A stretch of DNA of 64,000 nucleotides from an uncultured Sphingomonadaceae bacterium (lineage in GTDB: Bacteria > Pseudomonadota > Alphaproteobacteria > Sphingomonadales > Sphingomonadaceae), in NCBI GenBank assembly GCA_947489315.1, contig CANLCX010000001.1, forward strand, positions 251,501-315,500, read 5' to 3'. Positions 1 to 64,000 of the stretch are shown piece by piece; the first letter of the stretch is position 1; the number at the start of each line of letters is the position of its first letter. A program made the position numbers and the translations under genes. The notes under the pieces are model-generated. The model saw nothing but the letters and a program-made list of their open reading frames with translations, made no database searches and was not told where the DNA came from.

Positions 1-484
1 CCCAAAGCTCGCCATTGACGAAATTGGCCAAGCGGCCAAAGAGCAGGCCGAACGGAATAACACAGGCGATATAGTCACAAATGCGCAAGAAACTAAGCTT
101 TTCCTTCCGGGATATGTACCAGATGGCGAGCACGACACCCAAAACACCACCATGGAGCGACATGCCGCCATTCCAGACTTGGAGTATTTCAATCGGGTTG
201 GACAATATTGCCGGATTATAGAAAAATACGTAGCCGAGCCGCCCACCGAGAATGATACCCAGCGTTGCATAGAAAATCATATCATCTGCATGGCGCCGCG
301 CCAAGGGAGCGCCGGGCTGAACGATCAGCTTGGTGAGATACCAATAGCCGATCAAAATGCCCGCCAGATAGGCCAGTGAGTACCATTTTAACTGGAAAAA
401 CCCGAGGTCAAGTGCGTTGGGAGACAGTCCCAATTCCTCAAATCGCGTAAATTGCGCCGCACTTGCAAGAATAATATCAATCAA
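1..484 (-). CDS. lgt: Prolipoprotein diacylglyceryl transferase, partial (C-terminus beyond window)
   Basis: Lgt moves diacylglycerol from phosphatidylglycerol to the lipobox cysteine of prolipoproteins in the inner membrane. Reading the minus strand from a TTG at 484 gives 161 codons that run off the window edge. Visible are an N-terminal helix, several hydrophobic segments, the GGMSLHGG segment and the family signature [13 protein letters not shown] near the edge. The TTG start follows a purine-rich GGGGAAAAGAG stretch; an ATG just upstream is out of frame and soon stops. It is divergent from the acyl-CoA synthetase gene. Identity is very secure; the start codon is less so. Confidence 0.9.
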
Positions 485-589
485 CTCTTTTCCCCATCAG
501 GTTTCATCGTCATATAGCAAGGGCATATAACGGGAAATTCTCCGATACCAAGAGGGAAACCCAAACTGACTTTGCGGGAGAAAAATGAA

Positions 590-2296
590 ATGCCGTCGCC
601 ATTAGACACGATGATCAACGAAACGCTGGCTGCGATGACGCAGCCGGGACAGCTTTTGGAGCTGGATAAGGTCCAGAAATATGGCGTGGACATGCCCATT
701 TTCAAAAATGCCCCGAATAATGTTTCCGATTATTTTGCCTTTTTCTGCATGCAGCATGCGGATAAGGAATTTCTCGTTGATGGCGATATCCGGCTGACTT
801 TCAAGGATACTTATGCCGCTGCGCGTGTGTTGGCTGGCGGCCTTGTCGCCGGACATGGCGTTCAAAAAGGCGATCGGATCGGTATAGCGGCACGCAATTC
901 GGCAAATTGGATTATCCTCGACATGGCGATCACCATGGCTGGTGGCGTGTCTACCAAGCTTAATGGTTGGTGGCAGGGTGATGAGCTGGCTGATGGTATT
1001 GAGGATGTCAGTTGCTCGATTGTTTTTGCCGACAAACAACGCGCCGCGCGCTTGTCCGAATCGGGTCGCGATCATGGAGCGGAAATTGTGCTGTTCGAAC
1101 ATGACCTGCCGCCGCTCGAAGGTTTGAAGGCCTGTCTCGCAAAAGGCGGGGACGCCCAAACCGCGCTGCCGCAAATGGGGCCTGAGGATAATGCGACGAT
1201 ATTGTTCACATCTGGTTCCACCGGGCGGTCCAAAGGCGCCTATGCCGAGCACCGGTCGGTTGTTCAGGGCGCGATGAGCTTTGTCGGCGCTTTTGCGGTC
1301 ATGGCGCATCTGATGGAAAAAGCCGGAACTTTGCCGGATATTCAGCCAACCGCCTTGGTTGCTGTGCCGTTATTTCATGTCACGGCTTCCGTGCCGTTGA
1401 TCCTCGTTAGCTTTGCCATCGGCCGTAAGCTGGTGATGATGAAAAAATGGGATGCCGAAGAAGCGATGCGTCTCATCGAAAAAGAAAAAGTGACCTATTT
1501 TGTCGGCGTACCGCTGATGAGCATGGAGATTTACTCGCACCCCAAACTGGCCGATTATGATCTCAGTACCTGCGTTTCCATGGCTGCTGGCGGCGCGCCA
1601 CGGCCGGTGGAGCATGTCAAACGGATTAAGGAAGGCATGGGCAAGGGTTTCCCGCTCATTGGCTATGGTCTGACTGAAACCAACGGCGTGGGTTGCTCGA
1701 ACACCAATGAAAATTATCTCGAGAAGCCGGATAGCACTGGTCGCGCGACGCCACCGATTGTGGATGTCGGAATATTGGACGATGATGGCAATAAGGTAGC
1801 GCAGGGTGAGCGCGGCGAAGTGTGTATCCGCAGCAGCGCCAATTTCACGGGCTATTGGAACAACGAACAGGCGACCAAGGAAGCCTTTACCGACGATGGA
1901 TATTTCCGCAGCGGCGATATCGGTTATCTCGACCCGGACGGCTATCTCTATATTGTCGATCGCAAGAAAGAGATTATCATTCGTGGCGGCGAAAATATCA
2001 GCTGTCAGGAAGTTGAAGCGGCGATTTATGGCCACACCGCAATTGCTGAAGCCTGTATCTTTGGCGTCGATGATGAACGCTTTGGTGAGGTTCCAGCCTT
2101 GGTCTATCATGTAAAGGATGGGCAAAGCCTGCCACAGGATGAGCTCCTAGAGTTTCTGAAAGACAAGCTGGCACCGTTCAAAATGCCGGTTCATATCTGG
2201 GAATATGAAGAGCCGCTGCCGAAATTGGGCACCGCGAAAATTGCCAAGATTGTCATTGCGAAGAAGCATCGTGAAATGCTCGCGGGCACTGGATGA
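590..2296 (+). CDS. Class I adenylate-forming enzyme (acyl-CoA synthetase family)
   Basis: A 568-residue AMP-dependent synthetase/ligase that activates a carboxylic acid as acyl-AMP and probably transfers it to CoA. The phosphate-binding loop FTSGSTGRSKG is near residue 208, the YGLTETNG adenine-binding motif lies mid-protein, the YFRSGDIGYLDPDGY hinge region and DRKKEIIIRGGENIS follow, and the C-terminal subdomain has the catalytic lysine context PLPKLGTAKIAK. I chose ATG 590 over an upstream TTG at 572 because GGGAG lies 9 nt before it. Its stop overlaps the glnD start (ATGA), so the two are probably co-transcribed. The substrate cannot be told from the sequence. Confidence 0.88.
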   Translation: MPSPLDTMINETLAAMTQPGQLLELDKVQKYGVDMPIFKNAPNNVSDYFAFFCMQHADKEFLVDGDIRLTFKDTYAAARVLAGGLVAGHGVQKGDRIGIAARNSANWIILDMAITMAGGVSTKLNGWWQGDELADGIEDVSCSIVFADKQRAARLSESGRDHGAEIVLFEHDLPPLEGLKACLAKGGDAQTALPQMGPEDNATILFTSGSTGRSKGAYAEHRSVVQGAMSFVGAFAVMAHLMEKAGTLPDIQPTALVAVPLFHVTASVPLILVSFAIGRKLVMMKKWDAEEAMRLIEKEKVTYFVGVPLMSMEIYSHPKLADYDLSTCVSMAAGGAPRPVEHVKRIKEGMGKGFPLIGYGLTETNGVGCSNTNENYLEKPDSTGRATPPIVDVGILDDDGNKVAQGERGEVCIRSSANFTGYWNNEQATKEAFTDDGYFRSGDIGYLDPDGYLYIVDRKKEIIIRGGENISCQEVEAAIYGHTAIAEACIFGVDDERFGEVPALVYHVKDGQSLPQDELLEFLKDKLAPFKMPVHIWEYEEPLPKLGTAKIAKIVIAKKHREMLAGTG

Positions 2297-5076
2297 ACGT
2301 AAGCGCCAATATACCAAAGCCGGCGGCTGACCCGGGAAAGCGGATTGTCCGGCAGCGGGATATTATTAATCGCCGCAAGCTAGCGGAGCAGATTGAGGCG
2401 CTGATTGCCGAACATGGCATGGCTAAGGCGCGTCCTGAAATATTGCCATTGCTGCAAGACGCATTGGCTGATGGCCGGGCAGAGATTAGTCGGCGATTGA
2501 TTGAAAAACCATCGGCTGGTCATGAAGCGGCCGCATCCCAGTCTTTTCTGATCGATCAATTGGTGCGGATCATTCACGACATTGCCGTAGGCCATCAATA
2601 TCCGGTGAATAACCCGTCGTCGGGTGAGCGGATCGCAGTGATGGCAGTTGGCGGCTATGGGCGCGGGGAAATGGCCCCGCATAGCGATGTGGATATCGCA
2701 TTCCTGACGCCGTTTAAGCAGACCAGTTGGACCGAACAAGCAATTGAAGCCATGCTCTATTGGCTTTGGGATTTGGGTTTGAAAGTGGGTCAGAGCAGCC
2801 GTTCTATCGATGAGATGGTCCGTATGGCGAACGAAGACCTCAGTATCCGCACGGCTTTGTTGGAAGGCCGTTATGTCTGGGGCGATACCGGGGTTTATGA
2901 AGAGTCTAAGGTTCGGTTTTTTGCCGACGTCGTCACGGGCACGGACCGTACTTTTGTTTCCGAAAAACTGGCCGAACGCGATGCGCGCCATAAGCGCATG
3001 GGGGATAGCCGCTATGTGGTCGAACCCAATGTGAAGGAAGGCAAGGGCGGCTTGCGCGATCTGCAGACATTATATTGGATCGGCAAATATATTCATCGCG
3101 TCACCGCGGCAGCGGAACTGGTAGATGTTGGCCTGCTGACAACCAACGAATTTAAACGCTTTCGCAAGGCCGCCAACTTCCTGTGGGCCGTGCGCTGTCA
3201 CATGCATGACATGACCGGCCGCGCTGAGGATCGATTAACCTTCGATCTGCAACCCGGCATTGCAGAGCGGATGCGCTTTGCCGACCGGCCCGGCAAGTCA
3301 GCCGTAGAACGGTTCATGCAATATTATTTCCTGAACGCTAAAGTGGTTGGCAATCTGACCGGCGTGTTTCTGGCCCATCTCGATGAGACCCATAATGCCG
3401 GTGTGCGGCGGTTCATTCCCAATATCACGCGGCGGCCGAAAAAGTTGAAGGGCTTTACGTTGGATCGTGGGCGGCTGGCCTTGCCGGATGAGAATTTCTT
3501 TGAAGAAGATCCGGTGCGGTTGATCGAGATTTTCCAGCTCGCGGATAAACACGGACTGGAAATCCATCCGCTGGCTATGCGCGCAGCTCGCCGGGATGCG
3601 AAGCTGATTACCAACAAGATCCGTAAAGACCGCCGTGCCAATGCGCTGTTTCTGGATGTGCTCTGTTCGCCGCGTGATCCTGAATTAGTTTTGCGCTGGA
3701 TGAACGAAGCGTCGATTTTTGGCCGTTTCATTCCCGATTTTGGCCGCGTGGTCGCGCAGATGCAGTTTGACATGTATCACCATTATACGGTCGACGAACA
3801 CAGTATCCGCGCTATCGGATTACTCGCCCGGATCGGCAGCGGTGACCTTGTGGATGATCATCCCAATTCGACCGAGACGATCAAGAAACTGAAAAACCGC
3901 CGGGTGTTGTTTGTTGCGACCTTGCTGCACGACATTGCCAAGGGGCGGGGGGGCGATCACAGTGTGCTCGGCGCCGAAGTGGCTATGAAGCTTTGCCCGC
4001 GCTTGGGGCTGGAACCCTATGAAACCGAGCTGGTGGCGTGGCTCGTGCGGCAACATTTGCTGATGTCCGCCATGGCTTTCAAGCGTGATTTGTCCGATTT
4101 TAAAACTATTCAGGATTTTGTCAGTCAGGTGAAGAGCATTGAACGGCTCCGTTTGCTGACGGTTCTGACGGTTGTTGATATCCGCGCGGTTGGGCCGGGT
4201 ATCTGGAACAGCTGGAAAAGACAATTGCTGACGGACCTGTTTCAGGCCGCTGAAGAAATGTTGCTGCTTGGCCATAAGCAACGCGGTCGCAAAGAGCGGA
4301 TCACCCAGAAAAAGGCAGCACTGGAAGAGGCTTTGGATATCCCCAAAGCGCAATTTTCGAAACTCGCCAAACGCCTCACGGATCCCTATTGGATTGCCGA
4401 ACCGGACGATATTATCGCCCATAATGCGCGGCTGATGATGCGGGCAGGGGATGATAATCTGGCGATATCAGCAGAGGCCTATCCCGAACGCGGCGCGACA
4501 TTGGTGACCATCTATGCTGCCGACCATCCCGGCCTTTTCTATCGCATTGCGGGCGGTATTCATGTTGCTGGCGGTAATATTATTGATGCGCGTATTCACA
4601 CCACGCGGGACGGCATGGCGCTGGATAATTTTCTGGTGCAGGATCAGCATGGTCAGCCTTTTGCAGAGGAGAACCAGCTGGAACGGCTCAAAACAGCCGT
4701 CGAAGATGCATTGGCCAACCGTTCCAAACTGGCGACCAAGCTGGAAGCCCGTCCGCTTGCTCATTCGCGGGCTGGCGCGTTTAATATCGTTCCCAATGCG
4801 ATGGTCGACAATGATGCATCCAATCGCTTCACAGTGATTGAAGTGACCGCGCAGGACCGTCCGGCTCTGCTCAATGAACTGGCCTACACATTGTTTGAGT
4901 CCAAAGTTACTGTGCACAGCGCTCATATCGCGACCTATGGCGAGCGCGCGGTGGATACATTTTACATCACCGATTTGTTCGGCGGGAAGGTCACAAACAA
5001 GGCCCGGCTGAACAATTTGAAAAAGAAGCTGATCAAAGCGGCCACGCAAAAGGAAGAGGAAAAGACCGCCGCCTAG
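2293..5076 (+). CDS. glnD: Bifunctional [protein-PII] uridylyltransferase/uridylyl-removing enzyme
   Basis: GlnD uridylylates PII proteins under nitrogen limitation and removes UMP when glutamine is abundant. The 927-residue protein has the nucleotidyltransferase motif GGYGRGEMAPHSDVDIAFL near residues 115-135, the PII-uridylyltransferase middle domain (NVKEGKGGLRDLQ), an HD domain (YTVDEHSIRA, then LLHDIAKGRGGDHS) and two C-terminal ACT domains, one starting around TLVTIYAADHPGLF and one around FTVIEVTAQDRPALL. All modules and the length are typical. It overlaps the upstream synthetase by 4 nt and the convergent DUF177 gene by 4 nt. Confidence 0.97.
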   Translation: MNVSANIPKPAADPGKRIVRQRDIINRRKLAEQIEALIAEHGMAKARPEILPLLQDALADGRAEISRRLIEKPSAGHEAAASQSFLIDQLVRIIHDIAVGHQYPVNNPSSGERIAVMAVGGYGRGEMAPHSDVDIAFLTPFKQTSWTEQAIEAMLYWLWDLGLKVGQSSRSIDEMVRMANEDLSIRTALLEGRYVWGDTGVYEESKVRFFADVVTGTDRTFVSEKLAERDARHKRMGDSRYVVEPNVKEGKGGLRDLQTLYWIGKYIHRVTAAAELVDVGLLTTNEFKRFRKAANFLWAVRCHMHDMTGRAEDRLTFDLQPGIAERMRFADRPGKSAVERFMQYYFLNAKVVGNLTGVFLAHLDETHNAGVRRFIPNITRRPKKLKGFTLDRGRLALPDENFFEEDPVRLIEIFQLADKHGLEIHPLAMRAARRDAKLITNKIRKDRRANALFLDVLCSPRDPELVLRWMNEASIFGRFIPDFGRVVAQMQFDMYHHYTVDEHSIRAIGLLARIGSGDLVDDHPNSTETIKKLKNRRVLFVATLLHDIAKGRGGDHSVLGAEVAMKLCPRLGLEPYETELVAWLVRQHLLMSAMAFKRDLSDFKTIQDFVSQVKSIERLRLLTVLTVVDIRAVGPGIWNSWKRQLLTDLFQAAEEMLLLGHKQRGRKERITQKKAALEEALDIPKAQFSKLAKRLTDPYWIAEPDDIIAHNARLMMRAGDDNLAISAEAYPERGATLVTIYAADHPGLFYRIAGGIHVAGGNIIDARIHTTRDGMALDNFLVQDQHGQPFAEENQLERLKTAVEDALANRSKLATKLEARPLAHSRAGAFNIVPNAMVDNDASNRFTVIEVTAQDRPALLNELAYTLFESKVTVHSAHIATYGERAVDTFYITDLFGGKVTNKARLNNLKKKLIKAATQKEEEKTAA

Positions 5077-5615
5077 CTGAGCTTGTCTTTTAAAGCTGCC
5101 AATGCTCCAAAAGGTCCGGCTTCCTCTTCGCTTTTCAGGCCCTTTTTCTCCGCTACGCTGTCCGCATCGGGACCGCGCGGATAGGGATCCAGCGCCAGAT
5201 ATAATGTTTGCGCAATGGCTTCACCAAGATCAATTTGCGCTGCTTCATATTCGATCACATCGCAATCCTCTGGTGCCAGCTCGATTTCCTCTTCACTGGG
5301 CGGAGTGTCGTTTTTCTCTTCGAAGACAATATCAAATGCTTCGGTGATCTGGACCGGGAAAGGCTGGCCGCTAATCGCGCAAGCCTGATGCAGGTCCGAC
5401 TGGATATTTCCGGTGAACTTGATTTCATGCTCTTTGGCCTCAAGACGATAGTCTGCCGTGATGGCCTCGATCGATGGCAAGTCAAAGCGCGTGGCCAGCG
5501 CCTTAAGTTGATCTTCGTCGGCGACAATTTGTCCCGTCAAAGGCGTGCCGCCGATATCAGACAGCTTGATAATCTTGGACAATTCGGGCTGAAACGGGGG
5601 CGATGGTGCGGTCAT
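5073..5615 (-). CDS. DUF177 (YceD-like) protein
   Basis: A 180-residue acidic protein of the YceD/DUF177 family. Members are often encoded near ribosomal protein L32 and linked to 23S rRNA or ribosome function, although the alphaproteobacterial branch sits in other contexts. Visible features are LVADEDQLKALATRF-like family sequence, CAISGQPFPVQI (the usual Cys-containing turn) and an acidic tail. The gene overlaps the chaperone gene upstream by 4 nt (ATGA), indicating a two-gene operon. Function in this organism is unknown. Confidence 0.8.
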   Translation of the reverse strand: MTAPSPPFQPELSKIIKLSDIGGTPLTGQIVADEDQLKALATRFDLPSIEAITADYRLEAKEHEIKFTGNIQSDLHQACAISGQPFPVQITEAFDIVFEEKNDTPPSEEEIELAPEDCDVIEYEAAQIDLGEAIAQTLYLALDPYPRGPDADSVAEKKGLKSEEEAGPFGALAALKDKLS

Positions 5616-6139
5616 ATAATAGCCTTGGCGATGTTGCCGGCAATGACTTGGTCAATGGCTGTTTCGGCAATGTGATTATAAAAATGGGTAAATTCTTTGG
5701 TCGTGAAATCCAGTGCCTCGGGCGTTGGAGTTTCGCCGCGATACAGGTTACGGGTCAGCGCGTCTGCTATATTGGCGCTGCCGGTCAGTGCGTCCCGATA
5801 GGCACCAAGCCGTCCGCCCAGCGCACTCATCATTTCGCCGACACGTTTGCCGACAATCATGTCGCCAATGCCAATCTGGCGCAACTGGGCGTCCATATCT
5901 TTGACAAATAATTCGGTCAGCCAAACATTTTCCTGCTTCGCGTCATCGGCCTGTTCCAGGCGGATCAGGACGACACATAAAATAGCGGCAATCATGTCAA
6001 AGCGACCATCCAGCGTGTCAGGAACCGCGCCCTGTTCATACCAGCCGAGGCGCCGCCCTTCGGCAATCACAGCATCGTAAAGCGGTTGCATCGCTAGATT
6101 CGGGTTTTTGCGCCCAAGCAGCTCGTTTAGGAATGACAT
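5612..6139 (-). CDS. Ubiquinol-cytochrome c chaperone (CBP3-like)
   Basis: A 175-residue protein of the ubiquinol-cytochrome c chaperone family, related to mitochondrial Cbp3, which helps cytochrome b assemble into the bc1 complex. The family signature is visible in the all-helical middle part: TLDGRFDMIAAILCVVLIRL, then LTELFVKDMDAQLRQIGIGD, followed by VGKRVGEMMSALGGR. It is first in a two-gene operon with DUF177, an arrangement common in alphaproteobacteria. Start and length match the family. Confidence 0.85.
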   Translation of the reverse strand: MSFLNELLGRKNPNLAMQPLYDAVIAEGRRLGWYEQGAVPDTLDGRFDMIAAILCVVLIRLEQADDAKQENVWLTELFVKDMDAQLRQIGIGDMIVGKRVGEMMSALGGRLGAYRDALTGSANIADALTRNLYRGETPTPEALDFTTKEFTHFYNHIAETAIDQVIAGNIAKAII

Positions 6140-6332
6140 TATATTTGGACCCTGATTTTGATAGACAATTTGATGGCCTGATGATCGCTTATGTTAAGAC
6201 TACATACAGGGGATATTGATATTTACACTGCGAGATGCAATGGGCCATATCATAAGCGGTTTTTAGTCCGCTGCAATGATCGAAACCGTCTTGTTCTTTG
6301 CGGGCGGGCGGCTTTTTTGGAGAAGTGAGTTG

Positions 6333-6815
6333 ATGCGTAGCCAATTGAAAATGCATTTTGTGCTAACCGGCCTGGTTGCGGGCGGGCTGTTATTGTCCGG
6401 TTGTTCCCAGGTCCGTGGCCATCAAGGCTATATTGTCGATACCGTGCTGACCAATTCTATCCAGCCCGGGGTGGATAACCGTCAATCTGTAGAAGCCTCT
6501 TTGGGGCGGCCGACATTTACCGGGCAGTTTGATGAAAATACTTGGTTTTATGTATCACGTGAGACCAAGCAGCTCGCGTTTAACTCACCAACACCACGTG
6601 ACCAGATGGTCATGCGGGTCACTTTTGACGAAGCCGGTAACGTGACGGCGGTTGATCGCACGGGCTTGGAGTTGGTTGCCAACATTAATCCAAATGGTGA
6701 CAAGACGCCGACGCTGGGCCGCGAACGGTCGTTCTTCCAAGAGCTGTTCGGAAATATTGGGGCTGTTGGTGCAGCGGGTTCGCGAGGCGGCAGCAACGAC
6801 CCGACTCGGCCCTAA
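6333..6815 (+). CDS. bamE: Outer-membrane assembly lipoprotein BamE (SmpA/OmlA)
   Basis: A 160-residue lipoprotein of the SmpA/OmlA family, an accessory subunit of the BAM complex that inserts beta-barrel proteins. The start at ATG 6333 is preceded by GGAGAAG and gives a signal peptide ending in the lipobox LLSGC (Cys24). Family features follow: SIQPGVDNRQSVEASLGRPT (the typical G-x-s-r-x-v-x-x-x-LG-x-P motif), then NTWFYVSRE and the beta strands to VDRTGLELV. The tail rich in Gly and Ser is less conserved. It stands alone, divergent from the chaperone operon. Confidence 0.85.
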   Translation: MRSQLKMHFVLTGLVAGGLLLSGCSQVRGHQGYIVDTVLTNSIQPGVDNRQSVEASLGRPTFTGQFDENTWFYVSRETKQLAFNSPTPRDQMVMRVTFDEAGNVTAVDRTGLELVANINPNGDKTPTLGRERSFFQELFGNIGAVGAAGSRGGSNDPTRP

Positions 6816-7123
6816 GTACGGACTGTTCGGCTAGTTTGCCATCCTGACTGCGGTAAGGACGATAATCTTTAAAAAATGTCGGTTTTCCGGGCTGGTTCTG
6901 TTGTGCCCCGTAATTTCATTTCCGCCAGATTATACAGTTTATACACAGAATTGGCTAAAAATATTCGCGCAATCCAGGCGTTGAAACAATTCAGTGTGTC
7001 TTGATCGATATTCAGATCTGAGAAAGAACAACCATGAGGTTATCATAGCGCTAGCCTTGTAGGAAAGCGCTACATCCAATCCGCCCCGCACAGGGCTGGA
7101 TTGGATGTAGTCAAACAGTCGTC
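6816..7123. other. Intergenic region between convergent bamE and maeB
   Basis: About 308 bp with no supported gene. Its only clear structure is the long inverted repeat at 7070-7110 beside the maeB stop codon. The rest is unremarkable and I see no RNA gene in it. Confidence 0.6.
7070..7110. terminator. 13-bp perfect inverted repeat downstream of maeB
   Basis: Arms 7070-7082 and 7098-7110 are exact reverse complements (CTACATCCAATCC / GGATTGGATGTAG) around a 15-nt GC-rich loop. The repeat lies 14 nt after the maeB stop, where a terminator is expected. Neither side has a strong T-run, so intrinsic termination is probable rather than certain; mRNA 3'-end stabilisation is an alternative. Confidence 0.5.
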
Positions 7124-9394
7124 TTATTTGGCTATGCCACTTGCGGCCAAAACCGCGAGGGTGACCAGCTCAGAAGCGGTCGAGGCCATGGTCGCGATTT
7201 GAACTGACTTATCCAGACCGACCAACATCGGTCCGATCACTGCATCGCCGCCCAGTTCGCGCAGCAGCTTGGCGGACAAATTGGCTGATTGCAGCCCGGG
7301 CATAACCAATACATTGGCGGTGCCGGATAACCGGTTAAACGGATAGTTTGCCATCAGTTTCGGATTCAGCGCGACATCGGGCGCCATTTCGCCTTCATAT
7401 TCGAAATTGACCCGGCGACCGTCCAATGTGGCAACGGCTTCGCGGATATTTTCGAGCCAGCGACCAGCAGGATTGCCAAAGGTCGAATAGCTGAGGAAGG
7501 CGACGCGTGGTTCATGGCCCATTTTGCGGGCGACCGCAGCGGTTTGCTCGGCAATGTCGGCCAGTTCTTCAGCGGACGGTCGTTCATTGACCGTTGTATC
7601 CGCCATAAACACGGTGTGGCTTTGTCCGACCATCACGTGAATGCCAAAGGCGGTGCGGCCTTTTTCGACATCAATAACCTTGGCAACATCTTTGAATGTC
7701 TGCGAATAAGGCCGAGTGACGCCGGTAATCATGGCATCGCCCTGATCCATAGCCAGTAACGCCGAGCCAAAGATATTGCGGTCCTGATTGACCATGCGTT
7801 TGATATCGCGTTGCATATGGCCTTTGCGGTGCAGGCGTTCATAGAGCATGTTGACCATGTCAGGCACCAGCGGGCTGTTGCGTGAGTTATGGATTTCAAA
7901 GCGATCGGGATCGCTGACGCCCAGTTCCTGAAGTTTTTCGCGCACACGGTCATCGCGGCCAACCAAGACGGGCGTGCCGTAGCCGCCATCCTGGAACTGG
8001 ATTGCCGCGCGCAGGACAACATCTTCTTCGGCTTCCGCAAAAATGACTCGTTTCGGTGACAAGCGAGACGTTTCATAGGCCTGCGTGAGCACCGATGTGG
8101 TCGGATTGAGTCGCGCTTTCAGGCTCTGACGATAGGCATCGAGATCTTCAATCGGCTTCTGGGCGACGCCACTGTCCATTGCCGCTTTGGCAACGGCGGC
8201 AGACACCACATCCATCAGACGCGGATCAAAAGGCGCTGGAATGATATAATCGACGCCAAAGGTGGGCGCTTGCCCGCCATAAGCGGCAGCGACTTCTTCC
8301 GGCACCTGTTCGCGGGCGAGTTCTGCAATGGCATAGGCCGCCGCGACTTTCATTTCTTCATTGATACGGGTTGCCCGAACATCGAGCGCGCCGCGGAAAA
8401 TAAAGGGGAAGCCAAGGACGTTGTTTACCTGATTGGGATAGTCCGACCGTCCGGTGGCCACAATGGCATCGGGTCGGGCCGCTTTGGCATCAGGCGGCGT
8501 AATTTCAGGATCGGGATTGGCCATCGCAAAAATAATCGGCTTTTCGGCCATATCCTTGACCATTTCGGGTTTCAGCGCGCCAGCAGCCGAGAGGCCAAGG
8601 AAAACATCTGCGCCGGTTAACGCGTCGGTCAGGTCGCGAGCGTCGGTATCGATCGCATGAGCGGATTTCCATTGATCGACATTGTCGCGACCGCGATAGA
8701 TGACGCCGCTGCGATCACACATGGTGAGGTTGTCATGCGGCACACCCAGTGATTTGATCAGCGAAGCACAGGCAATGGCCGCCGCCCCTGCGCCGTTGAC
8801 GACGACTTTAATATCTTTGACATCGCGGTTGGTCAGCAGGCAGGCGTTGATGATGCCGGCCGCCGCGATAATCGCGGTGCCATGCTGGTCATCGTGGAAA
8901 ACCGGAATATTCATCTGGTCGCGCAGGGTTTGTTCGATGATGAAACAGGCTGGTGCCCCGATATCTTCGAGATTAATGCCGCCGAAACTTGGTTCCATGA
9001 TGCGCACCGCGTTGATGAACGCATCGGTATCTTCGGTGTCCAGTTCGATATCGATGGAGTCGACATCGGCGAAGCGCTTGAACAATACGGCCTTGCCTTC
9101 CATCACCGGCTTGGAAGCCAGTGCGCCCAAATTGCCGAGGCCCAAAATGGCGGTGCCGTTGGAAATGACCGCGACCAGATTGCCTTTGGCGGTATAATCA
9201 TAAGCTTTGGAAGGATCTTCGGCGATCGCACGGACCGGCACAGCGACACCGGGGGAATAGGCCAAGCTCAAATCGCGTTGGGTGGCCATCGGCTTTGATG
9301 CGATAATTTCAATTTTTCCGGGGCGTCCGTGGGAGTGGAATAATAATGCTTCGCGTTCAGAAAATTCTACATTGCTCTCGTTCTTATCGGCCAA
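7124..9394 (-). CDS. maeB: NADP-dependent malic enzyme (MaeB type, fused phosphotransacetylase-like domain)
   Basis: The enzyme oxidatively decarboxylates malate to pyruvate. About 756 residues: an N-terminal malic domain (LAYSPGVAVPVRAI; FHDDQHGTAII), a Rossmann NAD(P) domain (VVNGAGAAAIACASL), and from about residue 430 a phosphate acetyl/butyryltransferase-like domain ending VIGPMLVGLDKSVQI. This domain has no transacetylase activity in characterised MaeB proteins and binds acetyl-CoA as a regulator. I prefer the TTG at 9394, with GGAGAG about 6 nt upstream, because homologues start just before FSEREALLFHS. A TTG at 9433 in the same frame is the alternative. Confidence 0.93.
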   Translation of the reverse strand: MADKNESNVEFSEREALLFHSHGRPGKIEIIASKPMATQRDLSLAYSPGVAVPVRAIAEDPSKAYDYTAKGNLVAVISNGTAILGLGNLGALASKPVMEGKAVLFKRFADVDSIDIELDTEDTDAFINAVRIMEPSFGGINLEDIGAPACFIIEQTLRDQMNIPVFHDDQHGTAIIAAAGIINACLLTNRDVKDIKVVVNGAGAAAIACASLIKSLGVPHDNLTMCDRSGVIYRGRDNVDQWKSAHAIDTDARDLTDALTGADVFLGLSAAGALKPEMVKDMAEKPIIFAMANPDPEITPPDAKAARPDAIVATGRSDYPNQVNNVLGFPFIFRGALDVRATRINEEMKVAAAYAIAELAREQVPEEVAAAYGGQAPTFGVDYIIPAPFDPRLMDVVSAAVAKAAMDSGVAQKPIEDLDAYRQSLKARLNPTTSVLTQAYETSRLSPKRVIFAEAEEDVVLRAAIQFQDGGYGTPVLVGRDDRVREKLQELGVSDPDRFEIHNSRNSPLVPDMVNMLYERLHRKGHMQRDIKRMVNQDRNIFGSALLAMDQGDAMITGVTRPYSQTFKDVAKVIDVEKGRTAFGIHVMVGQSHTVFMADTTVNERPSAEELADIAEQTAAVARKMGHEPRVAFLSYSTFGNPAGRWLENIREAVATLDGRRVNFEYEGEMAPDVALNPKLMANYPFNRLSGTANVLVMPGLQSANLSAKLLRELGGDAVIGPMLVGLDKSVQIATMASTASELVTLAVLAASGIAK

Positions 9395-9575
9395 ATTGTC
9401 TCTCCGTAATATGGGTTTGGCACCCTCTGCCAAAATCCCCGCGTCCCCAATAGGGCCTACTCCGATTGCTATGGCTTGGGCAAGTGTTGCTTCATCTGCG
9501 GTTCATCTATTTTTGGCGGCGAAGTTTCTGATACGCGGCCTTTTCTGAACAGCGGGTCTGGGCTATCGCATCCCC

Positions 9576-12239
9576 ATGGCAACGCGGACTCAGCAGAAAC
9601 CGGACAAGAAAAAAGCAACAGCTGCGAAAGCTGGTGCCGATGTCAAACGCACGCCGATGATGGAGCAATATTTTGCGCTGAAAGAAAAGGCTCAGGATTG
9701 CCTGCTTTTCTATCGGATGGGCGATTTTTTCGAACTGTTCTTTGACGATGCCAAACTGGCTTCGGCGGCGCTCGATATCGCGCTGACGTCGCGCGGGAAA
9801 AATGCCGGAGAGCAAATCCCCATGTGCGGCGTGCCGGTCCATGCAGCAGAAAGCTATTTGGCGAAACTAATTCGCGCCGGCTTCAAGGTCGCGATTGCCG
9901 AGCAAACCGAAACACCTGCCGAGGCGAAGGCGCGCGGCGGATATAAGGCATTGGTGGCGCGCGACATTATCCGTTTTGTCACCGCTGGAACATTGACCGA
10001 AGATACGCTGCTCGATGCGCGGTCGGACAATATGCTGGTCGCGGTTGCCGAGGTTCAGGGGCAGATCGGTATTGCGGCAAGCGATATTTCGACCGGTGAT
10101 TTTGAACTGCTCCAAATTTCCGAAGATGCGCTGACCGCCGAATTGTCGCGGATCGCGCCCTCGGAAATTATTTGCAGCCCTTCGCTGGTTGCTCGGCTGG
10201 AGGCGGCTACGGAGTGGCCTAAAGAGGATTTCGATAGTCAAAAAGCCGAGCGCAAACTCAAGACGCTATTCGGCGTATCGACGCTGGACGGCTTTGGTGA
10301 TTTTGCGCGCAGCGAACTGGCGGCGGCTGGCGGGCTGATCGCCTATATAGAACATGCCGCGCAGGGAGAAACGCCGTTTCTGAAGCCGCCGGTGCAGCGC
10401 CATGCGGGCGAATATCTGCTGATCGACGGCGCGACCCGCGCGAGCCTTGAAATTGAACGGACTATGGCGGGTGAGCGCAAGGGCAGCTTGCTCGCTATTA
10501 TCGACCGCACCGTAACGCCAGGAGGCGCGCGCTTGCTGGGCCGCGATCTCGCTGCGCCGCTTTTTGATGAGAGCAAGATCAACCTACGCCTTGGCGTCGT
10601 CCAATGGTTTCACGATGCACCGGCCATTCGCGACGCCGTGCGCGATGCGCTCAAAGCCATGCCGGATATTAGCCGTGCTCTGGGCCGGATATCGGCAGGA
10701 CGTGGCAGTCCGCGTGATGTCGGCCAGATACGCGATGGTCTAAGCGGCGCACGGCTGTTGCGCGAGCGGTTGGCGCTCGACATGGCGCTGCCAGATATGA
10801 TGAACGCGCTGCTTCCGGCGCTTGATGGCCATGCAGCGATGGTCGATCTGCTAGAACGCGCGCTGGTTGAAACACCGCCGACGGAGATGAGCAATGGCGG
10901 CTATATCGCGGCGGGCTATGATTCCGCGCTGGATGAATTGCGCAGCGCCGGTTCCGATGGCCGCAAAGCGATTGCGACGCTGGAAGCGCGCTATCGCGAA
11001 GCAACCGGGATTAATACGCTCAAGATCAAGCATAATGCGGTGCTTGGCTATTTTGTTGAAGTGCCAGCGCGCCATGGCGACAGTTTGATGGCCGAGGATT
11101 CCGGTTTCACCCATCGCCAGACATTGGCGGGTGTGGTGCGGTTTAATTCGACCGAGCTGCACGAAGAAGCGGTGCGGGTGACGCAGGCCGGGGCGCATGC
11201 GTTCGCCGCCGAAGCCGCCCATTTTGAAGAACTGGTCGACAAGCTATTAGAGCGCAAGGATGCGATTGCTATGAGCGCCGATGCGCTGGCGCGAATTGAT
11301 GTGTCCTCGGCCTTGGCTGAACGGGCGGTCGAGGGGCAATGGTGTCGACCCGAATTTGCCGATGGCAATGTGCTCGATATCAAATCAGGTCGCCATCCGG
11401 TGGTCGAGGCGGCGCTGAGTGCGTCCGGTGATCCGTTTGTCGCCAATGATTGCGCCTTGTCCAATGATGAGCGGCTCTGGCTGGTATCCGGGCCTAATAT
11501 GGGCGGTAAATCGACCTTCTTGCGGCAAAATGCGTTGATCGTGATCCTGGCCCAGGCGGGTGGCTTTGTGCCTGCCGCGTCGGCGAAGCTCAGTCTCGTG
11601 GACCGCCTGTTCAGCCGCGTCGGGGCTTCTGACAATCTGGCGCAAGGGCGCTCGACTTTCATGGTCGAGATGGTCGAAACGGCGACTATCCTTTCTCAGG
11701 CGACAGACAAGAGCTTTGTCATTCTCGACGAAGTGGGCAGGGGCACGTCGACCTATGATGGTCTCGCCCTCGCTTGGGCGGTGGTTGAGGCTGTCCACGA
11801 AACCAACCAATGCCGCTGCCTGTTTGCGACCCATTATCATGAACTGACCCAGCTGGCGGACCGGCTCGATGCGATGTCGCTGCACCATGTCCGTGCGCGG
11901 GAATGGAAGGGTGATCTGGTTCTCTTGCATGAACTCGCCAAAGGGCCAGCAGATCGCAGCTATGGTCTGGCCGTGGCAAAGCTCGCCGGCATTCCCAAGC
12001 CGGTGCTCAAACGCGCCAAGTCCGTGCTCGATAAATTGGAAGCCGGAAAGGCGGAAACCGGGGGTTTCGCTGCCGGTTTGGGTGACCTGCCTTTATTTGC
12101 GGCCAGCCTTGTGGAAGAGGAAGCGAAATCCGATATGTTGAGAGAGGCTTTGCGGGACTTGGACATTGATGCCTTGAGCCCGCGTGATGCGCTCGATCAA
12201 CTTTACGCGCTGAAATCAGTGCTGGAACAGGAAGAATAA
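9576..12239 (+). CDS. mutS: DNA mismatch repair protein MutS
   Basis: An 887-residue mismatch-recognition ATPase. The N-terminal domain has the mismatch-wedging motif GDFFELF (residues about 49-55) after MMEQYFALK. Connector, lever and clamp domains follow. The ATPase domain has Walker A SGPNMGGKSTFLRQ, the DNLAQGRSTF segment, Walker B FVILDEVGRGTSTYDG and FATHYHELTQL. Length is standard. The stop codon overlaps the next start (TAATG), suggesting co-transcription with the peroxiredoxin gene. Confidence 0.98.
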   Translation: MATRTQQKPDKKKATAAKAGADVKRTPMMEQYFALKEKAQDCLLFYRMGDFFELFFDDAKLASAALDIALTSRGKNAGEQIPMCGVPVHAAESYLAKLIRAGFKVAIAEQTETPAEAKARGGYKALVARDIIRFVTAGTLTEDTLLDARSDNMLVAVAEVQGQIGIAASDISTGDFELLQISEDALTAELSRIAPSEIICSPSLVARLEAATEWPKEDFDSQKAERKLKTLFGVSTLDGFGDFARSELAAAGGLIAYIEHAAQGETPFLKPPVQRHAGEYLLIDGATRASLEIERTMAGERKGSLLAIIDRTVTPGGARLLGRDLAAPLFDESKINLRLGVVQWFHDAPAIRDAVRDALKAMPDISRALGRISAGRGSPRDVGQIRDGLSGARLLRERLALDMALPDMMNALLPALDGHAAMVDLLERALVETPPTEMSNGGYIAAGYDSALDELRSAGSDGRKAIATLEARYREATGINTLKIKHNAVLGYFVEVPARHGDSLMAEDSGFTHRQTLAGVVRFNSTELHEEAVRVTQAGAHAFAAEAAHFEELVDKLLERKDAIAMSADALARIDVSSALAERAVEGQWCRPEFADGNVLDIKSGRHPVVEAALSASGDPFVANDCALSNDERLWLVSGPNMGGKSTFLRQNALIVILAQAGGFVPAASAKLSLVDRLFSRVGASDNLAQGRSTFMVEMVETATILSQATDKSFVILDEVGRGTSTYDGLALAWAVVEAVHETNQCRCLFATHYHELTQLADRLDAMSLHHVRAREWKGDLVLLHELAKGPADRSYGLAVAKLAGIPKPVLKRAKSVLDKLEAGKAETGGFAAGLGDLPLFAASLVEEEAKSDMLREALRDLDIDALSPRDALDQLYALKSVLEQEE

Positions 12240-12817
12240 TGAACCGCTGGATCATCATCGTCATGTCTGCGCTGCTTTTGGCCGGCGGTGCCTATGTCTA
12301 TAGCTCCCGCAGCGCCAATGCAGAGCCTCTGGAAATAGGCGCGGCCGCTCCCAATTTCGAAACCACCGGGGCGTTGGCCGGTAAGCCATTTAAGGTCAAC
12401 CTGTCGGACAAACTGAAAAATGGTCCCGTCGTGCTCTATTTCTTTCCCAAGGCCTTTACTGCGGGCTGCACGATCGAAGCCAATATGTTTGCCGAAGCGA
12501 CCGCCGATTTTGAAGCGGCCGGGGCGACGGTAATCGGCATGTCGGGGGATAGCATGGAAGAATTGACCAAATTTTCGGTCGAGGAATGCCGCGATAAATT
12601 TGCCGTGGCGCGCGCCGATGATGCGGTGATGGATGGCTATCAGGTGCGCATGGAGCCGACATTGGCCCTGACCAATCGGACGAGCTATGTCATTGACCAA
12701 AATAGTAAAATTGCCTTCGTACATAGTGCGCAAGACCCCAAAGCGCATGTGACGGGAACGCTGGAGAAGGTGAAGCAATTGGCGCGCGCGAAAATCGCTG
12801 CTCCCCCTGAAAATTGA
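12239..12817 (+). CDS. Exported AhpC/TSA-family peroxiredoxin (Bcp/PrxQ-like)
   Basis: A 192-residue thiol peroxidase-like protein. An N-terminal hydrophobic segment (residues 4-20) followed by SANAEP looks like a signal peptide or anchor, placing the thioredoxin fold in the periplasm. The peroxidatic Cys77 sits in FPKAFTAGCTIEA, close to the Bcp active site. A second Cys in FSVEECRDKF is about 36 residues later, so the resolving mechanism differs from the classical C-x4-C type. It starts within the mutS stop codon. Confidence 0.8.
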   Translation: MNRWIIIVMSALLLAGGAYVYSSRSANAEPLEIGAAAPNFETTGALAGKPFKVNLSDKLKNGPVVLYFFPKAFTAGCTIEANMFAEATADFEAAGATVIGMSGDSMEELTKFSVEECRDKFAVARADDAVMDGYQVRMEPTLALTNRTSYVIDQNSKIAFVHSAQDPKAHVTGTLEKVKQLARAKIAAPPEN

Positions 12818-12859
12818 TAAAGATGTTGCATTTGCCGTGAAGCTGGATTGAAAGACAGC

Positions 12860-13789
12860 ATGACCGATCCATCGAACAATCACGCACCCGACCCAGCGAT
12901 GCTGGCCAAGGCGGAAACACTCACCGAAGCTCTGCCTTATTTGCAGCGCTATGCGGGCAAGACTTTTGTCATCAAATATGGCGGCCATGCGATGGGTGAT
13001 CCCGCGCTGGCGCGCAATTTTGCCGAAGATGTCGTGCTGTTGAAAGCCGTGGGTATCAATCCCGTGGTTGTCCATGGCGGTGGCCCGCAAATTGGCGCGA
13101 TGTTGGAACGGGTCGGGGTTGAAAGCAAATTTGTCGATGGCCTGCGAGTCACGACCAAGGAAACGGCCGAGATTGCCGAAATGGTTCTCTCCGGTGCGAT
13201 CAACAAGGAATTGGTGAGCTGGATCGAACGGGCCGGCGGCAGCGCAATCGGCATATCGGGTAAGGATGGCGGCTTCGTCAAAGCGGCCAAGCTGCGCCGC
13301 ACGGCGCGCGATCCCGACAGCAATATCGAACGGATTATTGATCTGGGTTTTGTTGGTGAACCCAAACGGGTGGATCGCAGCGTGGTCGATATGATTTCAA
13401 CATCCGGGATGATCCCCGTCATTGCTCCCATCGGGGTCGGCGAAGACGGTCATACCTATAATATCAACGCGGATACCATGGCTGGCGCGGTTGCCGCTGC
13501 GCTGAGAGCCTCGCGCCTGTTTTTGCTGACCGATGTGGCAGGCGTATTGGACAAGCAAGGCGAGCTGCTCACCGATCTCAATCCAACCGAAATCAAGCGG
13601 CTGCAGGAAGATGGCACCATTTCGGGCGGGATGATCCCCAAGCTGGAAACCTGTGTCAGTGCGGTGTTGAAGGGGGTTGATGCAGCCGTTGTGCTGGATG
13701 GCCGGGTGCCCCACGCGATGTTGCTGGAAATCTTCACCAGCAAGGGCGCGGGTACGCTGGTCCGCGATGATTTTGAAACGGTTGATTAA
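12860..13789 (+). CDS. argB: Acetylglutamate kinase
   Basis: ArgB phosphorylates N-acetyl-L-glutamate, the second step of arginine synthesis. The 309-residue protein has the amino-acid kinase motifs [27 protein letters not shown], then [11 protein letters not shown] and the C-terminal [13 protein letters not shown] and DGRVPHAML. The ATG at 12860 is chosen over an in-frame TTG at 12848. It is the third gene of the run mutS-prx-argB, with a 42-nt gap before it. No regulatory site is visible. Confidence 0.96.
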
Positions 13790-13898
13790 TTGCCGAACTG
13801 TATTATATTATTGATACACTAATTTGTTGGCATAGATTGCTTGGCATTGCGCGCCACTATCGTTTAATGGCCATCACTATATAAAAAGGTTTCGGTCC

Positions 13899-14201
13899 AT
13901 GTTTTTTGCTCTGTTTCAGATTATCGGCATTTTGTTGAATGTCGCGATTACCATCATCATCGTGCAAGCGATTATGAGCTGGTTGCTCGCGTTCAATGTA
14001 ATCAACTTGCAAAATGACATTGCACGGGCGATCTGGACGACGTTGGACGCTCTGACAGCGCCCATCTACAAACCCATCCGGCGGATCATGCCAGACTTTG
14101 GTTCGATTGACCTGACGCCGATGGTGGTGATTATCAGCATCATCATTTTGCAAGACGCAATTCTGCCGCCGCTCGGAGCGGCTCTCATCCCCTTATTGTG
14201 A
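13899..14201 (+). CDS. YggT family membrane protein
   Basis: A 100-residue protein with two hydrophobic segments (about 3-30 and 72-95) separated by the conserved YGGT loop, seen as [21 protein letters not shown]. YggT proteins are inner-membrane proteins associated with cell division or osmotic tolerance in some bacteria; the exact role is unclear. AAAAAGG lies upstream of the ATG. FolD follows 10 nt downstream, so the two are likely co-transcribed. Confidence 0.85.
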
Positions 14202-14211
14202 GCTTCCCTAT

Positions 14212-15114
14212 ATGAGCACGAGCGGCGCAACCATAATTGATGGCAAGGCCTTTGCCGCTGGCCTGCGGGAACGCATAAAAGCCGCCGTCCCCCAATTTCA
14301 GGAAAAAACAGGCCGCACGCCCGGATTAGCCGTAGTGCTGGTCGGCGACGATGCCGCGAGCCAAGTCTATGTCGCGTCCAAGCACAAGGCGACCTTAGCG
14401 GCCGGTATGGAAAGCTTCGAACATCGCCTGCCAACCGACACCACGCAAGAAGATCTGATCGCTTTGGTCGAACAACTGAACGCAGACGAGGCGGTGGACG
14501 GGATATTGGTGCAATTGCCACTTCCGGATCATCTGGATGAAAAAGCCGTCGTCATGACGATTGACCCCGATAAGGATGTCGATGGCCTGCATGTCATCAA
14601 CGCTGGTCGGCTGGCCAATGGTGAAGAGGCTTTGACGCCTTGCACCCCACTCGGCAGCCTGATGCTGCTCAAGGACCAATTGGGTGACCTTTCGGGTTTG
14701 AATGCTGTGGTTGTTGGGCGCTCCATTTTGGTTGGCAAACCGATGGCGCAACTGCTGCTCGCCGAAAATTGCACTGTGACGATGGCGCATAGCCGCACCC
14801 GCGATCTGCCGGATGTCGTGCGCCGCGCTGATATTGTCGTCGCCGCCGTTGGCCGGGCCGAGATGGTCAAGGGCGACTGGCTAAAAGACGGAGCGGTGGT
14901 CATTGATGTCGGTATCAACCGGCTCGCGCCCGAGCCTGGCAAGGAAAAAGGCCGATTGGTCGGAGATGTCGCCACGGCTGAGGCGATGGAGCATGTCCGC
15001 GCCATTACGCCTGTTCCGGGCGGTGTTGGGCCGATGACTATTGCTGTGCTATTGCGCAATACATTGGTCGCCGCATCTGCGCGCGCTGGCCTTGCTAAGC
15101 CTGAAGGATTTTAA
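14212..15114 (+). CDS. folD: Bifunctional methylenetetrahydrofolate dehydrogenase/cyclohydrolase
   Basis: FolD interconverts 5,10-methylene- and 10-formyl-tetrahydrofolate with NADP. All family signatures are present in 300 residues: the catalytic tyrosine-lysine context [43 protein letters not shown], the Rossmann motif [16 protein letters not shown] and the C-terminal [15 protein letters not shown]. It sits in a compact plus-strand run, 3 nt before the next gene. Confidence 0.97.
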
Positions 15115-15117
15115 TCC

Positions 15118-15837
15118 ATGAAAAAACTGTTTGCGGCATTTGGAATAGCGTTACTGCTGGCAAGCTGTGCCAGTAACGGTCGACCGAGCGATCGCGAACG
15201 GTTTCTTCGCGCAGCCGGTAAACCGACTGCCAACCCCAGCGACATTGTGAAAGCGGAACTCGCCTTTGCGCGGCTGGCGCGGGAAAAAGGGCAATGGACC
15301 GCTTTTCGCGAAACCGCAGCACCGGATGCCATCATGTTTACGCCAGAGCTGGTGAGTGCGCCGGTTTGGCTAAAAGGCAAAGCAGACCCGCCGCAGGCGA
15401 CCGAATGGCAAGCGCATAAGATTTATATGTCCTGTGATGGCAGCATGGGCGTGGCAACCGGCGCATGGCAGGGCGCCAAAGGTGGCACGGGCTATTTCAC
15501 CACCATCTGGGAAAAGCAGGATGCCGAAAGCCGGCGTCAGCGCGGCAAAGATGTAGAGTGGAAATGGATATTCGATCACGGCGTGCCATTGGACAAGCCT
15601 TTGGCAGAGCCGGATTTCGTAACCACGCGCGTAGCGACCTGCTCCAAAGATGCGCTGCCGGCCATAGCCGCCGCTCCAAGTGGGGAGAAAAACAAGAGCG
15701 GATTTTCCGCTGATCGCACGATGTACTGGAATGCGGAAAGTTCCGCCGACGGCTCGCGATCGGTTCTGGTGCGCCTATGGAATGGCGTCGAATGGGAAGA
15801 TATCGTCTTTGACGATGTAGCCGCGCCCGCCCCATGA
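15118..15837 (+). CDS. Putative lipoprotein with SnoaL/NTF2-like fold
   Basis: A 239-residue protein starting with a lipoprotein signal (MKKLFAAFGIALLLASC, lipobox cysteine at 17). The mature part begins AELAFARLAREKGQWTAFRE, typical of the first helices of SnoaL/DUF4440-like proteins, and contains GTGYFTTIWEKQ, which fits a strand of that fold. No catalytic function can be assigned. It overlaps the marC start by 4 nt and follows folD by 3 nt, so it is part of an operon. Confidence 0.65.
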   Translation: MKKLFAAFGIALLLASCASNGRPSDRERFLRAAGKPTANPSDIVKAELAFARLAREKGQWTAFRETAAPDAIMFTPELVSAPVWLKGKADPPQATEWQAHKIYMSCDGSMGVATGAWQGAKGGTGYFTTIWEKQDAESRRQRGKDVEWKWIFDHGVPLDKPLAEPDFVTTRVATCSKDALPAIAAAPSGEKNKSGFSADRTMYWNAESSADGSRSVLVRLWNGVEWEDIVFDDVAAPAP

Positions 15838-16451
15838 CCGAGCTGTTTATTTCCGCCTTTATCACTTTCTTTGTGGTGATCGATCCGCCCGGCTGCGCGC
15901 CTATTTACGCCAGCCTGACCAATGATGCCTCGGCTGCGCAGCGCCGAATTATGGCCATAAGAGCCATTGTCGTCGCAGCGATTATACTGGCGGTTTTTGC
16001 GGCTTTTGGCGAGCAATTGCTGGGCGCGCTGGGCATCAGTCTGGACAGTTTCCGCATTGCTGGTGGTATCATGCTGTTTATCATCGCGCTGGAAATGGTG
16101 TTCGAAAAACGCACCCAGCGCCGGGAAGACCGGGCGCAAGATATTATCGATCAGCCGGAAATTGAAGATGTCTCGATTTTCCCAATGGCAATGCCGATGA
16201 TTGCCGGGCCCGGGTCCATCGCCGCCGTCATGTTGCTGATGGCGAGGCATGAAGGCTTGGATAGCACCTTGGCGATCTTGGGCGCACTGGCGTCGGTATT
16301 GCTGCTGACATTGGCTGGGCTGCTGCTTGCCGGCCCATTGATGCGCATTTTGGGTCACAAGGTAGAGCAGGTGATTACGCGGGTGCTCGGGGTTTTATTG
16401 GGCGCGCTGGCAGTTCAGTTCGTGGTGGATGGTCTCAAAGCCAGTTTCTAA
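15834..16451 (+). CDS. MarC family integral membrane protein
   Basis: A 205-residue, largely hydrophobic protein with about six membrane segments. The MarC/UPF0056 signature is visible at the start (FFVVIDPPGCAPIYASLT) and in FPMAMPMIAGPGSIAAVML. The family's transport role, once tied to multiple antibiotic resistance, is unproven. It ends 3 nt from the convergent Trm112-like gene, leaving no room for a separate terminator. Confidence 0.88.
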   Translation: MTELFISAFITFFVVIDPPGCAPIYASLTNDASAAQRRIMAIRAIVVAAIILAVFAAFGEQLLGALGISLDSFRIAGGIMLFIIALEMVFEKRTQRREDRAQDIIDQPEIEDVSIFPMAMPMIAGPGSIAAVMLLMARHEGLDSTLAILGALASVLLLTLAGLLLAGPLMRILGHKVEQVITRVLGVLLGALAVQFVVDGLKASF

Positions 16452-16454
16452 AGG

Positions 16455-16640
16455 CTATAGCTTCCGCGCTTCCTCAATCAGCATAACCGGCACACCCAGT
16501 TTGATCGGATAAGCGACGTCCGCCGCTTCGCTAATCAGCTCTTGCGCTTCTGCGTCATAGACCAGAGGGGTACGCGTCATAGGGCAGACCAATATGTCCA
16601 GTAACTTGGTGTCGAATGTGCCTATGGGCTTGTCGCTCAT
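16455..16640 (-). CDS. Trm112 family protein
   Basis: A 61-residue protein of the Trm112p-like family (also UPF0434/YcaR). The family pattern [17 protein letters not shown], then a [12 protein letters not shown] end, is clear. Only one cysteine remains, so the zinc site of eukaryotic Trm112 is not complete; this is common in proteobacterial members. In eukaryotes these proteins activate methyltransferases; the bacterial role is not settled. It overlaps the upstream Lon-domain gene by 4 nt. Confidence 0.85.
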
Positions 16641-17257
16641 TGTAATGTGACACGGCCTTCGTCGCCATCTTGCCGCCCGAAAAATTCCAGCAACTGGATG
16701 ATCAGCTCCGCACGATTGGACAGGCCGTCCACTTCCAGCAAAGCCTGTTTGGATGCTGCATCAAAAGGCGCAATCTGGGCAATGCCGTTGACAAAGGAAT
16801 TATCATCGAGCCGCCCGATACTGTCCCAATCGACCTGATAGCCTTGCAGTTCGGCAAATCTGCGGGATTCAATTTCCAACGCAGCGCGTTCGGCGCTGGC
16901 CAGCACTTCGTCCAGTTCCGCATTGTCTTCAATCTCTGCCCGAACCTGCCGAAAAGCGGTGGAGGCATCGATCTCCTCGATAATCCGGAATCGTGACACG
17001 CCTTCCAGCACGATGTTGAAACGGCCGTCATCCATGGCTTCAATGTCGATAATTTTACCGACACATCCAATATTGAACAATTCCGGTACGTCACCATCTG
17101 TCTTCGGCTGGATCATGCCGATCCGCCGATCCCGCGCCATCGCATCGTTGATCAGCGCGCGATAGCGTTCCTCAAAAATATGCAGCGGCAAATGCATGCC
17201 CGGGAACAGCAGTGCGCCTGTCAAGGGGAAGATCGAGATGCGTTTGGTTTCAGTCAT
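16637..17257 (-). CDS. LON peptidase substrate-binding-domain protein
   Basis: A 206-residue stand-alone version of the Lon protease N-terminal domain, with no ATPase or protease part. Typical motifs are [20 protein letters not shown] near the start, IGMIQPK, then the IGCVGKI strand and a helical C-terminus. The start at 17257 is chosen because it follows the stop codon of the thioredoxin gene directly and matches family N-termini; longer frames would overlap that gene. Function unknown. It forms an operon with the YbbN-like and Trm112-like genes. Confidence 0.85.
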
Positions 17258-17259
17258 AT

Positions 17260-18204
17260 CTATCCGAACAATATCGCGGAAAGCTTGCGGCGGGTGGCAG
17301 ACACCCATTCGTCCTCAAGGCCAACCACTTCAAACAGCGAAAGCAGTTTTGCTCGCGCTGCGCCGTCATTCCATTCTTTATCTGCGGCAATGATGGTCAG
17401 CAGATGTTCCGCTGCGCCATCATGGTCGCCCGATGCAATCATGGCGCTCGCAAGATCAAAGCGCGCTTGATGATCCTTTGGATTGGCAGCAACGGCAGCA
17501 CGCAAGGCCTCGGCCTCGCTATCATCCGGCTTGTCTTTGGCCAATATAAGCGCAGACTTGGCGCGCTCAATGGCCGGATCACTCGCCATGGCCTCAGGCA
17601 CACCCGCCAAGGCCGCTTCGGCTTCAGGGAGGTGGTCTGCAACTATCAAAGCGCGAATCAATCCGCCAACGGCTTCGGCATTGTCAGGGGCCATATCGGC
17701 GATTTGGGCAAATATGCCGGCTGCGCGCTCGCCATCGCCCTGACCGAGTACATCTTCGCCCATGGCAAGCAGCGGGACAATATCCTGTTTGGGTTCTGCG
17801 CCGCCTTCGCCAACCGGAAGCTGCTCCAGCAATTGGTCCAATATCTGCCCCAACTGGCTCTCGGTGCGCGCAGAGGTCAGGTCGGCCACCGGTTTGCCCT
17901 GAAAAATCGCATAGACGGTGGGAATGGATTGCACCTGAAATTGCGACGCGATGAATTTATTCTCGTCGACATTCACTTTCGCCAGCATCACGCCTTTATC
18001 AGCATATTTGGCCGCCACTTTTTCCAGCGTTGGCGTCAGCGCCTTGCACGGTCCGCACCATTCGGCCCAGAAATCCAGGATCACCAGTTTGTTCATGCTG
18101 GGGGCGACTACGGCCTGCTGAAATTCTTCAACCGCCTTTTGTTCGTCCACTGTTAGTCCTGCTGTCGCCAATTGCTGCTCCTGTGCTTTTGTACTTGATG
18201 CCAT
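17260..18204 (-). CDS. YbbN/CnoX-like thioredoxin-domain protein with TPR-like C-terminus
   Basis: A 314-residue protein. Residues about 30-140 form a thioredoxin domain with the active site FWAEWCGPCKALTP, followed by an alpha-helical TPR-like half rich in Ala and Leu. The CnoX/YbbN family binds unfolded proteins and hands them to GroEL or DnaK under oxidative stress. The start at 18204 (MASSTKAQ) is preferred; the frame stays open 55 codons further upstream. First gene of the three-gene minus-strand operon. Confidence 0.85.
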   Translation of the reverse strand: MASSTKAQEQQLATAGLTVDEQKAVEEFQQAVVAPSMNKLVILDFWAEWCGPCKALTPTLEKVAAKYADKGVMLAKVNVDENKFIASQFQVQSIPTVYAIFQGKPVADLTSARTESQLGQILDQLLEQLPVGEGGAEPKQDIVPLLAMGEDVLGQGDGERAAGIFAQIADMAPDNAEAVGGLIRALIVADHLPEAEAALAGVPEAMASDPAIERAKSALILAKDKPDDSEAEALRAAVAANPKDHQARFDLASAMIASGDHDGAAEHLLTIIAADKEWNDGAARAKLLSLFEVVGLEDEWVSATRRKLSAILFG

Positions 18205-18414
18205 TCGCTCTAGCCGTTTTTGGCGGGAATCGCTCAGTGTTTTCTTGTATATCCGGACTTTATGTGGGGACGGACCCGGCAAAGCCAAGCATATTTTTAC
18301 TTTTCGCAGCAGCGGATTGCAAAATGGGGCTTGCCGGACCCCATAACGCATGCTAACCGCGCGCCTCAACTGCTGATGACGATAGCGAATAACCCGATGT
18401 CACAGCAGCGCCGA

Positions 18415-18489
18415 GCGGGCGTAGCTCAGGGGTAGAGCACAACCTTGCCAAGGTTGGGGTCGAGAGTTCGAATCTCTTCGCCCGCTCCA
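18415..18489 (+). tRNA. tRNA-Gly (GCC), CCA encoded
   Basis: A complete cloverleaf: acceptor GCGGGCG pairing with CGCCCGC, D-arm GCTC..GAGC, anticodon loop TTGCCAA with anticodon GCC at 18447-18449, T-arm GAGAGTTCGAATCTCTT, and an encoded CCA end. A degenerate copy of its 3' end lies at 51056-51074. Confidence 0.97.
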
Positions 18490-18626
18490 GTTTTTCAATG
18501 ACTTAGCTATATATTAGTCGTCACCTAAAGCTGGTTAGGTAACGTATAGGTAACACATTGCACCGTTTCCTCCAATCAAAGCACAAGCGATTTTGGAATA
18601 TAGCGCAAATCTGATATTTTTGTTCG

Positions 18627-19091
18627 ATGGAAGAAATCAGATCACATGTTGTGGGGTGGCCTGCCTTGATGACTCAGGAAGTTGCAGCCTCTTATCTGTC
18701 CTTGGATAGCGACACATTTATAGCGGCAACAACCAGATATTCGATTGCACCGATGTTGGTCGAGTCTGAGAAGCTAAGATGGCGTAAGGCGGACTTAGAC
18801 AGGTTGATAAGACGATTTCCTTATGACCAATTGCTAGCACCTACGGAACGACTGCTGCGTTTGGAAAATAGCGCATTGGAGTACATAGCAACCAAAGTTG
18901 CGGAGAAGCTTGATCAGGGTCCCGCACGACAGTCATCACCTATGGTTTCAATCAATGAGACGGCGCAGCTTATGGGAGTCGGGCGTTCTACCATCTATCG
19001 TTTAATTGAAACTGGCAGGTTGTCGAAACGAAAGATCGGAAGACGAACGTTGATAACCAGAGACAGCATCAATGATTTGCTGATCCCATAA
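18627..19091 (+). CDS. Helix-turn-helix (excisionase-type) DNA-binding protein
   Basis: A 154-residue protein lying between tRNA-Gly and tRNA-Leu. Its last 55 residues form an excisionase/MerR-type winged helix: SINETAQLMGVGRSTIYRLI, then ETGRLSKRKIGRRTLI and DSINDLL. The N-terminal half (ALMTQEVAASYLSL) resembles a second, degenerate helix-turn-helix of the same sort. No integrase stands next to it. Such proteins usually belong to integrated elements, so this may be a remnant of an element that used tRNA-Gly. Confidence 0.65.
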   Translation: MEEIRSHVVGWPALMTQEVAASYLSLDSDTFIAATTRYSIAPMLVESEKLRWRKADLDRLIRRFPYDQLLAPTERLLRLENSALEYIATKVAEKLDQGPARQSSPMVSINETAQLMGVGRSTIYRLIETGRLSKRKIGRRTLITRDSINDLLIP

Positions 19092-19160
19092 ATGATAAAA
19101 GCGCTTGTGATCGGTTGACAAGCTTTGGCGCTCTGGCTTACAGGCCCAGCCCTACCCCGT

Positions 19161-19247
19161 GCCCAGATGGCGGAATTGGTAGACGCGCTAGCTTCAGGTG
19201 CTAGTATTCGCAAGGATGTGGAGGTTCGAGTCCTCTTCTGGGCACCA
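19161..19247 (+). tRNA. tRNA-Leu (CAG), CCA encoded; integration target
   Basis: An 87-nt class II tRNA: acceptor GCCCAGA pairing with TCTGGGC, D-loop with GGTAGAC, anticodon stem CTAGC/GCTAG with loop TTCAGGT (anticodon CAG), a variable arm, T-arm GAGGTTCGAGTCCTC and an encoded ACCA end. The last 16 nt lie inside the 20-bp direct repeat that bounds the island, so integration reconstitutes a functional tRNA end. Confidence 0.96.
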
Positions 19248-19251
19248 GATA
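19232..19251. repeat. Left attachment site (att direct repeat, tRNA-Leu side)
   Basis: This 20-bp sequence, exactly repeated at 50996-51015, covers the T-stem/acceptor 3' half of tRNA-Leu plus 4 nt downstream. This is the usual crossover region of tyrosine integrases that target tRNA 3' ends. Confidence 0.9.
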
Positions 19252-19462
19252 TTTTAATAAGTATCTGATATATAGGTGTAAATTTGGAACGATGAAATCT
19301 GGGCCACCTTTTGAGCCACCCCCTGTTTCTCACCGGAATGAGTAAGAATATACGACCAGTTGGTCTTTATTTTGTCTTTGCCAGAAATCTGCTACGCTTC
19401 TCCGACCCGGGCTTTTGCTAAACCCAGGGCATCATGATGCTCTCTTTCTAGGAGACATCGTG

Positions 19463-19642
19463 ATGAGGATAGTTTCTAAGCGTCAACTAAAGGAGATGGT
19501 TCTTTATTCGCCGCAACATATCGCAAGGCTGGAGAAGGCAGGCAAGTTCCCCAAGCGGGTAAAGCTGGGCCCGAACAGAGTGGGGTGGGTTGAGGGCGAA
19601 GTATTGGATTGGCTTCAGTCAAGGTTGAATTGCCGCGACTAA
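19463..19642 (+). CDS. AlpA-family regulator
   Basis: A 59-residue protein of the AlpA/phage CP4-57 regulator family, a small winged helix-turn-helix related to excisionases. Visible are RIVSKRQLKEMVLYSPQHIA (recognition helix), then LEKAGKFPKRVKLGPNRVGW and EVLDWLQSRL, all typical. The ATG at 19463 follows AGGAG by 8 nt; the frame is open further upstream but lacks a better start. AlpA proteins activate excision or integrase genes of islands; here the integrase is at the far end, 30 kb away. Confidence 0.85.
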   Translation: MRIVSKRQLKEMVLYSPQHIARLEKAGKFPKRVKLGPNRVGWVEGEVLDWLQSRLNCRD

Positions 19643-19891
19643 CCTACCGGCACTCCTTTTTAGGAGCGGGCGGCCAGGTGAATTTCTGGTCGCCCAACAA
19701 CTTTCAAGGGAACCTTGACAACCTGTTGGTTAGCTCCAAAGTTAACACCTAATTTAAGATTGTTTCCAAAAAGAACATCCATTGCTGACGTTTGTCTTAT
19801 AAATTTACACAATTATAGAGTGTAACTTGGGCACTTCGTTTATATAGTCATTTTATTCAGAAGCTATTTTCCGGGGGGATACTAGTCGAAA

Positions 19892-22474
19892 ATGCGCTTA
19901 AATGAATGGCCGAAATGGCTAACTGCCGAAGAAAGAACTTTGATTGATACTTTGGTTGCGAACGGGGTTGGTAGCGAAGTCGAATATGAGATGTTTCGGT
20001 ACAACGGGGACCCCGAAGTTATCGAACAATTGGATACTAGGCGGTTCAAATATTTCGCTAGAAGTCCGGACTACTACGATCCTTTGAAGATACTAAAAAA
20101 CGCTCCGTTTTGGATGCGAGAAATCGAAATTAAAAATTTCTCGACCTCTGTACGTCTGCGTAACGTATTTTCAGATACAGGAATAGAAACCATTGGGCAC
20201 TTATTAGATTTCAGCACTATCGAGCTTCTTTCACTTAGAAATATGGGAAGGAAGAGCTTGAGTGATCTATCAAATGCATTGCTAGAACTGAGCAAAAATC
20301 GACCGAATGATTACCCACCAATTTCTCGAGAGACCCCCCAATCGTCTAGCCAGGAACAGGATTTCAAACAATCATGGTTCTTTTTGATGGTAAAGGACAA
20401 TCCGGGGCTTAGAGCTCTCTTATCTGATGAGGGAATAGAAGATGAACTAACCTATTTGCAGCACAAAAATTCACTCTCCGATCGACTCAGGAAGCAAATA
20501 GACGACTATCGCTTCAAAGTACTCGTCAATTTAGCTGATCAAGATAATCCTATTGCGATATTAGAGATCGCCCCTAGTTGGTTGTTAAATACAGAAGTCG
20601 AATTCTTCCCGTGCCCGGCCCGGATCAAAAACATAGCATCTCGTTTAGATATTGATCGCCTTCACGACTTCCTTAAATTTGACTTTTTCACGCTACGTCG
20701 GATGCCCAATATGGGTATAAAGAGCCTTAGGGAATTCGCTAATGCGATTGTACTTGCGCAGGATAAAGGCCCTCCACCCACGCTTGAGAATCCCGTAAAT
20801 TTTGATGAAACTCTGTACGAATGTTTATTGAGCTCCATCAATTCCCTTGCTGATGAGAGGCACCGCTATATCATCCTAAATCGTTTCGGAGTGGGATGTC
20901 CTCCAATAACGCTCGAAGAAATTGGAACTTCTTTAAATATCACGCGGGAGAGAGTCAGGCAAATCCAGAAGAAAGTTACGCAAGCGATCACTGATGGAGA
21001 ATATTGGGATGACTCTCTAAAATTTAAAATTCTTCGTAGATTCAATGAGAAAAATGGACCGATTATTTTAGAGGAAATTGTCGAAGTTGACCCATGGTTT
21101 TCCGAATTTCAAAACCAAATGGGGCTACTGAAAAGGGTCATTGAGCATTTCGCCAACTTGAATTTACATTTATTCGATGTGGCTCGAAAGACAGTGATTT
21201 CCAAGATCTCGAAAGATGAATGGGATCAATGTGAAGCAGAAGTCTTGAGCTTTCTGGAACATAGCTTAGACATGAATTACAGTTTCGAAGATGTGGAGCT
21301 TATAATCGAACATCAACTCGCCAAGTATGATGCGGCCGAGCTTACAGAACTGTTGTTCGATGAAATATTGAGGGTGCTAAATTTTTCCAATTTTGATGGC
21401 GAAAGTGTTCTGGTTAACATCGGTAATTCAATATCAAACCGGCTGAACGTGGTTTTAGAAGAGAGTGATACTCCTCTGCACTACAGCAAAGCGAAACTGC
21501 ACTATGAGGAAAGATACGGTATCGTCGCTACCGAAAGGCAAATTCACTCTGCACTTTCTCACTACAATTTCCACTTGTTTGATCGCGGTGTATTTGGGGT
21601 ATTGAAGCACCTTCCAATCAGTTTGGAGCGCCTTGCCGAGTTAGTGGAGCAGGCTGAACAGTTGGCTAACGAAAAACGGAGTAAACAATGGCACACTTCA
21701 GAGTTGCTCAGAAAATTGGTGGGCCTACAAATAATTATTGAACATGAAGGGGTTGATAAATACGTATTGAATATCGGTTTACAGATATCTTCTAAGCTAA
21801 AGTACTTGGGAAAAATGGTTTGGATATGTGATGATATCGAGAACGTAAACGTACCCAGAATCCAACTCAAAGATGCGATACCAGTGATTATAAGAGACAA
21901 TGGTGGCCCGATGACGGTGAGAGAAATCGTAAATGAGTTAAAAAAGTCGCGGGGTGTAGGTTACGATATAACCCAACAGCTATACTTGAGTGATCTGATC
22001 GCTAAAACAGATCCTGGGCGTTGGGGTTTGCTATCGCGTGATTTTGAAAAGCCTCTTTCGTACTGGAGTTACATTAAAAGCGAAATTCTTGATCACTTGA
22101 GCGCTTGCGGGCAGGCAGTACACAAAAGTGAGATAATCGAGGTGTTGTCCAGCAGGGGTGTCAGTGAACTGCCGAAAATCAACCTTTTGCTTGGAATAAT
22201 CTCTAGCGATGAGGACTTCAGGACATGGCCTGGAGGGTTTTTTGGAATGGCATCACAAGATAATCCCAATCGCTTATCATTGTCGCAGGCATTAGCGAAA
22301 GTTTTGAGTTCGACAGATATCGAGTTCACTACTAACGAGATCATGGATTCGCTCTCGGCCTATGTGTCGTTCCCTTATAACAAGTCTCAATTGTCGAGAA
22401 TGATCAACGATTGTGGCTTTCAATATGAATTAGAGACTGGATATTGGACACACCAAAATTCTCAGACGACGTGA
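19892..22474 (+). CDS. Large DNA-binding protein: duplicated alpha-CTD-like unit, sigma region-4-like HTH and winged helices
   Basis: An 860-residue protein with no catalytic motif that I can see. Residues about 80-135 and 235-290 each end in a helix-hairpin-helix like that of the RNA-polymerase alpha C-terminal domain (LRNMGRKSLSDLSNAL; MPNMGIKSLREFANAI). The stretches before them are also alike, so residues 1-135 and 160-290 look like an internal duplication. Residues 305-366 match sigma-70 region 4 (TLEEIGTSLNITRERVRQI). The second half has several winged-helix-like units resembling HARE-HTH modules (MTVREIVNELKKSRG; VHKSEIIEVLSSRG; FTTNEIMDSLSAY). It converges on the Ssp operon, overlapping its last gene by 13 bp. 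A transcription regulator or DNA-binding part of the defence system is inferred. A 249-bp A+T-rich stretch before it (19643-19891) holds no gene. Confidence 0.75.
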   Translation: MRLNEWPKWLTAEERTLIDTLVANGVGSEVEYEMFRYNGDPEVIEQLDTRRFKYFARSPDYYDPLKILKNAPFWMREIEIKNFSTSVRLRNVFSDTGIETIGHLLDFSTIELLSLRNMGRKSLSDLSNALLELSKNRPNDYPPISRETPQSSSQEQDFKQSWFFLMVKDNPGLRALLSDEGIEDELTYLQHKNSLSDRLRKQIDDYRFKVLVNLADQDNPIAILEIAPSWLLNTEVEFFPCPARIKNIASRLDIDRLHDFLKFDFFTLRRMPNMGIKSLREFANAIVLAQDKGPPPTLENPVNFDETLYECLLSSINSLADERHRYIILNRFGVGCPPITLEEIGTSLNITRERVRQIQKKVTQAITDGEYWDDSLKFKILRRFNEKNGPIILEEIVEVDPWFSEFQNQMGLLKRVIEHFANLNLHLFDVARKTVISKISKDEWDQCEAEVLSFLEHSLDMNYSFEDVELIIEHQLAKYDAAELTELLFDEILRVLNFSNFDGESVLVNIGNSISNRLNVVLEESDTPLHYSKAKLHYEERYGIVATERQIHSALSHYNFHLFDRGVFGVLKHLPISLERLAELVEQAEQLANEKRSKQWHTSELLRKLVGLQIIIEHEGVDKYVLNIGLQISSKLKYLGKMVWICDDIENVNVPRIQLKDAIPVIIRDNGGPMTVREIVNELKKSRGVGYDITQQLYLSDLIAKTDPGRWGLLSRDFEKPLSYWSYIKSEILDHLSACGQAVHKSEIIEVLSSRGVSELPKINLLLGIISSDEDFRTWPGGFFGMASQDNPNRLSLSQALAKVLSSTDIEFTTNEIMDSLSAYVSFPYNKSQLSRMINDCGFQYELETGYWTHQNSQTT

Positions 22475-24618
22475 TGGTACAAGTCATATTTTTTTAAGTA
22501 AGGCTCTATATCAACATATGTGGATGATTTATTCAGTGCGAGACCCGCAAACTCATTGATGCGTTTTAATTCTGCTATCATCAATTTGCGACCTAACTCG
22601 GGGTCACTCACATTCTCCAATGGCAGAGTTGTGACGAAGTCATAAATGACAGCCTTGATTTTACCTTCACTTTTCCGCAGTATCCTACCTCTTCTTTGTA
22701 TAAACTGACGCTCTTTTCGCGAACTGGACATAATGAATGCTGTCGAGCAAAGTGGGATATCCACTCCTTCATCTAGGCATTTCATAGCCACTAAAGAATC
22801 TACTTTTTCATTCTTAAAATCGTCAAGAATGACGGCTCGGCGAGCTTTGTTCTCATTTGCAGTAAAACGAGACGATCTCCATCCATGTTTATGCAAAATG
22901 CTTGAGATAATTTCTATTTGCCTGAAACCTTCGTCATCCTCGTGATCCTCATTTTCCAGCATTCCTTCCGCACAGTAAAACAAGCTATGCTTTATGGGCT
23001 TTAAGGTTCCCAGCAGTTCTTCCAGAGCTTTCGGCTTGTTTTTTGATCCATTTACAAGTTTGGCGCGCTTGAGTAGCAGCGCGTTCAATCCATCTTCTTC
23101 TTGCTCGGACGGGAATTTTGTATTTTTCAGGATCGCATAGAGTTTTGCGATTTTCTTCGACAGCATTATATATTTTTCTGTCTCATCGGGTGTCATAGCT
23201 ACGGGTATTAAATGATACTCGTACGGTGTTAATACGTTGTCTTCCAATGCGTCAGCTAGAGAATACGTATCTACAATCTTGCCGTAATATTCCTCAATCC
23301 GCTGATTTCCGTCGTCTTCCGCACCTCTGTCAGGAGTCGCAGATAATCCCATTCTCAAATTCGCTGTTTCGGGCAGAGCTTTGTATGTAGAGTGAGCTCC
23401 ATGATGATGACATTCATCCCCCACAAACATAATGTACTCGGATAAATCTTTTCCGAGTAAAGTAAGGTTGTCTACAAATGTTCTTTTGTGGGAAGTCATT
23501 GTCGCATCCACAACGACCACTGCGACGAAATCGGTCAACCCACTTTTAAAGTCGAGAACCGCCTTCGCGAGTTGTGATGACCAATTTGCCTCACCACCGT
23601 AACAAACGATTGGTCTGACATTAAATATAGCAAGATTTTCGGCCCATTGATCCGCTAAGTTTTGATATGGGACGGCAACGACAAGAAAAAGGCGATTCCG
23701 ATTTTGGAACATTTTTATGGCCCCATAGATTGCCGTAATCGTTTTTCCTGACCCAGTTGCTAGTTCAAAAACTCCCCTAAAGTCATTGCTTTGCCAATTG
23801 TCCAATGCTCGTTTTTGGTGCTTGTGCAATTGAAATTTTCGATCACCTAGTCTGTCAGGAATGATGGGGTGGAGGCCACTTGGTGATGACATCATAGAGT
23901 CTAAGTGCTTCTGCCAAAGATCGATTTCCAATTGGATGTTCGGCCGTTGGACATCCGGATATTTCTTAGTTAAAGCGCTTCGAGCGATGGCAGATATATC
24001 CAACACTAACGTATCATTTGCTTTGTTGGACCAAAGCTTATTGAAGCTTGCAATATGAGGCTCAAAATGATCTCGAAATTCTGGAAGCCAACTTTTGAAG
24101 ACGTTTATTGTCTCATAGTTAAATGGAAGAAGAGCATTGTTAGTTTCGTTAGCAGAGCCTTGAAAAACAATAAAATCCCCCGCAATATCTTGAAAAACTC
24201 CGATTTTCTGATGATGAATGCCGTGGCGCCGCAATGCGATTTTGACATCAAGTTTCTCATTCTGGACCAACCACGTAAGTACTTGAAGCTGGTGTTCAAT
24301 TAGAGGATCATTGACTGTCGCGATGATTTGATCGAACTCATCTGAAATACGTTCTTCAAGCTGTCTAGCATCGTACCCTAAAGAAATTGCTTCGTACTCT
24401 GGCTCAGTCAGGGTTGAGCCGCAAATCAATCTCATGTGCCCATCATTATCAATAAATTTGCTAAGTCCGGCGGCTGAACTCGTTAGCATTTTGGCGTCAA
24501 AATACCCGACTGCGCGATCATATGATACGGACTTCGAGAGTACTGGAATGTAAAAATCCTGAAGAATATTATCTTCCTCAGAGTTGTACACTGCCTTTAG
24601 GTTTAGTTGCCTAAGCAA
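22462..24618 (-). CDS. Phosphorothioation-linked restriction enzyme: PLD nuclease + DEAD/DEAH helicase (SspH-like)
   Basis: A 718-residue protein. Residues about 30-190 are a phospholipase D-type nuclease domain (HHQKIGVF, catalytic His136 and Lys138; then FQGSANETNNAL). From about 260 there is an SF2 helicase: Walker A ATGSGKT (287-293), DECH box in MFVGDECHHHGA, SATPDRG, and motif VI QRRGRILRK. This architecture is that of the phosphorothioation-system restriction enzyme family (TIGR04095-like). The best start is TTG 24618, 2 nt after the previous stop; no ATG fits. Last gene of the minus-strand operon. The SspH assignment is from memory of the SspFGH module and should be confirmed. Confidence 0.82.
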   Translation of the reverse strand: MLRQLNLKAVYNSEEDNILQDFYIPVLSKSVSYDRAVGYFDAKMLTSSAAGLSKFIDNDGHMRLICGSTLTEPEYEAISLGYDARQLEERISDEFDQIIATVNDPLIEHQLQVLTWLVQNEKLDVKIALRRHGIHHQKIGVFQDIAGDFIVFQGSANETNNALLPFNYETINVFKSWLPEFRDHFEPHIASFNKLWSNKANDTLVLDISAIARSALTKKYPDVQRPNIQLEIDLWQKHLDSMMSSPSGLHPIIPDRLGDRKFQLHKHQKRALDNWQSNDFRGVFELATGSGKTITAIYGAIKMFQNRNRLFLVVAVPYQNLADQWAENLAIFNVRPIVCYGGEANWSSQLAKAVLDFKSGLTDFVAVVVVDATMTSHKRTFVDNLTLLGKDLSEYIMFVGDECHHHGAHSTYKALPETANLRMGLSATPDRGAEDDGNQRIEEYYGKIVDTYSLADALEDNVLTPYEYHLIPVAMTPDETEKYIMLSKKIAKLYAILKNTKFPSEQEEDGLNALLLKRAKLVNGSKNKPKALEELLGTLKPIKHSLFYCAEGMLENEDHEDDEGFRQIEIISSILHKHGWRSSRFTANENKARRAVILDDFKNEKVDSLVAMKCLDEGVDIPLCSTAFIMSSSRKERQFIQRRGRILRKSEGKIKAVIYDFVTTLPLENVSDPELGRKLMIAELKRINEFAGLALNKSSTYVDIEPYLKKYDLYHHVV

Positions 24619-24619
24619 T

Positions 24620-25111
24620 TTAAAAATCTACTTTTTCGAACGTTTGCTCTTTGTCTTCGCTTTTATTCGAACTCAATAAATCGTTGCGTTGCAAACCTGA
24701 GACGATAGCCTTTGCGCCATGGGGGTCGCTAGGAGTCTTAAGTAGCCAATTCGATAAAATTTCGAAGCCTCCGTTCGAATACTCTTCGAAAATCTCTACC
24801 ATGTCTTGATTAAAACCGTCTGCCTCGGAAGCTCCAACATCGTACCTCAGAACATCCAAATTTTTTGTTTCGCCAAGAGCAACTAAATATATGTAGTCGG
24901 TATAGGCATCATTATCGAACGTATGCCACTCTATGCTATCCACTTCTCCCTTCGGTAAAGGGATTCTCTGACCCATCTCGAATCCTAGAACAGCCGCATA
25001 GCATTGAAGCGCTTTTTTTGACGGAAATACCGCATGCCCCGTCTTAGGGTTCTTAGCGACTAACAAGTCGGTAAGGGCAGTATGTTGCTTACTTCTTCGT
25101 ATCCCTCTCAT
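24620..25111 (-). CDS. Phosphorothioation-associated protein 4 family (SspG-like?)
   Basis: A 163-residue protein whose pattern resembles the dnd-system-associated protein 4 family: an N-terminal segment ending VFPSKKALQCYAAVLGFEMG, then RIPLPKG, EWHTFDNDAYTDYIYLVAL (usually the Y-x-x-x-I-x-L-I-A-L-A motif), and EEYSNGGFEILSNWLL near the end. No catalytic motif is visible. Its AGGAAG ribosome site overlaps the stop codon of the SMC-like gene, so translation is coupled. It sits between the ATPase and the nuclease-helicase, which it probably assists in restriction. Confidence 0.72.
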   Translation of the reverse strand: MRGIRRSKQHTALTDLLVAKNPKTGHAVFPSKKALQCYAAVLGFEMGQRIPLPKGEVDSIEWHTFDNDAYTDYIYLVALGETKNLDVLRYDVGASEADGFNQDMVEIFEEYSNGGFEILSNWLLKTPSDPHGAKAIVSGLQRNDLLSSNKSEDKEQTFEKVDF

Positions 25112-25120
25112 GGTAACTTC

Positions 25121-27139
25121 CTAAAGAATCTGCTTTATAATTGTTCGGTCTTTCTCGGCTTCGTATACCGAGCATGCAATTTGCTCTCCTTTGACGGTTA
25201 CAATATCCTCCGGTTTGTCACCTCGTTCAGATCTGTTTTCCGATATAAGAATATATTCGGATCCAATCTTATCCTCCAGAACCTTTATAACGTCGTCATC
25301 ACCTTGTGTTTTTGAAAGTAGAAGAATTACTTGCCCAGATGAGTTAGGTAAAAACTCAGCAGTTGATTGCCGGTAAGTCGGATCTAACTGGCCAAAAGGC
25401 GAATCTAACATCAAGGGAGCCATCGTACCGGGCTTCAATAGATGAGATTCATCAGTTCGCCTGTTCGCCGCAAATTCTACCAAAGAGGCAATGAATGCTA
25501 AGCTAAGAAGCTGGTTCTCACCGCCGCTTTTAGCTACGGGCAATTCTGTGCTCCCATAAAACATATCTAGATTGAAGGAACCATCGATAGATGAGTAATA
25601 ATCTCTCCGAGCAGTTTTTCTCAAGATCTTATTTACCTTCTCGTTGATTTCAGAACGAGAGGTCTCTCTATAATTATCTAGCTCGGCATCCAATTTGTCT
25701 GATGTAGCCGATAAGATGGCAGTCTTATATTGTAAATTCTTTGCTCGATCATTGTGAAGAAGGAGCTTGTCCCTCTTCTTTTTCATCTCGTCGATTTCTA
25801 TCTTAGCATCTTCACAAGCCTTTTTGAGGCGAGCTTTTTTACCCACCATATTCTCGATTTCAGCCTCTTTGGTGGATAATGCTAATTGTCGTTCCGCGAT
25901 CTCTCGAACGTTACTTCCTTGAAGCTGTTGCTTACATTCGTTTATTCCTAACTCGTAATCGTCTATCTTGTCAGCAACCTTTAAAAAGTCCTGATGTATC
26001 GCCCCAAAGTTGTCAACTGAGACCTTATGTGCCTGCTCCAACTTACCCATCCTGCTTCGAATGTTCATTAGACGATCACTCAAAACTGCTGTGCCAGCCT
26101 CTTTGATAAGTTCTGAAATTGCCGCAGATTCTTTCGTCTCTTTGTCGAATTCTCGATCACAAATACAGATTCCTTTTTCCAAAATATCATGCACAAATGT
26201 GTCTGCTATTTTGCTTGGAAGGTGGCCTTTAACATTAGCTTCCTCGATTACGTTTATACAATTGAGATGTAGCTTTTTTGACAACAGACCAATACTATCG
26301 TGATCTATCCATTTGGTTTCACGAGCCTCAATCTTCGCTTTCTCATCAAGCGCATCTTTCCGTCTTTGTTCTAGCTTCTCTTTTTTCTCCTGAATCTCTT
26401 TCGCTCCCTCCGTATTTCGGAGCGTTTCCTCAATATTCTTCTTAATGTTTTTTGCCTGCTCAAGATCGCTTTCTATGCGGGTTATCTCATTTTCATCTAG
26501 TTGCATCTGCGAGCTCAACTTGTCGATTGATGATTGAAAAGTGGCAGACCTATCGTTCTTAGTAAGGGCAGCGATCTCTTTCTCTAGCTTCCTCTCGATC
26601 GCTGCGATGTCCTTGGAGGCTTGTAACGCAATATTGCAGCCCAACATGCTCTCCACAGCTACTCTGACCTCTCTGCGGTTGTTGCTGCTCGCGAACGCCT
26701 CAGCGTATTCTCCATCAAAGAAGAAATATTTGGACATTTCTTTTGGAATGACAGTTTCCACAAAAACCATTGCGCTGTTCAATTTTTGATAATCGCCTCC
26801 GTCAATAAGAAAAGCGTCGAAACTCTCCTCTGCAAATTCGCTATTTGTGGTTCGTGAAACAAGATAGTGGCTACCATCATGTTCAAAAAAGACTTCTACA
26901 GAGGCCTTGAAGTCTTTTTCCTCAATCGCCTGGTTGCAGACAATGTTTTCTGGGTTTTCAAATCGAGCTGATGTGTCATTATAAAAACACCATAGTAGCG
27001 CATTTAACAGAGTAGTTTTACCCACTCCATTTTCAGCATGAATAAGCGTTACATTTCTCGCCTTATCACAAGAAAACTCTATTTCTTGTTCGCCATAGAA
27101 CTGGCGAAAATTATTGAGTACGATCTTTTGCAGTAGCAT
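25121..27139 (-). CDS. SMC/Rad50-like ATPase, DndD family (SspF-like?)
   Basis: A 672-residue ABC-type ATPase. The N-terminus has the AAA_23/Rad50-like opening LNNFRQFYGEQEIEF and Walker A ENGVGKTTLLNAL. A long coiled coil follows, broken near the middle by KGICICDREF, a C-x-C pair like a zinc hook. The C-terminus has the ABC signature KSGGENQLLSLAFIASL and Walker B MAPLMLDSPFGQLDP. This is the DndD architecture. In Dnd systems DndD is part of modification; here, placed with the associated-4 and nuclease-helicase genes, it more probably belongs to the restriction module. Starts 6 nt after the preceding small gene. Confidence 0.82.
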   Translation of the reverse strand: MLLQKIVLNNFRQFYGEQEIEFSCDKARNVTLIHAENGVGKTTLLNALLWCFYNDTSARFENPENIVCNQAIEEKDFKASVEVFFEHDGSHYLVSRTTNSEFAEESFDAFLIDGGDYQKLNSAMVFVETVIPKEMSKYFFFDGEYAEAFASSNNRREVRVAVESMLGCNIALQASKDIAAIERKLEKEIAALTKNDRSATFQSSIDKLSSQMQLDENEITRIESDLEQAKNIKKNIEETLRNTEGAKEIQEKKEKLEQRRKDALDEKAKIEARETKWIDHDSIGLLSKKLHLNCINVIEEANVKGHLPSKIADTFVHDILEKGICICDREFDKETKESAAISELIKEAGTAVLSDRLMNIRSRMGKLEQAHKVSVDNFGAIHQDFLKVADKIDDYELGINECKQQLQGSNVREIAERQLALSTKEAEIENMVGKKARLKKACEDAKIEIDEMKKKRDKLLLHNDRAKNLQYKTAILSATSDKLDAELDNYRETSRSEINEKVNKILRKTARRDYYSSIDGSFNLDMFYGSTELPVAKSGGENQLLSLAFIASLVEFAANRRTDESHLLKPGTMAPLMLDSPFGQLDPTYRQSTAEFLPNSSGQVILLLSKTQGDDDVIKVLEDKIGSEYILISENRSERGDKPEDIVTVKGEQIACSVYEAEKDRTIIKQIL

Positions 27140-27145
27140 TGCTTT

Positions 27146-27292
27146 TTATTCCGTAATATCTTCGAGTGCTTCTAGGATTTTATCCCTTCTTGCACTTTCT
27201 TGCCCCCCGCGCATGAATGCAGGACTTTCTTCTATTTCGATAACACGTTCTAAAAACTTATCAATTTCAGTTTGATCTGGTTTTTGTGACAT
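27146..27292 (-). CDS. Small 48-residue protein in the phosphorothioation operon
   Basis: A short frame not long enough for routine ORF calling: MSQKPDQTEIDKFLERV at the start, acidic and predicted helical, ending EALEDITE. The ATG is preceded by GGGAGGGAC at a good distance, and the stop is 6 nt from the SMC-like start, so it is well placed for translation. It contains MRGGQESARRDKI in the middle. I know no family. A small subunit for the SMC ATPase, or a regulator, is a guess based on position. Confidence 0.6.
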   Translation of the reverse strand: MSQKPDQTEIDKFLERVIEIEESPAFMRGGQESARRDKILEALEDITE

Positions 27293-27363
27293 TTCTGTCC
27301 CTCCCATTTATGTGGCAAGTTATCAAGTAATATAGATCGTACAGTTTAATTATGTATCTCTGT

Positions 27364-28200
27364 TTACTTGTGGCAAGCCAGGCATGATTTTGCTTGCCCA
27401 TAAAGGTCGTCGATGTCTAGCGGTTCAGCATCTGGCCTCAAAGGATTTTTGATTGCCTTCGATTTCATCCGTTTAACTCTAACCTCATGATCGGCTTTGA
27501 TCTTTGCCACACGCTCAGGTTTCGCAAGTTGTTCAAGTGATTCGCCGTGACTCCAAGTGAAAGGAGATCCATGCTCAACCGCTGTTTTTTCGTAGGTCTT
27601 AGCCTCTTCAAAAGCATCTGGGTGTCGATCCATCAGTCTTACCCATTCGATTTTCTGCTGAAAAAAGCAGAATGTACATCCACTGCGAGTTCGCCATTCG
27701 TAGTATCTTGGCAAGCCCAATCCCGAGCCTTCCAAGATTTCCAATACGCCAGGCTTGTCCACGCTAGCCTCTTTGAACGGTAGCTTGACGATTAGGTTAT
27801 CGTCTTTGGATGCGTAGCCTTCTCGATATTCTTCGTCACTGCGGATTGCGACATAGGAATACACCGTCTGTCCATCTTCAAGCATGGGTTTTACCCACTG
27901 CTCAAAAGGACGGAGCTTCAGCTGCCGAGTACACCAGCGCGTTTGAGCAGAGGGTAGAAAGCTATTGTATTGTTTTAGCCAGAAATCAAAATCACGGTCG
28001 GGATTGAGGCGTTGGACGGGCTTGCCGAGAACGCCCTCTAAGCGGCCCAAAAATTCATAGACTTCGGGAAGCTCTTTACCTGTATCGGTAAAGAAATATT
28101 CAACTTCAATTTCGGGGTGGTACTGGCGCATATAGACTGCAAGAGCCGCGCTATCACGTCCTCCTGACAAACCTAAAACGTGGCGCTCTTTTTCAGGCAT
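27364..28200 (-). CDS. sspD: PAPS-reductase/ATP-pyrophosphatase family, SspD/DndC-like
   Basis: A 278-residue enzyme of the phosphoadenosine-phosphosulfate reductase superfamily. The PP-loop is GLSGGRDSAALA close to the start. Cysteines in TRWCTRQLKL, RSGCTFCFFQQK and the C-terminal KSCLACHK could bind an iron-sulfur cluster, as in DndC. It is expected to activate the DNA phosphate with ATP and place sulfur delivered by the desulfurase. ATG 28200 is chosen (GGAGA at 8 nt); it lies inside the end of the methyltransferase gene (8-nt overlap). An upstream start at 28227 is possible but less likely. Confidence 0.82.
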   Translation of the reverse strand: MPEKERHVLGLSGGRDSAALAVYMRQYHPEIEVEYFFTDTGKELPEVYEFLGRLEGVLGKPVQRLNPDRDFDFWLKQYNSFLPSAQTRWCTRQLKLRPFEQWVKPMLEDGQTVYSYVAIRSDEEYREGYASKDDNLIVKLPFKEASVDKPGVLEILEGSGLGLPRYYEWRTRSGCTFCFFQQKIEWVRLMDRHPDAFEEAKTYEKTAVEHGSPFTWSHGESLEQLAKPERVAKIKADHEVRVKRMKSKAIKNPLRPDAEPLDIDDLYGQAKSCLACHK

Positions 28201-28837
28201 TATTAGGTTCTCCAAAGCGCTCGGCAATGGCGTTAAGCCATTTACCGCTACCTTTAAAACTGTCTTCTCCGAGAGAAGTCCAAATTTCTTGTATTTTTAG
28301 ACATCTGACTTGATCAAATATCGCTGTAAGACCATCTTCATCCAAATCTGTATAGCATCTCCCATCGTCATAACATCTCTCGGTGTCGCCGTAACGGAAT
28401 GACACGTAAATTACGCCACCTACTTTCAAAGCCTTTGCAAGTCGTTCTAAGTTACTTGGGATATCTTTCTTCGCTAGGTGCAGCATCGACGCACACGCCC
28501 ATACGCCGTCATACTCTTGGCGTTCTTTAACATCTTCAAAAGACCGAACTTGAGTTTGAATACCAGTCAGTAGCGAGCTTATAGCGGCTAGGCGAGGCGA
28601 ATAGTCGAATGCCGTAACTCTATAGCCTTTACCCAAAAAATATTTTGTGTCGCGACCAGAGCCAGAACCAGCATCTAAGATTGAACAATTTTTCGGTAAA
28701 TACTTTTCAAATTGTGGATAAATATTACCCATATTAACCGAGACAGTTTCTGCTGCATAATGATCGGCATGATCTTCATAATATTCCCAGGTGGAATTAT
28801 CTGAAAATTCTCTGATCTGAGATATGGATGACGTCAT
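28193..28837 (-). CDS. Class I SAM-dependent methyltransferase
   Basis: A 214-residue Rossmann-fold methyltransferase. Motif I is SILDAGSGSGRDTKYFLGKG, followed by VTAFDYSPRL (acidic ribose contact), then YDGVWACASMLHL and LKVGGVIYVSFRYG. This is the arrangement of TehB/UbiE-like small-molecule methyltransferases; there is no DNA-methylase catalytic motif such as DPPY or PCQ. The gene overlaps both neighbours (4 nt and 8 nt), so it is an integral part of the operon. The substrate is unknown; methylation of a system component or of a sulfur species are both conceivable. Confidence 0.78.
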   Translation of the reverse strand: MTSSISQIREFSDNSTWEYYEDHADHYAAETVSVNMGNIYPQFEKYLPKNCSILDAGSGSGRDTKYFLGKGYRVTAFDYSPRLAAISSLLTGIQTQVRSFEDVKERQEYDGVWACASMLHLAKKDIPSNLERLAKALKVGGVIYVSFRYGDTERCYDDGRCYTDLDEDGLTAIFDQVRCLKIQEIWTSLGEDSFKGSGKWLNAIAERFGEPNNA

Positions 28838-29358
28838 TTAGTTTCAGCCCCAGAAGTCCAACCAAATAGCAAAACCAAAAAAGCGATCACAATTCCTGCG
28901 ATAATTAGATAGCCCACAAATTGACTAGAGCCGAATGGCCAATAATAGTTCATTGCTGCGAAGGAAGAAAACAAAGCTGCTAAGAATAATTGAAAACACA
29001 GCAAACTAGCCATACTGTTGTTCTGAAGCAGTGGACGTCTTGCAGCATTTGGCTTCCCGTTGACAAATGAAGTTGGGCAAAACTCTTCAATTTTATCAAG
29101 ATAGCATTTGAAAACCTGCCGAACGCGGAAGGTTGATAAAATGAGGGAAAGGTTGGTCAAGAATGCCAAAAAGAGAAGGCCAAAGCTCGCAAGTTCTGGT
29201 ATTCCTTTAACAGCCACACCTCCGTACCAAAGTCCGCCCGTCAACGTGATCGAGACAATCGGGATTTGAACCATTTGGCTATTAAGTGATCGAGCTTGTA
29301 GAAAATTCTGCTCGTAGCAAAGCTTTTCTCTTTCGAAATCGTTGGTGGGCTCATCCAT
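28834..29358 (-). CDS. Four-helix membrane protein in the phosphorothioation operon
   Basis: A 174-residue protein with a cytoplasmic-looking N-terminus (MDEPTNDFEREKLCYEQNF), a first hydrophobic pair around residues 30-75 (one weak, one strong), a charged loop of about 35 residues, and a second pair at about 115-140 and 148-168. The pattern resembles small SLATT-like membrane effectors, but I cannot show homology. It overlaps the SspC-like gene by 8 nt and the methyltransferase gene by 4 nt. It may anchor the system or act as a membrane effector. Confidence 0.6.
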   Translation of the reverse strand: MDEPTNDFEREKLCYEQNFLQARSLNSQMVQIPIVSITLTGGLWYGGVAVKGIPELASFGLLFLAFLTNLSLILSTFRVRQVFKCYLDKIEEFCPTSFVNGKPNAARRPLLQNNSMASLLCFQLFLAALFSSFAAMNYYWPFGSSQFVGYLIIAGIVIAFLVLLFGWTSGAETK

Positions 29359-32300
29359 TGGAAAGCACTTCCTGACCCTTATTTTTTCCTACATTTTTAC
29401 TGGATTGGACTGTCTTGATATTTTTTCTGTTTATGTATTCGTACGATAGTTCGGCTAATGCAGCGAAAACAATGTTCTCGTTTTCAGGCTTTTCGTCGTC
29501 GATACTCTGAATCAGCTTCGCAGCTATCAACTTAGCCTTCTTCCTGTCTCCGTCGTTTACATCAAACTCGTTCATGTAAGGGGCTGGGCGATTTCCCATG
29601 CCGACAACAACTGCCATAGAGTGACGTTTATCCTCACGACCTTTAACTCTGGCAAAAACTTCTGCACGATTGAACTGTTGTGCAAAATCAGTCAGTTCAA
29701 TAGCCGCCTTGTCGAGATCTGAATCTATCCAATCTCGCGCTGGTTTATTTGTCGCCAAACTAGCTAAGCCTTCAATGTCCGCTCTTCGACCTTCATACAT
29801 CGCGAGGCGCCCAACATAGGCATTCAACCTAAAATCACCACTTAACTCTCTTATGTTTTCGGCCCGGTCACATAATTCGGCTAAAGCCTGTGCGGAGGAA
29901 TTAGGCACCTGCAACTCTGCAAGCATATTGTCCGCAAGTCGCTCGAGCATACTAGGATATGCGCCGACAAGTTCTTCCAAGCCGTCTCGAACGCGATTTA
30001 TGATTTTTTGGAAACCAGCATCCGACTTAAGTTCACCTTTTTCCCCTGCCAAAAGAGGAAGGTCATTAAAGATAAACTGATTAGGATCGTTTGCTTTTTT
30101 GAATAACCCACGAATTTGAATGGCGTTAGAAGACAGACGCATCGTGCGTTGTGTCCACCCAGGCAAACTCACAAATATTGCTATCAAGCCTCTACCTACA
30201 TCAATAGGCTCCATGTTTTTAAGGCTGTTAGAGTTATCAAGCTCACGGACGATTTCTGCTAATCCTGACAATAGCTTTCGCCCAAGGTCATTCAGATTCA
30301 TCCATCGAAGTTGAATATCAAGCGGGTCTTTCGCGAGGTAGTCAATATCCAAGTCTGTGAAACGAGCTTGGAAAATCTGACGATTGTATAACGCTACCTT
30401 GTCCTGCTTCGATTGGATGTAGGCGACTGCCAAGACTGGCATAATACCATCTTTTACGCCGAACGGTTCTTTGCGCCAAAGATCGTAAATTTCGCTCAAA
30501 GTTACCGACCTATTTTCAAGTTCGGAGAGCATTTTATCGGTAGCATCCCACAGCGGCGCAAGGTTTGAAACATCGGTTTTATCTGATTTGGGCGAAACAA
30601 AACGCCAAGTCTTCCCATTTTTTTGATAGAGATTGGACTGCTCTAAAATAGAGGCGAATAACCCACGTTCTGCTGGAAAGCCTTCGATGCCAAGGTATTC
30701 TTGACCCTCAAATTGGACCATTCTTTTCAACAAACCGTTTTGGCCAGCAATGGCACTGCCTGATGGCTTCATTCGGTTTAGAAGTTCATTTGCAATGTGG
30801 GGGCAATTTGGGAACCTCTTATCGGCCAAAGTAGAGGCCAAAGTGCTAAGTGCTGACTGCGTAAGCAGCTTTTCTTTCTGATCCCTAAGATACCAAGTGG
30901 CAGAATCAAAAGTACGTTGCAATTCAGTTTCTAGTTGGGCTTGAAGCATGGAAATTCGAGCCATAACCTCGCGCCTAGCTACAGCGTCACCAAGCAACTC
31001 CGAGCGCGTTTCTCTTACGTTTTCAAGCGATAACAAGTCGCTTGCCAGCGCGCTTATTGCCCATGACCTTGATGAAAAACCCGCCACAATGTCGTGGTTT
31101 CTTGAGGTCTTGCTGGCCTTACGGGCAATCTCTTCTGCTTCTTTCGCACTTTCATTTTTTGTCGGAATACATAAGAGATATAGACCTATGCTATCAGCAC
31201 TCGGTTCGAATTTTTCGGCTTTTTCTATAGCCTCTTCGACTGGCGCAATCTCTATATCCATCCAACGAAGTGCGCCTGTTTTATGATAATGGCGCTTTGC
31301 CATCATAGGTTGGAGTCCAGCAAGTTCGTTTATTCTCTCGAAATCAACCTTCTCGATGTCCGATGCAGACTGGAGCATTGCTTGTTCTAGGTCGAAATCG
31401 CTCCCAGCAAAAAGGGCGTAACCTCCAAGGAATTTTTTGAAAAGAACAAGTGACCAATCACTCAGTTGGTTGACTAATTTTTTCGCTTTTACTGGACTCT
31501 TATCACCACGAGCTAGGCTCAAAATTTCCTGATTGGCTATCAACCCTGAACGGCCTTTAAAAAGGTCGATCACGGCAATTGTTTTGAGCAAGTCAATTGA
31601 CTCAAGGTCGCCGCCTAATGTTTCACATCTCGCAATTGCTTCTGCCGCTATTGCCCACCGATGCCCGTCTGGGGACGCTAAGATTGATGGCTCGAGGCTT
31701 AATTGCAGATAATCCCAAAGGAGGGCGGGAGTATATAAATCTTTATCAGTCGCTCGGCTCAAAAAATCTTGGAAACCCATAGGCTCTGCCGAATTGAGAA
31801 AACCAAATAAACTGCGCTGATTTTGCCCGAAACGTCGTTTTGAAATTGGGCCAAGCAATGCAGCTACGATGGGATGAAGTGGCCAACAATTGGAAAGGGA
31901 GGATGCCAAATGCTTCGAAATCGAACCTTTTTGGCCCTGCATATTCTTAGCGACATGACTCGCTAATTCATCATAGTGCTTGGGTGTTTGTGATGTTTCA
32001 ATGGCGCGGGATAGCAAGTCAATCTGCTCTTCTCCAGCCGCGTTGACGATCAAGTCAACAAAACGCCCTTGAACTTTTGACCATTCATCCCGTACATCGC
32101 GACCTAAGCGATTTGCGTATTCATCGAAAGCCTGATGCAGGATACCGATAAATACGAATTTGCCATTACTTCTCGAAGCAAGCTCGGCTATTTGTTGGAA
32201 AATATAAAGATCGCCATTATCCTGTGCAGATGCCTCTAAGACCTTACCCATCTCATCAGCTACAAGCAAAAGTCCGTCATGCTTTGTAGATGCGATGATA

Positions 32301-32764
32301 TTAGACAATGTAGAAAGGAGTGTATCGTCGCTCCACGGTTTTTTGGACGCTTTAGCAAGTCCGTTAGCTTCCAACGACTCCCCAACGACTTGTGCAAGGC
32401 TTGCGCGCCGCCCCACCGCTCCGACAACAGCCCAACCGTTTTTAGACACTGGCATTGCATTTTGGATTTGATCCGCCACTTGCTTGCCGACAACTCTAAC
32501 GCCTTCGGGGCGCAGTTCTTTATCCGCACTCAAAAGTGAGTTAAGAACCAAAACTAAGCTAGATTTTCCGCTTCCATACGGACCTGTCCATGTGAATGAA
32601 GCGTGTCCCGATGATGAGAGATGCGTTGCCATGCTTGTCAAAACATCCTCGGAAGATTTTGGACATATAAACCCTTCCAAAGCAGAAAGGTTGTTCATGT
32701 CCGCATCAATACGAATAGATTTTTGGAATCGCCGAGCGATTGTTACGTTTTCAGAGAGTGTCAT
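29351..32764 (-). CDS. sspC: Large P-loop ATPase, SspC-like
   Basis: A 1137-residue protein with an N-terminal P-loop ATPase domain: Walker A TWTGPYGSGKSSLV (residues about 59-71) and Walker B GLLLVADEMGKVLE. The C-terminal two-thirds are mostly helical with no motif that I recognise. It directly follows the DUF4007 gene (TAATG overlap), the arrangement of sspB-sspC. SspC is reported as the ATPase partner of SspB and SspD in single-strand phosphorothioation. Naming rests on gene order and the P-loop, not on a sequence search. Confidence 0.72.
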   Translation of the reverse strand: MTLSENVTIARRFQKSIRIDADMNNLSALEGFICPKSSEDVLTSMATHLSSSGHASFTWTGPYGSGKSSLVLVLNSLLSADKELRPEGVRVVGKQVADQIQNAMPVSKNGWAVVGAVGRRASLAQVVGESLEANGLAKASKKPWSDDTLLSTLSNIIASTKHDGLLLVADEMGKVLEASAQDNGDLYIFQQIAELASRSNGKFVFIGILHQAFDEYANRLGRDVRDEWSKVQGRFVDLIVNAAGEEQIDLLSRAIETSQTPKHYDELASHVAKNMQGQKGSISKHLASSLSNCWPLHPIVAALLGPISKRRFGQNQRSLFGFLNSAEPMGFQDFLSRATDKDLYTPALLWDYLQLSLEPSILASPDGHRWAIAAEAIARCETLGGDLESIDLLKTIAVIDLFKGRSGLIANQEILSLARGDKSPVKAKKLVNQLSDWSLVLFKKFLGGYALFAGSDFDLEQAMLQSASDIEKVDFERINELAGLQPMMAKRHYHKTGALRWMDIEIAPVEEAIEKAEKFEPSADSIGLYLLCIPTKNESAKEAEEIARKASKTSRNHDIVAGFSSRSWAISALASDLLSLENVRETRSELLGDAVARREVMARISMLQAQLETELQRTFDSATWYLRDQKEKLLTQSALSTLASTLADKRFPNCPHIANELLNRMKPSGSAIAGQNGLLKRMVQFEGQEYLGIEGFPAERGLFASILEQSNLYQKNGKTWRFVSPKSDKTDVSNLAPLWDATDKMLSELENRSVTLSEIYDLWRKEPFGVKDGIMPVLAVAYIQSKQDKVALYNRQIFQARFTDLDIDYLAKDPLDIQLRWMNLNDLGRKLLSGLAEIVRELDNSNSLKNMEPIDVGRGLIAIFVSLPGWTQRTMRLSSNAIQIRGLFKKANDPNQFIFNDLPLLAGEKGELKSDAGFQKIINRVRDGLEELVGAYPSMLERLADNMLAELQVPNSSAQALAELCDRAENIRELSGDFRLNAYVGRLAMYEGRRADIEGLASLATNKPARDWIDSDLDKAAIELTDFAQQFNRAEVFARVKGREDKRHSMAVVVGMGNRPAPYMNEFDVNDGDRKKAKLIAAKLIQSIDDEKPENENIVFAALAELSYEYINRKNIKTVQSSKNVGKNKGQEVLSNG

Positions 32765-33720
32765 TATGCTGCCCTCTGCATTTTAGTAGATTTGTAATCT
32801 GATTTTATGAGATCGTATCGCTCCGTTTCGGTCATTTCTTTACGGCGGCTTATCTGCTTCAATCCTGCGGTCTCTGACCATGTGATTTTACCACGCGTAA
32901 TGTCTTCAATATCACTTATGCGGCGGAGTAATTCGTTTTCATCAAGACTGAAAACCCGCCCCGGAGAGCCCGGCTCGTGTGCTAGCGCCTCGAACGAAAG
33001 GGAGTTTGCCCCACTAAAATCGTTCCAAAACTCCGCAACTGCAAATGCAAAAACGCCCTGGCCAAGACTCGATTGTTCTCCGCGAACAAAACGGAAACCG
33101 TCTTTTTTACCTGTAGCTTTCAAGAGGTTAAGTTCGACCAATGGAGATTCGAGGCTTTCTTCGTGCAGGCCCCCTCGCGCGGTGGGTTTTGCAGCATATG
33201 TTCGAACGAAACACTCCACATCCTTTTTGACGGTTGCGGGTGATACTCTCGACCACTCTCGCTCGGATGCGAGGCGCAACAGTTCTTTGGCAAGTGTTTC
33301 GCGCTCAAAATTTAGCGCATGGAAATGATTGAAAGCAAAATACCAAGTTGTGCGGTCGGGCTGTCCACAAAGCTTCCAATGCGTCAACCAAAGTGTGGCG
33401 ACATTTTCCATGAAGGGGTCGAGACCTTCCTCCCCAAATATGAGATCGCCAATCTTAGCCGTTTGAATTTTTGTATTATCGACGGTTTCGATAATCCCGC
33501 AAGCCTGCGCCCAATAGCGAATAGAAGATACCATGTTTTTACCAACTCCAAAAGTGGCGATGGCACTGCCATCGGTAAAAATGGCTTTATTCTGCTGTTC
33601 GTCTCGCGCTCGCCATACATGATCATAGGCTTTTTTGAGCCATCCGTACCTAAGCGGAAACGTCTCATGTCCTGAAAATTGTGGGCTGTAGTTTTTAGAG
33701 TATAGTTTTCCGCGTGACAT
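32764..33720 (-). CDS. sspB: DUF4007 protein, SspB-like nickase
   Basis: A 318-residue protein whose N-terminus carries the DUF4007 signature FSGHETFPLRYGWLKKAYD, followed by FGVGKNMVSSIRYWAQACGI. DUF4007 is the domain of SspB, described as the nicking component of the SspABCD phosphorothioation system; in the Dnd type this role is filled by different proteins. It is the first gene of the minus-strand operon and starts 148 bp from the divergent desulfurase gene. I do not see a canonical nuclease motif by eye. Confidence 0.85.
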   Translation of the reverse strand: MSRGKLYSKNYSPQFSGHETFPLRYGWLKKAYDHVWRARDEQQNKAIFTDGSAIATFGVGKNMVSSIRYWAQACGIIETVDNTKIQTAKIGDLIFGEEGLDPFMENVATLWLTHWKLCGQPDRTTWYFAFNHFHALNFERETLAKELLRLASEREWSRVSPATVKKDVECFVRTYAAKPTARGGLHEESLESPLVELNLLKATGKKDGFRFVRGEQSSLGQGVFAFAVAEFWNDFSGANSLSFEALAHEPGSPGRVFSLDENELLRRISDIEDITRGKITWSETAGLKQISRRKEMTETERYDLIKSDYKSTKMQRAA

Positions 33721-33729
33721 ATTGCTAAC

Positions 33730-33804
33730 CTGGATGTTGTTTCCAGTTAGACGCTAGCAACAAACATGTGATTACGTCAAAGCAAAACTGGAGAGACCTT
33801 CCAG
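33730..33804. promoter_or_regulatory. Two CTGGA-N7-TCCAG dyads between sspB and sspA
   Basis: Site 1 (33730-33746) and site 2 (33788-33804) share the same 17-bp design: CTGGA, seven variable bases, TCCAG, followed in both by TT. Their centres are 58 bp apart in the 148-bp divergent promoter region. Equal spacing and equal arms are what a dimeric repressor needs, so these look like operators controlling both transcription directions. The binding protein is unknown. Confidence 0.6.
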
Positions 33805-33868
33805 TTTGATCAAAAAACTAACACGCCAATTTCGGATATCAGAAGTCCCTCCAACATATTGAATAACA

Positions 33869-35029
33869 ATGAAAATATCTAATTCCTATTATTTTGACCA
33901 TCAGGCCACTTGTCCGCTTGATTCTAGTGTTTTTGACGAAATGTGCCATTTTATGGTGAATTCGGTCGGGAATTCACATTCAAGCGAGCATGCTTTTGGA
34001 TGGGAGGCAGGCAACGCCGTATCGAACGCCACAACTAAAATCGCTGAAATGGTGGGGTGTGATCCTGATGAAATATTTTTCACCTCTGGTGCAACTGAAG
34101 CAAACAATCTTGCAATTAAGGGGTATGGGTTCGGAACTAGAGAAACTCTGATCCATAGTAGCATCGAGCATAAATGCGTGATTGAGGCAGGACGCTATTT
34201 GGAAGCGCAAGGTGGTTTAAAGATTAGATCGGTGGGAGTTGATACAGAGGGTAGGATCGATCTCGACGAGCTGGTGGCAATGGCAAGCAATACAATTTCA
34301 ATGTTTAGCTTTATCGGTGTGAACAATGAGATCGGGACTATACAAGATTTTCATAAGATCGCCGATATCTGCCGAAGACACGGTATTAAGATTCATGCTG
34401 ACATGGCTCAAGCTCCCTTAGCTATGAATTTGCGAGATATGATCGATTGCGTCGACACGCTCAGCTTATCCGCTCACAAATATTACGGCCCTATGGGGAT
34501 AGGATGTCTCTATATTCGACGCGATGTTCAACATGAGTATAGCCCTCAAATTCATGGTGGAGGACAACAGTCAGGAATGCGGTCTGGCACCGTACCGGTT
34601 CCATTAGCCGTTGGGATGGGAAAAGCTTCAGAGATTATTATGCAAAATACCTCAGAGAGGGATGACATGCGCGCAGTAAATCAATTGCTTTGGGACCAAA
34701 TCAAAAAATTGGATTTCGAAGTAGCTTTGAATGGTCCATCACTAAATGATCGTCATCCTGGAAGCCTTAACGTCAGTTTTGCAGGCTTCGATAGCGCTGA
34801 TATTATCGCAGCGGTTCAACCCCATTTGGCTATTTCAAGCGGTTCTGCTTGCTCCTCAGGAACTATAGAGCCGTCATATGTCGTCCAAAACAGTACGAGA
34901 AATTTCGAAAGATCAAAGTCTGCAATTAGGTTTGGCATCGGCCGCAGCACTAACGAGAACGATGTTGGTAATGCTGTTGCGATCCTCGACCGAGCGTTAC
35001 GTAAAATCTCAGAGATAGCCAAGAACTAG
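33869..35029 (+). CDS. sspA: Cysteine desulfurase, SspA/DndA/IscS-like
   Basis: A 386-residue PLP enzyme that takes sulfur from cysteine as an enzyme persulfide and supplies it for DNA phosphorothioation. Visible are DHQATCPLD at the N-terminus, FTSGATEANNLAIKG, the aspartate in IKIHADMAQAPL, the PLP-lysine in LSLSAHKYYGPMGIG, and the mobile-loop catalytic cysteine in SSGSACSSGTIEPSYV. Length and loop are IscS/DndA-like. It is divergent from the ssp operon, sharing the promoter region. A housekeeping IscS is unlikely given its location in the island. Confidence 0.88.
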   Translation: MKISNSYYFDHQATCPLDSSVFDEMCHFMVNSVGNSHSSEHAFGWEAGNAVSNATTKIAEMVGCDPDEIFFTSGATEANNLAIKGYGFGTRETLIHSSIEHKCVIEAGRYLEAQGGLKIRSVGVDTEGRIDLDELVAMASNTISMFSFIGVNNEIGTIQDFHKIADICRRHGIKIHADMAQAPLAMNLRDMIDCVDTLSLSAHKYYGPMGIGCLYIRRDVQHEYSPQIHGGGQQSGMRSGTVPVPLAVGMGKASEIIMQNTSERDDMRAVNQLLWDQIKKLDFEVALNGPSLNDRHPGSLNVSFAGFDSADIIAAVQPHLAISSGSACSSGTIEPSYVVQNSTRNFERSKSAIRFGIGRSTNENDVGNAVAILDRALRKISEIAKN

Positions 35030-35296
35030 GCGTCTCTCTCTATCCCCATTTTGTAGGATTTTCGATCCCTATTCATAGCAACCCAAACTTACTCATAGCA
35101 GCGCAACAGTTCTAAGCTAGTTCGCGTGACTTCAGAAGAATGTAATAGCATTATTCTGAACCCGGACCTGCCCGGCAGCACTCTTCCCCAACCCTAGCAA
35201 TCCCCTTTAAACCTACACCCCCTTGACGTGCTGCCGGTTTGACCTTCAGTATAGAAACGTAAAAACGGGTCGTTTTTCTAAACAGGGGAAAAAACG
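35030..35296. repeat. Non-coding region with inverted repeats upstream of the transfer-like operon
   Basis: Two structures are visible. Arms CCGGCAGCAC (35172-35181) and GTGCTGCCGG (35228-35237) are exact 10-bp inverted repeats 46 nt apart. Nearer the next gene, AAAAACG (35261-35267), GGT, CGTTTTT (35271-35277) forms a tight hairpin or operator just before the AGGGG ribosome site. They could be an operator, the end of sspA transcription, or a DNA-processing site for the ATPase operon that follows. Confidence 0.45.
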
Positions 35297-35812
35297 ATGA
35301 AATTGTTATTGAAAAGGGAGCAAACTAAACAGGGAATAGGACGGATCAACTTTCAGCTCTGGGCGAAATTAGAGCCCGAAGAGGAAGAGCAGAAACTGAT
35401 CGACAAATACCAGTTTAACAACGCCATATTGGCTGGAGAGCTTCAAGAAGGGTTGCTCAGGCGAGCGGCAATTCTCGGAATTGTTGTTTGGTTTGTGATC
35501 GGCTTGATTGGTAGTGCCATTGCCTCTGTTCAAATCGGAGGGGTCGTCGGCTTGATCGCCGGAGGCGGTTTTGCGTATTGGTGGGTCAACGAAAAACGAG
35601 AAATCATCAACGTGCAGGACTTAATCTGGGGACGCACATTCAAATGTACTAGCGTGATTGATTTGGCCAAGAAGGAAGCCGAGCTGGAAGACATGGTTAG
35701 CTTGCTGCGGCAAGTTATGGAAAGTTCCAAGCATTGGGATGGGACCGAAACGATACCCGTTGACGCGCTGCCCAAAGAAGAAGCAAAGCAGCTCATGTTG
35801 CGGGTATTTTAA
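35297..35812 (+). CDS. Small membrane protein, first gene of the transfer-like operon
   Basis: A 171-residue protein with a charged N-terminal third, two adjacent hydrophobic helices (about 57-98, including GLIGSAIASVQIGGVVGL) and a cytoplasmic C-terminal part with a short coiled segment. I recognise no family. AGGGG precedes the ATG at a good distance, and its stop codon is immediately followed by the ATPase start, so it is likely a membrane partner for that ATPase. Confidence 0.6.
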   Translation: MKLLLKREQTKQGIGRINFQLWAKLEPEEEEQKLIDKYQFNNAILAGELQEGLLRRAAILGIVVWFVIGLIGSAIASVQIGGVVGLIAGGGFAYWWVNEKREIINVQDLIWGRTFKCTSVIDLAKKEAELEDMVSLLRQVMESSKHWDGTETIPVDALPKEEAKQLMLRVF

Positions 35813-37933
35813 ATGCCATTGAACATTGGCCCTCGGCTTCATGCTTTTACGCACAGCCTGTTTAAATCAAGCGATGCCGTCGAAGCGAAAGAGCTTTTTG
35901 ATGAAGTAGAGCAGCTGTTTGCAAATCGCGGCGTTGAGCAGGAGGCGGTTGCTTATTCGCTCTTGGCTAATTTGTCTGATGTGTTTGAGCTGCCTGCTAG
36001 TGATGAACGCCATATTCGGTTGCTCCAGACCATCATGCGCATCATAGATTTCGAAGAGTTATTCATATTGCCAGAAATAGACTGGTCCGAGCAACGGTCG
36101 ATCTCGGACTATTGGGCAATCCGCGACTATCTAGCACGTCAGAAGCGGTTCATGCTTGATTTTGACGCGACCTATGAACTTTTGCGCGAAGCACTTTTTC
36201 AATGGCTGCAACCAATCTATGACAATTGTCATGAGGACCCAGTAACCGAACAGCCTGATGGTATTACAGTGCCGTCGCATCTATTGCATGGTTTTGGAAA
36301 TATTGGCGAAGTGGTCGAGCAAATGCTGGGCGTTTTGAATGACGAAGATCTGATCGAACTTAATCTGTTCCCGCGCCATACTCGCAATCTCAATCGAAAC
36401 CTCATTCGAGCATCAGGCGGCAATCCAGATGATCCCAAAGGCTTCACCCGTGCGCCCAAATTGCCGAGCCAAGCCGATAGTAAAAATCCCGAGCAGTTGG
36501 TTGCTACCTATCTCGATGGAACACCGCTCCTCGACATGTTCGATCAGAGTATTGATTTCACCATTCCAACCAAAGCGCGTTTCGAGCATCATCACATCGT
36601 CGCCGGTTCGGGTCACGGTAAGACGCAAACGCTTCAATATTTGATCGCTCAGGACTTGGAAGCGGTGATCGCGGGAAATCGCACGGTGATTGTGATTGAT
36701 AGCCAAGGCGATCTTATCAAGAATATTTCCAATCTGGCGGTCTTTGGGCCCGGTGGTGCCTTGCACGATAAGATAACTATCATTGATCCCACGGACGTAG
36801 AGTATCCGGTGTCGCTGAACATGTTTGATGTTGGTGTGGAACGGCTAAAGAGCTATGACGCGCTGGAACGCGAACGGCTCACCAACAGCATTTTGGAACT
36901 ATACGACTTTGTTTTGGGAACCTTGCTTGATGCTGGGATGACTCAAAAGCAAAGCGTTATCTTTCGCTATGTCACTAGGCTCATGCTCCATATTCCAGAC
37001 GCTACTATTCATACGCTCAGAGAATTGATGGAGCCGGGAGCGGAGAAGCTATTCGCTGATGACATTGCCAAACTTACCGGATCAGCGAGACGTTTTTTCG
37101 ATACCGAGTTTGCAGGGAAAGAGTTCGTGCAGACCAAGCAACAAGTGCTCAGACGACTTTGGGGCATATTAGAAAATCAGACATTTGAGCGCATGTTCTC
37201 GCATCCACGGTCAAAGCTCGACTTGTTCTCGGAGATGAATTCAGGGCGAGTGATATTGATCAACACTGCTAAGGATTTGCTCAAAGAACAGGGTACACAA
37301 ATCTTTGGCCGGTTCTTCATCGCATTAATTGCGCAGGCAGCACAGGAGCGCGCCACTTTGCCTGAACATAAACGCATGCCAACAATGGTCTATGTTGATG
37401 AAGCGCAGGACTATTTTGATCGTAATATCGGGATCATATTATCTCAGGCGCGCAAATATTCCGTCGGAATGGTACTTGCGCATCAGTTTCTGGGCCAGCT
37501 TGATCCAAAGCTACAAGAAGCATTCGGAGCCAATACCAGCATCAAGTTTGCTGGCGGTGTTTCAGCCAAAGATGCGCGCAGTCTGGCACCGATGCTTTAT
37601 TGCGATGCAGGCTTGATTGAAAGCCAACCGAAAGGCAGCTTTGCAGCACATATTAAAGGTGTCACCAAAGCGGCGCGACCGCTGCAGTTTCCGTTTGGCT
37701 ATATGGAAGGTCTGTTACAAATGGATAAAGGGCAGCGTCAGGGGCTGCGTGATCAAATGCGGAAAGGTTACGCAGTCCATTTCTCCGAGATTCAAACGAA
37801 CGATCAAGAAACTGAAAAGGACGAAAGCGCGCCTAAAAACACCAAAGACGGTGCAGTGACCGAAAGGCCGTCGAAAAACCGCTCAGGGACAACGCAGGGG
37901 CAGCCTGATACTGATCCGGGCGAGAGCTGGTAG
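35813..37933 (+). CDS. HerA/VirD4-type P-loop ATPase
   Basis: A 706-residue protein. The first 250 residues are unlike known domains. The ATPase part has Walker A VAGSGHGKTQTL near residue 265, VIDSQGDLIKN, the IDPTDVEYPVSLNMF segment, Walker B MVYVDEAQDYF and the sensor-like SQARKYSVGMVLAHQF. This is the pattern of type IV coupling-protein/HerA ATPases that pump DNA. The tail is hydrophilic. It is flanked by a membrane-protein gene and a replication-relaxation gene, an association seen in mobile elements, so DNA transfer or mobilisation is inferred. Confidence 0.75.
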   Translation: MPLNIGPRLHAFTHSLFKSSDAVEAKELFDEVEQLFANRGVEQEAVAYSLLANLSDVFELPASDERHIRLLQTIMRIIDFEELFILPEIDWSEQRSISDYWAIRDYLARQKRFMLDFDATYELLREALFQWLQPIYDNCHEDPVTEQPDGITVPSHLLHGFGNIGEVVEQMLGVLNDEDLIELNLFPRHTRNLNRNLIRASGGNPDDPKGFTRAPKLPSQADSKNPEQLVATYLDGTPLLDMFDQSIDFTIPTKARFEHHHIVAGSGHGKTQTLQYLIAQDLEAVIAGNRTVIVIDSQGDLIKNISNLAVFGPGGALHDKITIIDPTDVEYPVSLNMFDVGVERLKSYDALERERLTNSILELYDFVLGTLLDAGMTQKQSVIFRYVTRLMLHIPDATIHTLRELMEPGAEKLFADDIAKLTGSARRFFDTEFAGKEFVQTKQQVLRRLWGILENQTFERMFSHPRSKLDLFSEMNSGRVILINTAKDLLKEQGTQIFGRFFIALIAQAAQERATLPEHKRMPTMVYVDEAQDYFDRNIGIILSQARKYSVGMVLAHQFLGQLDPKLQEAFGANTSIKFAGGVSAKDARSLAPMLYCDAGLIESQPKGSFAAHIKGVTKAARPLQFPFGYMEGLLQMDKGQRQGLRDQMRKGYAVHFSEIQTNDQETEKDESAPKNTKDGAVTERPSKNRSGTTQGQPDTDPGESW

Positions 37934-38886
37934 TGACTGTCGCACCAATACAGAGGCGTAGTCGTACCAAACCACAATCAACCGGCAAACGGGTCACACC
38001 ACAAGCCCGCGATCTGCTTTGGTTCGAAAAACTGCTCGAACACGGTCCGTTGCCATCATCCTTCTTGCTCGAATATTGTAAGGATAGTCACAGCAGTGAA
38101 AAGCGGGCCAAAGAGCGGTTGACGGATTTGTTCAACGAAGACCGAACACCGGATGGCGGCACATATCTATCGCGGCCACCGCAACAGTTTAGAACTTTGG
38201 ATAGCCGGTATAACCAACTTGTCTACGATCTGACCAAAGCATCTCGTAAGGCATTGGACCGAGAGGGCGTGATGAGCTCTGCTGGAAACACTAGTGCTGG
38301 TCCGTGGCTGCATCGTTGCATGGTTAGTTGCGTAACCGCATCCATCGAACTTGCGACACTGGGCCGCGATGATGTGTCTTATATTCCTCAAAGCAGGATA
38401 CTGGAACGCGCCAATACCGAATTGCGATATCCGACTACAATTACAGAGCCGTCCGGCTCGACTTATACCAAGGATTTGATCCCCGATGCGATATTTGGAT
38501 TGCAGTATCATAAGCCGCAAGGTGATCGTTTTCGGTTTTTCTTAGTTGAAGCTGATCGATCTACTGAGCCAGCAACAACTAAAAACTTCAATCGCAAAAG
38601 CTTGTTACGCAACCTCCTTCAGTATCGCGATTATGTTGAGAGCGGACTATATAAAAAACATCTCCAACTAACTGCGCCCATGTTGGTATTGAATGTTGTG
38701 ACCGACGAAAAGCAAGGCGCAAAAATGAGAAAGCTGATCGAAACGCAAATACCGGAAGGCTGCAGCTATCAGCTAATTCAAACATGGAATGACTTTGGTG
38801 AAATCTGGAAGCCACCGAATCCAAAAATTGCTTTGTTAGCCGGTAATTGGAATAGGGCTGGAGCGAAACCGCTTAGTATCGTTTAG
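37933..38886 (+). CDS. Replication-relaxation family protein
   Basis: A 317-residue protein starting at a GTG that shares one base with the ATPase stop codon. An N-terminal winged helix (LLWFEKLLEHGPLPSSFLLE) is followed by a domain with IPDAIFGLQYH and FFLVEADRSTEPAT, the PDA-then-F-F-L-E-x-D-R pattern of the Replic_Relax family, possibly related to the PD-(D/E)XK fold. Members are encoded on plasmids and integrative elements, often beside a VirD4-like ATPase. The molecular function is not established. Confidence 0.7.
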   Translation: MTVAPIQRRSRTKPQSTGKRVTPQARDLLWFEKLLEHGPLPSSFLLEYCKDSHSSEKRAKERLTDLFNEDRTPDGGTYLSRPPQQFRTLDSRYNQLVYDLTKASRKALDREGVMSSAGNTSAGPWLHRCMVSCVTASIELATLGRDDVSYIPQSRILERANTELRYPTTITEPSGSTYTKDLIPDAIFGLQYHKPQGDRFRFFLVEADRSTEPATTKNFNRKSLLRNLLQYRDYVESGLYKKHLQLTAPMLVLNVVTDEKQGAKMRKLIETQIPEGCSYQLIQTWNDFGEIWKPPNPKIALLAGNWNRAGAKPLSIV

Positions 38887-39123
38887 TTTCAGCACCAGGT
38901 GCAGTTCCTGCAAAATAACCATCAGGGCGTCGAATTTCCTTCCGAGCCTTCCTAAATTCACGCTCTGAACTTGGTGCGACGAGCGCATTTTGGAAATACG
39001 CGAAATTAGTAAGGCCTACGCAATTATTCAGTTTGATAAACCGCCTATTACATGAGGAGATATTATAGAAATGGCCACGTGCCGATAACTGGAATTTAGT
39101 AATTCCAAACTATGTCATAGCCA

Positions 39124-39570
39124 GTGACCAAGGACTCAAATCATTATCCCGGAGAATCAGCAACTCCATCTCAACTGATGCTGCTCGCTGATGAGTATCG
39201 AACCGCTGCCCAAACACTCCAAATGCAAGGTCGAAAAGGCCACCCTTTATCTAGAGCTCCATACAGGCTTGCTGCGATCCATGCCATTGAGCTGTATTTA
39301 AACGCATTGCTGCTTCAAAGAGGTCAAAATGCTAGCCAGATCAGGGCTATGCAGCATCACTTAAGTACTCGGATGGATTTGGCTCAAGCTTCTGGATTAA
39401 AACTAAAGAAGCGTACCGCCAATCATCTGCAATCTCTCGAAGCCAACCGTGAGTATCTTGTTACGAGGTACGGTCCGGAAATGACGGCATCAATTTCTCA
39501 GATCAATCGCCTAAACGCTACTTTGGATGAAGTGGCCAAAAAGGTGACCCTGCTATTGTCGAAAGACTAA
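39124..39570 (+). CDS. HEPN-like helical protein
   Basis: A 148-residue helical protein beginning at GTG 39124. The segment RLAAIHAIELYLNALLLQRG resembles the HEPN-domain helix in which a family member is lifted by A-x-x-A-x-E-L-x-L-K-A-L; MQHHLSTRMDLAQASG follows where HEPN proteins have H-D-L. The R-x4-6-H catalytic motif of HEPN RNases is not clear. A neighbouring nucleotidyltransferase, the usual partner, is absent. Assignment is tentative. Confidence 0.5.
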   Translation: MTKDSNHYPGESATPSQLMLLADEYRTAAQTLQMQGRKGHPLSRAPYRLAAIHAIELYLNALLLQRGQNASQIRAMQHHLSTRMDLAQASGLKLKKRTANHLQSLEANREYLVTRYGPEMTASISQINRLNATLDEVAKKVTLLLSKD

Positions 39571-39677
39571 TAGTTTATCTAGCATATTGGTTTTTCCATT
39601 GAGACTTTGTAATTCACTGTTGCCCTTGGATTGACTCATTGATCACTGGATCAGAGGGCGATTTTCATCGTTTCCTC

Positions 39678-39923
39678 TTAGCCATCATCCAAGGTTTGTT
39701 TTTGAATATGCTTATTGGCGGAATCGGTTAACTGTTCACCATCAAATTCAAGCACGGAACTATCAACTCCACCAGACCGTTCGCCAGCACGTGGTTCATT
39801 CCGCAAAGTTGCTAACGCTTGGGCTACCCAAATGGCGGGCATATTCAACTTCATGTCATCCAATTCAGCCAACGCCGTTTGAAGCGACGCGATGACCTTA
39901 GCTTGGCGCTGCTCTTTGTTCAT
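39678..39923 (-). CDS. Hypothetical protein, 81 residues
   Basis: A hydrophilic protein with an N-terminal helix (MNKEQRQAKVIASLQTALAEL) and a tail poor in structure. No family recognised. It lies alone, on the opposite strand to the HEPN-like gene. Weak support beyond an open frame with sensible composition. Confidence 0.4.
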   Translation of the reverse strand: MNKEQRQAKVIASLQTALAELDDMKLNMPAIWVAQALATLRNEPRAGERSGGVDSSVLEFDGEQLTDSANKHIQKQTLDDG

Positions 39924-40062
39924 TGCACTGTTGCTGGTAAAACTTTGGCTAGCAAATGCAGTTCCGATAAATCGAGGGGAGGAAGATTATTTACTAGAAC
40001 TGTATAGGCACCCTAAGCGTTTGGTTGCAATGCAATAGTTGGTCAAATCGAGTGTGGGCCGT

Positions 40063-40467
40063 TTAGGAAAACTGTTTTCGTAACGCGGTTTGCAATTCCG
40101 AAACCCGCGCTTCGATTTTCTCCTGAGTGACCGACGACATGTTCCCAAATGCACTAACCTGTACATCAACAGTGCGGTCATCTGGGCGTAGCGTCAGGGT
40201 GAAATTCATCTGCTGCATCTTGCCAATTAGAGATACGCCAATCGCACTTGAATTGTTGGTCAAGGTAACGGCGTTGCCGTTCCGATCTACGCTAGCAATA
40301 TCATAGCCCAACGCTTCGCCGACCGAACTCGCCCCTTCAATAAAATTGGTTGTGCGTTTTGAAAGGGTAAAAGTATCGGTTGTTCTGAACTCGCGATTGG
40401 GTGTCAGCATTCCGACCGCACAAGCAGACAACGAGAAAATGAGTAAGGCAGATAGAAGAATACGCAT
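40063..40467 (-). CDS. Putative lipoprotein, 134 residues
   Basis: Starts with a lipoprotein signal peptide (MRILLSALLIFSLSAC, lipobox LSAC, Cys16). The mature part is rich in beta-type sequence (FTLSKRTTNFIEGASSVGEA; VTLTNNSSAIGVSLIGK) and ends in a helical segment. No family recognised. It is followed on the same strand, after a 60-bp gap upstream, by a membrane-protein gene with which it may be co-transcribed. Confidence 0.6.
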   Translation of the reverse strand: MRILLSALLIFSLSACAVGMLTPNREFRTTDTFTLSKRTTNFIEGASSVGEALGYDIASVDRNGNAVTLTNNSSAIGVSLIGKMQQMNFTLTLRPDDRTVDVQVSAFGNMSSVTQEKIEARVSELQTALRKQFS

Positions 40468-40527
40468 AGAAAAGGTTCCGATCTTTGTTGCAAAATGTTG
40501 AGGTATAGAAACAGGGTGGCAGGTTAA

Positions 40528-41085
40528 TCAGAAACGCTGAGATTGTTGTTCCAGGCGTTCTCGCTCTTGCTGCTCGAACACGTTTTCATAAGTCACCGTG
40601 TTGAAGAAGGTGAGTGCAAACATGACCGCCAATATCACCAGACCGATACGGGTGCGCTGCGACGAAGCTGCTTCGTCTAGATTGCCGTCGGGCGAGCGAT
40701 TAACGCACAGGATGACGGTGGCGACTTGGAAACCCGTTGGTATCAGCGGTATCCAATTCAGTCCCGCTACCATATCGAAGATCGCTGCAAATATCGGCAA
40801 CACTGCTACCCATGCCCGACCAATCAGGCCGCCTCGCAACCACGCCAAAACAATTAACGCCACCAAACAGAACCAATGCCACCATGTTACTGGCAGCGTG
40901 TCCGCTTCCAATGCTGCTTCGGCCACCATCGCCAGCGCCGAATTAGAGCCACCGTAGGGCAACAGGTATGTTGGTATGGCCAGCACTAGATAGGTTACAA
41001 AAAACAGCGGACCAGATTTCAAAGCATTGGTCACCATCCCAAATACGCCACCCGCATTGGCAACATTTTCATTTCCGTCAGTCAT
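40528..41085 (-). CDS. Membrane protein, 185 residues
   Basis: About four to five hydrophobic segments (FFVTYLVLAIPTYLLPYG; WHWFCLVALIVLAWLRGG; RAWVAVLPIFAAIFDMVAG; IGLVILAVMFALTFF) and a charged C-terminus (EQQERERLEQQ). No family recognised. It is divergent from the XRE regulator at 41196, and the palindrome between them suggests that this gene is under that regulator's control. Confidence 0.55.
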   Translation of the reverse strand: MTDGNENVANAGGVFGMVTNALKSGPLFFVTYLVLAIPTYLLPYGGSNSALAMVAEAALEADTLPVTWWHWFCLVALIVLAWLRGGLIGRAWVAVLPIFAAIFDMVAGLNWIPLIPTGFQVATVILCVNRSPDGNLDEAASSQRTRIGLVILAVMFALTFFNTVTYENVFEQQERERLEQQSQRF

Positions 41086-41123
41086 TAGTCACACCCCCTC
41101 AGTTCCCCAAACCAAAGTCTATA

Positions 41124-41142
41124 ATATATGATTATCATATAT
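41124..41142. promoter_or_regulatory. 19-bp perfect palindrome, likely operator
   Basis: ATATATGAT-T-ATCATATAT is symmetrical over 9-bp arms. It lies in the 110-bp region between the divergent membrane-protein gene and the XRE gene, 54 bp before the latter. Autoregulated XRE proteins often bind such sites. Confidence 0.55.
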
Positions 41143-41195
41143 ATCAAGCTCATATATAAAGAAGGGGCTGGATTTCGTTTTGGAGACTCCAGCTC

Positions 41196-41453
41196 ATGTC
41201 GAAATCGGTGTTCACCGATGCCTATGGAATATTGCTTGAATTGCTTGTGGAAACCCGCAAACAAGCTGGTGTGACGCAGGTTGAACTCGCAAAGCGTTTG
41301 GGCCGTCCACAGCCCTTCATATCCTATCTTGAGCGCGGCGAAAGACGGATCGATGTCGTTGAGTTTTGTGTGATCGCCAAAGCCCTTGGAGCTGATCCTG
41401 TTACTCTGTTCACCCAACTTGCAAAAAAACTGCCCGATCAAACATCAATTTGA
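41196..41453 (+). CDS. XRE-family transcriptional regulator
   Basis: An 85-residue Cro/CI-type helix-turn-helix: LVETRKQAGVTQVELAKRLG, then RPQPFISYLERGERRIDVVE, and a short C-terminal helix. The ATG follows GGAG by about 9 nt. It probably represses itself and the divergent membrane-protein/lipoprotein genes through the palindrome at 41124-41142. Confidence 0.85.
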   Translation: MSKSVFTDAYGILLELLVETRKQAGVTQVELAKRLGRPQPFISYLERGERRIDVVEFCVIAKALGADPVTLFTQLAKKLPDQTSI

Positions 41454-41477
41454 CCAGACAGTTTTTAAACGTACTTT

Positions 41478-41960
41478 TTAACCCATCGCGGCGACCAACT
41501 GTTCGGTTGGACCACGTCTGACAGACTCGGCTAAAGAAAGAGCTTCAAAAAGAACGGTGTTGCGAGGCTCGTTGTCGAAATACTTTCGCACTTGAGGTCG
41601 TAGCGGAGCCATTATCGGATACAACTCAATCAAGGCGTCAGCTTCGGCATACTTATTCTTATACTTGTTCACCCGCGCTATAGGGATGGCAAGCACAGGC
41701 CCCGCTTCCGCCACGCTTGCAACAGTAGCGATTACTTGTTTGGCTTGTTTGCCTTTACGCACGGCATGGACAAGCTGTTCGGTAACCACAACATTTGGAG
41801 AGAATTGATCGATCAATTGCTGCGTGAACTTTGCGGCATAAGGTGCACTTTCGGCGGCTCTTGTTGAAATGCGCCAAAACACGGGTTCATCCCCCACAAT
41901 CAAGACAACCCCTACGCGGCGATAGGCAACAGCAAACGCCAGATAGCTAAGATTCTCCAT
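41478..41960 (-). CDS. Unknown protein, possibly RNase H/RuvC-like fold
   Basis: A 160-residue protein. The start LAFAVAYRRVGVVLIVGDEP looks like the first two strands of an RNase H-like fold, and FSPNVVVTEQLVHAVRKG resembles the next strand with its acidic residue, as in RuvC-related proteins found on mobile elements. I cannot confirm all catalytic acids. It overlaps the upstream XRE gene by 14 nt, forming a two-gene operon. Confidence 0.45.
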   Translation of the reverse strand: MENLSYLAFAVAYRRVGVVLIVGDEPVFWRISTRAAESAPYAAKFTQQLIDQFSPNVVVTEQLVHAVRKGKQAKQVIATVASVAEAGPVLAIPIARVNKYKNKYAEADALIELYPIMAPLRPQVRKYFDNEPRNTVLFEALSLAESVRRGPTEQLVAAMG

Positions 41961-42300
41961 CGCCTGCTTTTAGATCACCAATTAATTGGCCATGCAGACG
42001 TTTTAGAGTATTCTCGCGGTTGAACCTGGACTTTTTGTCCTTCGTTTCACTTGGTAGCGAAGGCATTTGCTGAAATAGTTGTCGTTTTGCCGTTCTCCGG
42101 ATCTCCCGATAGAGGCTTTCAAACGATCGATTATAGACCAGCGATATTTTGCAGATTTCAAGCAAACTCGGTGGACGCTTACCGGCCTCCAATTCAGCTA
42201 TATCTTGATCGCCCAATTCAAGTAGCGTCGATAAATCACGCTCTAATAATCCCGCCTTGCGACGAGCGGCGCACAGATCGTGCGCAAATTGTGTGTGCAT
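41947..42300 (-). CDS. XRE-family DNA-binding protein
   Basis: A 117-residue protein with an N-terminal Cro/CI helix-turn-helix (DLCAARRKAGLLERDLSTLL, then GDQDIAELEAGKRPPSLLEI) and a basic C-terminal extension ending at the overlap with the next gene. An 11-of-12-bp inverted repeat at 42310-42341 lies just upstream and may be its operator. Confidence 0.72.
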   Translation of the reverse strand: MHTQFAHDLCAARRKAGLLERDLSTLLELGDQDIAELEAGKRPPSLLEICKISLVYNRSFESLYREIRRTAKRQLFQQMPSLPSETKDKKSRFNRENTLKRLHGQLIGDLKAGDGES

Positions 42301-42609
42301 ATTTTTATTGATTAAACTGATAACACTGCATCAGCTTAATCTGTACCGACAGATCAGACTAGGTAGTTCATCCCCCCTCATTTTGTAAGTTTCGTTACCC
42401 TAGACAATCTCGACCACCTATGCGGTATGTGCGCGTTCGGTGCCAGATAGGTAGAACCTATCTGGTCACTGCAATACCGCATTGGTGATCACTCTAAGGG
42501 TAAGCATTGGAGTATAGGCAGATTACCGTGTTTTGCAGATCAATGCTAGAGAGCTAACTGCCACCAAAGCGCCCTAGTTTGAAATCCGCTCTTGCCGTTC
42601 AATAAGGCA
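42301..42609. other. Structured non-coding segment with nested inverted repeats
   Basis: About 300 bp without a gene but with several symmetrical sequences. GATTAAACTGAT (42310-42321) and ATCAGCTTAATC (42330-42341) form an inverted repeat with one mismatch. TGCGGTAT (42421-42428) and ATACCGCA (42474-42481) enclose a perfect 10-bp hairpin CCAGATAGGT-AGA-ACCTATCTGG (42443-42465), flanked by GTG/CAC. GTGATCAC (42485-42492) is an 8-bp palindrome. The first copy of the 20-bp direct repeat (42564-42583) closes the region. Candidates are a transfer origin, a replication or recombination site, or a structured RNA. Confidence 0.55.
42564..42583. repeat. 20-bp direct repeat, copy 1 (upstream of ATPase gene)
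   Basis: CCAAAGCGCCCTAGTTTGAA, exactly repeated at 43784-43803. The two copies flank the ATPase gene 42610-43773 almost precisely. Confidence 0.85.
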
Positions 42610-43773
42610 ATGTCACATTCCAATGAACCAGTCACTCAACTAGGCACTGCCTATCATCGCTATGGCGACAAACCGTTTGGAATCTATCGACGCGACCGCT
42701 TAAGTCACATGTATGTAATCGGACAAACTGGCACAGGGAAATCAACTTTACTCGGCAATCTGGCCGCGCAGGACGCGCAGAGGAAGCAAGGCTTCTGCCT
42801 GATTGATCCTCACGGTGACTTAGCCCGTGGGTTGCATGAAACCATAGGTGTAGAGCATGTCTATTGGGATGTGTCGGATGCCGACAGCCCATACGGGTAT
42901 AACCCGCTGACCCGTGTGCCAACCCACCTGATGCCGCTGGTGGCTTCGGGGTTTATCGAGACCCTCAAGAAGCAATGGTCCGATAGCTGGGGCGCACGAA
43001 TGGAACACTTGCTCCGCTACGCCGTCCTAGCCCTGTTGGAACAACCGCTTGCAGACATGCGCGACATTAGTCGGCTTTTCATGGAAACAGACTTTAGACG
43101 AAATGTGGTGGCAAGGATCAGTGACCCACAAGTCCGAGCTTTCTGGACGGTTGAATTTCCAAAAATGAAGTATTTGACCGCGATTGATGGGGTTGCGCCA
43201 ATCAACAACAAGCTGGGCGCGTTTCTTGCTCACCCAGTTGTACGAAATGCGGTTTGCACACCGCAAGAACCCTTGCGCTTTCGTCGCATTATGGACGACG
43301 GGCAGATACTGATCATCAATCTGGCAAAGGGCCAGATCGGAAACGACAACGCCAATGTGCTCGGCGGCTTGTTAGTATCCAACATCCTGAATGCCGCTTT
43401 CACACGGCACGACACCGCCGAAGAACAACGGCGGCCGTTTTTCCTCTACGTTGATGAGTTCCATAACTTCACCACTACCGCCTTTGCCGATGTACTTTCA
43501 GAAAGCCGTAAATATGCTTTGGGATTATGTTTAAGTCATCAACATACGTCGCAGACCGAGCGAGCAGTATTTGATGCAGTTGTGGGTAATGTGGGGACAA
43601 TGATTGCATTGCGCGTGGGAGCAAAAGACGCGCCAATCATGGCCCGACAGTTCGGAGACATTGCTGCAGAACACTTTGTTTCGCTTCCAAATTATCACGG
43701 GTTTATCCAGATGATGGTGAAGGGGAGAAAAATACCGGTATTTTCCTTTCAAACTAGACCGCTTCTCCCGTAA
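42610..43773 (+). CDS. HerA/VirD4-like ATPase within a direct-repeat cassette
   Basis: A 387-residue ATPase. Walker A MYVIGQTGTGKSTLLGNL near residue 38, then CLIDPHGDLARGL; Walker B FFLYVDEFHNF; sensor-like ESRKYALGLCLSHQHTSQT. This is the coupling-protein/HerA pattern with no transmembrane N-terminus, so it would be soluble. ATG 42610 is chosen over a TTG at 42592; neither has a good ribosome site. The flanking 20-bp direct repeats begin 27 nt before the start and 10 nt after the stop. Confidence 0.75.
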   Translation: MSHSNEPVTQLGTAYHRYGDKPFGIYRRDRLSHMYVIGQTGTGKSTLLGNLAAQDAQRKQGFCLIDPHGDLARGLHETIGVEHVYWDVSDADSPYGYNPLTRVPTHLMPLVASGFIETLKKQWSDSWGARMEHLLRYAVLALLEQPLADMRDISRLFMETDFRRNVVARISDPQVRAFWTVEFPKMKYLTAIDGVAPINNKLGAFLAHPVVRNAVCTPQEPLRFRRIMDDGQILIINLAKGQIGNDNANVLGGLLVSNILNAAFTRHDTAEEQRRPFFLYVDEFHNFTTTAFADVLSESRKYALGLCLSHQHTSQTERAVFDAVVGNVGTMIALRVGAKDAPIMARQFGDIAAEHFVSLPNYHGFIQMMVKGRKIPVFSFQTRPLLP

Positions 43774-43783
43774 TTTGGTGCGT

Positions 43784-43803
43784 CCAAAGCGCCCTAGTTT
43801 GAA
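43784..43803. repeat. 20-bp direct repeat, copy 2 (downstream of ATPase gene)
   Basis: Exact second copy of the repeat at 42564-42583. It also pairs imperfectly with an inverted copy at 43749-43765, which forms the last codons of the ATPase gene (10-bp stem, two mismatches, then 5 bp), so it could form a hairpin after the stop codon. Confidence 0.8.
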
Positions 43804-43829
43804 GTTTGCGGGCCTATTAAAATGATCCC

Positions 43830-43979
43830 ATGCACGACAAAGAATATCTCGAAGAATATTTTCAAATTTGCAAACGTCTCTATGAACAAATGGAGCGCGA
43901 TGGCACTTGGCCGTGGGGACCAGATTCGCTAAATTCCGAAGATGTGGTAGATTCGGAAGATAATTCTGAAAAACGATGA
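43830..43979 (+). CDS. Small acidic protein coupled to serine recombinase
   Basis: A 49-residue frame: MHDKEYLEEYFQICKRLYEQ at the start, the tryptophan-rich MERDGTWPWGPD in the middle and an acidic tail. It overlaps the recombinase start by 4 nt (ATGA), which strongly suggests translational coupling. Small acidic open frames in this position are familiar to me before large serine recombinases of proteobacterial elements, but I know no defined function. Confidence 0.65.
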   Translation: MHDKEYLEEYFQICKRLYEQMERDGTWPWGPDSLNSEDVVDSEDNSEKR

Positions 43980-45505
43980 AAAGCTGTTTTGGATACGTTC
44001 GCGTTTCGACCGTCAAACAGGGTGACGGCGTATCATTAGAAGCACAAAGAGATGCTATTCTGGCTTTTGCGAGTCAAAACAACCTTACCATCAGTAAGTG
44101 GTTTGAGGAGAAGGTGACCGCCGCGAAAAAGGGGCGTCCTGTTTTCAATAAGATGATTTCCGAGCTTAAGCGCGGCAAAGCAAAGGGGCTAATCATTCAT
44201 AAAATTGATCGCTCAGCTCGTAACTTTGCGGACTGGGCTAAAATTGGCGACATAGCCGATGCTGGCATTGACGTTCGCTTTGCGACCGAAAGCTTAGACT
44301 TTTGTTCTAGGGGCGGTCGCTTGACCGCAGACATTCAGATGGTCATTGCTGCGGACTATATCCGCAATCTGCGCGAAGAGTGCGTCAAAGGCATGAATGG
44401 TAGGCTCAAACAGGGTTTGTACCCTTTTAAGGCTCCTATCGGGTATCTCGATAATGGAGGAGGTAAGGTTAAAACGCCTGACCCCGAACGGGCGCATTAT
44501 ATTAGAGACGCTTTTGAACTGTATGCTAGTGAGCAATATTCTCAACTAACCCTTCAAGTTGAAATGGAACGTCGGGGATTGCGAACAGCGGATGGTCGTC
44601 CGCTTTCACTGACAGGTTTGGAGCATGTGCTCAACAATCCCTTCTATTGCGGAATTATCAAAATCAAACGATCTGGCGCAATCTATGCAGGGATCCATGA
44701 GCCTCTGATTCCACAATCCTTGTTTGATTGTGTGCAGGAGATCAAAGCCGGAAAAGCAGTCAAGAAAGTTACCAAACATAACCATACTTACCGCCGCCTA
44801 TTTCGCTGCGGGCTGTGTAATGGTTCAATGATACCTGAACGTCAAAAAGGACGTGTTTATTATCGTTGCCAAACATCGAATTGCGTCACCAAGACAGTGC
44901 GAGAAGATGCTATTGAATCTGCGGTCATCAGGTGCCTTTCAGTTATCCGTTTAACCGATAAGCAGATAGATGAGATGAATGAAAAACTTGTCACTTGGTT
45001 ATCTAGCAATGAAACCGATTCAAGGCAGCAAGCTATTCCTCTAAAGTTAGCGGCCATTAGCGAAAAAGAGGAGCGGCTGACCGACGCGCTGATTGATCGG
45101 CTGATTGACAAAGGTGTATATAACTCCCGTAAAGAAAAGCTGATAAACGAGAAAATTCAGTTGGAAGAAGAGCTGCGAAGAAGTGGGCACAGCAGGTCTG
45201 ACCCACATCATGTCCGCAAGTTTCTCGAACTCGTAAAAAACCTTGCTAACTCTTATATTTCTGCAGCACCTGCAGAAAAATACCGTATCGTCAAAATTGC
45301 AACCTCGAACCGCAAGGTAGAGTCAAAAAATATAGGAATTGAACCATCAGAATGGCTTTCAGATGTTGGGCAAGCATTAGCTGCCCACGGTGGTGCACCA
45401 TCCCCAGGTGCAGATCGAACTTTGTTAGATACTCTCAACGACATTTCGATGTGTGAAGAAGTTTTTGAACTTCAAAACGATCTAATTTTAAGGGATTCGC
45501 CATAA
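43976..45505 (+). CDS. Large serine recombinase
   Basis: A 509-residue site-specific recombinase. The resolvase domain (about 1-145) has the catalytic Ser10 in YVRVSTVKQGDGVSLEAQ and HKIDRSARNFADW. A recombinase domain follows (about 155-260: PFKAPIGYLDNGG; LEHVLNNPFYCGIIK), then a zinc ribbon (FRCGLCNGSMIPE; YYRCQTSNC) and a coiled coil. It sits mid-island, not beside the att ends, so it may act on its own element, for example the 20-bp repeats upstream. Confidence 0.93.
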   Translation: MKSCFGYVRVSTVKQGDGVSLEAQRDAILAFASQNNLTISKWFEEKVTAAKKGRPVFNKMISELKRGKAKGLIIHKIDRSARNFADWAKIGDIADAGIDVRFATESLDFCSRGGRLTADIQMVIAADYIRNLREECVKGMNGRLKQGLYPFKAPIGYLDNGGGKVKTPDPERAHYIRDAFELYASEQYSQLTLQVEMERRGLRTADGRPLSLTGLEHVLNNPFYCGIIKIKRSGAIYAGIHEPLIPQSLFDCVQEIKAGKAVKKVTKHNHTYRRLFRCGLCNGSMIPERQKGRVYYRCQTSNCVTKTVREDAIESAVIRCLSVIRLTDKQIDEMNEKLVTWLSSNETDSRQQAIPLKLAAISEKEERLTDALIDRLIDKGVYNSRKEKLINEKIQLEEELRRSGHSRSDPHHVRKFLELVKNLANSYISAAPAEKYRIVKIATSNRKVESKNIGIEPSEWLSDVGQALAAHGGAPSPGADRTLLDTLNDISMCEEVFELQNDLILRDSP

Positions 45506-45580
45506 ACGCTGCAACGACGGAAATAGATACGCCTTGCTTTTAGATTATTCTAACATCGCCGCTCAACGTTGAATGTCTTT

Positions 45581-46114
45581 TTAATCAACTGACCATTTAG
45601 ATATATTTCTGAATTCGGCTAAGGCTCTATCAATCAAAATATCACCCCGAATACCCCAGCACAGCTTTGCTTTCGCCTCTTGTACACTTACCGCAAGCCT
45701 ACCGATAGCCTTGCCAGCTGGGTCGTTAACTTGTTCATCTATCAGATCAACAATGGCCGCAAAGCGACCTTGAAACACTGTCTCGCCGGTGACACAATTT
45801 TCGTCTTTTACGAGGAACGTGGGAGTAGCGATATCAAGTGTACAGGCACATTCTTCTTTTAACTCTCTCGCTAGAGCCAGCAAGGCACTCTCATCTTTCT
45901 CAACTTGACCGCCTGGCAAGCCAAAATATCCATCTACGTGTTTATAAAGAACAATTTGGCCATCTTTTAGAAATGGAACTGCTTGCACTTGTTCGAGTAT
46001 TATTTCATCGGTTAGGCATTCAGCTGGAAAAAAGGACTGTTTGTGCCGCGCACCTTTCCAATCGATTTCTTCGATATGCAATGGATCCGCAGCAGCAGAG
46101 TAAAGTTTTGACAT
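45581..46114 (-). CDS. NUDIX hydrolase
   Basis: A 177-residue protein with a Nudix box GGQVEKDESALLALARELKE followed by EC, matching G-x5-E-x7-R-E-U-x-E-E. A cysteine stands where glycine is usual after the two glutamates. Nudix enzymes cleave nucleoside diphosphate-X compounds; the substrate is not evident. Its ATG directly abuts the start codon of the divergent glycosyltransferase gene (46114/46115). Confidence 0.85.
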   Translation of the reverse strand: MSKLYSAAADPLHIEEIDWKGARHKQSFFPAECLTDEIILEQVQAVPFLKDGQIVLYKHVDGYFGLPGGQVEKDESALLALARELKEECACTLDIATPTFLVKDENCVTGETVFQGRFAAIVDLIDEQVNDPAGKAIGRLAVSVQEAKAKLCWGIRGDILIDRALAEFRNISKWSVD

Positions 46115-47731
46115 ATGATGGATATTATAAGCAAGAAAACCTTTACCGTCAAAAGAGCCAAATTCTGGGACTTAACTAATAAGTTGCAGGGCAAGTTTGG
46201 ATTTCCGTTCCTAAAAGAAGAACTTGCTATCTATGTTGACGATTCACGAGATAGCAGAATTACCATCACCCGGGAAAAAATGAGGGTCAGTTGGAAAGTG
46301 GACGATAGTTCTCCGGAGAAACTGAAGTTTCATGTCCGGAAACATAAAATTGATCTAGATACAGAAAACATAAAATCGAAACTCATTTACGTGCTTGGCG
46401 ATGAAAACCAAAAATGCACGATAAGCCGAGTTACAGTTTTAGAATTTTCGCAAGGTGACGTTTATTTGTCGCTAATTAGAAGGTCTCTAGTCGGACCAAT
46501 AATTACGATTGAAGTTCGAGCAGGCGCTGAAATCGACAAAACAAGTATTGATAAAGCTGCAGAATATGAAGCTTTCATCGGGGGTTTTATAGATTATGAT
46601 CTTCCCGATCGAGTAGCTGCGCTGCCGGAACACTCAGAGGCTTGTTTTTTTGATACTGGTAAGACGCTGCTGTTAAATGATAAAATTATGGACTTCTGTC
46701 GCTCTAATGGGATCATCAATATTGCAGGCAGTCCAAGGACTTATGAGGAAGTCCAGAAGTCAAAATCAAATGATTACTCGTCGCGTCAACAGGTATTTGA
46801 AAAAGTGTTCGCCACTCGCATGTTGAGCCAAGAAAGTATCTCGATTGATCAAATTACAGTTTCCGATTCGTTGTCGGTTATTATTCCATATTATAACTCG
46901 TCAGAATCAATAAAGCGAGTTGTTGGCGGTATTTTAGGTCAAAGAGGCATAGAAAAATTTCGTTCACATCTTGAAGTTATTATTGTCGATGATGGGTCTT
47001 CTCATTCCGCCAGCGAAGTGCTGAAAGAGTGGGACTGCGGACTTGATATCAAGGTCATTCGTTTGGACGATAACGGTGGAGCGTCGCTAGCAAGACGTAT
47101 CGGCATGGCTCGTGCGAGAGGGGACATTTTAATTTTTATCGATTCGGACATAATTTTGTCTGAGACATATATTCTGGATCACTATGTAAGAAACTCAGCG
47201 ATCGACGATGCGCTGTTTGTTTCCTTCAAAAAAAATGTCGGAAGAAATTTTTATGAAAATGCTGAAATCGGTAGTGCAATTCAGCTAGCTTGCCCAGACC
47301 TCGACCGAGACTTGCGTTTTGAAAAAGTCGTTAGTCCAAGCTCAATAGGCGTGTATGATGTCCACGAAGAAAAGTTAGTAAATATACTCGAAGAAACCAA
47401 TTTTTTCAAAGATTTCCATGGCTCCAGGGTTTTCGGAGTTTATGATCTAGCCAGCATGATAATTGGTCACAATTTTACTGGACGTCGGAAAACATTTGAA
47501 AAGCTAAATGCGTTTACACCAAAGTTTAAAGGTTGGGGATTGGAGGATACGTATTTGGGCTTGCGTGCACTAGCCAGCGGGATGTTTGTAATTCCAGTAT
47601 TGTCATGCGGTGTCTATCACCTTGAACACCTACCTCGTTCGGGGGATGAAGAAACTAAACAGGCCGAATATAAGCGCAATGCGAAGATGCTGAAAGAATT
47701 GATGAGAGCCCCTGCGTCGCGTTTACTTTGA
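46115..47731 (+). CDS. Family 2 glycosyltransferase with unknown N-terminal domain
   Basis: A 538-residue protein. Residues about 1-240 match no domain I know. From about residue 250 there is a GT-A domain: SVIIPYYNSSESIKRVVGGI, EVIIVDDGSS, then ARARGDILIFIDSDII (DxD motif) and KGWGLEDTYLGLRALASG, the C-terminal W-G-x-E-D motif of galactosyltransferase-like enzymes. It needs a nucleotide-sugar and divalent metal. The abutting starts with the NUDIX gene are unusual; a later internal start is possible. The role in the island is unknown. Confidence 0.75.
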   Translation: MMDIISKKTFTVKRAKFWDLTNKLQGKFGFPFLKEELAIYVDDSRDSRITITREKMRVSWKVDDSSPEKLKFHVRKHKIDLDTENIKSKLIYVLGDENQKCTISRVTVLEFSQGDVYLSLIRRSLVGPIITIEVRAGAEIDKTSIDKAAEYEAFIGGFIDYDLPDRVAALPEHSEACFFDTGKTLLLNDKIMDFCRSNGIINIAGSPRTYEEVQKSKSNDYSSRQQVFEKVFATRMLSQESISIDQITVSDSLSVIIPYYNSSESIKRVVGGILGQRGIEKFRSHLEVIIVDDGSSHSASEVLKEWDCGLDIKVIRLDDNGGASLARRIGMARARGDILIFIDSDIILSETYILDHYVRNSAIDDALFVSFKKNVGRNFYENAEIGSAIQLACPDLDRDLRFEKVVSPSSIGVYDVHEEKLVNILEETNFFKDFHGSRVFGVYDLASMIIGHNFTGRRKTFEKLNAFTPKFKGWGLEDTYLGLRALASGMFVIPVLSCGVYHLEHLPRSGDEETKQAEYKRNAKMLKELMRAPASRLL

Positions 47732-47781
47732 GCAGGCAGATTTTTGCGAATAGCATCTTGGACTTTTCGCCGTTTCATAGC

Positions 47782-48175
47782 TTAGTTGTTTTCAACTAAG
47801 CCGCAAATTGTGCTTTTAATAACCAATAATATTCGTAATTTGAATAGACTGCATTTGCCCACCCTCACCAGTTGTATGTTAGGCCGTCTGGATTGATGCC
47901 ATATTTCAATCGACGCTTTACAAATGCTGGCTGTAAGTCCTCCAATACGCCCACTATTCTTATTATTGATATTAGGGTTTTCGATGGCGCCTGATTCATA
48001 AGAAAAATGATAACTATCTGCGTTATTAAACTTCACATAAATCACTTGTACAGTATTCGCCACAATCGCTAAATTTGGGTTGTGCGTCACCACAATAACT
48101 TGGCGGTTCTTCTCGGCTTCCCGAATGCAGTTGACTAGCACTATGAAAATTGAACCGTTGTCGAGCTTGGACTTA
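47782..48175 (-). pseudogene. Decayed C-terminal fragment of an SMC-like (TrlF-type) ATPase
   Basis: Reading from about 48175, the frame gives KSKLDNGSIFIVLVNCIREA, then RQVIVVTHNPNLAIVANTVQ and YESGAIENPNIN. This is the end of an ATPase of the SMC/TrlF sort, covering the D-loop/H-loop (THNPN). After GAIENP the sequence loses family similarity and runs into unrelated residues, and the N-terminal ATPase part is missing upstream. It is therefore a truncated remnant, with a separate gene now starting upstream of it. Confidence 0.6.
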
Positions 48176-48511
48176 AAAGTTGGGCTCGTCTTCGTTCATT
48201 TCACTTTCATTGAGCGCAGAAATCAAGCTGTCAACCGGCATGCCAACTGCTTCAGAGAACTTTCTGTTGTTGATGCGCCATCTGCGTTTAGACTCTATCA
48301 CCCTAATTATTTTTGCGCTTCCGATACTGCATTCAATTTCTGAATCACTGATGACATCCTGATGCAAGAAATAGTAACCGAAATTGGCCCAAGGGCCAGT
48401 ACAAGCCTGACCTCGGCTGTTGGTCCAGTCTCCGCCAATCAGTTTTTCTGTTTCAATAACAAAGTCTAAGGGGCAATAATATTTGTAGGTTTTATCAACC
48501 ATATTTGGCAC
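48173..48511 (-). CDS. Hypothetical protein, 112 residues
   Basis: Soluble protein starting PNMVDKTYKYYCPLDFVIET, with two or three cysteines and an acidic end (ESEMNEDEPNF). No family recognised. It abuts the ATPase remnant on the same strand. Confidence 0.45.
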   Translation of the reverse strand: MPNMVDKTYKYYCPLDFVIETEKLIGGDWTNSRGQACTGPWANFGYYFLHQDVISDSEIECSIGSAKIIRVIESKRRWRINNRKFSEAVGMPVDSLISALNESEMNEDEPNF

Positions 48512-48647
48512 TCGCGAATAGGTTCAAATCGTAAAAAACTTGCTTCTTATGCTGTGCATTTAAATGTTGAAATTCAGTCCACAAAACCGCAGTTAATCGA
48601 AATTGCGTAGGCACAATAAGCAAAGGGTTGTCCTCAATAATCGATAA

Positions 48648-48950
48648 TCAAATGACTTCTATATCGATGATGTCTGACTTTCCATTGTATTCGATTTGAA
48701 CTTGTTTGTGTTTCAATTTATTAAAAATTACAGTGCTAAACGAAAAAGGTAGAGACTGAGGCTTCTTAAAACCGTCACTCTCTTGGCAAGTTAAATTCAA
48801 TAACAAAATAGCTTCATTTATTCCTTGAGGTTCAGCGATCGACACCTGCAATTCATCTTCTGGAGATTCGACTTCGGCTAAACCATGAACGTGGAGAAAT
48901 TTAGTCTTAGGTACAGAGTTGAATACGGCTTTTGTCAATTTCACAGTCAT
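48648..48950 (-). CDS. Hypothetical protein, 100 residues
   Basis: Predicted mostly beta (LTKAVFNSVPKTKFLHVHGL; KHKQVQIEYNGKSDIIDIEV). No family recognised. The 286 bp upstream (48951-49236) are very A+T-rich and hold no gene; they presumably contain divergent promoters for this gene and for the one at 49237. Confidence 0.45.
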   Translation of the reverse strand: MTVKLTKAVFNSVPKTKFLHVHGLAEVESPEDELQVSIAEPQGINEAILLLNLTCQESDGFKKPQSLPFSFSTVIFNKLKHKQVQIEYNGKSDIIDIEVI

Positions 48951-49236
48951 AATTACCCCCGATTGAAAATATTATTCATACAGATGGATATAATTATCAA
49001 TTTCACGAATGAGTCAACGAATTTTAGCATTTAGAAGTGTTTGCACGGCAAATAACTAGGAATTTATTTTCTACCATATCGCGTAAGACGCATGCTCTAC
49101 GAACAAAAACTGAATTATGAGCTTAGAAAATAACTAATCAATTCTAATCTGTTCAATGGTTGACGTTTTGATTGATATTGATAACTAAGTTAATATTCTT
49201 AGCCGAATTGAGGCGAAACTAAAAAAGGGGGAACCA

Positions 49237-49587
49237 ATGCAAAAAATTCTTGATGGGACAACAGCAGCTAACAGTAACAGAGTAATTCGTTTCGACCATG
49301 CCGAAGTGGTCGCCGGTATTGCTAATGGAACCTATTTTTTAGTCGTTAGTGGTCAGGCACCTTGCATGAATATGGACGTCAGACTGGTTCCATTAATATA
49401 CGCAAAATGTCCTGAATTTTGGGGTATTGAGGTCGTCGGAACGGTGGATGGAGGTTTTTGCTTGACGGCGGTCAAGGACTTTACTGCGACAATCCCGCTG
49501 GCTGGAATAGTTGGATCAAAAGGGATCGAGGTGATCGGCTCTGATAACACTATGCGATTCCCAGTCGATGGAGGATGTGAAGGGTAG
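49237..49587 (+). CDS. Hypothetical protein, 116 residues
   Basis: The ATG follows the strong ribosome site GGGGGAAC. The protein looks beta-rich with glycines (VVAGIANGTYFLVVSGQAP; FCLTAVKDFTATIPLAGIVG) and has no signal peptide. No family recognised. It lies next to the integrase as accessory cargo, convergent with it. Confidence 0.5.
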   Translation: MQKILDGTTAANSNRVIRFDHAEVVAGIANGTYFLVVSGQAPCMNMDVRLVPLIYAKCPEFWGIEVVGTVDGGFCLTAVKDFTATIPLAGIVGSKGIEVIGSDNTMRFPVDGGCEG

Positions 49588-49690
49588 GTTCGTCGGCCCA
49601 CCGAACATAAAAATCGAACCAAAGTTTTTGATAAATTTTCTAAAAGGATGACCAAAGTCATCGACAACGCGAGATAGTTGATAAAAGTTG

Positions 49691-50830
49691 TCATTGTCGA
49701 AGCGAGTCCGTCCAAGTATTCATGAGAATGCGGCGCTTAGCTAATCTATCAGATCGTTGATATGCCCCGACAACCCCTGTGTCGACAGCATGTCCAAGCG
49801 CTGTTTCTTTGACTTCAAAGGGGGTTTCTGTCTGTTCTTCCACCCAAGTTCTGAACGTAGCACGAAAGCCATGTGGCCGTGCCTCATGTCCCTCCCGCTT
49901 CATGAAAAGGGACATGGCCATGTCGGACAGAGGCTTGCCGCGTACAGCATTAAAAAGATACACGGTCTCTGATTGGGTGCGCGCAGTCTTTACAACAGAT
50001 AAGGCTTCGTCAGTTAAGGGGATGCGATGCTCTTGGCCAGTTTTTGTTCGGTCACCCGGAAGAGTCCAAACATCGCCTTCAACTTCGTCAAATCTTGCTA
50101 GTCGAACTTCACTAGTTCGGGCGACTGTAAGGATCAGGAAGCGAAGGGCCAAGGGAACAGCCCCTGGTAGATTGGTTAGACATTGATAGAATGCCGGTGC
50201 TTCTTGGTAAGGCATAGCGGGAATGTGCTCGACTTTATGACGTTGTTTGCCAAGTAATGCCCGAGCTTTCATTGTTGCCTGCATATCAACGTCCAACCCA
50301 AGAGCGGCAGCATATTTCAAAGTCTGCCCGATATGGCCGAGTGATTTCCGAGCCGTTTCTGCCTTCGAATGCCAGATTGGTTCTAGTGTTTTTTTTATGA
50401 CGTGTTGATCAAGTTCTTCGATAGGCAAATCGCCAATCTTTGGCAAGACGTGATGGCTCAATAAACCCATCCAACGTTTTACAGCATTTTTGTTCTTCAA
50501 CTCAGCTTTCTTGGCTTCAAAACAACCGTGCGCGGCCTCTGACAGTGTCACTGCTTTTGGAGCTTTACGTAATCTTTTGCGTTCATCGATCGGATCAAGC
50601 CCATCACGAACAACTCTCCTTGCAGCTGCTGCACGTTCGCGTGCTTCCGCGATGGTAACGTCCGGCCAACGCCCCAAACCCATCTCACGACGTTTATCGC
50701 GTACAACGAGGCGCAAAATCCACTTTCCGAATTGCTTGTCTCGTTTGATCAACCACAGCCCCTGGCCATCGGCATACTTGCCCTTGTCGGCAGACTTGGC
50801 AGCGAACTGTGTTAAAACGTTATATCGCAT
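49691..50830 (-). CDS. int: Tyrosine-family site-specific integrase
   Basis: A 379-residue integrase of the P4/DUF4102 type. The N-terminal arm-binding domain has the family sequence DGQGLWLIKRDKQFGKWILR and the GRWPDVTIAEARERAAAARR pattern. Catalytic residues are the arginine in TVARTSEVRL, the H-x-x-R box ARPHGFRATFRTW, the histidine in TALGHAVDTG and the tyrosine in VVGAYQRSD. It starts about 165 bp inside the right attachment site and reads inward. It should be the enzyme that inserted the island at tRNA-Leu. Confidence 0.95.
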   Translation of the reverse strand: MRYNVLTQFAAKSADKGKYADGQGLWLIKRDKQFGKWILRLVVRDKRREMGLGRWPDVTIAEARERAAAARRVVRDGLDPIDERKRLRKAPKAVTLSEAAHGCFEAKKAELKNKNAVKRWMGLLSHHVLPKIGDLPIEELDQHVIKKTLEPIWHSKAETARKSLGHIGQTLKYAAALGLDVDMQATMKARALLGKQRHKVEHIPAMPYQEAPAFYQCLTNLPGAVPLALRFLILTVARTSEVRLARFDEVEGDVWTLPGDRTKTGQEHRIPLTDEALSVVKTARTQSETVYLFNAVRGKPLSDMAMSLFMKREGHEARPHGFRATFRTWVEEQTETPFEVKETALGHAVDTGVVGAYQRSDRLAKRRILMNTWTDSLRQ

Positions 50831-50995
50831 AGGGATTCGAACCTTGCAGTATATTTTGGCCCACCTTTTAGCCCATTCTTGACCGCGAGAAAAGGCGAAA
50901 ATCTATGTTCAACTATGTTTAACTAGATGTCTCTAAATTCCTTAAAAAAAAAGAAAAAGTATCAGAATGTTCAATTATGTCCAATGGATGCGATG

Positions 50996-51015
50996 CCTCT
51001 TCTGGGCACCAGATA
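50996..51015. repeat. Right attachment site (att direct repeat)
   Basis: Exact 20-bp copy of the tRNA-Leu 3' end and 4 following bases, matching 19232-19251. The sequence diverges at once on both sides. It lies upstream of the integrase gene and marks the right end of the island. Confidence 0.9.
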
Positions 51016-51055
51016 CGCTTTTAAGTTGCTGAATATCAGGTAATATTTTAAACTT

Positions 51056-51074
51056 GAATTTCTTCGCCCATCCA
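51056..51074. repeat. Degenerate copy of the tRNA-Gly 3' end
   Basis: GAATTTCTTCGCCCATCCA matches the tRNA-Gly end at 18470-18489 with one substitution, and a substitution plus a one-base deletion before TCCA. It lies 41 bp beyond the tRNA-Leu attachment repeat. It may be a decayed attachment site of an older element at tRNA-Gly; a chance match cannot be excluded. Confidence 0.45.
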
Positions 51075-51147
51075 AGATTTTCAGATAGTTTTGATTTGCT
51101 AAGAGCGAACTGATTTGGAATCGCCGTAACCGAGCGGGCAGCCCGCA

Positions 51148-52518
51148 TTACTGCGCCAAATATTCATCCAGCGTCATTTGCAGTCGCCTGATCCGCGCTT
51201 CCTGATAATTGCCGAGCGACTGTGCGCCTTTTTTTGATGCTTTTGCGCCGTTGCGTTGCATCGCAAGATTGTCGGTGTCCTGATCCAATATCTCGGCCAG
51301 CGCAAAGCCCGGTACGGTTGTATAGCTATCCTCGATTTCCAGCCGGATGGGTTTGGCGGGGGCAGGGCGTTCGCCATTTTCAGGCAGGGGTTGCAGCACC
51401 AATATCTCGTGCATGCACGTATCCACATCAATCGGCCTAAAGCGATAGCAGAGACGGATATTGATGCCGGGAAAGAAGAACATGTTGGGAAACAGGAAAT
51501 ATTCGAGGCTGTCCATCATCTCGCTGGTGGAAACATCGGACAGATCCACGTTGAAGGCTTGGCCATATTCCTCGCGCAACATCTTGGCATGCACGGCCCT
51601 AGCTGACGCGCCCTCGGGCAGATCGGCGGGATCGCGGCCGAGCTTTTCGAATAATTTGGCCTCGCTGACCGGCTGTTTCAGATGCGGACTAGGCACGCCA
51701 ACGGCATGCATGAACCGGCTGACATTCTTGCCGAAAATATCATATTGCGCATTGGCGTCCGCGGCACTGTAAATGGCCTGGCTATGGGTCTCCAGCACAT
51801 GATAGGCCTCCAGAAATGCTTCCATCGCCATCTTCCAGTTGGCGGGCAGCACTTTCTGGGTATGCAGCGCGACATAGCGGTCATCCATCGGCCATTGTTT
51901 GAAATGGTCGGGGATGACTTCGAGGTAATCGGAGAGTGGCGGTGCATCATCATCCATATTGATGAAGACAAAGCCGCCCCATATGTCGCACGGCACCTCG
52001 GTCAGGCCAAAATTATCCTCGTTGAGATGCGGGAAGTCCCAGCGGCAGGGAATTTCTTTTAATGATCCATCGAGTTGGAATGTCATCCCGTGAAACGGAC
52101 AGCGGATATGCGGGCGTTTGGCGCTGCTGCTGCCTTCTGTGGCAAATTGCATCCCGCGATGGGGGCAACTGTTGATGAAGGCGCGAATTTTCCGGTCATC
52201 GCCGCGCACGACCAGAATCGAATAGGGCCCGACATCATAGACATGCCGGTTGCCGGGCTCGGGAATATGCTCCTCACGGCAGGCCCATTGCCAGGTCCGG
52301 TTCCACATATGCTCGATTTCGCGCTGCGCAAAATCTTCACTGATATAGCGGTCAAAGCCGATATCTTCGTCGCCAAGAAATTCATATTGCTCGGTCCGCA
52401 TGGCCGCGGGCGGATGATCGCCGTCGGCATCCATAATATCCTGCATCGATGGACCGGGGCAGCGCGCCTCGCCCGGGGCCAGATTGGGGTCTGACGGTTT
52501 GGTCAGATCATGGGCCAT
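51148..52518 (-). CDS. Rieske-type aromatic-ring-hydroxylating oxygenase, large subunit
   Basis: A 456-residue oxygenase. The N-terminal Rieske [2Fe-2S] centre is made of CPHRG and RCPFHGMTF (C-x-H ... C-x2-H). The C-terminal catalytic domain has NWKMAMEAFLEAYHVLETH, whose two histidines (with an acidic residue later) bind the mononuclear iron. The substrate is unknown. It overlaps the NTF2-like gene by 11 nt, and that protein could serve as its small subunit. Confidence 0.88.
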   Translation of the reverse strand: MAHDLTKPSDPNLAPGEARCPGPSMQDIMDADGDHPPAAMRTEQYEFLGDEDIGFDRYISEDFAQREIEHMWNRTWQWACREEHIPEPGNRHVYDVGPYSILVVRGDDRKIRAFINSCPHRGMQFATEGSSSAKRPHIRCPFHGMTFQLDGSLKEIPCRWDFPHLNEDNFGLTEVPCDIWGGFVFINMDDDAPPLSDYLEVIPDHFKQWPMDDRYVALHTQKVLPANWKMAMEAFLEAYHVLETHSQAIYSAADANAQYDIFGKNVSRFMHAVGVPSPHLKQPVSEAKLFEKLGRDPADLPEGASARAVHAKMLREEYGQAFNVDLSDVSTSEMMDSLEYFLFPNMFFFPGINIRLCYRFRPIDVDTCMHEILVLQPLPENGERPAPAKPIRLEIEDSYTTVPGFALAEILDQDTDNLAMQRNGAKASKKGAQSLGNYQEARIRRLQMTLDEYLAQ

Positions 52519-53041
52519 CGCCGCCCCCGGCTTTGCGGCGCATCGCCTCTCGATGATAAAGCGGGTCCTCAGGCTTGCGTTTTCCGATTATCATACGCGG
52601 GTCGATAAATGCATCGGTGCACGGCATATCGCTGCCCCAATCGACAATTTCGGACCGATAGGCCATTTTCCAGACACCATCGCGTTTTTCATAGCGATCG
52701 AGATACCGGCCGCTGACAAACACGTCGCGCCGGTCGCCCGTTTCCTGAGGCACCTTGTGATAGGCCTGATAATAGACTTCACCAAAGGCCTCATCGCCTG
52801 CCACATCGATATTATGCTGGCCGATCAGATGCTGGTTGCTGTCATGGCCTTCCAGCGCCGTCATGCAGAAATCGGCAAAGCCATCGGCACCGCCTTCATA
52901 AATGCCATAGTCCAGAAAAGCGTCGTCCCAAAATTGCGCGCGCAGCAAATCGCGGTCGAGCCGGTCGAGGCCACGCATGTACAGCGCCGCCAATTGCTGA
53001 ATTTCCAGCTTTGCCAAGGCGATATCCAATGCTTGTGCCAA
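52508..53041 (-). CDS. SnoaL/NTF2-like protein, possible oxygenase partner
   Basis: A 177-residue protein of the SnoaL-like NTF2 superfamily: IQQLAALYMRGLDRLDRDLL near the start, AQFWDDAFLDYGIYEG, then SGRYLDRYEKRDGVWKMAYR, the R-Y-x-D-x-x-E-x-R-D-G-x-W-K signature. The start is a TTG (53041). In this family the same fold serves as beta subunit of ring-hydroxylating oxygenases or as isomerase/dehydratase. It lies upstream of the oxygenase gene with an overlap, so they form one operon. Confidence 0.8.
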   Translation of the reverse strand: MAQALDIALAKLEIQQLAALYMRGLDRLDRDLLRAQFWDDAFLDYGIYEGGADGFADFCMTALEGHDSNQHLIGQHNIDVAGDEAFGEVYYQAYHKVPQETGDRRDVFVSGRYLDRYEKRDGVWKMAYRSEIVDWGSDMPCTDAFIDPRMIIGKRKPEDPLYHREAMRRKAGGGDGP

Positions 53042-53124
53042 AACCTGTCTCTCATGTTCTTTTCGGTGATAGTAAAGACCCTTGCCCTAAGGTAAATTGA
53101 CCATATCGATAGCAGGAGAGTGGC

Positions 53125-53667
53125 ATGACAAGAGAAGCAGGGCGCGTCCTGGATAGCGCGGAATTGGCGGATCGCGAAGCCATTGCAGAAATACTCGCCT
53201 TGCACTGCCGCGGCGTGGACCGGGCCGATGAAGCGGCGCTGAAATCCTGCTACTGGCCCGACGCGACCACGGCCTATGGTGAAGCGGCTGTTCCAGCCCA
53301 TCCTTTTTGCAGCCAGCTCGCCAGCGCCATCAAAGCCTTTGCGCAAACCCACCATATGGTGACCAACAGCCTGTTCGTCTTTGATGGAGACCGCGCACAG
53401 GTTGAAACGACTTTGCTGGCCTTCCACTATCTGGAAAGCCCCGATGGCGATGATAGCGAAATGACTTATTTAGGGCGCTATCTTGATGATTTTGAAAAGC
53501 GCGATGCGGTCTGGAAGATCAGGCATCGCGAACCGATTATGAGCTGGAGCCAAAATAACCCCGCCACCCATGACGCGGCCCATCCCGCCTTATCGGCGCT
53601 GCGCCGGGCCGACCGCTATCCCGATGATCCGCTATATCAGCTGGCCCATACCCGCGCGTCATCCTGA
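53125..53667 (+). CDS. SnoaL/NTF2-like protein
   Basis: A 180-residue relative of the preceding gene's product: LADREAIAEILALHCRGVDR, then DEAALKSCYWPDATTAYGE and YLGRYLDDFEKRDAVWKIRH. AGGAG precedes the ATG. It is divergent from the Rieske operon, 83 bp away, so the two may be co-regulated. No catalytic role can be assigned. Confidence 0.8.
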   Translation: MTREAGRVLDSAELADREAIAEILALHCRGVDRADEAALKSCYWPDATTAYGEAAVPAHPFCSQLASAIKAFAQTHHMVTNSLFVFDGDRAQVETTLLAFHYLESPDGDDSEMTYLGRYLDDFEKRDAVWKIRHREPIMSWSQNNPATHDAAHPALSALRRADRYPDDPLYQLAHTRASS

Positions 53668-53728
53668 ACCGAAGGTTCGCGCAAGGCAGGCTGGGTTCGG
53701 ATGCCGGATGGAACGAAGCGTATTAGGC

Positions 53729-53760
53729 AGTGTCGGCTTTGGGCGCAAAAGCGGACATTA
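53729..53760. repeat. Palindromic repeat unit, copy 1 (imperfect)
   Basis: AGTGTCGGCTTTGGGCGCAA continued by AAGCGGACATTA. It matches the perfect palindrome at 55012-55046 with one substitution in the left arm and one in the right. It lies downstream of the NTF2-like gene. Confidence 0.75.
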
Positions 53761-53886
53761 AGTCTCAGCATCCTTCGAGCTCGTTGCATAAGAACGAATG
53801 GCTGATAAGTGAAAATATCTGATTCCAAAATAAATGCGAATTGATAAATATCGGATGTTATCTCGAAACAAGCGATGGCATATTTT

Positions 53887-54888
53887 TTAGCTAGCCTCTT
53901 CGCAGATCATGTTCCTACCACCACGCTTAGCGGCATATAACCCGTTGTCGGCGCGCTTGAGCCAATCCGAACAGATCCCGATTTTGTTAGACATTTTTGT
54001 AATACCAAAGCTAGCGGTAACCTTCAGATCAGGCGCGCTATCAAATCTACAATTGGAAATATTTTTGCGTAAATGATCGGCTGCTCCGATAGCTTCGTTC
54101 CTTTTTGTCCCAGTCATCAATATCGCAAATTCTTCTCCTCCAACCCTTGCGAACACGTCGGTCGGACTTAAGCTATTTCTAGTTTCAGCGGATATTGATC
54201 GTAAAACTTCATCGCCTATTGAGTGGCCAAATTTGTCATTAACTTGTTTAAAATGATCCAGATCAAAAAGAAGCAGTGCGCTGTCAATATTTTCCCGTTC
54301 AAATAGAGAAATCGTTCTCTGTACTTCACCTGCAAAAGCCCGACGATTTAAAGCACCTGTGAGTGAATCAGTGTCTGCTTCTTGACGCAATTCCAGTTCA
54401 TGGATCACTAATTCACCAAGATTGCTCAATAACTCGATATTGTTGTTGCTGAATTTTCTCGGCGCGGTATCGATCGCGCACAATGTTCCAATGTTATAGC
54501 CATCTGGCGACAATAGGGGCACGCCCAGATAACTTCTAATATTCGGATCTCCCGTAACGAGAGGGTTCTGGCTGAAGCGAGCGTCTTGGGTAGCGTTTTC
54601 GATGATTAAGGGTTTTGAATTTTGAATGGTATGCGTACAGAATGAAATGTTTCTTGCCGTTTCATTTACTTTTAGACCTTGATTGGATTTGAACCATTGG
54701 CGGTCAGCATCGACGAGAGAAACTAAGGTAATTGGTACATCAAGTGCCATTGACGCGATTTTGGTTATGCGGTCAAATCGTTCCTCGTTGCCAGTATCGA
54801 GTATATTGTAACGACAAAGTGCAGAGAGTCGCCCTTCTTCGTCATCCAATTTTGTGACCAAGTTCATTGGTTTAAGTTTCCCTGACAA
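53887..54888 (-). CDS. Diguanylate cyclase with GAF sensor
   Basis: A 333-residue protein. Residues about 20-160 form a GAF domain of the GGDEF-associated type (FDRITKIASMALDVPITLVS; FCTHTIQNSKPLIIENA; YLGVPLLSPDGYNIGTLCAI). Residues about 170-333 form a GGDEF domain (DSLTGALNRRAF; FDLDHFKQVNDKFGH; FARVGGEEFAIL). GGEEF is an active variant, so cyclic di-GMP synthesis is expected. The inhibitory RxxD site five residues before it is absent (SPTD). Single gene. Confidence 0.92.
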   Translation of the reverse strand: MSGKLKPMNLVTKLDDEEGRLSALCRYNILDTGNEERFDRITKIASMALDVPITLVSLVDADRQWFKSNQGLKVNETARNISFCTHTIQNSKPLIIENATQDARFSQNPLVTGDPNIRSYLGVPLLSPDGYNIGTLCAIDTAPRKFSNNNIELLSNLGELVIHELELRQEADTDSLTGALNRRAFAGEVQRTISLFERENIDSALLLFDLDHFKQVNDKFGHSIGDEVLRSISAETRNSLSPTDVFARVGGEEFAILMTGTKRNEAIGAADHLRKNISNCRFDSAPDLKVTASFGITKMSNKIGICSDWLKRADNGLYAAKRGGRNMICEEAS

Positions 54889-55011
54889 TGTTCAACAGAT
54901 TATATCTAGTGACGGACAATATGGGAGTTTGTTAAGTTCACATGATCGACCCGTTGAGAACCACACGATTGAGCCGATGCTCACAATGGTGAGAACAAAA
55001 TATGAATTCTG

Positions 55012-55046
55012 CTAGTGTCCGCTTTGGGCGCAAAAGCGGACACTAG
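55012..55046. repeat. Palindromic repeat unit, copy 2 (perfect 14-bp arms)
   Basis: CTAGTGTCCGCTTT and its exact reverse complement AAAGCGGACACTAG enclose the 7-nt loop GGGCGCA. Related copies are at 53729-53760 and, in part, at 55918-55950. It lies between the GGDEF gene and the Imm11-like gene; downstream of the latter on the minus strand it could also act as a terminator. Confidence 0.8.
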
Positions 55047-55058
55047 AAATCGGGTGAA

Positions 55059-55817
55059 TTAAGAAACAGTCCCCGTAATCTGCTTCATTTGATAATGTTT
55101 GGGGATACACAGACCTGCTCCAGCGATTTCGGCCTGCAATTCATCTGAAAAACAGACAAGCCACTCGCGAAATGCACGTTCCCGCCACAGGTGGGCAATG
55201 CCAAATGCAGCCTTGGTAAGGGCCAATCCAGTGACGCCTTTTTTTGATTTTTCATGAGTATAGTGATTGGGATAGTCTGGACCGTAGTCACGAAACGACT
55301 CTTCTTGGCTGTCTTCGGGAGAAAAGCTATCAAAATATTGACCGATAAACAGAGTATAATAGGAACCGGGATAAACTTTATTCCTTGGCATTCTGATTTC
55401 TATTGGAAAAAACTCATGCACGGCCGGCTCCAGCCGCTCTATTATCGCCTTCAGGGCTTCGTCCACCGCCAAAATACGATCATTTAACATGATAAGCGAC
55501 CCAAGTGATTTATAGCCCTTTTCGGTCACGAAAGACCGCGGCGGTTCATGAGGCTCAATCGGGCTGACGGGCAGTGCACCAGGACTTGATGCCGCTCCAC
55601 GCTCGCTTATGAGTTTATCTGCAACATAGCCTGCGTAAGAAGGGCCGTCGCCCTTACCACGATCGAACAGCCTTTTTTGCTCTTCAGGCGTCTGCTCCTG
55701 GTAGTATGCATTGAGACGACGGTACCAATCATCAGCTTCAAAATCGATGTGCGCCTCGAAGTTGCCCATCGGAAAAAACTCACCAAAGCCCGAAGGTAAA
55801 CTCATTCCCCAAACCAT
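55059..55817 (-). CDS. Unknown protein, Imm11/DUF1629-like
   Basis: A 252-residue soluble protein. The middle segment (SLGSLIMLNDRILAVDEALK, IIERLEPAVHEFFPIEIRMP, SYYTLFIGQYFDSF) resembles the Imm11/MXAN_0049 (DUF1629) family, proposed immunity proteins of polymorphic toxin systems. No toxin gene is adjacent. ATG 55817 with GGGAG 8 nt upstream is preferred over the GTG at 55820. The family call is from pattern memory only. Confidence 0.5.
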   Translation of the reverse strand: MVWGMSLPSGFGEFFPMGNFEAHIDFEADDWYRRLNAYYQEQTPEEQKRLFDRGKGDGPSYAGYVADKLISERGAASSPGALPVSPIEPHEPPRSFVTEKGYKSLGSLIMLNDRILAVDEALKAIIERLEPAVHEFFPIEIRMPRNKVYPGSYYTLFIGQYFDSFSPEDSQEESFRDYGPDYPNHYTHEKSKKGVTGLALTKAAFGIAHLWRERAFREWLVCFSDELQAEIAGAGLCIPKHYQMKQITGTVS

Positions 55818-55917
55818 CACCCAATCTCCCGCATCTCTAAGTTATAGGCCTTCCCATCCTGCGTTCTATATCCTTGATCAATTAATACAGAAGTTTGATT
55901 AACAATCCGGCCCAATT

Positions 55918-55950
55918 CTAATGTCCGCTTTCGGGATATTGCAGACGTTC
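55918..55950. repeat. Palindromic repeat unit, partial copy
   Basis: CTAATGTCCGCTTTCGGG matches the left arm of the repeat at 55012; the right arm (GCAGACGTT) is degenerate. Confidence 0.5.
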
Positions 55951-56043
55951 CCGGTATAACGCCGCCCATCAAATCCCCGCTTTCCTACAATGTACCATAT
56001 AGGTTATATCATGCACTCCCTCTAACTAGGAAGAGATTGCGTG

Positions 56044-56868
56044 ATGACCCAACTATCCCCCAAGCAGCCCGCCACCGAAACCCTTGATGCGCCTGCACCG
56101 CGCTGGACGCCGGAGAAGCAGGGTAAGTTTCTCGAAGCGCTTGCCCGCTCTGGGTCGGTGAAGGCGGCGGCAGCCTTTGTGGGGATGAGCCGGGAGAGCG
56201 CGCATCGGTTACGGCGGCGGGATAAGGGCAGGGCCTTTTCGCGGGCATGGGATGCAGCATTGATCCATGCGCGGGATGTTTATGCAGAGGAAGTGCTGGA
56301 AAAGGGTCTCAATGGTTGGGCCGAGACGGTCTGGTATCATGGTGAGGAGGTGGGAGAGCGGCAGCGTTTTTCGGTGCCTTTGTTGCTCGCCGCGCTCGCC
56401 CGGCTGGATGCCAAGGCGGATGAATGCGATCTGGCGGGCAATCCGGCGCGCGCCGCAGCAGCCGAGTTTGACGAGATGGTGGAAGCGATCAGCCAAGGCA
56501 GGGATTGTGCCGCAATGCTGGAGGAACAGGACAAGGAGGGGGAGCCGGATATAGAGCCGCCCTTTACCGGCATCCATAATGACAGTTTGATGCAACGGCT
56601 GCGCGAAAAGCAGGAGCGCGAGCAGATTGCCGCCACGGCGCCCGAAGATATCGACATATCCGACCTCGACCCCGACGATGCAGCTGACTGGGGCGAAATG
56701 CAATGGGAGCGCGCGATACGCAGCGGCATGAGCGATGACCCCGATTTCTGGACACGGGTGCGGGCCAGTGAAGCGGCGGCGGGCATTGTGCATGATGGCG
56801 ATGACGTTGGCGGCTTTATGCCAAGCGACAGCATGGGCGCGGCGAGCCCACAGGCGTCTCCGCTTTAG
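56044..56868 (+). CDS. Protein of unknown function with N-terminal HTH
   Basis: A 274-residue acidic protein. Residues 20-60 look like a helix-turn-helix used by terminase-small-subunit-like or transposon proteins: FLEALARSGSVKAAAAFVGM, then SRESAHRLRRRDKG. The rest is Ala- and Asp-rich with no domain that I know. AGGAAGAG precedes the ATG (a GTG 3 nt earlier is the alternative). It is convergent with pheA. Its GC-rich composition fits the core chromosome, so a phage origin, if any, is old. Confidence 0.6.
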   Translation: MTQLSPKQPATETLDAPAPRWTPEKQGKFLEALARSGSVKAAAAFVGMSRESAHRLRRRDKGRAFSRAWDAALIHARDVYAEEVLEKGLNGWAETVWYHGEEVGERQRFSVPLLLAALARLDAKADECDLAGNPARAAAAEFDEMVEAISQGRDCAAMLEEQDKEGEPDIEPPFTGIHNDSLMQRLREKQEREQIAATAPEDIDISDLDPDDAADWGEMQWERAIRSGMSDDPDFWTRVRASEAAAGIVHDGDDVGGFMPSDSMGAASPQASPL

Positions 56869-56931
56869 GGGGTGTGACCCGGTGTGACCCTATATCTGCT
56901 TCCCGTATCTGCTCGGGCGACCGCGTATCGC

Positions 56932-57831
56932 CTATTCTGTCTTGGTGCGCGGCCGGGCCTGGCGATAGGAGCCGAGCAGGCGCACGCTGTTGCAATGGAA
57001 ATGCAATTCTTCGAGCGCCCGGTCCACCGCCGGATCGCCGGGTGCGCCCTCAATATCGGCATAGAATTTCGAAGCGGAAAAGCTGCTGCCTTCCTGATAG
57101 CTTTCCAGCTTGGTCATGTTGACGCCATTGGTCGCAAAGCCGCCCATCGCTTTATAGAGCGCGGCGGGGACGTTTTTGACCTCAAAAATAAAGGTGGTCA
57201 TATTGGGGCCGCTGGCCTCGGGCACCGCAGCTGCGGGGGCGAGCAGAACGAAGCGGGTCATATTATGATCCTCGTCTTCAATCGCATTGGCAATGGGCTT
57301 CAGGCCATAAATCTGCGCGGCCAGCGGCGGCGCGATGGCTGCGGCATGCGGATCGTCATGTTGCGCGACATAAGCGGCCGCCGCTGCGGTATCGGCATAG
57401 GCGACCGGGATGATATCGTGCTTGCGCAGATAATGACGGCACTGGCCCAGCGCTTGCGGGTGGCTCATCGCCGTCTTGATTTCGGCATCAACGGATTTTG
57501 CCATCAGAGTGTGGCGAATCCGCATGAAATGCTCGGCGACTATATGCAGGCCCGATTCGGGGAGCAGGAAATGAATATCGGCCACGCGGCCATGCAGGCT
57601 GTTTTCAATCGGAATAATCGCACTGCCGGCCGTCCCGGTTTTGACCGCATCCAGGGCGTCTTCGAAGGAAAAACACGGCAAGGTCAGGCAATCCGGGGCA
57701 TATTCCATCGCGGCGAGGTGGGAGTTTGCGCCCGGTGCGCCTTGAAAGGCTATCGCTTGGGCTGGCGCTTCGGCGGCGGTTTCGGTCATTTTTTGGACCA
57801 TGCCCAAGGCGTTTTGCGGGAAGCTATTCAT
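56932..57831 (-). CDS. pheA: Prephenate dehydratase
   Basis: Converts prephenate to phenylpyruvate in phenylalanine synthesis. About 299 residues: AIAFQGAPGANSHLAAMEY near the start, IPIENSLHGRVADIHFLL (the G-x-x-x-E-N-S motif), the threonine-containing segment NMTRFVLLAP, and a C-terminal ACT domain (NMTTFIFEVKNVPAALYKA) with VNMTKLESYQE that binds phenylalanine for feedback inhibition. There is no chorismate mutase domain. Start at 57831 is favoured by comparison with family N-termini; the frame is open to 57924. Confidence 0.93.
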   Translation of the reverse strand: MNSFPQNALGMVQKMTETAAEAPAQAIAFQGAPGANSHLAAMEYAPDCLTLPCFSFEDALDAVKTGTAGSAIIPIENSLHGRVADIHFLLPESGLHIVAEHFMRIRHTLMAKSVDAEIKTAMSHPQALGQCRHYLRKHDIIPVAYADTAAAAAYVAQHDDPHAAAIAPPLAAQIYGLKPIANAIEDEDHNMTRFVLLAPAAAVPEASGPNMTTFIFEVKNVPAALYKAMGGFATNGVNMTKLESYQEGSSFSASKFYADIEGAPGDPAVDRALEELHFHCNSVRLLGSYRQARPRTKTE

Positions 57832-58051
57832 GATGCTGTCGATTCCTGTTCTTTGCGCCCGTATATTCAAGGCCGCGATTGCCGCACAAATCGGGTCTAC
57901 GCAAGACCTGATCGCATATCGCAAAACTGGCGCAACAATATTAGCAAGCGGGACAGCAATTGAGGTCTTGCTTTGAATCGGCGCTCTTATTAGAGAAAGC
58001 GCAAAGTTTTGGCAGGCGGCTCCTGCGTGTTATTCAGGGATTTGAGACAAG

Positions 58052-58690
58052 ATGGACAATAACAACACCATTGCTGGCTGGGTATTGGCAGGCGGAATCG
58101 CAGCACTTGGCTTTTCGATCTTGAGTGGAAAATATTTCCACGCTGACAAGAATGAGCGTCCCGAGACAATGGGCTTTGCTATCGAAGGTGTCGAATCATC
58201 CGATGGCGGCAAGGAAGAAGTGCCGATGAGCATGATGCTCGCCAAGGCCGATATGGCGGCGGGTGAAGCGGTATTCAAAAAATGCATTGCCTGTCACACG
58301 ATCAATGATGGCGGTGCCAATGGTATCGGACCGAATCTCTATAATTCACTTGGCAAACCGCACGGCCATGTCGCAGGTTTCGCCTATAGCGATGCCCTGT
58401 CATCGGTCGAAGGTGACTGGAATTTCGACAATATGAACGCGTGGCTGATATCCCCGCGTAAATATGCGCCCGGCACGAAAATGACCTTTGCCGGTCTCAG
58501 CAAGCCGGAAGATCGCGCCAATGTCATCGCCTATATGAATGCGCAGGGATCGAATCTCCCATATCCTGAGCCACCAGCAGCGGAAGAAGCGCCGGTTGAA
58601 GGTGAAGAGGCTGTAGCTGAAGCAGATGCAGCAGCAACTGAAGTGGCAGAAGAAACCGTGGCGGCAGACGAAGCGGCTGCTGCGGAATAA
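58052..58690 (+). CDS. Membrane-anchored class I cytochrome c
   Basis: A 212-residue cytochrome with an uncleaved N-terminal helix (TIAGWVLAGGIAALGFSIL), the haem site KCIACHTIND (C-x-x-C-H), IGPNLYN, and the distal methionine in APGTKMTFAGLS, as in mitochondrial-type cytochrome c2/c552. The last 45 residues are an Ala/Glu-rich tail after YPEPPAAEEAP. It should shuttle electrons between bc1 and oxidases. Divergent from pheA, a neighbourhood common in sphingomonads. Confidence 0.9.
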   Translation: MDNNNTIAGWVLAGGIAALGFSILSGKYFHADKNERPETMGFAIEGVESSDGGKEEVPMSMMLAKADMAAGEAVFKKCIACHTINDGGANGIGPNLYNSLGKPHGHVAGFAYSDALSSVEGDWNFDNMNAWLISPRKYAPGTKMTFAGLSKPEDRANVIAYMNAQGSNLPYPEPPAAEEAPVEGEEAVAEADAAATEVAEETVAADEAAAAE

Positions 58691-58702
58691 GCCGTTTAGC
58701 GG

Positions 58703-59572
58703 TTAGCCGCAGTCTAAGCCGTAAAAGTCCTGGATAATCTTCCAGGCTTCATCAGCGGTTTCTACAAATTGGAATAGATCGAGGTCTTTGGCGCTGATTG
58801 TGCCCTCTTCGGCTAGCGCCTCAAAATTGATGACCCGATTCCAAAAGTCCTTGCCAAACAGGATGATGGGCAGCTTTTCCATCTTGCCGGTCTGGACCAG
58901 CGTGAGCAGCTCGAAAAATTCATCAAACGTTCCGAACCCGCCCGGGAAGACAGCAACTGCCCGAGCGCGCAACAGGAAGTGCATCTTGCGCAGCGCAAAA
59001 TAATGAAACTGGAAACTGAGCGAGGGCGTTACATATTCATTGGGCGCCTGTTCATGCGGCAGAACGATGTTCAGGCCGATTGAATCTTTGCCAGCATCGG
59101 TAGCACCGCGATTGGCCGCTTCCATGATAGAAGGACCACCGCCGGAACAAACAACAAAGTCGCGCTTCCCATTTTCTTCGATGCCACAATTGCTGGCGAG
59201 TTGCCCCAATTTGCGGGCCTCATCATAATATTTGGACTTTTCCTTCAAGCGTTTGGCGGTCTTTAAAGACGCTTCATCATTGGCCACTTCAATCAGCGCA
59301 TCCGCCTTGCTGGGTTCAGGAATACGCGCCGAGCCGTACATGACCAGTGTCGAGCCAATGCCTGCTTCGTCAAGTAACATCTCGGGCTTAAGCAGCTCGA
59401 GCTGGAAACGGACCGGCCGGAGCTCCTCCCGCAGCAGGAAATCATTGTCCTGAAAAGCGAGCGTATAAGCAGGGTCTTCGGTCTGGGGCGTGCTGAGAGC
59501 CTGTTTCCTGGCGAAATCGGCTTCTTGTTTGGCACGGTAGAAGCGGCGGTCGTGTAAATCTTTGTTTGTCAT
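58703..59572 (-). CDS. LOG-family/TIGR00730-like Rossmann protein
   Basis: A 289-residue protein with the lysine-decarboxylase-like (LOG) fold. LVMYGSARIPEP, then VVCSGGGPSIMEAANRGA and the signature FPGGFGTFDEFFELLTLVQT (P-G-G-x-G-T-x-x-E). LOG proteins release cytokinins or hydrolyse nucleotide monophosphates; the exact activity here is unknown. About 80 extra N-terminal residues precede the core. Confidence 0.85.
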   Translation of the reverse strand: MTNKDLHDRRFYRAKQEADFARKQALSTPQTEDPAYTLAFQDNDFLLREELRPVRFQLELLKPEMLLDEAGIGSTLVMYGSARIPEPSKADALIEVANDEASLKTAKRLKEKSKYYDEARKLGQLASNCGIEENGKRDFVVCSGGGPSIMEAANRGATDAGKDSIGLNIVLPHEQAPNEYVTPSLSFQFHYFALRKMHFLLRARAVAVFPGGFGTFDEFFELLTLVQTGKMEKLPIILFGKDFWNRVINFEALAEEGTISAKDLDLFQFVETADEAWKIIQDFYGLDCG

Positions 59573-59638
59573 GGCTTTGTCCTAGAGCATAGCAATGTGA
59601 CTTGCCAATGAACTTAATGGTTTATCGGAAATATATGG

Positions 59639-60304
59639 TTAGCGGCAATAGCCGTTACCGCCCATATCAAAATGGAAATGATCATGGTGGTCGGCATTGA
59701 AATCGGGGCTGAGTACGGTTCCGAAGCGGCGGCAAGCACTTTTGTGAATCGCCCGCAGGAATTGCTTCTCTTGGCGGCCATTGCGCCAGTTTTTGGTCAA
59801 AGTGATCCGCCGACCGTCGGCAAGCACAAAGCCGGATACATCAATGGCATTGGCGCGGCCATGTTCGGACAAGCGCCCGGACCCGGCGATTCGGCGGCAG
59901 CTATAACTGCCCATGGTCTCGATCCGGATCAGTTCGCTACCGAGATATTGGCGCGCGGCGCGTTTGACGGCATATTCAGTCCAGGCTGCAAATTTGTTGG
60001 CCAGCTCGCATTTCACCGGGCCGAGATTTGTGACCTCTGTGCTGCGACCGACATCCAGCATTTTGATGGCGTCTATTTGGCTGCATCCTCCGCTGAAATT
60101 CTGATTAGGCAGCGGGGAGAAGCGAACACCCGCGTTACGCAATTGGCCGAAACACTGCTGGGCACTAGGACTAGGTTCGATTTTCCCACCGCCACCGGAT
60201 GGTCGCTTACTATCGGGTATTCCGCAAGCGCTAAGCGCTAGCGATAAGAGGCCTAAAACTATAAAATTATGCGCAACTGGCGCTTTTCCAAATGTTTTTT
60301 GCAT
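59639..60304 (-). CDS. Extensin-like lipoprotein
   Basis: A 221-residue protein with a lipoprotein signal peptide ending in LALSAC and a linker of Gly/Pro/Ser, followed by an extensin-like C-terminal domain (PF06904 pattern): GVRFSPLPN, CSQIDAIKML, KFAAWTEYAVKRAARQYLG, SEHGRANAIDVSGF, and DHHDHFHFDMG at the end. The His/Asp residues of SEHGRANAIDV and DHFH match a D-Ala-D-Ala peptidase-like metal site, so a peptidoglycan role is plausible. Confidence 0.85.
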   Translation of the reverse strand: MQKTFGKAPVAHNFIVLGLLSLALSACGIPDSKRPSGGGGKIEPSPSAQQCFGQLRNAGVRFSPLPNQNFSGGCSQIDAIKMLDVGRSTEVTNLGPVKCELANKFAAWTEYAVKRAARQYLGSELIRIETMGSYSCRRIAGSGRLSEHGRANAIDVSGFVLADGRRITLTKNWRNGRQEKQFLRAIHKSACRRFGTVLSPDFNADHHDHFHFDMGGNGYCR

Positions 60305-60438
60305 AAAAAGCGCTTGACGAAGCGTTCCTAAATCTCAGCTGAAGATTAGGGCTTATAGTCGTTTTTAAGACCGATGGGACAGAATTTGCGACAAGCTGAT
60401 ACAAATAAATTCTGGACCTATGGAGTCGGACTATCCAA

Positions 60439-61068
60439 ATGGAAGCGATGATAGCTGCGGTCCGAACATTGAACAGTTTGCCAATTTTTTGGTTATTGTT
60501 GAGCCTTCCCGCTCTTGCGCTGATGCGCGGTTATTGGGTCGGTGATATTATCGCAATGGATATGCTGCATCCCACCGGAGAGTTTTCCGCGCGGTTCATG
60601 ATCATTGCGATGGTCATATCACCGCTAGTCACGATTTTCGGTAATCGCGGTTGGACCGGTTGGTTGCTTCGGCGCAGACGATCTTTCGGGGTAGCGGCTT
60701 TTATTTACGCGATGCTGCATCTGGTTTTCTACGTCATCGATATGGAGGAACTGGAGCCGATATTGGCCGAGTTCTGGGCGCCCGGTATCTGGACCGGCTG
60801 GGCTGCGATGTTGTTATTTGTGCCGCTGGCGATCACCAGCAATGATGCGTCGATGCGGTGGCTCAAACGCCGTTGGAAGATTTTACAACGCCTGGTCTAT
60901 GGCGCAGCACTGCTGACATTGGCCCATTGGCTGTTGATTCATGATGGTATGACCGGCGCACTCGTGCATTTTATTCCGTTGTTCATGTTACAGTTATTGC
61001 GAATGATTATCATCTATGGCAGAAAGAAAAAGAACGTCATCAAAGCTGATTCGCCTCGGCCTCTTTGA
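60439..61068 (+). CDS. MsrQ/YedZ-like ferric-reductase transmembrane protein
   Basis: A 209-residue membrane protein of the ferric reductase-like (MsrQ) type with about five to six helices. Histidines in AMLHLVFYVIDM and LTLAHWLLIHDG are the likely haem ligands, and the loop LKRRWKILQRLVYGAA is typical of the family. MsrQ passes electrons to the periplasmic methionine sulfoxide reductase MsrP, but no msrP is next to it. Confidence 0.8.
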   Translation: MEAMIAAVRTLNSLPIFWLLLSLPALALMRGYWVGDIIAMDMLHPTGEFSARFMIIAMVISPLVTIFGNRGWTGWLLRRRRSFGVAAFIYAMLHLVFYVIDMEELEPILAEFWAPGIWTGWAAMLLFVPLAITSNDASMRWLKRRWKILQRLVYGAALLTLAHWLLIHDGMTGALVHFIPLFMLQLLRMIIIYGRKKKNVIKADSPRPL

Positions 61069-61123
61069 CAACCGAACGATTGAAATCCCATCCCATCCCG
61101 ATTTTTAGTTGGAGTTTTTAAAA

Positions 61124-61435
61124 ATGAAATACCCTGCAATTACCGCCACACTTGCCGCCGCTACAATGGCTCTCGGTTTCTCCGCCCCAGCGCACGCCAC
61201 GGGCAAAATGACATGTGAAGCTGGGCCGCAATCTGGTTGGGTTAGTCGCGCTGATCTGGAGGCCGATCTGGTCGAAAAAGGCTGGAAAATCAAAAAGTCC
61301 AAGGTCGATGGCGGTTGCTATGAAGTCTATGGCACAACTCCTGAAGGCGACCGGGTCGAAGCTTATTTTCACCCCGTATCGATGGAAAAATTACTGGTCC
61401 TTCGCCGCGGCAAAGAGCTTTTCCGCAAGAAATAA
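61124..61435 (+). CDS. Small exported PepSY-like protein
   Basis: A 103-residue protein with a cleavable signal peptide (APAHA end). The mature part GWVSRADLEADLVEKGWKIK, then KVDGGCYEVYGTTPEGDRVE, resembles the PepSY_2 fold of small periplasmic proteins. The ATG follows GGAG by 9 nt. It follows the MsrQ-like gene by 55 nt and may belong with it, as PepSY proteins often accompany membrane electron-transfer proteins. Confidence 0.7.
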   Translation: MKYPAITATLAAATMALGFSAPAHATGKMTCEAGPQSGWVSRADLEADLVEKGWKIKKSKVDGGCYEVYGTTPEGDRVEAYFHPVSMEKLLVLRRGKELFRKK

Positions 61436-61502
61436 TCTGCTCTGATCAATTTATCGAGGCCGGCATAATTGTCGCTTGACTTGCTGCGCTGCAACATACA
61501 TT

Positions 61503-61560
61503 GCGGCGACGGGCCACGCGGTCCCAACGCCGCGCGAGCTCTCTGTAAGGAGAAGCGTAC
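61503..61560 (+). promoter_or_regulatory. serC leader, probable serC RNA motif
   Basis: A nested hairpin lies before serC: outer stem GCGGCG/CGCCGC (61503-61508 with 61528-61533) and inner stem GGGCC/GGTCC (61511-61515 with 61520-61524) around an ACGC loop, followed by GCGAGCTCTCTGTAAGGAG that includes the ribosome site. The position and sequence resemble the serC motif described upstream of serC in alphaproteobacteria. A TTGACT box at 61476 may be the -35 element. Not confirmed by a covariance model. Confidence 0.6.
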
Positions 61561-62733
61561 ATGACTGATACTAATGTTCCGACGCCTGAATTGCGTCCAA
61601 ATTGCCCGAATTTTTCTTCGGGCCCTACCGCCAAATTTCCTGGTTGGTCTCTCGATAAATTGAACACTGTGGCCATGGGCCGCTCCCACCGTTCTGCTAC
61701 CGGCAAGGCGCGGCTGAAATATGCCATTGACCTCAGCCGTGAGTTGCTCGGCATCCCCGACGACTATCTCATTGGCATTGTTCCGGCGTCCGATACCGGC
61801 GCGGTTGAACTGGCGATGTGGAATATGCTTGGCGCGCGTCCTGTGACGGTCGCGGCTTGGGAAAGCTTCGGCAACGTCTGGATTCAGGATGCTGTGAAAC
61901 AGCTGAAACCAGCTGACCTGACGGTGCTTGAGGCCGACTATGGCGAAATTCCCGACCTGACCCAGATCGACAAGGGTGATGATATTGTCTTTACCTGGAA
62001 CGGTACGACATCAGGCGCAAAAATTCCCGATACGGACTGGATCGCAGACGACCGCGATGGAGTCACTATTAATGATGCAACCAGCGCTGTGTTCGCGCAG
62101 CCAATGGATTGGGCAAAGCTCGATGCCACCACCTATAGCTGGCAAAAAGTCATGGGTTCGGAAGCCGGTCACGGCATGCTGATCCTCAGCCCACGCGCAG
62201 TCGAACGTATTGAAAGCTATAGCCCCAGCTGGCCGCTCCCGAAAATTTTCCGTGTGAAGAAGGGCGATAAATTGAACCGCGCAATCTTTGAAGGCGCAAC
62301 CATCAACACGCCATCGTTGCTTGCGACCGAAGATTATATCGCGTCACTCGAATGGGCCAAATCCATTGGTGGCTTGCAAGAGCTTCACGCCCGCGCAGAC
62401 CGCAATGCCAAGATTGTCCATGACTGGATTGAAGCGACGCCTTGGCTGCGCAATATGGTCAGCGATCCCGCGAAATGGACCAATACCGGTGTCTGCATGA
62501 TGTTCCAGGGTGATTGGTATGATGGCTTGAGCGACGAAGATAAAGCCGCTGTGCCCAAGAAAATCGCCGGTATGCTCGAAAAAATGGATATCGCGTATGA
62601 CTTTAACGGTTACCGTGACGCGCCACCGTCTTTGCGTATCTGGTGCGGTTCGACCGTTGAGGAAGAAGATGTCCGCCGCCTGCTGCCCTGGATTGAATGG
62701 GCCTTTGCGCAGGTTAAAGCCGAGCTATCCTGA
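61561..62733 (+). CDS. serC: Phosphoserine transaminase
   Basis: A 390-residue PLP-dependent enzyme that converts 3-phosphohydroxypyruvate to phosphoserine. It belongs to the alphaproteobacterial SerC class: NFSSGPTAKFPGWSLDKLN, MGRSHRSATGKARL near the N-terminus, TWNGTTSGAKIP, and the PLP-lysine in TYSWQKVMGSEAGHGMLI, then GATINTPSLLATEDYI. The AGGAG site lies in the leader hairpin region. It is followed by serA after a terminator-like hairpin. Confidence 0.95.
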   Translation: MTDTNVPTPELRPNCPNFSSGPTAKFPGWSLDKLNTVAMGRSHRSATGKARLKYAIDLSRELLGIPDDYLIGIVPASDTGAVELAMWNMLGARPVTVAAWESFGNVWIQDAVKQLKPADLTVLEADYGEIPDLTQIDKGDDIVFTWNGTTSGAKIPDTDWIADDRDGVTINDATSAVFAQPMDWAKLDATTYSWQKVMGSEAGHGMLILSPRAVERIESYSPSWPLPKIFRVKKGDKLNRAIFEGATINTPSLLATEDYIASLEWAKSIGGLQELHARADRNAKIVHDWIEATPWLRNMVSDPAKWTNTGVCMMFQGDWYDGLSDEDKAAVPKKIAGMLEKMDIAYDFNGYRDAPPSLRIWCGSTVEEEDVRRLLPWIEWAFAQVKAELS

Positions 62734-62742
62734 AAATAAACG

Positions 62743-62778
62743 GGCTCCGCGCATGATGTGGAGCCTCCTAATTTTTTG
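62743..62778 (+). terminator. Rho-independent terminator after serC
   Basis: GGCTCC (62743-62748) and GGAGCC (62760-62765) form a stem around 11 nt, followed by a run of six T (62772-62777). It stands between serC and serA, so serA may need its own promoter or partial read-through. Confidence 0.75.
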
Positions 62779-62836
62779 CGCTTAGCTGCGCTAGCTCCGC
62801 ATCAAGTTCGGAGCACAAAACACAGGAATCATCAAA

Positions 62837-64000
62837 ATGCCAAAAGTACTTATTTCCGATAAAATGGATCCAAAAGCCGCCGAAATTTTCCGTGAACGCG
62901 GTGTTGAAGTGGACGAAATTACCGGTCAGACACCGGAAGAGCTGATGAAAATTATCGGTGAATATGACGGTCTCGCCATTCGTTCATCGACAACGGTGAC
63001 GCCCGAAATATTGGACGCCGCGACCAACCTGAAAGTGGTTGGTCGGGCTGGTATCGGTGTGGATAATGTCGATATTCCTGCCGCTTCCGCCAAAGGCGTG
63101 GTGGTGATGAATACACCTTTCGGCAACAGTATCACGACGGCCGAACATGCCATCGCGATGATGTTTGCGCTGGCCCGTCAGCTTCCTTCTGCCGATGCCT
63201 CAACACAGGCCGGTAAATGGGAAAAATCAAAATTCATGGGTGTCGAGCTGACCAGCAAGACGCTCGGTTTAATTGGTGCTGGTAATATCGGTTCGATTGT
63301 TGCCGAACGGGCCATTGGTCTGCGCATGAAAGTTGTGGCTTATGATCCGTTCCTGACCGCTGAACGTGCGATTGAAATTGGTATTGAAAAAGTCACGCTG
63401 GACGAGCTTCTCGCACGCGCCGACTTTATCACCATGCACACGCCGCTGACCGATCAGACGCGCAATATCTTGTCCGCTGAAGCGATTGCCAAGGCTAAAC
63501 CTGGCGTGCGGATCATCAATTGTGCCCGCGGTGGTTTGATTGACGAAGTGGCTTTGAAAGAGGCACTGGAATCCGGTCAAGTGGCTGGCGCGGCGCTGGA
63601 TGTTTATGCGCAGGAACCTGCCAAGGAAAACGACCTGTTTGGAACGCCGAACCTCATCTGTACGCCGCATCTCGGCGCTTCGACCAGTGAGGCACAGGTC
63701 AATGTCGCGATCCAGGTCGCAGAACAAATGGCCGACTATCTGGTCAACGGCGGCGTAGAAAATGCGCTTAACATGCCCAGCCTTTCGGCAGAGCAGGCAC
63801 CGAAGCTGAAACCCTATATGACGCTTGCAAATCAGCTGGGTTCATTGATTGGCCAACTATCAAGCAGTTCGCTTAAAGGCATTTCGGTAGAAGTTGAAGG
63901 TGCGGCAGCCGAGCTCGACCCAAAACCAATCACTGCTGCTGTTCTCGCTGGATTGATGGCGGCCTATAGCGACTCCGTGAATATGGTGAACGCGCCCTAT
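62837..64000 (+). CDS. serA: D-3-phosphoglycerate dehydrogenase, partial (3' end beyond window)
   Basis: First enzyme of serine synthesis. 388 codons are visible from ATG 62837. The substrate domain has RSSTTVTPEILDAA, then NLKVVGRAGIGVDNVDIPAA; the NAD domain has LGLIGAGNIGSIVAERA, CARGGLIDEVAL and the catalytic histidine in TPHLGAST. The beginning of the intervening/ACT region (ALNMPSLSAEQAP) follows, as in long-form SerA. It forms a serine cluster with serC. Confidence 0.95.
   Translation, partial: MPKVLISDKMDPKAAEIFRERGVEVDEITGQTPEELMKIIGEYDGLAIRSSTTVTPEILDAATNLKVVGRAGIGVDNVDIPAASAKGVVVMNTPFGNSITTAEHAIAMMFALARQLPSADASTQAGKWEKSKFMGVELTSKTLGLIGAGNIGSIVAERAIGLRMKVVAYDPFLTAERAIEIGIEKVTLDELLARADFITMHTPLTDQTRNILSAEAIAKAKPGVRIINCARGGLIDEVALKEALESGQVAGAALDVYAQEPAKENDLFGTPNLICTPHLGASTSEAQVNVAIQVAEQMADYLVNGGVENALNMPSLSAEQAPKLKPYMTLANQLGSLIGQLSSSSLKGISVEVEGAAAELDPKPITAAVLAGLMAAYSDSVNMVNAPY

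Follow-up and report, generated by a model that had tools for sequence, protein, structure and literature searches.

Previously, the DndCDEA-PbeABCD system of Haloterrigena jeotgali has been reported to block an unmarked virus, while a virus carrying phosphorothioate (PT) marks escapes (available parts of PMC6459918). According to these parts of the paper, Pbe pairs with Dnd marks, no viral DNA cleavage was seen, and loss of the Dnd writer removed protection and left growth normal. Since there was neither cleavage nor a growth defect on writer loss, the published Pbe, as far as these parts go, is not a plain restriction-modification pair. PbeD (152 aa, with a PbeB of 66 aa in the published system) has been termed a DndE cognate in the accessible text of PMC10853773, a paper that makes the case for cleavage. 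As for Ssp-type modification, the study describing SspFGH counted 2,678 sspBCD loci, of which 2,211 lack both SspE and SspFGH, and it suggests that the restriction partners are more diverse (PMC8092258).

The present study concerns a window of 64,000 nucleotides from an uncultured Sphingomonadaceae bacterium (GCA_947489315.1, contig CANLCX010000001.1, positions 251,501 to 315,500). We consider it probable (about 0.72) that the window carries an island-borne PT self/non-self defence system, composed of an SspABCD writer and a Pbe module with a membrane protein-methyltransferase pair as accessory. Gene identities, order, overlaps, and recurrence are what we observed; all activities we infer. Going by their families, SspA-D would mark host DNA with PT, and Ssp would thereby provide the mark that Dnd provides in the published Pbe system. 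The Pbe module (the PbeB-slot ORF, PbeC, the PbeD-slot protein, PbeA, and perhaps a sigma-like protein) would scan DNA and would block the replication of, or damage, DNA lacking the mark, and the membrane protein-methyltransferase pair may assist the modification side.

The island, about 31.8 kb long and of the tRNA-Leu/integrase type, carries an intact SspABCD locus. A tRNA-Leu(CAG) with the left attachment repeat marks its left edge (19161-19252, + strand; the tRNA itself 19161-19247), and a tyrosine integrase with Arm-DNA-bind_3, Phage_int_M, and Phage_integrase domains (49691-50830, - strand) is followed by the right attachment repeat D1 (50991-51016, + strand), a copy of the tRNA-Leu 3′ end with 79% identity over 42 nt and a 15-nt exact match at 50997. 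The island proposed in the sequence-only reading is thus borne out by all three elements. The gene arrangement described there was also recovered: a cysteine desulfurase gene (33869-35029, + strand) is divergent from a tight minus-strand run of genes which, by profile matches, encode DUF4007, P-loop ATPase, PP-loop, DndD-like ATPase, TIGR04062, and PLD-helicase proteins. That reading had overlooked a membrane protein, a SAM methyltransferase, a 48-aa ORF, and a sigma-like gene. A promoter scan of the sspA-sspB intergenic region gave four weak consensus matches, with 0.9 expected.

PADLOC profiles matched all four of SspA-D, in agreement with the claim of an Ssp-type PT locus. The desulfurase is SspA (PADLOC SspA 1e-114, DndA 1e-109), and its catalytic-cysteine loop is intact as claimed (Cys328 in SSGSACSSGTI), as is its SAHK lysine. 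SspB (32764-33720, - strand) matched the DUF4007 model PF13182 at 7e-92 and PADLOC SspB at 6e-108. For the ATPase and PP-loop genes, whose assignment to unrelated families would have spoken against the locus, the PADLOC families matched were SspC (29351-32764, - strand; BrxC-like; E=0, 1319 bits) and SspD (27364-28227, - strand, with a likely ATG start at 28200; PAPS-reductase-like; 8e-137), respectively. The SGGRDS loop of SspD is intact.

The last genes of the operon appear to constitute a PbeABCD module, with PbeA and PbeC assigned by profile and PbeB and PbeD by slot. PbeA (22462-24618, - strand; PADLOC PbeA 4e-233) combines a PLD-like domain and an SF2 helicase (ResIII 6e-19; PLDc_2 4e-5, below its cut-off), and HxK, DECH, and GSAN motifs are present in its translation. 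PbeC (25121-27139, - strand; PADLOC PbeC 8e-180) is a DndD-like ABC ATPase with a CxC motif, CIC at 325, which is invariant across all four rows of alignment A6. The PbeD slot is filled by a TIGR04062 protein of 163 aa (24620-25111, - strand; 3e-18). The 48-aa ORF (27146-27292, - strand) lies between sspD and the PbeC gene; it had no family match in profile searches of slot ORFs and was assigned to the PbeB slot by position alone. A small ORF, 55 to 74 aa long, stands before the ATPase gene in L006, L010, L012, L013, L014, and L105, and Dnd-linked Pbe loci show the same slot order as the window. The checks suggested earlier with TIGR04095, TIGR04062, and DndD models all gave matches, each below the curated cut-off: TIGR04095 on PbeA scored 448 bits (cut-off 600), TIGR03185 (DndD) on PbeC 142 bits (245.85), and TIGR04062 on the PbeD-slot protein 66.3 bits (74.25, which the homolog in L010 exceeds).

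The earlier statement that no DndE is present needs care, as the PbeD slot is occupied and PbeD is the protein called a DndE cognate in the part of PMC10853773 at hand. Compared with DndE, the PbeD-slot protein gave an hhalign probability of 0.8% (E 0.069), and its single-sequence fold (pLDDT 36.9) was too low in confidence for use. Convergent with PbeA and overlapping the end of this PLD-helicase gene lies the sigma-like gene (19892-22474, + strand), which encodes an RpoA-CTD/sigma-70 region 4 protein (PF03118 9e-14, PF04545 7e-10). Its relatives include the sigma-like gene next to the L012 CxC module (3e-32) and, over a short stretch only, the one in L013 (6e-9). This DNA-binding protein is a possible partner of the Pbe module.

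Which restriction partner accompanies SspABCD was read differently before: the last genes were taken for an SspFGH-like module attacking unmodified DNA. A multigene partner beside sspBCD follows the same logic, and SspFGH is a published example (PMC8092258). However, PADLOC SspF, SspG, and SspH models had no match at E<=0.1 among the matches listed for 10 window proteins (the best 25 for two of them), and the genes matched PbeA and PbeC instead. In positive controls, which covered SspF and SspH, the models matched at 1e-227 on a Ca. Tenderia plasmid (L002) and at E=0 on L043, respectively. SspF was also without a match in the whole genome, where the same search's 14-genome control was equally silent. 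In print, SspF carries a Walker A motif and the C-terminus of SspH is FtsK-like (PMC8092258). The FtsK/HerA-like proteins of our island (35813-37933 and 42592-43773) lie outside the operon and match no SspH model. The SspFGH assignment is thus ruled out at the family level by the PADLOC matches listed, and a module of this kind is extremely improbable here. The claim that SspE is missing stands, since the GmrSD_N (DUF262, SspE-type) domain had no match anywhere in the genome (control matches in 8 of 14 genomes). The suggested DndC check (TIGR03183) likewise gave no match in the whole genome, with control matches in 5 of 14, none above the cut-off. Alternatively, Ssp and Pbe could be mere neighbours in a defence island, with Ssp as an orphan modifier and Pbe acting by itself or together with a different mark. 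Independent action is favoured by Pbe/CxC modules which, in the sequence retrieved around them, have DNA methyltransferases and no PT genes (L012, L122, and L123), by the 71-bp gap between sspD and the PbeB-slot ORF, and by L010, where sspD and the Pbe genes run towards each other. Yet the two sets of genes adjoin on one strand in the window, in L006, and in G124, and have apparently been paired more than once, which makes mere neighbourhood rather unlikely.

The pairing of SspABCD with Pbe, which we prefer, also occurs on two plasmids (L010 and L006) and in G124. A class sample of 367 genomes had nine SspD loci and six PbeA loci with strong matches, and two of each, the window counted, show the pairing. 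The nine strong SspD loci come from 45 genomes with a match, those below 100 bits being excluded. PbeA was searched with one of five PADLOC PbeA models and counted only at >=350 bits (6 genomes), because generic helicases give matches in 364 of the 367 genomes. Partial PbeA matches were seen in G344 (178 bits) and G042 (163 bits). A single Ssp clade was rejected in both the PbeA tree (p=0.0006, 17 rows) and the PbeC tree (p=0.022, 15 rows), both of which have long branches, with L006 accounting for one of two PbeA tree warnings; L105 was excluded from the PbeC tree because a contig end cuts its PbeC. These trees suggest that Ssp and Pbe have been paired at least twice. Among viral contigs, the SspD query returned eight loci, none with a Pbe or membrane-methyltransferase match (two of them, L112 and L119, stop within 2 kb of sspD), and a PbeC alignment query returned four weak and short matches. 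The Ssp-Pbe pairing was not found described in our literature search.

Between sspC and sspD lie two further genes, encoding a 174-aa membrane protein (28834-29358, - strand; hydropathy segments, homologs) and a class I SAM-dependent methyltransferase (28193-28837, - strand; Methyltransf_25 4e-11, TehB 1e-7, PDB 3e23 2.6e-17). At E<=0.1, the membrane protein had no match in Pfam, NCBIfam, or PADLOC. It shares homology with the N-terminal domain of a fusion protein of membrane and methyltransferase parts that occurs next to dnd and ssp loci. The two parts are fused in one protein at 13 of 20 distinct loci. Ssp or Dnd genes are near the unit at 14 of the 20, window included; the search, which started with a single Ssp-linked and a single Dnd-linked sequence, favours PT-linked relatives, and several of the 14 have one common arrangement. 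Weak members are L016 (a MAG sequence with an interrupted reading frame) and L019, whose C-terminus looks cut. TIGR04096, which we take to be the family named 'DNA phosphorothioation-associated putative methyltransferase', was not among the 14 families matched at E<=0.1 in the window. Blastp against an L015 protein that bears this name, and is cut, gave an E value of 0.41. Neither result supports membership of the window methyltransferase in that family. Our literature search did not find the pair described.

Whether the pair belongs to PT defence or is passenger cargo with no role in it has to be weighed. The unit is rare, being found in 1 of 385 genomes of a class sample and 3 of 398 of a phylum sample (both including the window's genome), 6 of the 20 loci have no sspD/dndC-type neighbour, and the plasmid homologs L007, L008, and L009 are methyltransferases without the membrane domain, outside PT loci. 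On the other hand, the reading frames overlap inside sspBCD (sspC/membrane gene 8 nt, membrane gene/methyltransferase 4 nt as ATGA, methyltransferase/sspD 8 nt), and the unit recurs beside Ssp and Dnd, split and fused, with its PT-linked loci adjoining three different restriction modules. The passenger explanation is thus unlikely, albeit one to be taken seriously, and the pair would be an accessory that recurs with the PT modification genes. Could the enzyme instead be a DNA base methylase, setting a second self mark beside PT? DNA methylases do occur in some Pbe/CxC systems (L012, L122, L123, and the accessible text of PMC10853773). Against this stand the small size of the window protein and its pairing with a membrane protein. 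Nor was any DNA methyltransferase found among its Pfam rows or PDB sequence matches. A further search gave none in the best 60 of 146 rows, with a few RNA methyltransferases lower down. A Foldseek search with the methyltransferase fold predicted from L017 (pLDDT ~90), not from the window protein, had no row described as a DNA methyltransferase in the best 50 of 1699. The alignment shows SAM-type motifs and no DPPY/NPPY-like motif, which is a mark of DNA methyltransferases. The profile, PDB, and Foldseek rows listed disfavour a DNA methylase, which is very improbable, and the enzyme probably acts not on a DNA base but on a small molecule that may contain sulfur. A bolder and doubtful proposal is that the unit is an overlooked PT component, a TehB/TPMT-like methyltransferase held at the membrane by a fused or partner domain, which would serve both kinds of writer, Ssp and Dnd, irrespective of the restriction module, by S-methylating desulfurase-made sulfide or persulfide, or PT on incoming DNA. 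If true, the membrane-held methyltransferase would make PT chemistry a means of detoxifying, or of doing damage, at the membrane.

Our study would thus name PbeABCD as one of the diverse partners of sspBCD, apparently acquired more than once. A second candidate sspBCD partner, comprising a helicase, a GHKL ATPase, and a PLD protein, was also noticed. The locus lets one ask whether restriction modules read PT itself or a Dnd-specific context, and the recurring membrane-methyltransferase unit points to PT biology not found described in the literature searched.

Like DndCDEA-PbeABCD of H. jeotgali, as given in the available parts of PMC6459918, the window has a cassette of PbeA, a small ORF in the PbeB slot, PbeC ATPase, and a protein in the PbeD slot beside a PT module. 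In contrast to that system, the mark is assigned to SspABCD rather than Dnd, a membrane-methyltransferase pair lies in the operon, and a sigma-like gene is a neighbour. SspBCD with a multigene partner is shared with SspABCD-SspFGH of Vibrio anguillarum FF-93, where the partner genes are others (PMC8092258). SspABCD is likewise common to SspABCD-SspE, whereas the window's genome is without a GmrSD_N domain. The CxC ABC-ATPase-DndE systems also have a CxC ATPase, an HKD-SF2 helicase, a small protein, and varied modification modules; in the accessible text of PMC10853773, Dnd genes or cytosine methylases are named as partners and Ssp is unnamed. Finally, TehB/TPMT-like small-molecule SAM methyltransferases (PDB 3h2b, 3e23, 2xva, and 3bgd) share the class I fold and SAM loop with the window enzyme, which differs from them in its membrane partner gene or fused domain and in its placement at PT loci.

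We regard the locus as a real, intact and mobile phosphorothioation (PT) defence locus, the restriction half of which had been misassigned in the sequence-only reading; its mechanism and activity are what we infer. Nine closely spaced genes run in series on the minus strand from 33720 to 22462, and sspA (33869-35029; PADLOC SspA, 1e-114) is divergent from this run. PADLOC profiles also named SspB (6e-108), SspC (E=0) and SspD (8e-137) on the minus strand, which bears out the proposed SspABCD locus and places the ATPase and PP-loop genes in Ssp families. These four identities are firm, as are those of PbeA and PbeC. SspA retains both the Cys328 loop and the SAHK lysine, so the desulfurase catalytic loop is intact, as had been noticed, and SspD retains its SGGRDS motif. 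The genes listed earlier for the operon were confirmed, but two had been omitted: the sspC-sspD interval encodes a membrane protein (174 aa) and a SAM methyltransferase (214 aa). sspC shares 8 nt with the membrane gene, the membrane gene 4 nt with the methyltransferase gene, and the latter 8 nt with sspD. In the loci L002, L003, L004, L005, L006 and L010, sspC directly adjoins sspD with no insert.

The restriction module at the operon end is Pbe, not the SspFGH-like module proposed previously. Its minus-strand genes encode PbeC (PADLOC 8e-180), which carries a CxC motif, a TIGR04062 protein, and PbeA (4e-233), which carries HxK and DECH motifs and forms the 3′ end of the run at 22462. No SspF, SspG or SspH model was among the matches listed for 10 window proteins (PADLOC, E<=0.1), and the same library found SspF on L002 and SspH on L043 as positive controls. 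A profile search of the window's genome likewise gave no SspF match, and its own panel gave no positive either. The assignments of the other two slots are weaker. The TIGR04062 protein in the PbeD slot did match that profile, at 66.3 bits, but below its cut-off of 74.25, and a 48-aa ORF directly before PbeC occupies the PbeB slot; PMC6459918 gives 66 aa for PbeB and 152 aa for PbeD. According to the same paper, defence depends on all four pbe genes, pbeA having a partial effect only. PMC10853773 terms PbeC a CxC ATPase and PbeD a DndE cognate; comparison of the TIGR04062 protein with DndE gave an hhalign E of 0.069 and a probability of 0.8%. Profile searches of the whole genome gave no DndC match and no GmrSD_N match, the latter upholding the earlier statement that no SspE-like gene is present.

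The locus lies on an island of ~31.8 kb, as had been suggested, bounded on the left by a tRNA-Leu and on the right by a tyrosine integrase and a repeat copy of the tRNA-Leu 3′ end (50991-51016); GC drops from 0.52-0.60 to 0.41-0.49 across 18-50 kb of the window. A sigma-like gene (19892-22474) overlaps the pbeA 3′ end; sigma-like genes next to CxC modules in L012 and L013 are its relatives, the L013 similarity covering only a short stretch. Just within the left end lies Rfam Trans44_sRNA (19430-19685, 209 bits), which looks accessory, as it occurs in 2 of 30 genomes of the relatives search, the window's own included. Elsewhere are two HerA/T4CP-like ATPases (35813-37933 and 42592-43773; weak PADLOC mad8 matches, 1e-9 and 8e-17), a Replic_Relax protein (37933-38886) and, within the island, an additional large serine recombinase (43976-45505). 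Outside the island, two 94% identical copies of a 32-nt repeat (53729-53760 and 55014-55045) flank a GGDEF gene.

The membrane-methyltransferase pair is a recurrent, unexplained accessory of the PT locus. A plasmid search for the membrane-METHYLTRANSFERASE unit with the membrane protein gave one match only, the N-terminus of a 333-aa methyltransferase fusion in Rhizobium sp. NXC14, whose gene lies directly upstream of dndBCDE. Searches with two alignments (A1 and A2), plus the window and NXC14, gave 21 loci, or 20 distinct ones with G1037 taken as the same genome as L018 (Hasllibacter halocynthiae). Within up to ~10 kb on each side, shorter at contig ends, ssp or dnd genes lie near the unit in 14 of the 20, the window included, although the two sequences behind A1, one linked to Ssp and the other to Dnd, bias it toward PT-linked relatives. 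The neighbours are Ssp genes in the window, L016, L030, L041 and L043, and Dnd genes in L011, L017, L018, L020, L021, L022, L023, L029 and L039, several of these Dnd-linked loci having one common arrangement and thus not being independent. L040 has a DGQHR-like gene alone, in a stretch stopping at a contig end; neither ssp nor dnd genes were present in the sequence retrieved for L019, L038 and L042; for L024 and L025 the neighbourhood is truncated by the end of the contig or of the stretch. In the window, L043 and L041, two genes overlapping by an ATGA encode the pair, and 13/20 loci (L011, L017-L023, L029, L030, L038-L040) have the fused form. The unit is rare (1/385 class-sample and 3/398 phylum-sample genomes, the window's in both; 7/249 and 2/198 in the families of two matches). 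Since three different restriction modules accompany it, namely Pbe (window), SspH-type (L043) and helicase/GHKL/PLD (L030), the distribution argues for a link to the PT writer rather than to any one restriction module.

The modelled L017 fusion (seven-row alignment, mean pLDDT 79.7) combines a class I methyltransferase domain (pLDDT ~90) with three long helices. Among 50 of 1699 Foldseek matches listed were 3h2b, TPMT, UbiG, ChlM, cyclopropane fatty acid synthase, phospholipid and peptide methyltransferases and some uncharacterised proteins; none of these 50 was described as a DNA methyltransferase. The best sequence match of the window methyltransferase is the uncharacterised protein 3e23, with TehB a weaker one. 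Because of the fold and the neighbouring desulfurase, our guess is that the substrate might be a sulfur compound. Homologs without the membrane domain occur in L007, L008 and L009, fused to a DEAD/DEAH helicase in L008 and near HNH genes in L007 and L009, the former also near cas genes.

The Ssp writer with a Pbe partner is a new variant of PT defence. SspABCD adjoins Pbe in the window, a Rhizobium indigoferae plasmid (L010), a Sphingomonadaceae plasmid (L006) and genome G124. Strong matches in the 367-genome class sample numbered 9 for SspD (>100 bits) and 6 for PbeA (>=350 bits, one PADLOC model), the two being adjacent in 2/367, the window's own genome and G124. On plasmids, PbeA matched in 25 records (E<=1e-30), at least 2 of which adjoin SspD among 40 of 207 SspD records listed. 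Eight SspD loci on viral contigs showed no Pbe gene, two of the stretches ending <2 kb from sspD. In the 17-protein PbeA tree, two Dnd-linked proteins share a clade with the window and L010 (100/100), and L006 and G124 group together elsewhere (100/100). One clade of the four Ssp-linked PbeA was rejected (p=0.0006), as was one of three Ssp-linked PbeC (p=0.022, 15 proteins), both trees carrying long branches, L006 among them, flagged by a tool warning. The simplest reading is that Ssp and Pbe were coupled at least two separate times.

Other partners also occur. In L003, L004, L030, L106, L107, L113 and, in part, L118, SspABCD stands with an SF2 helicase, a GHKL-type ATPase (HATPase_c_3, MzaB-like) and a separate PLD protein, perhaps a further restriction partner. 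The plasmids L012, L122 and L123 combine Pbe/CxC modules with DNA methyltransferase genes, and the sequence retrieved around them contains no PT genes. As given in PMC8092258, 2,211 of 2,678 sspBCD loci lack both SspFGH and SspE. Neither the SspABCD-PbeABCD pairing nor the membrane-methyltransferase unit was found described among the matches listed in a literature search with most subscription journals outside its coverage. The Pbe slots of the window are shared by Dnd-linked loci, namely L013 and L120 (sigma-like, PbeA, 63 aa, PbeC, TIGR04062) and L126 and L127 (PbeC, a TIGR04062-like protein and PbeA, followed by dndBCDE and a desulfurase).
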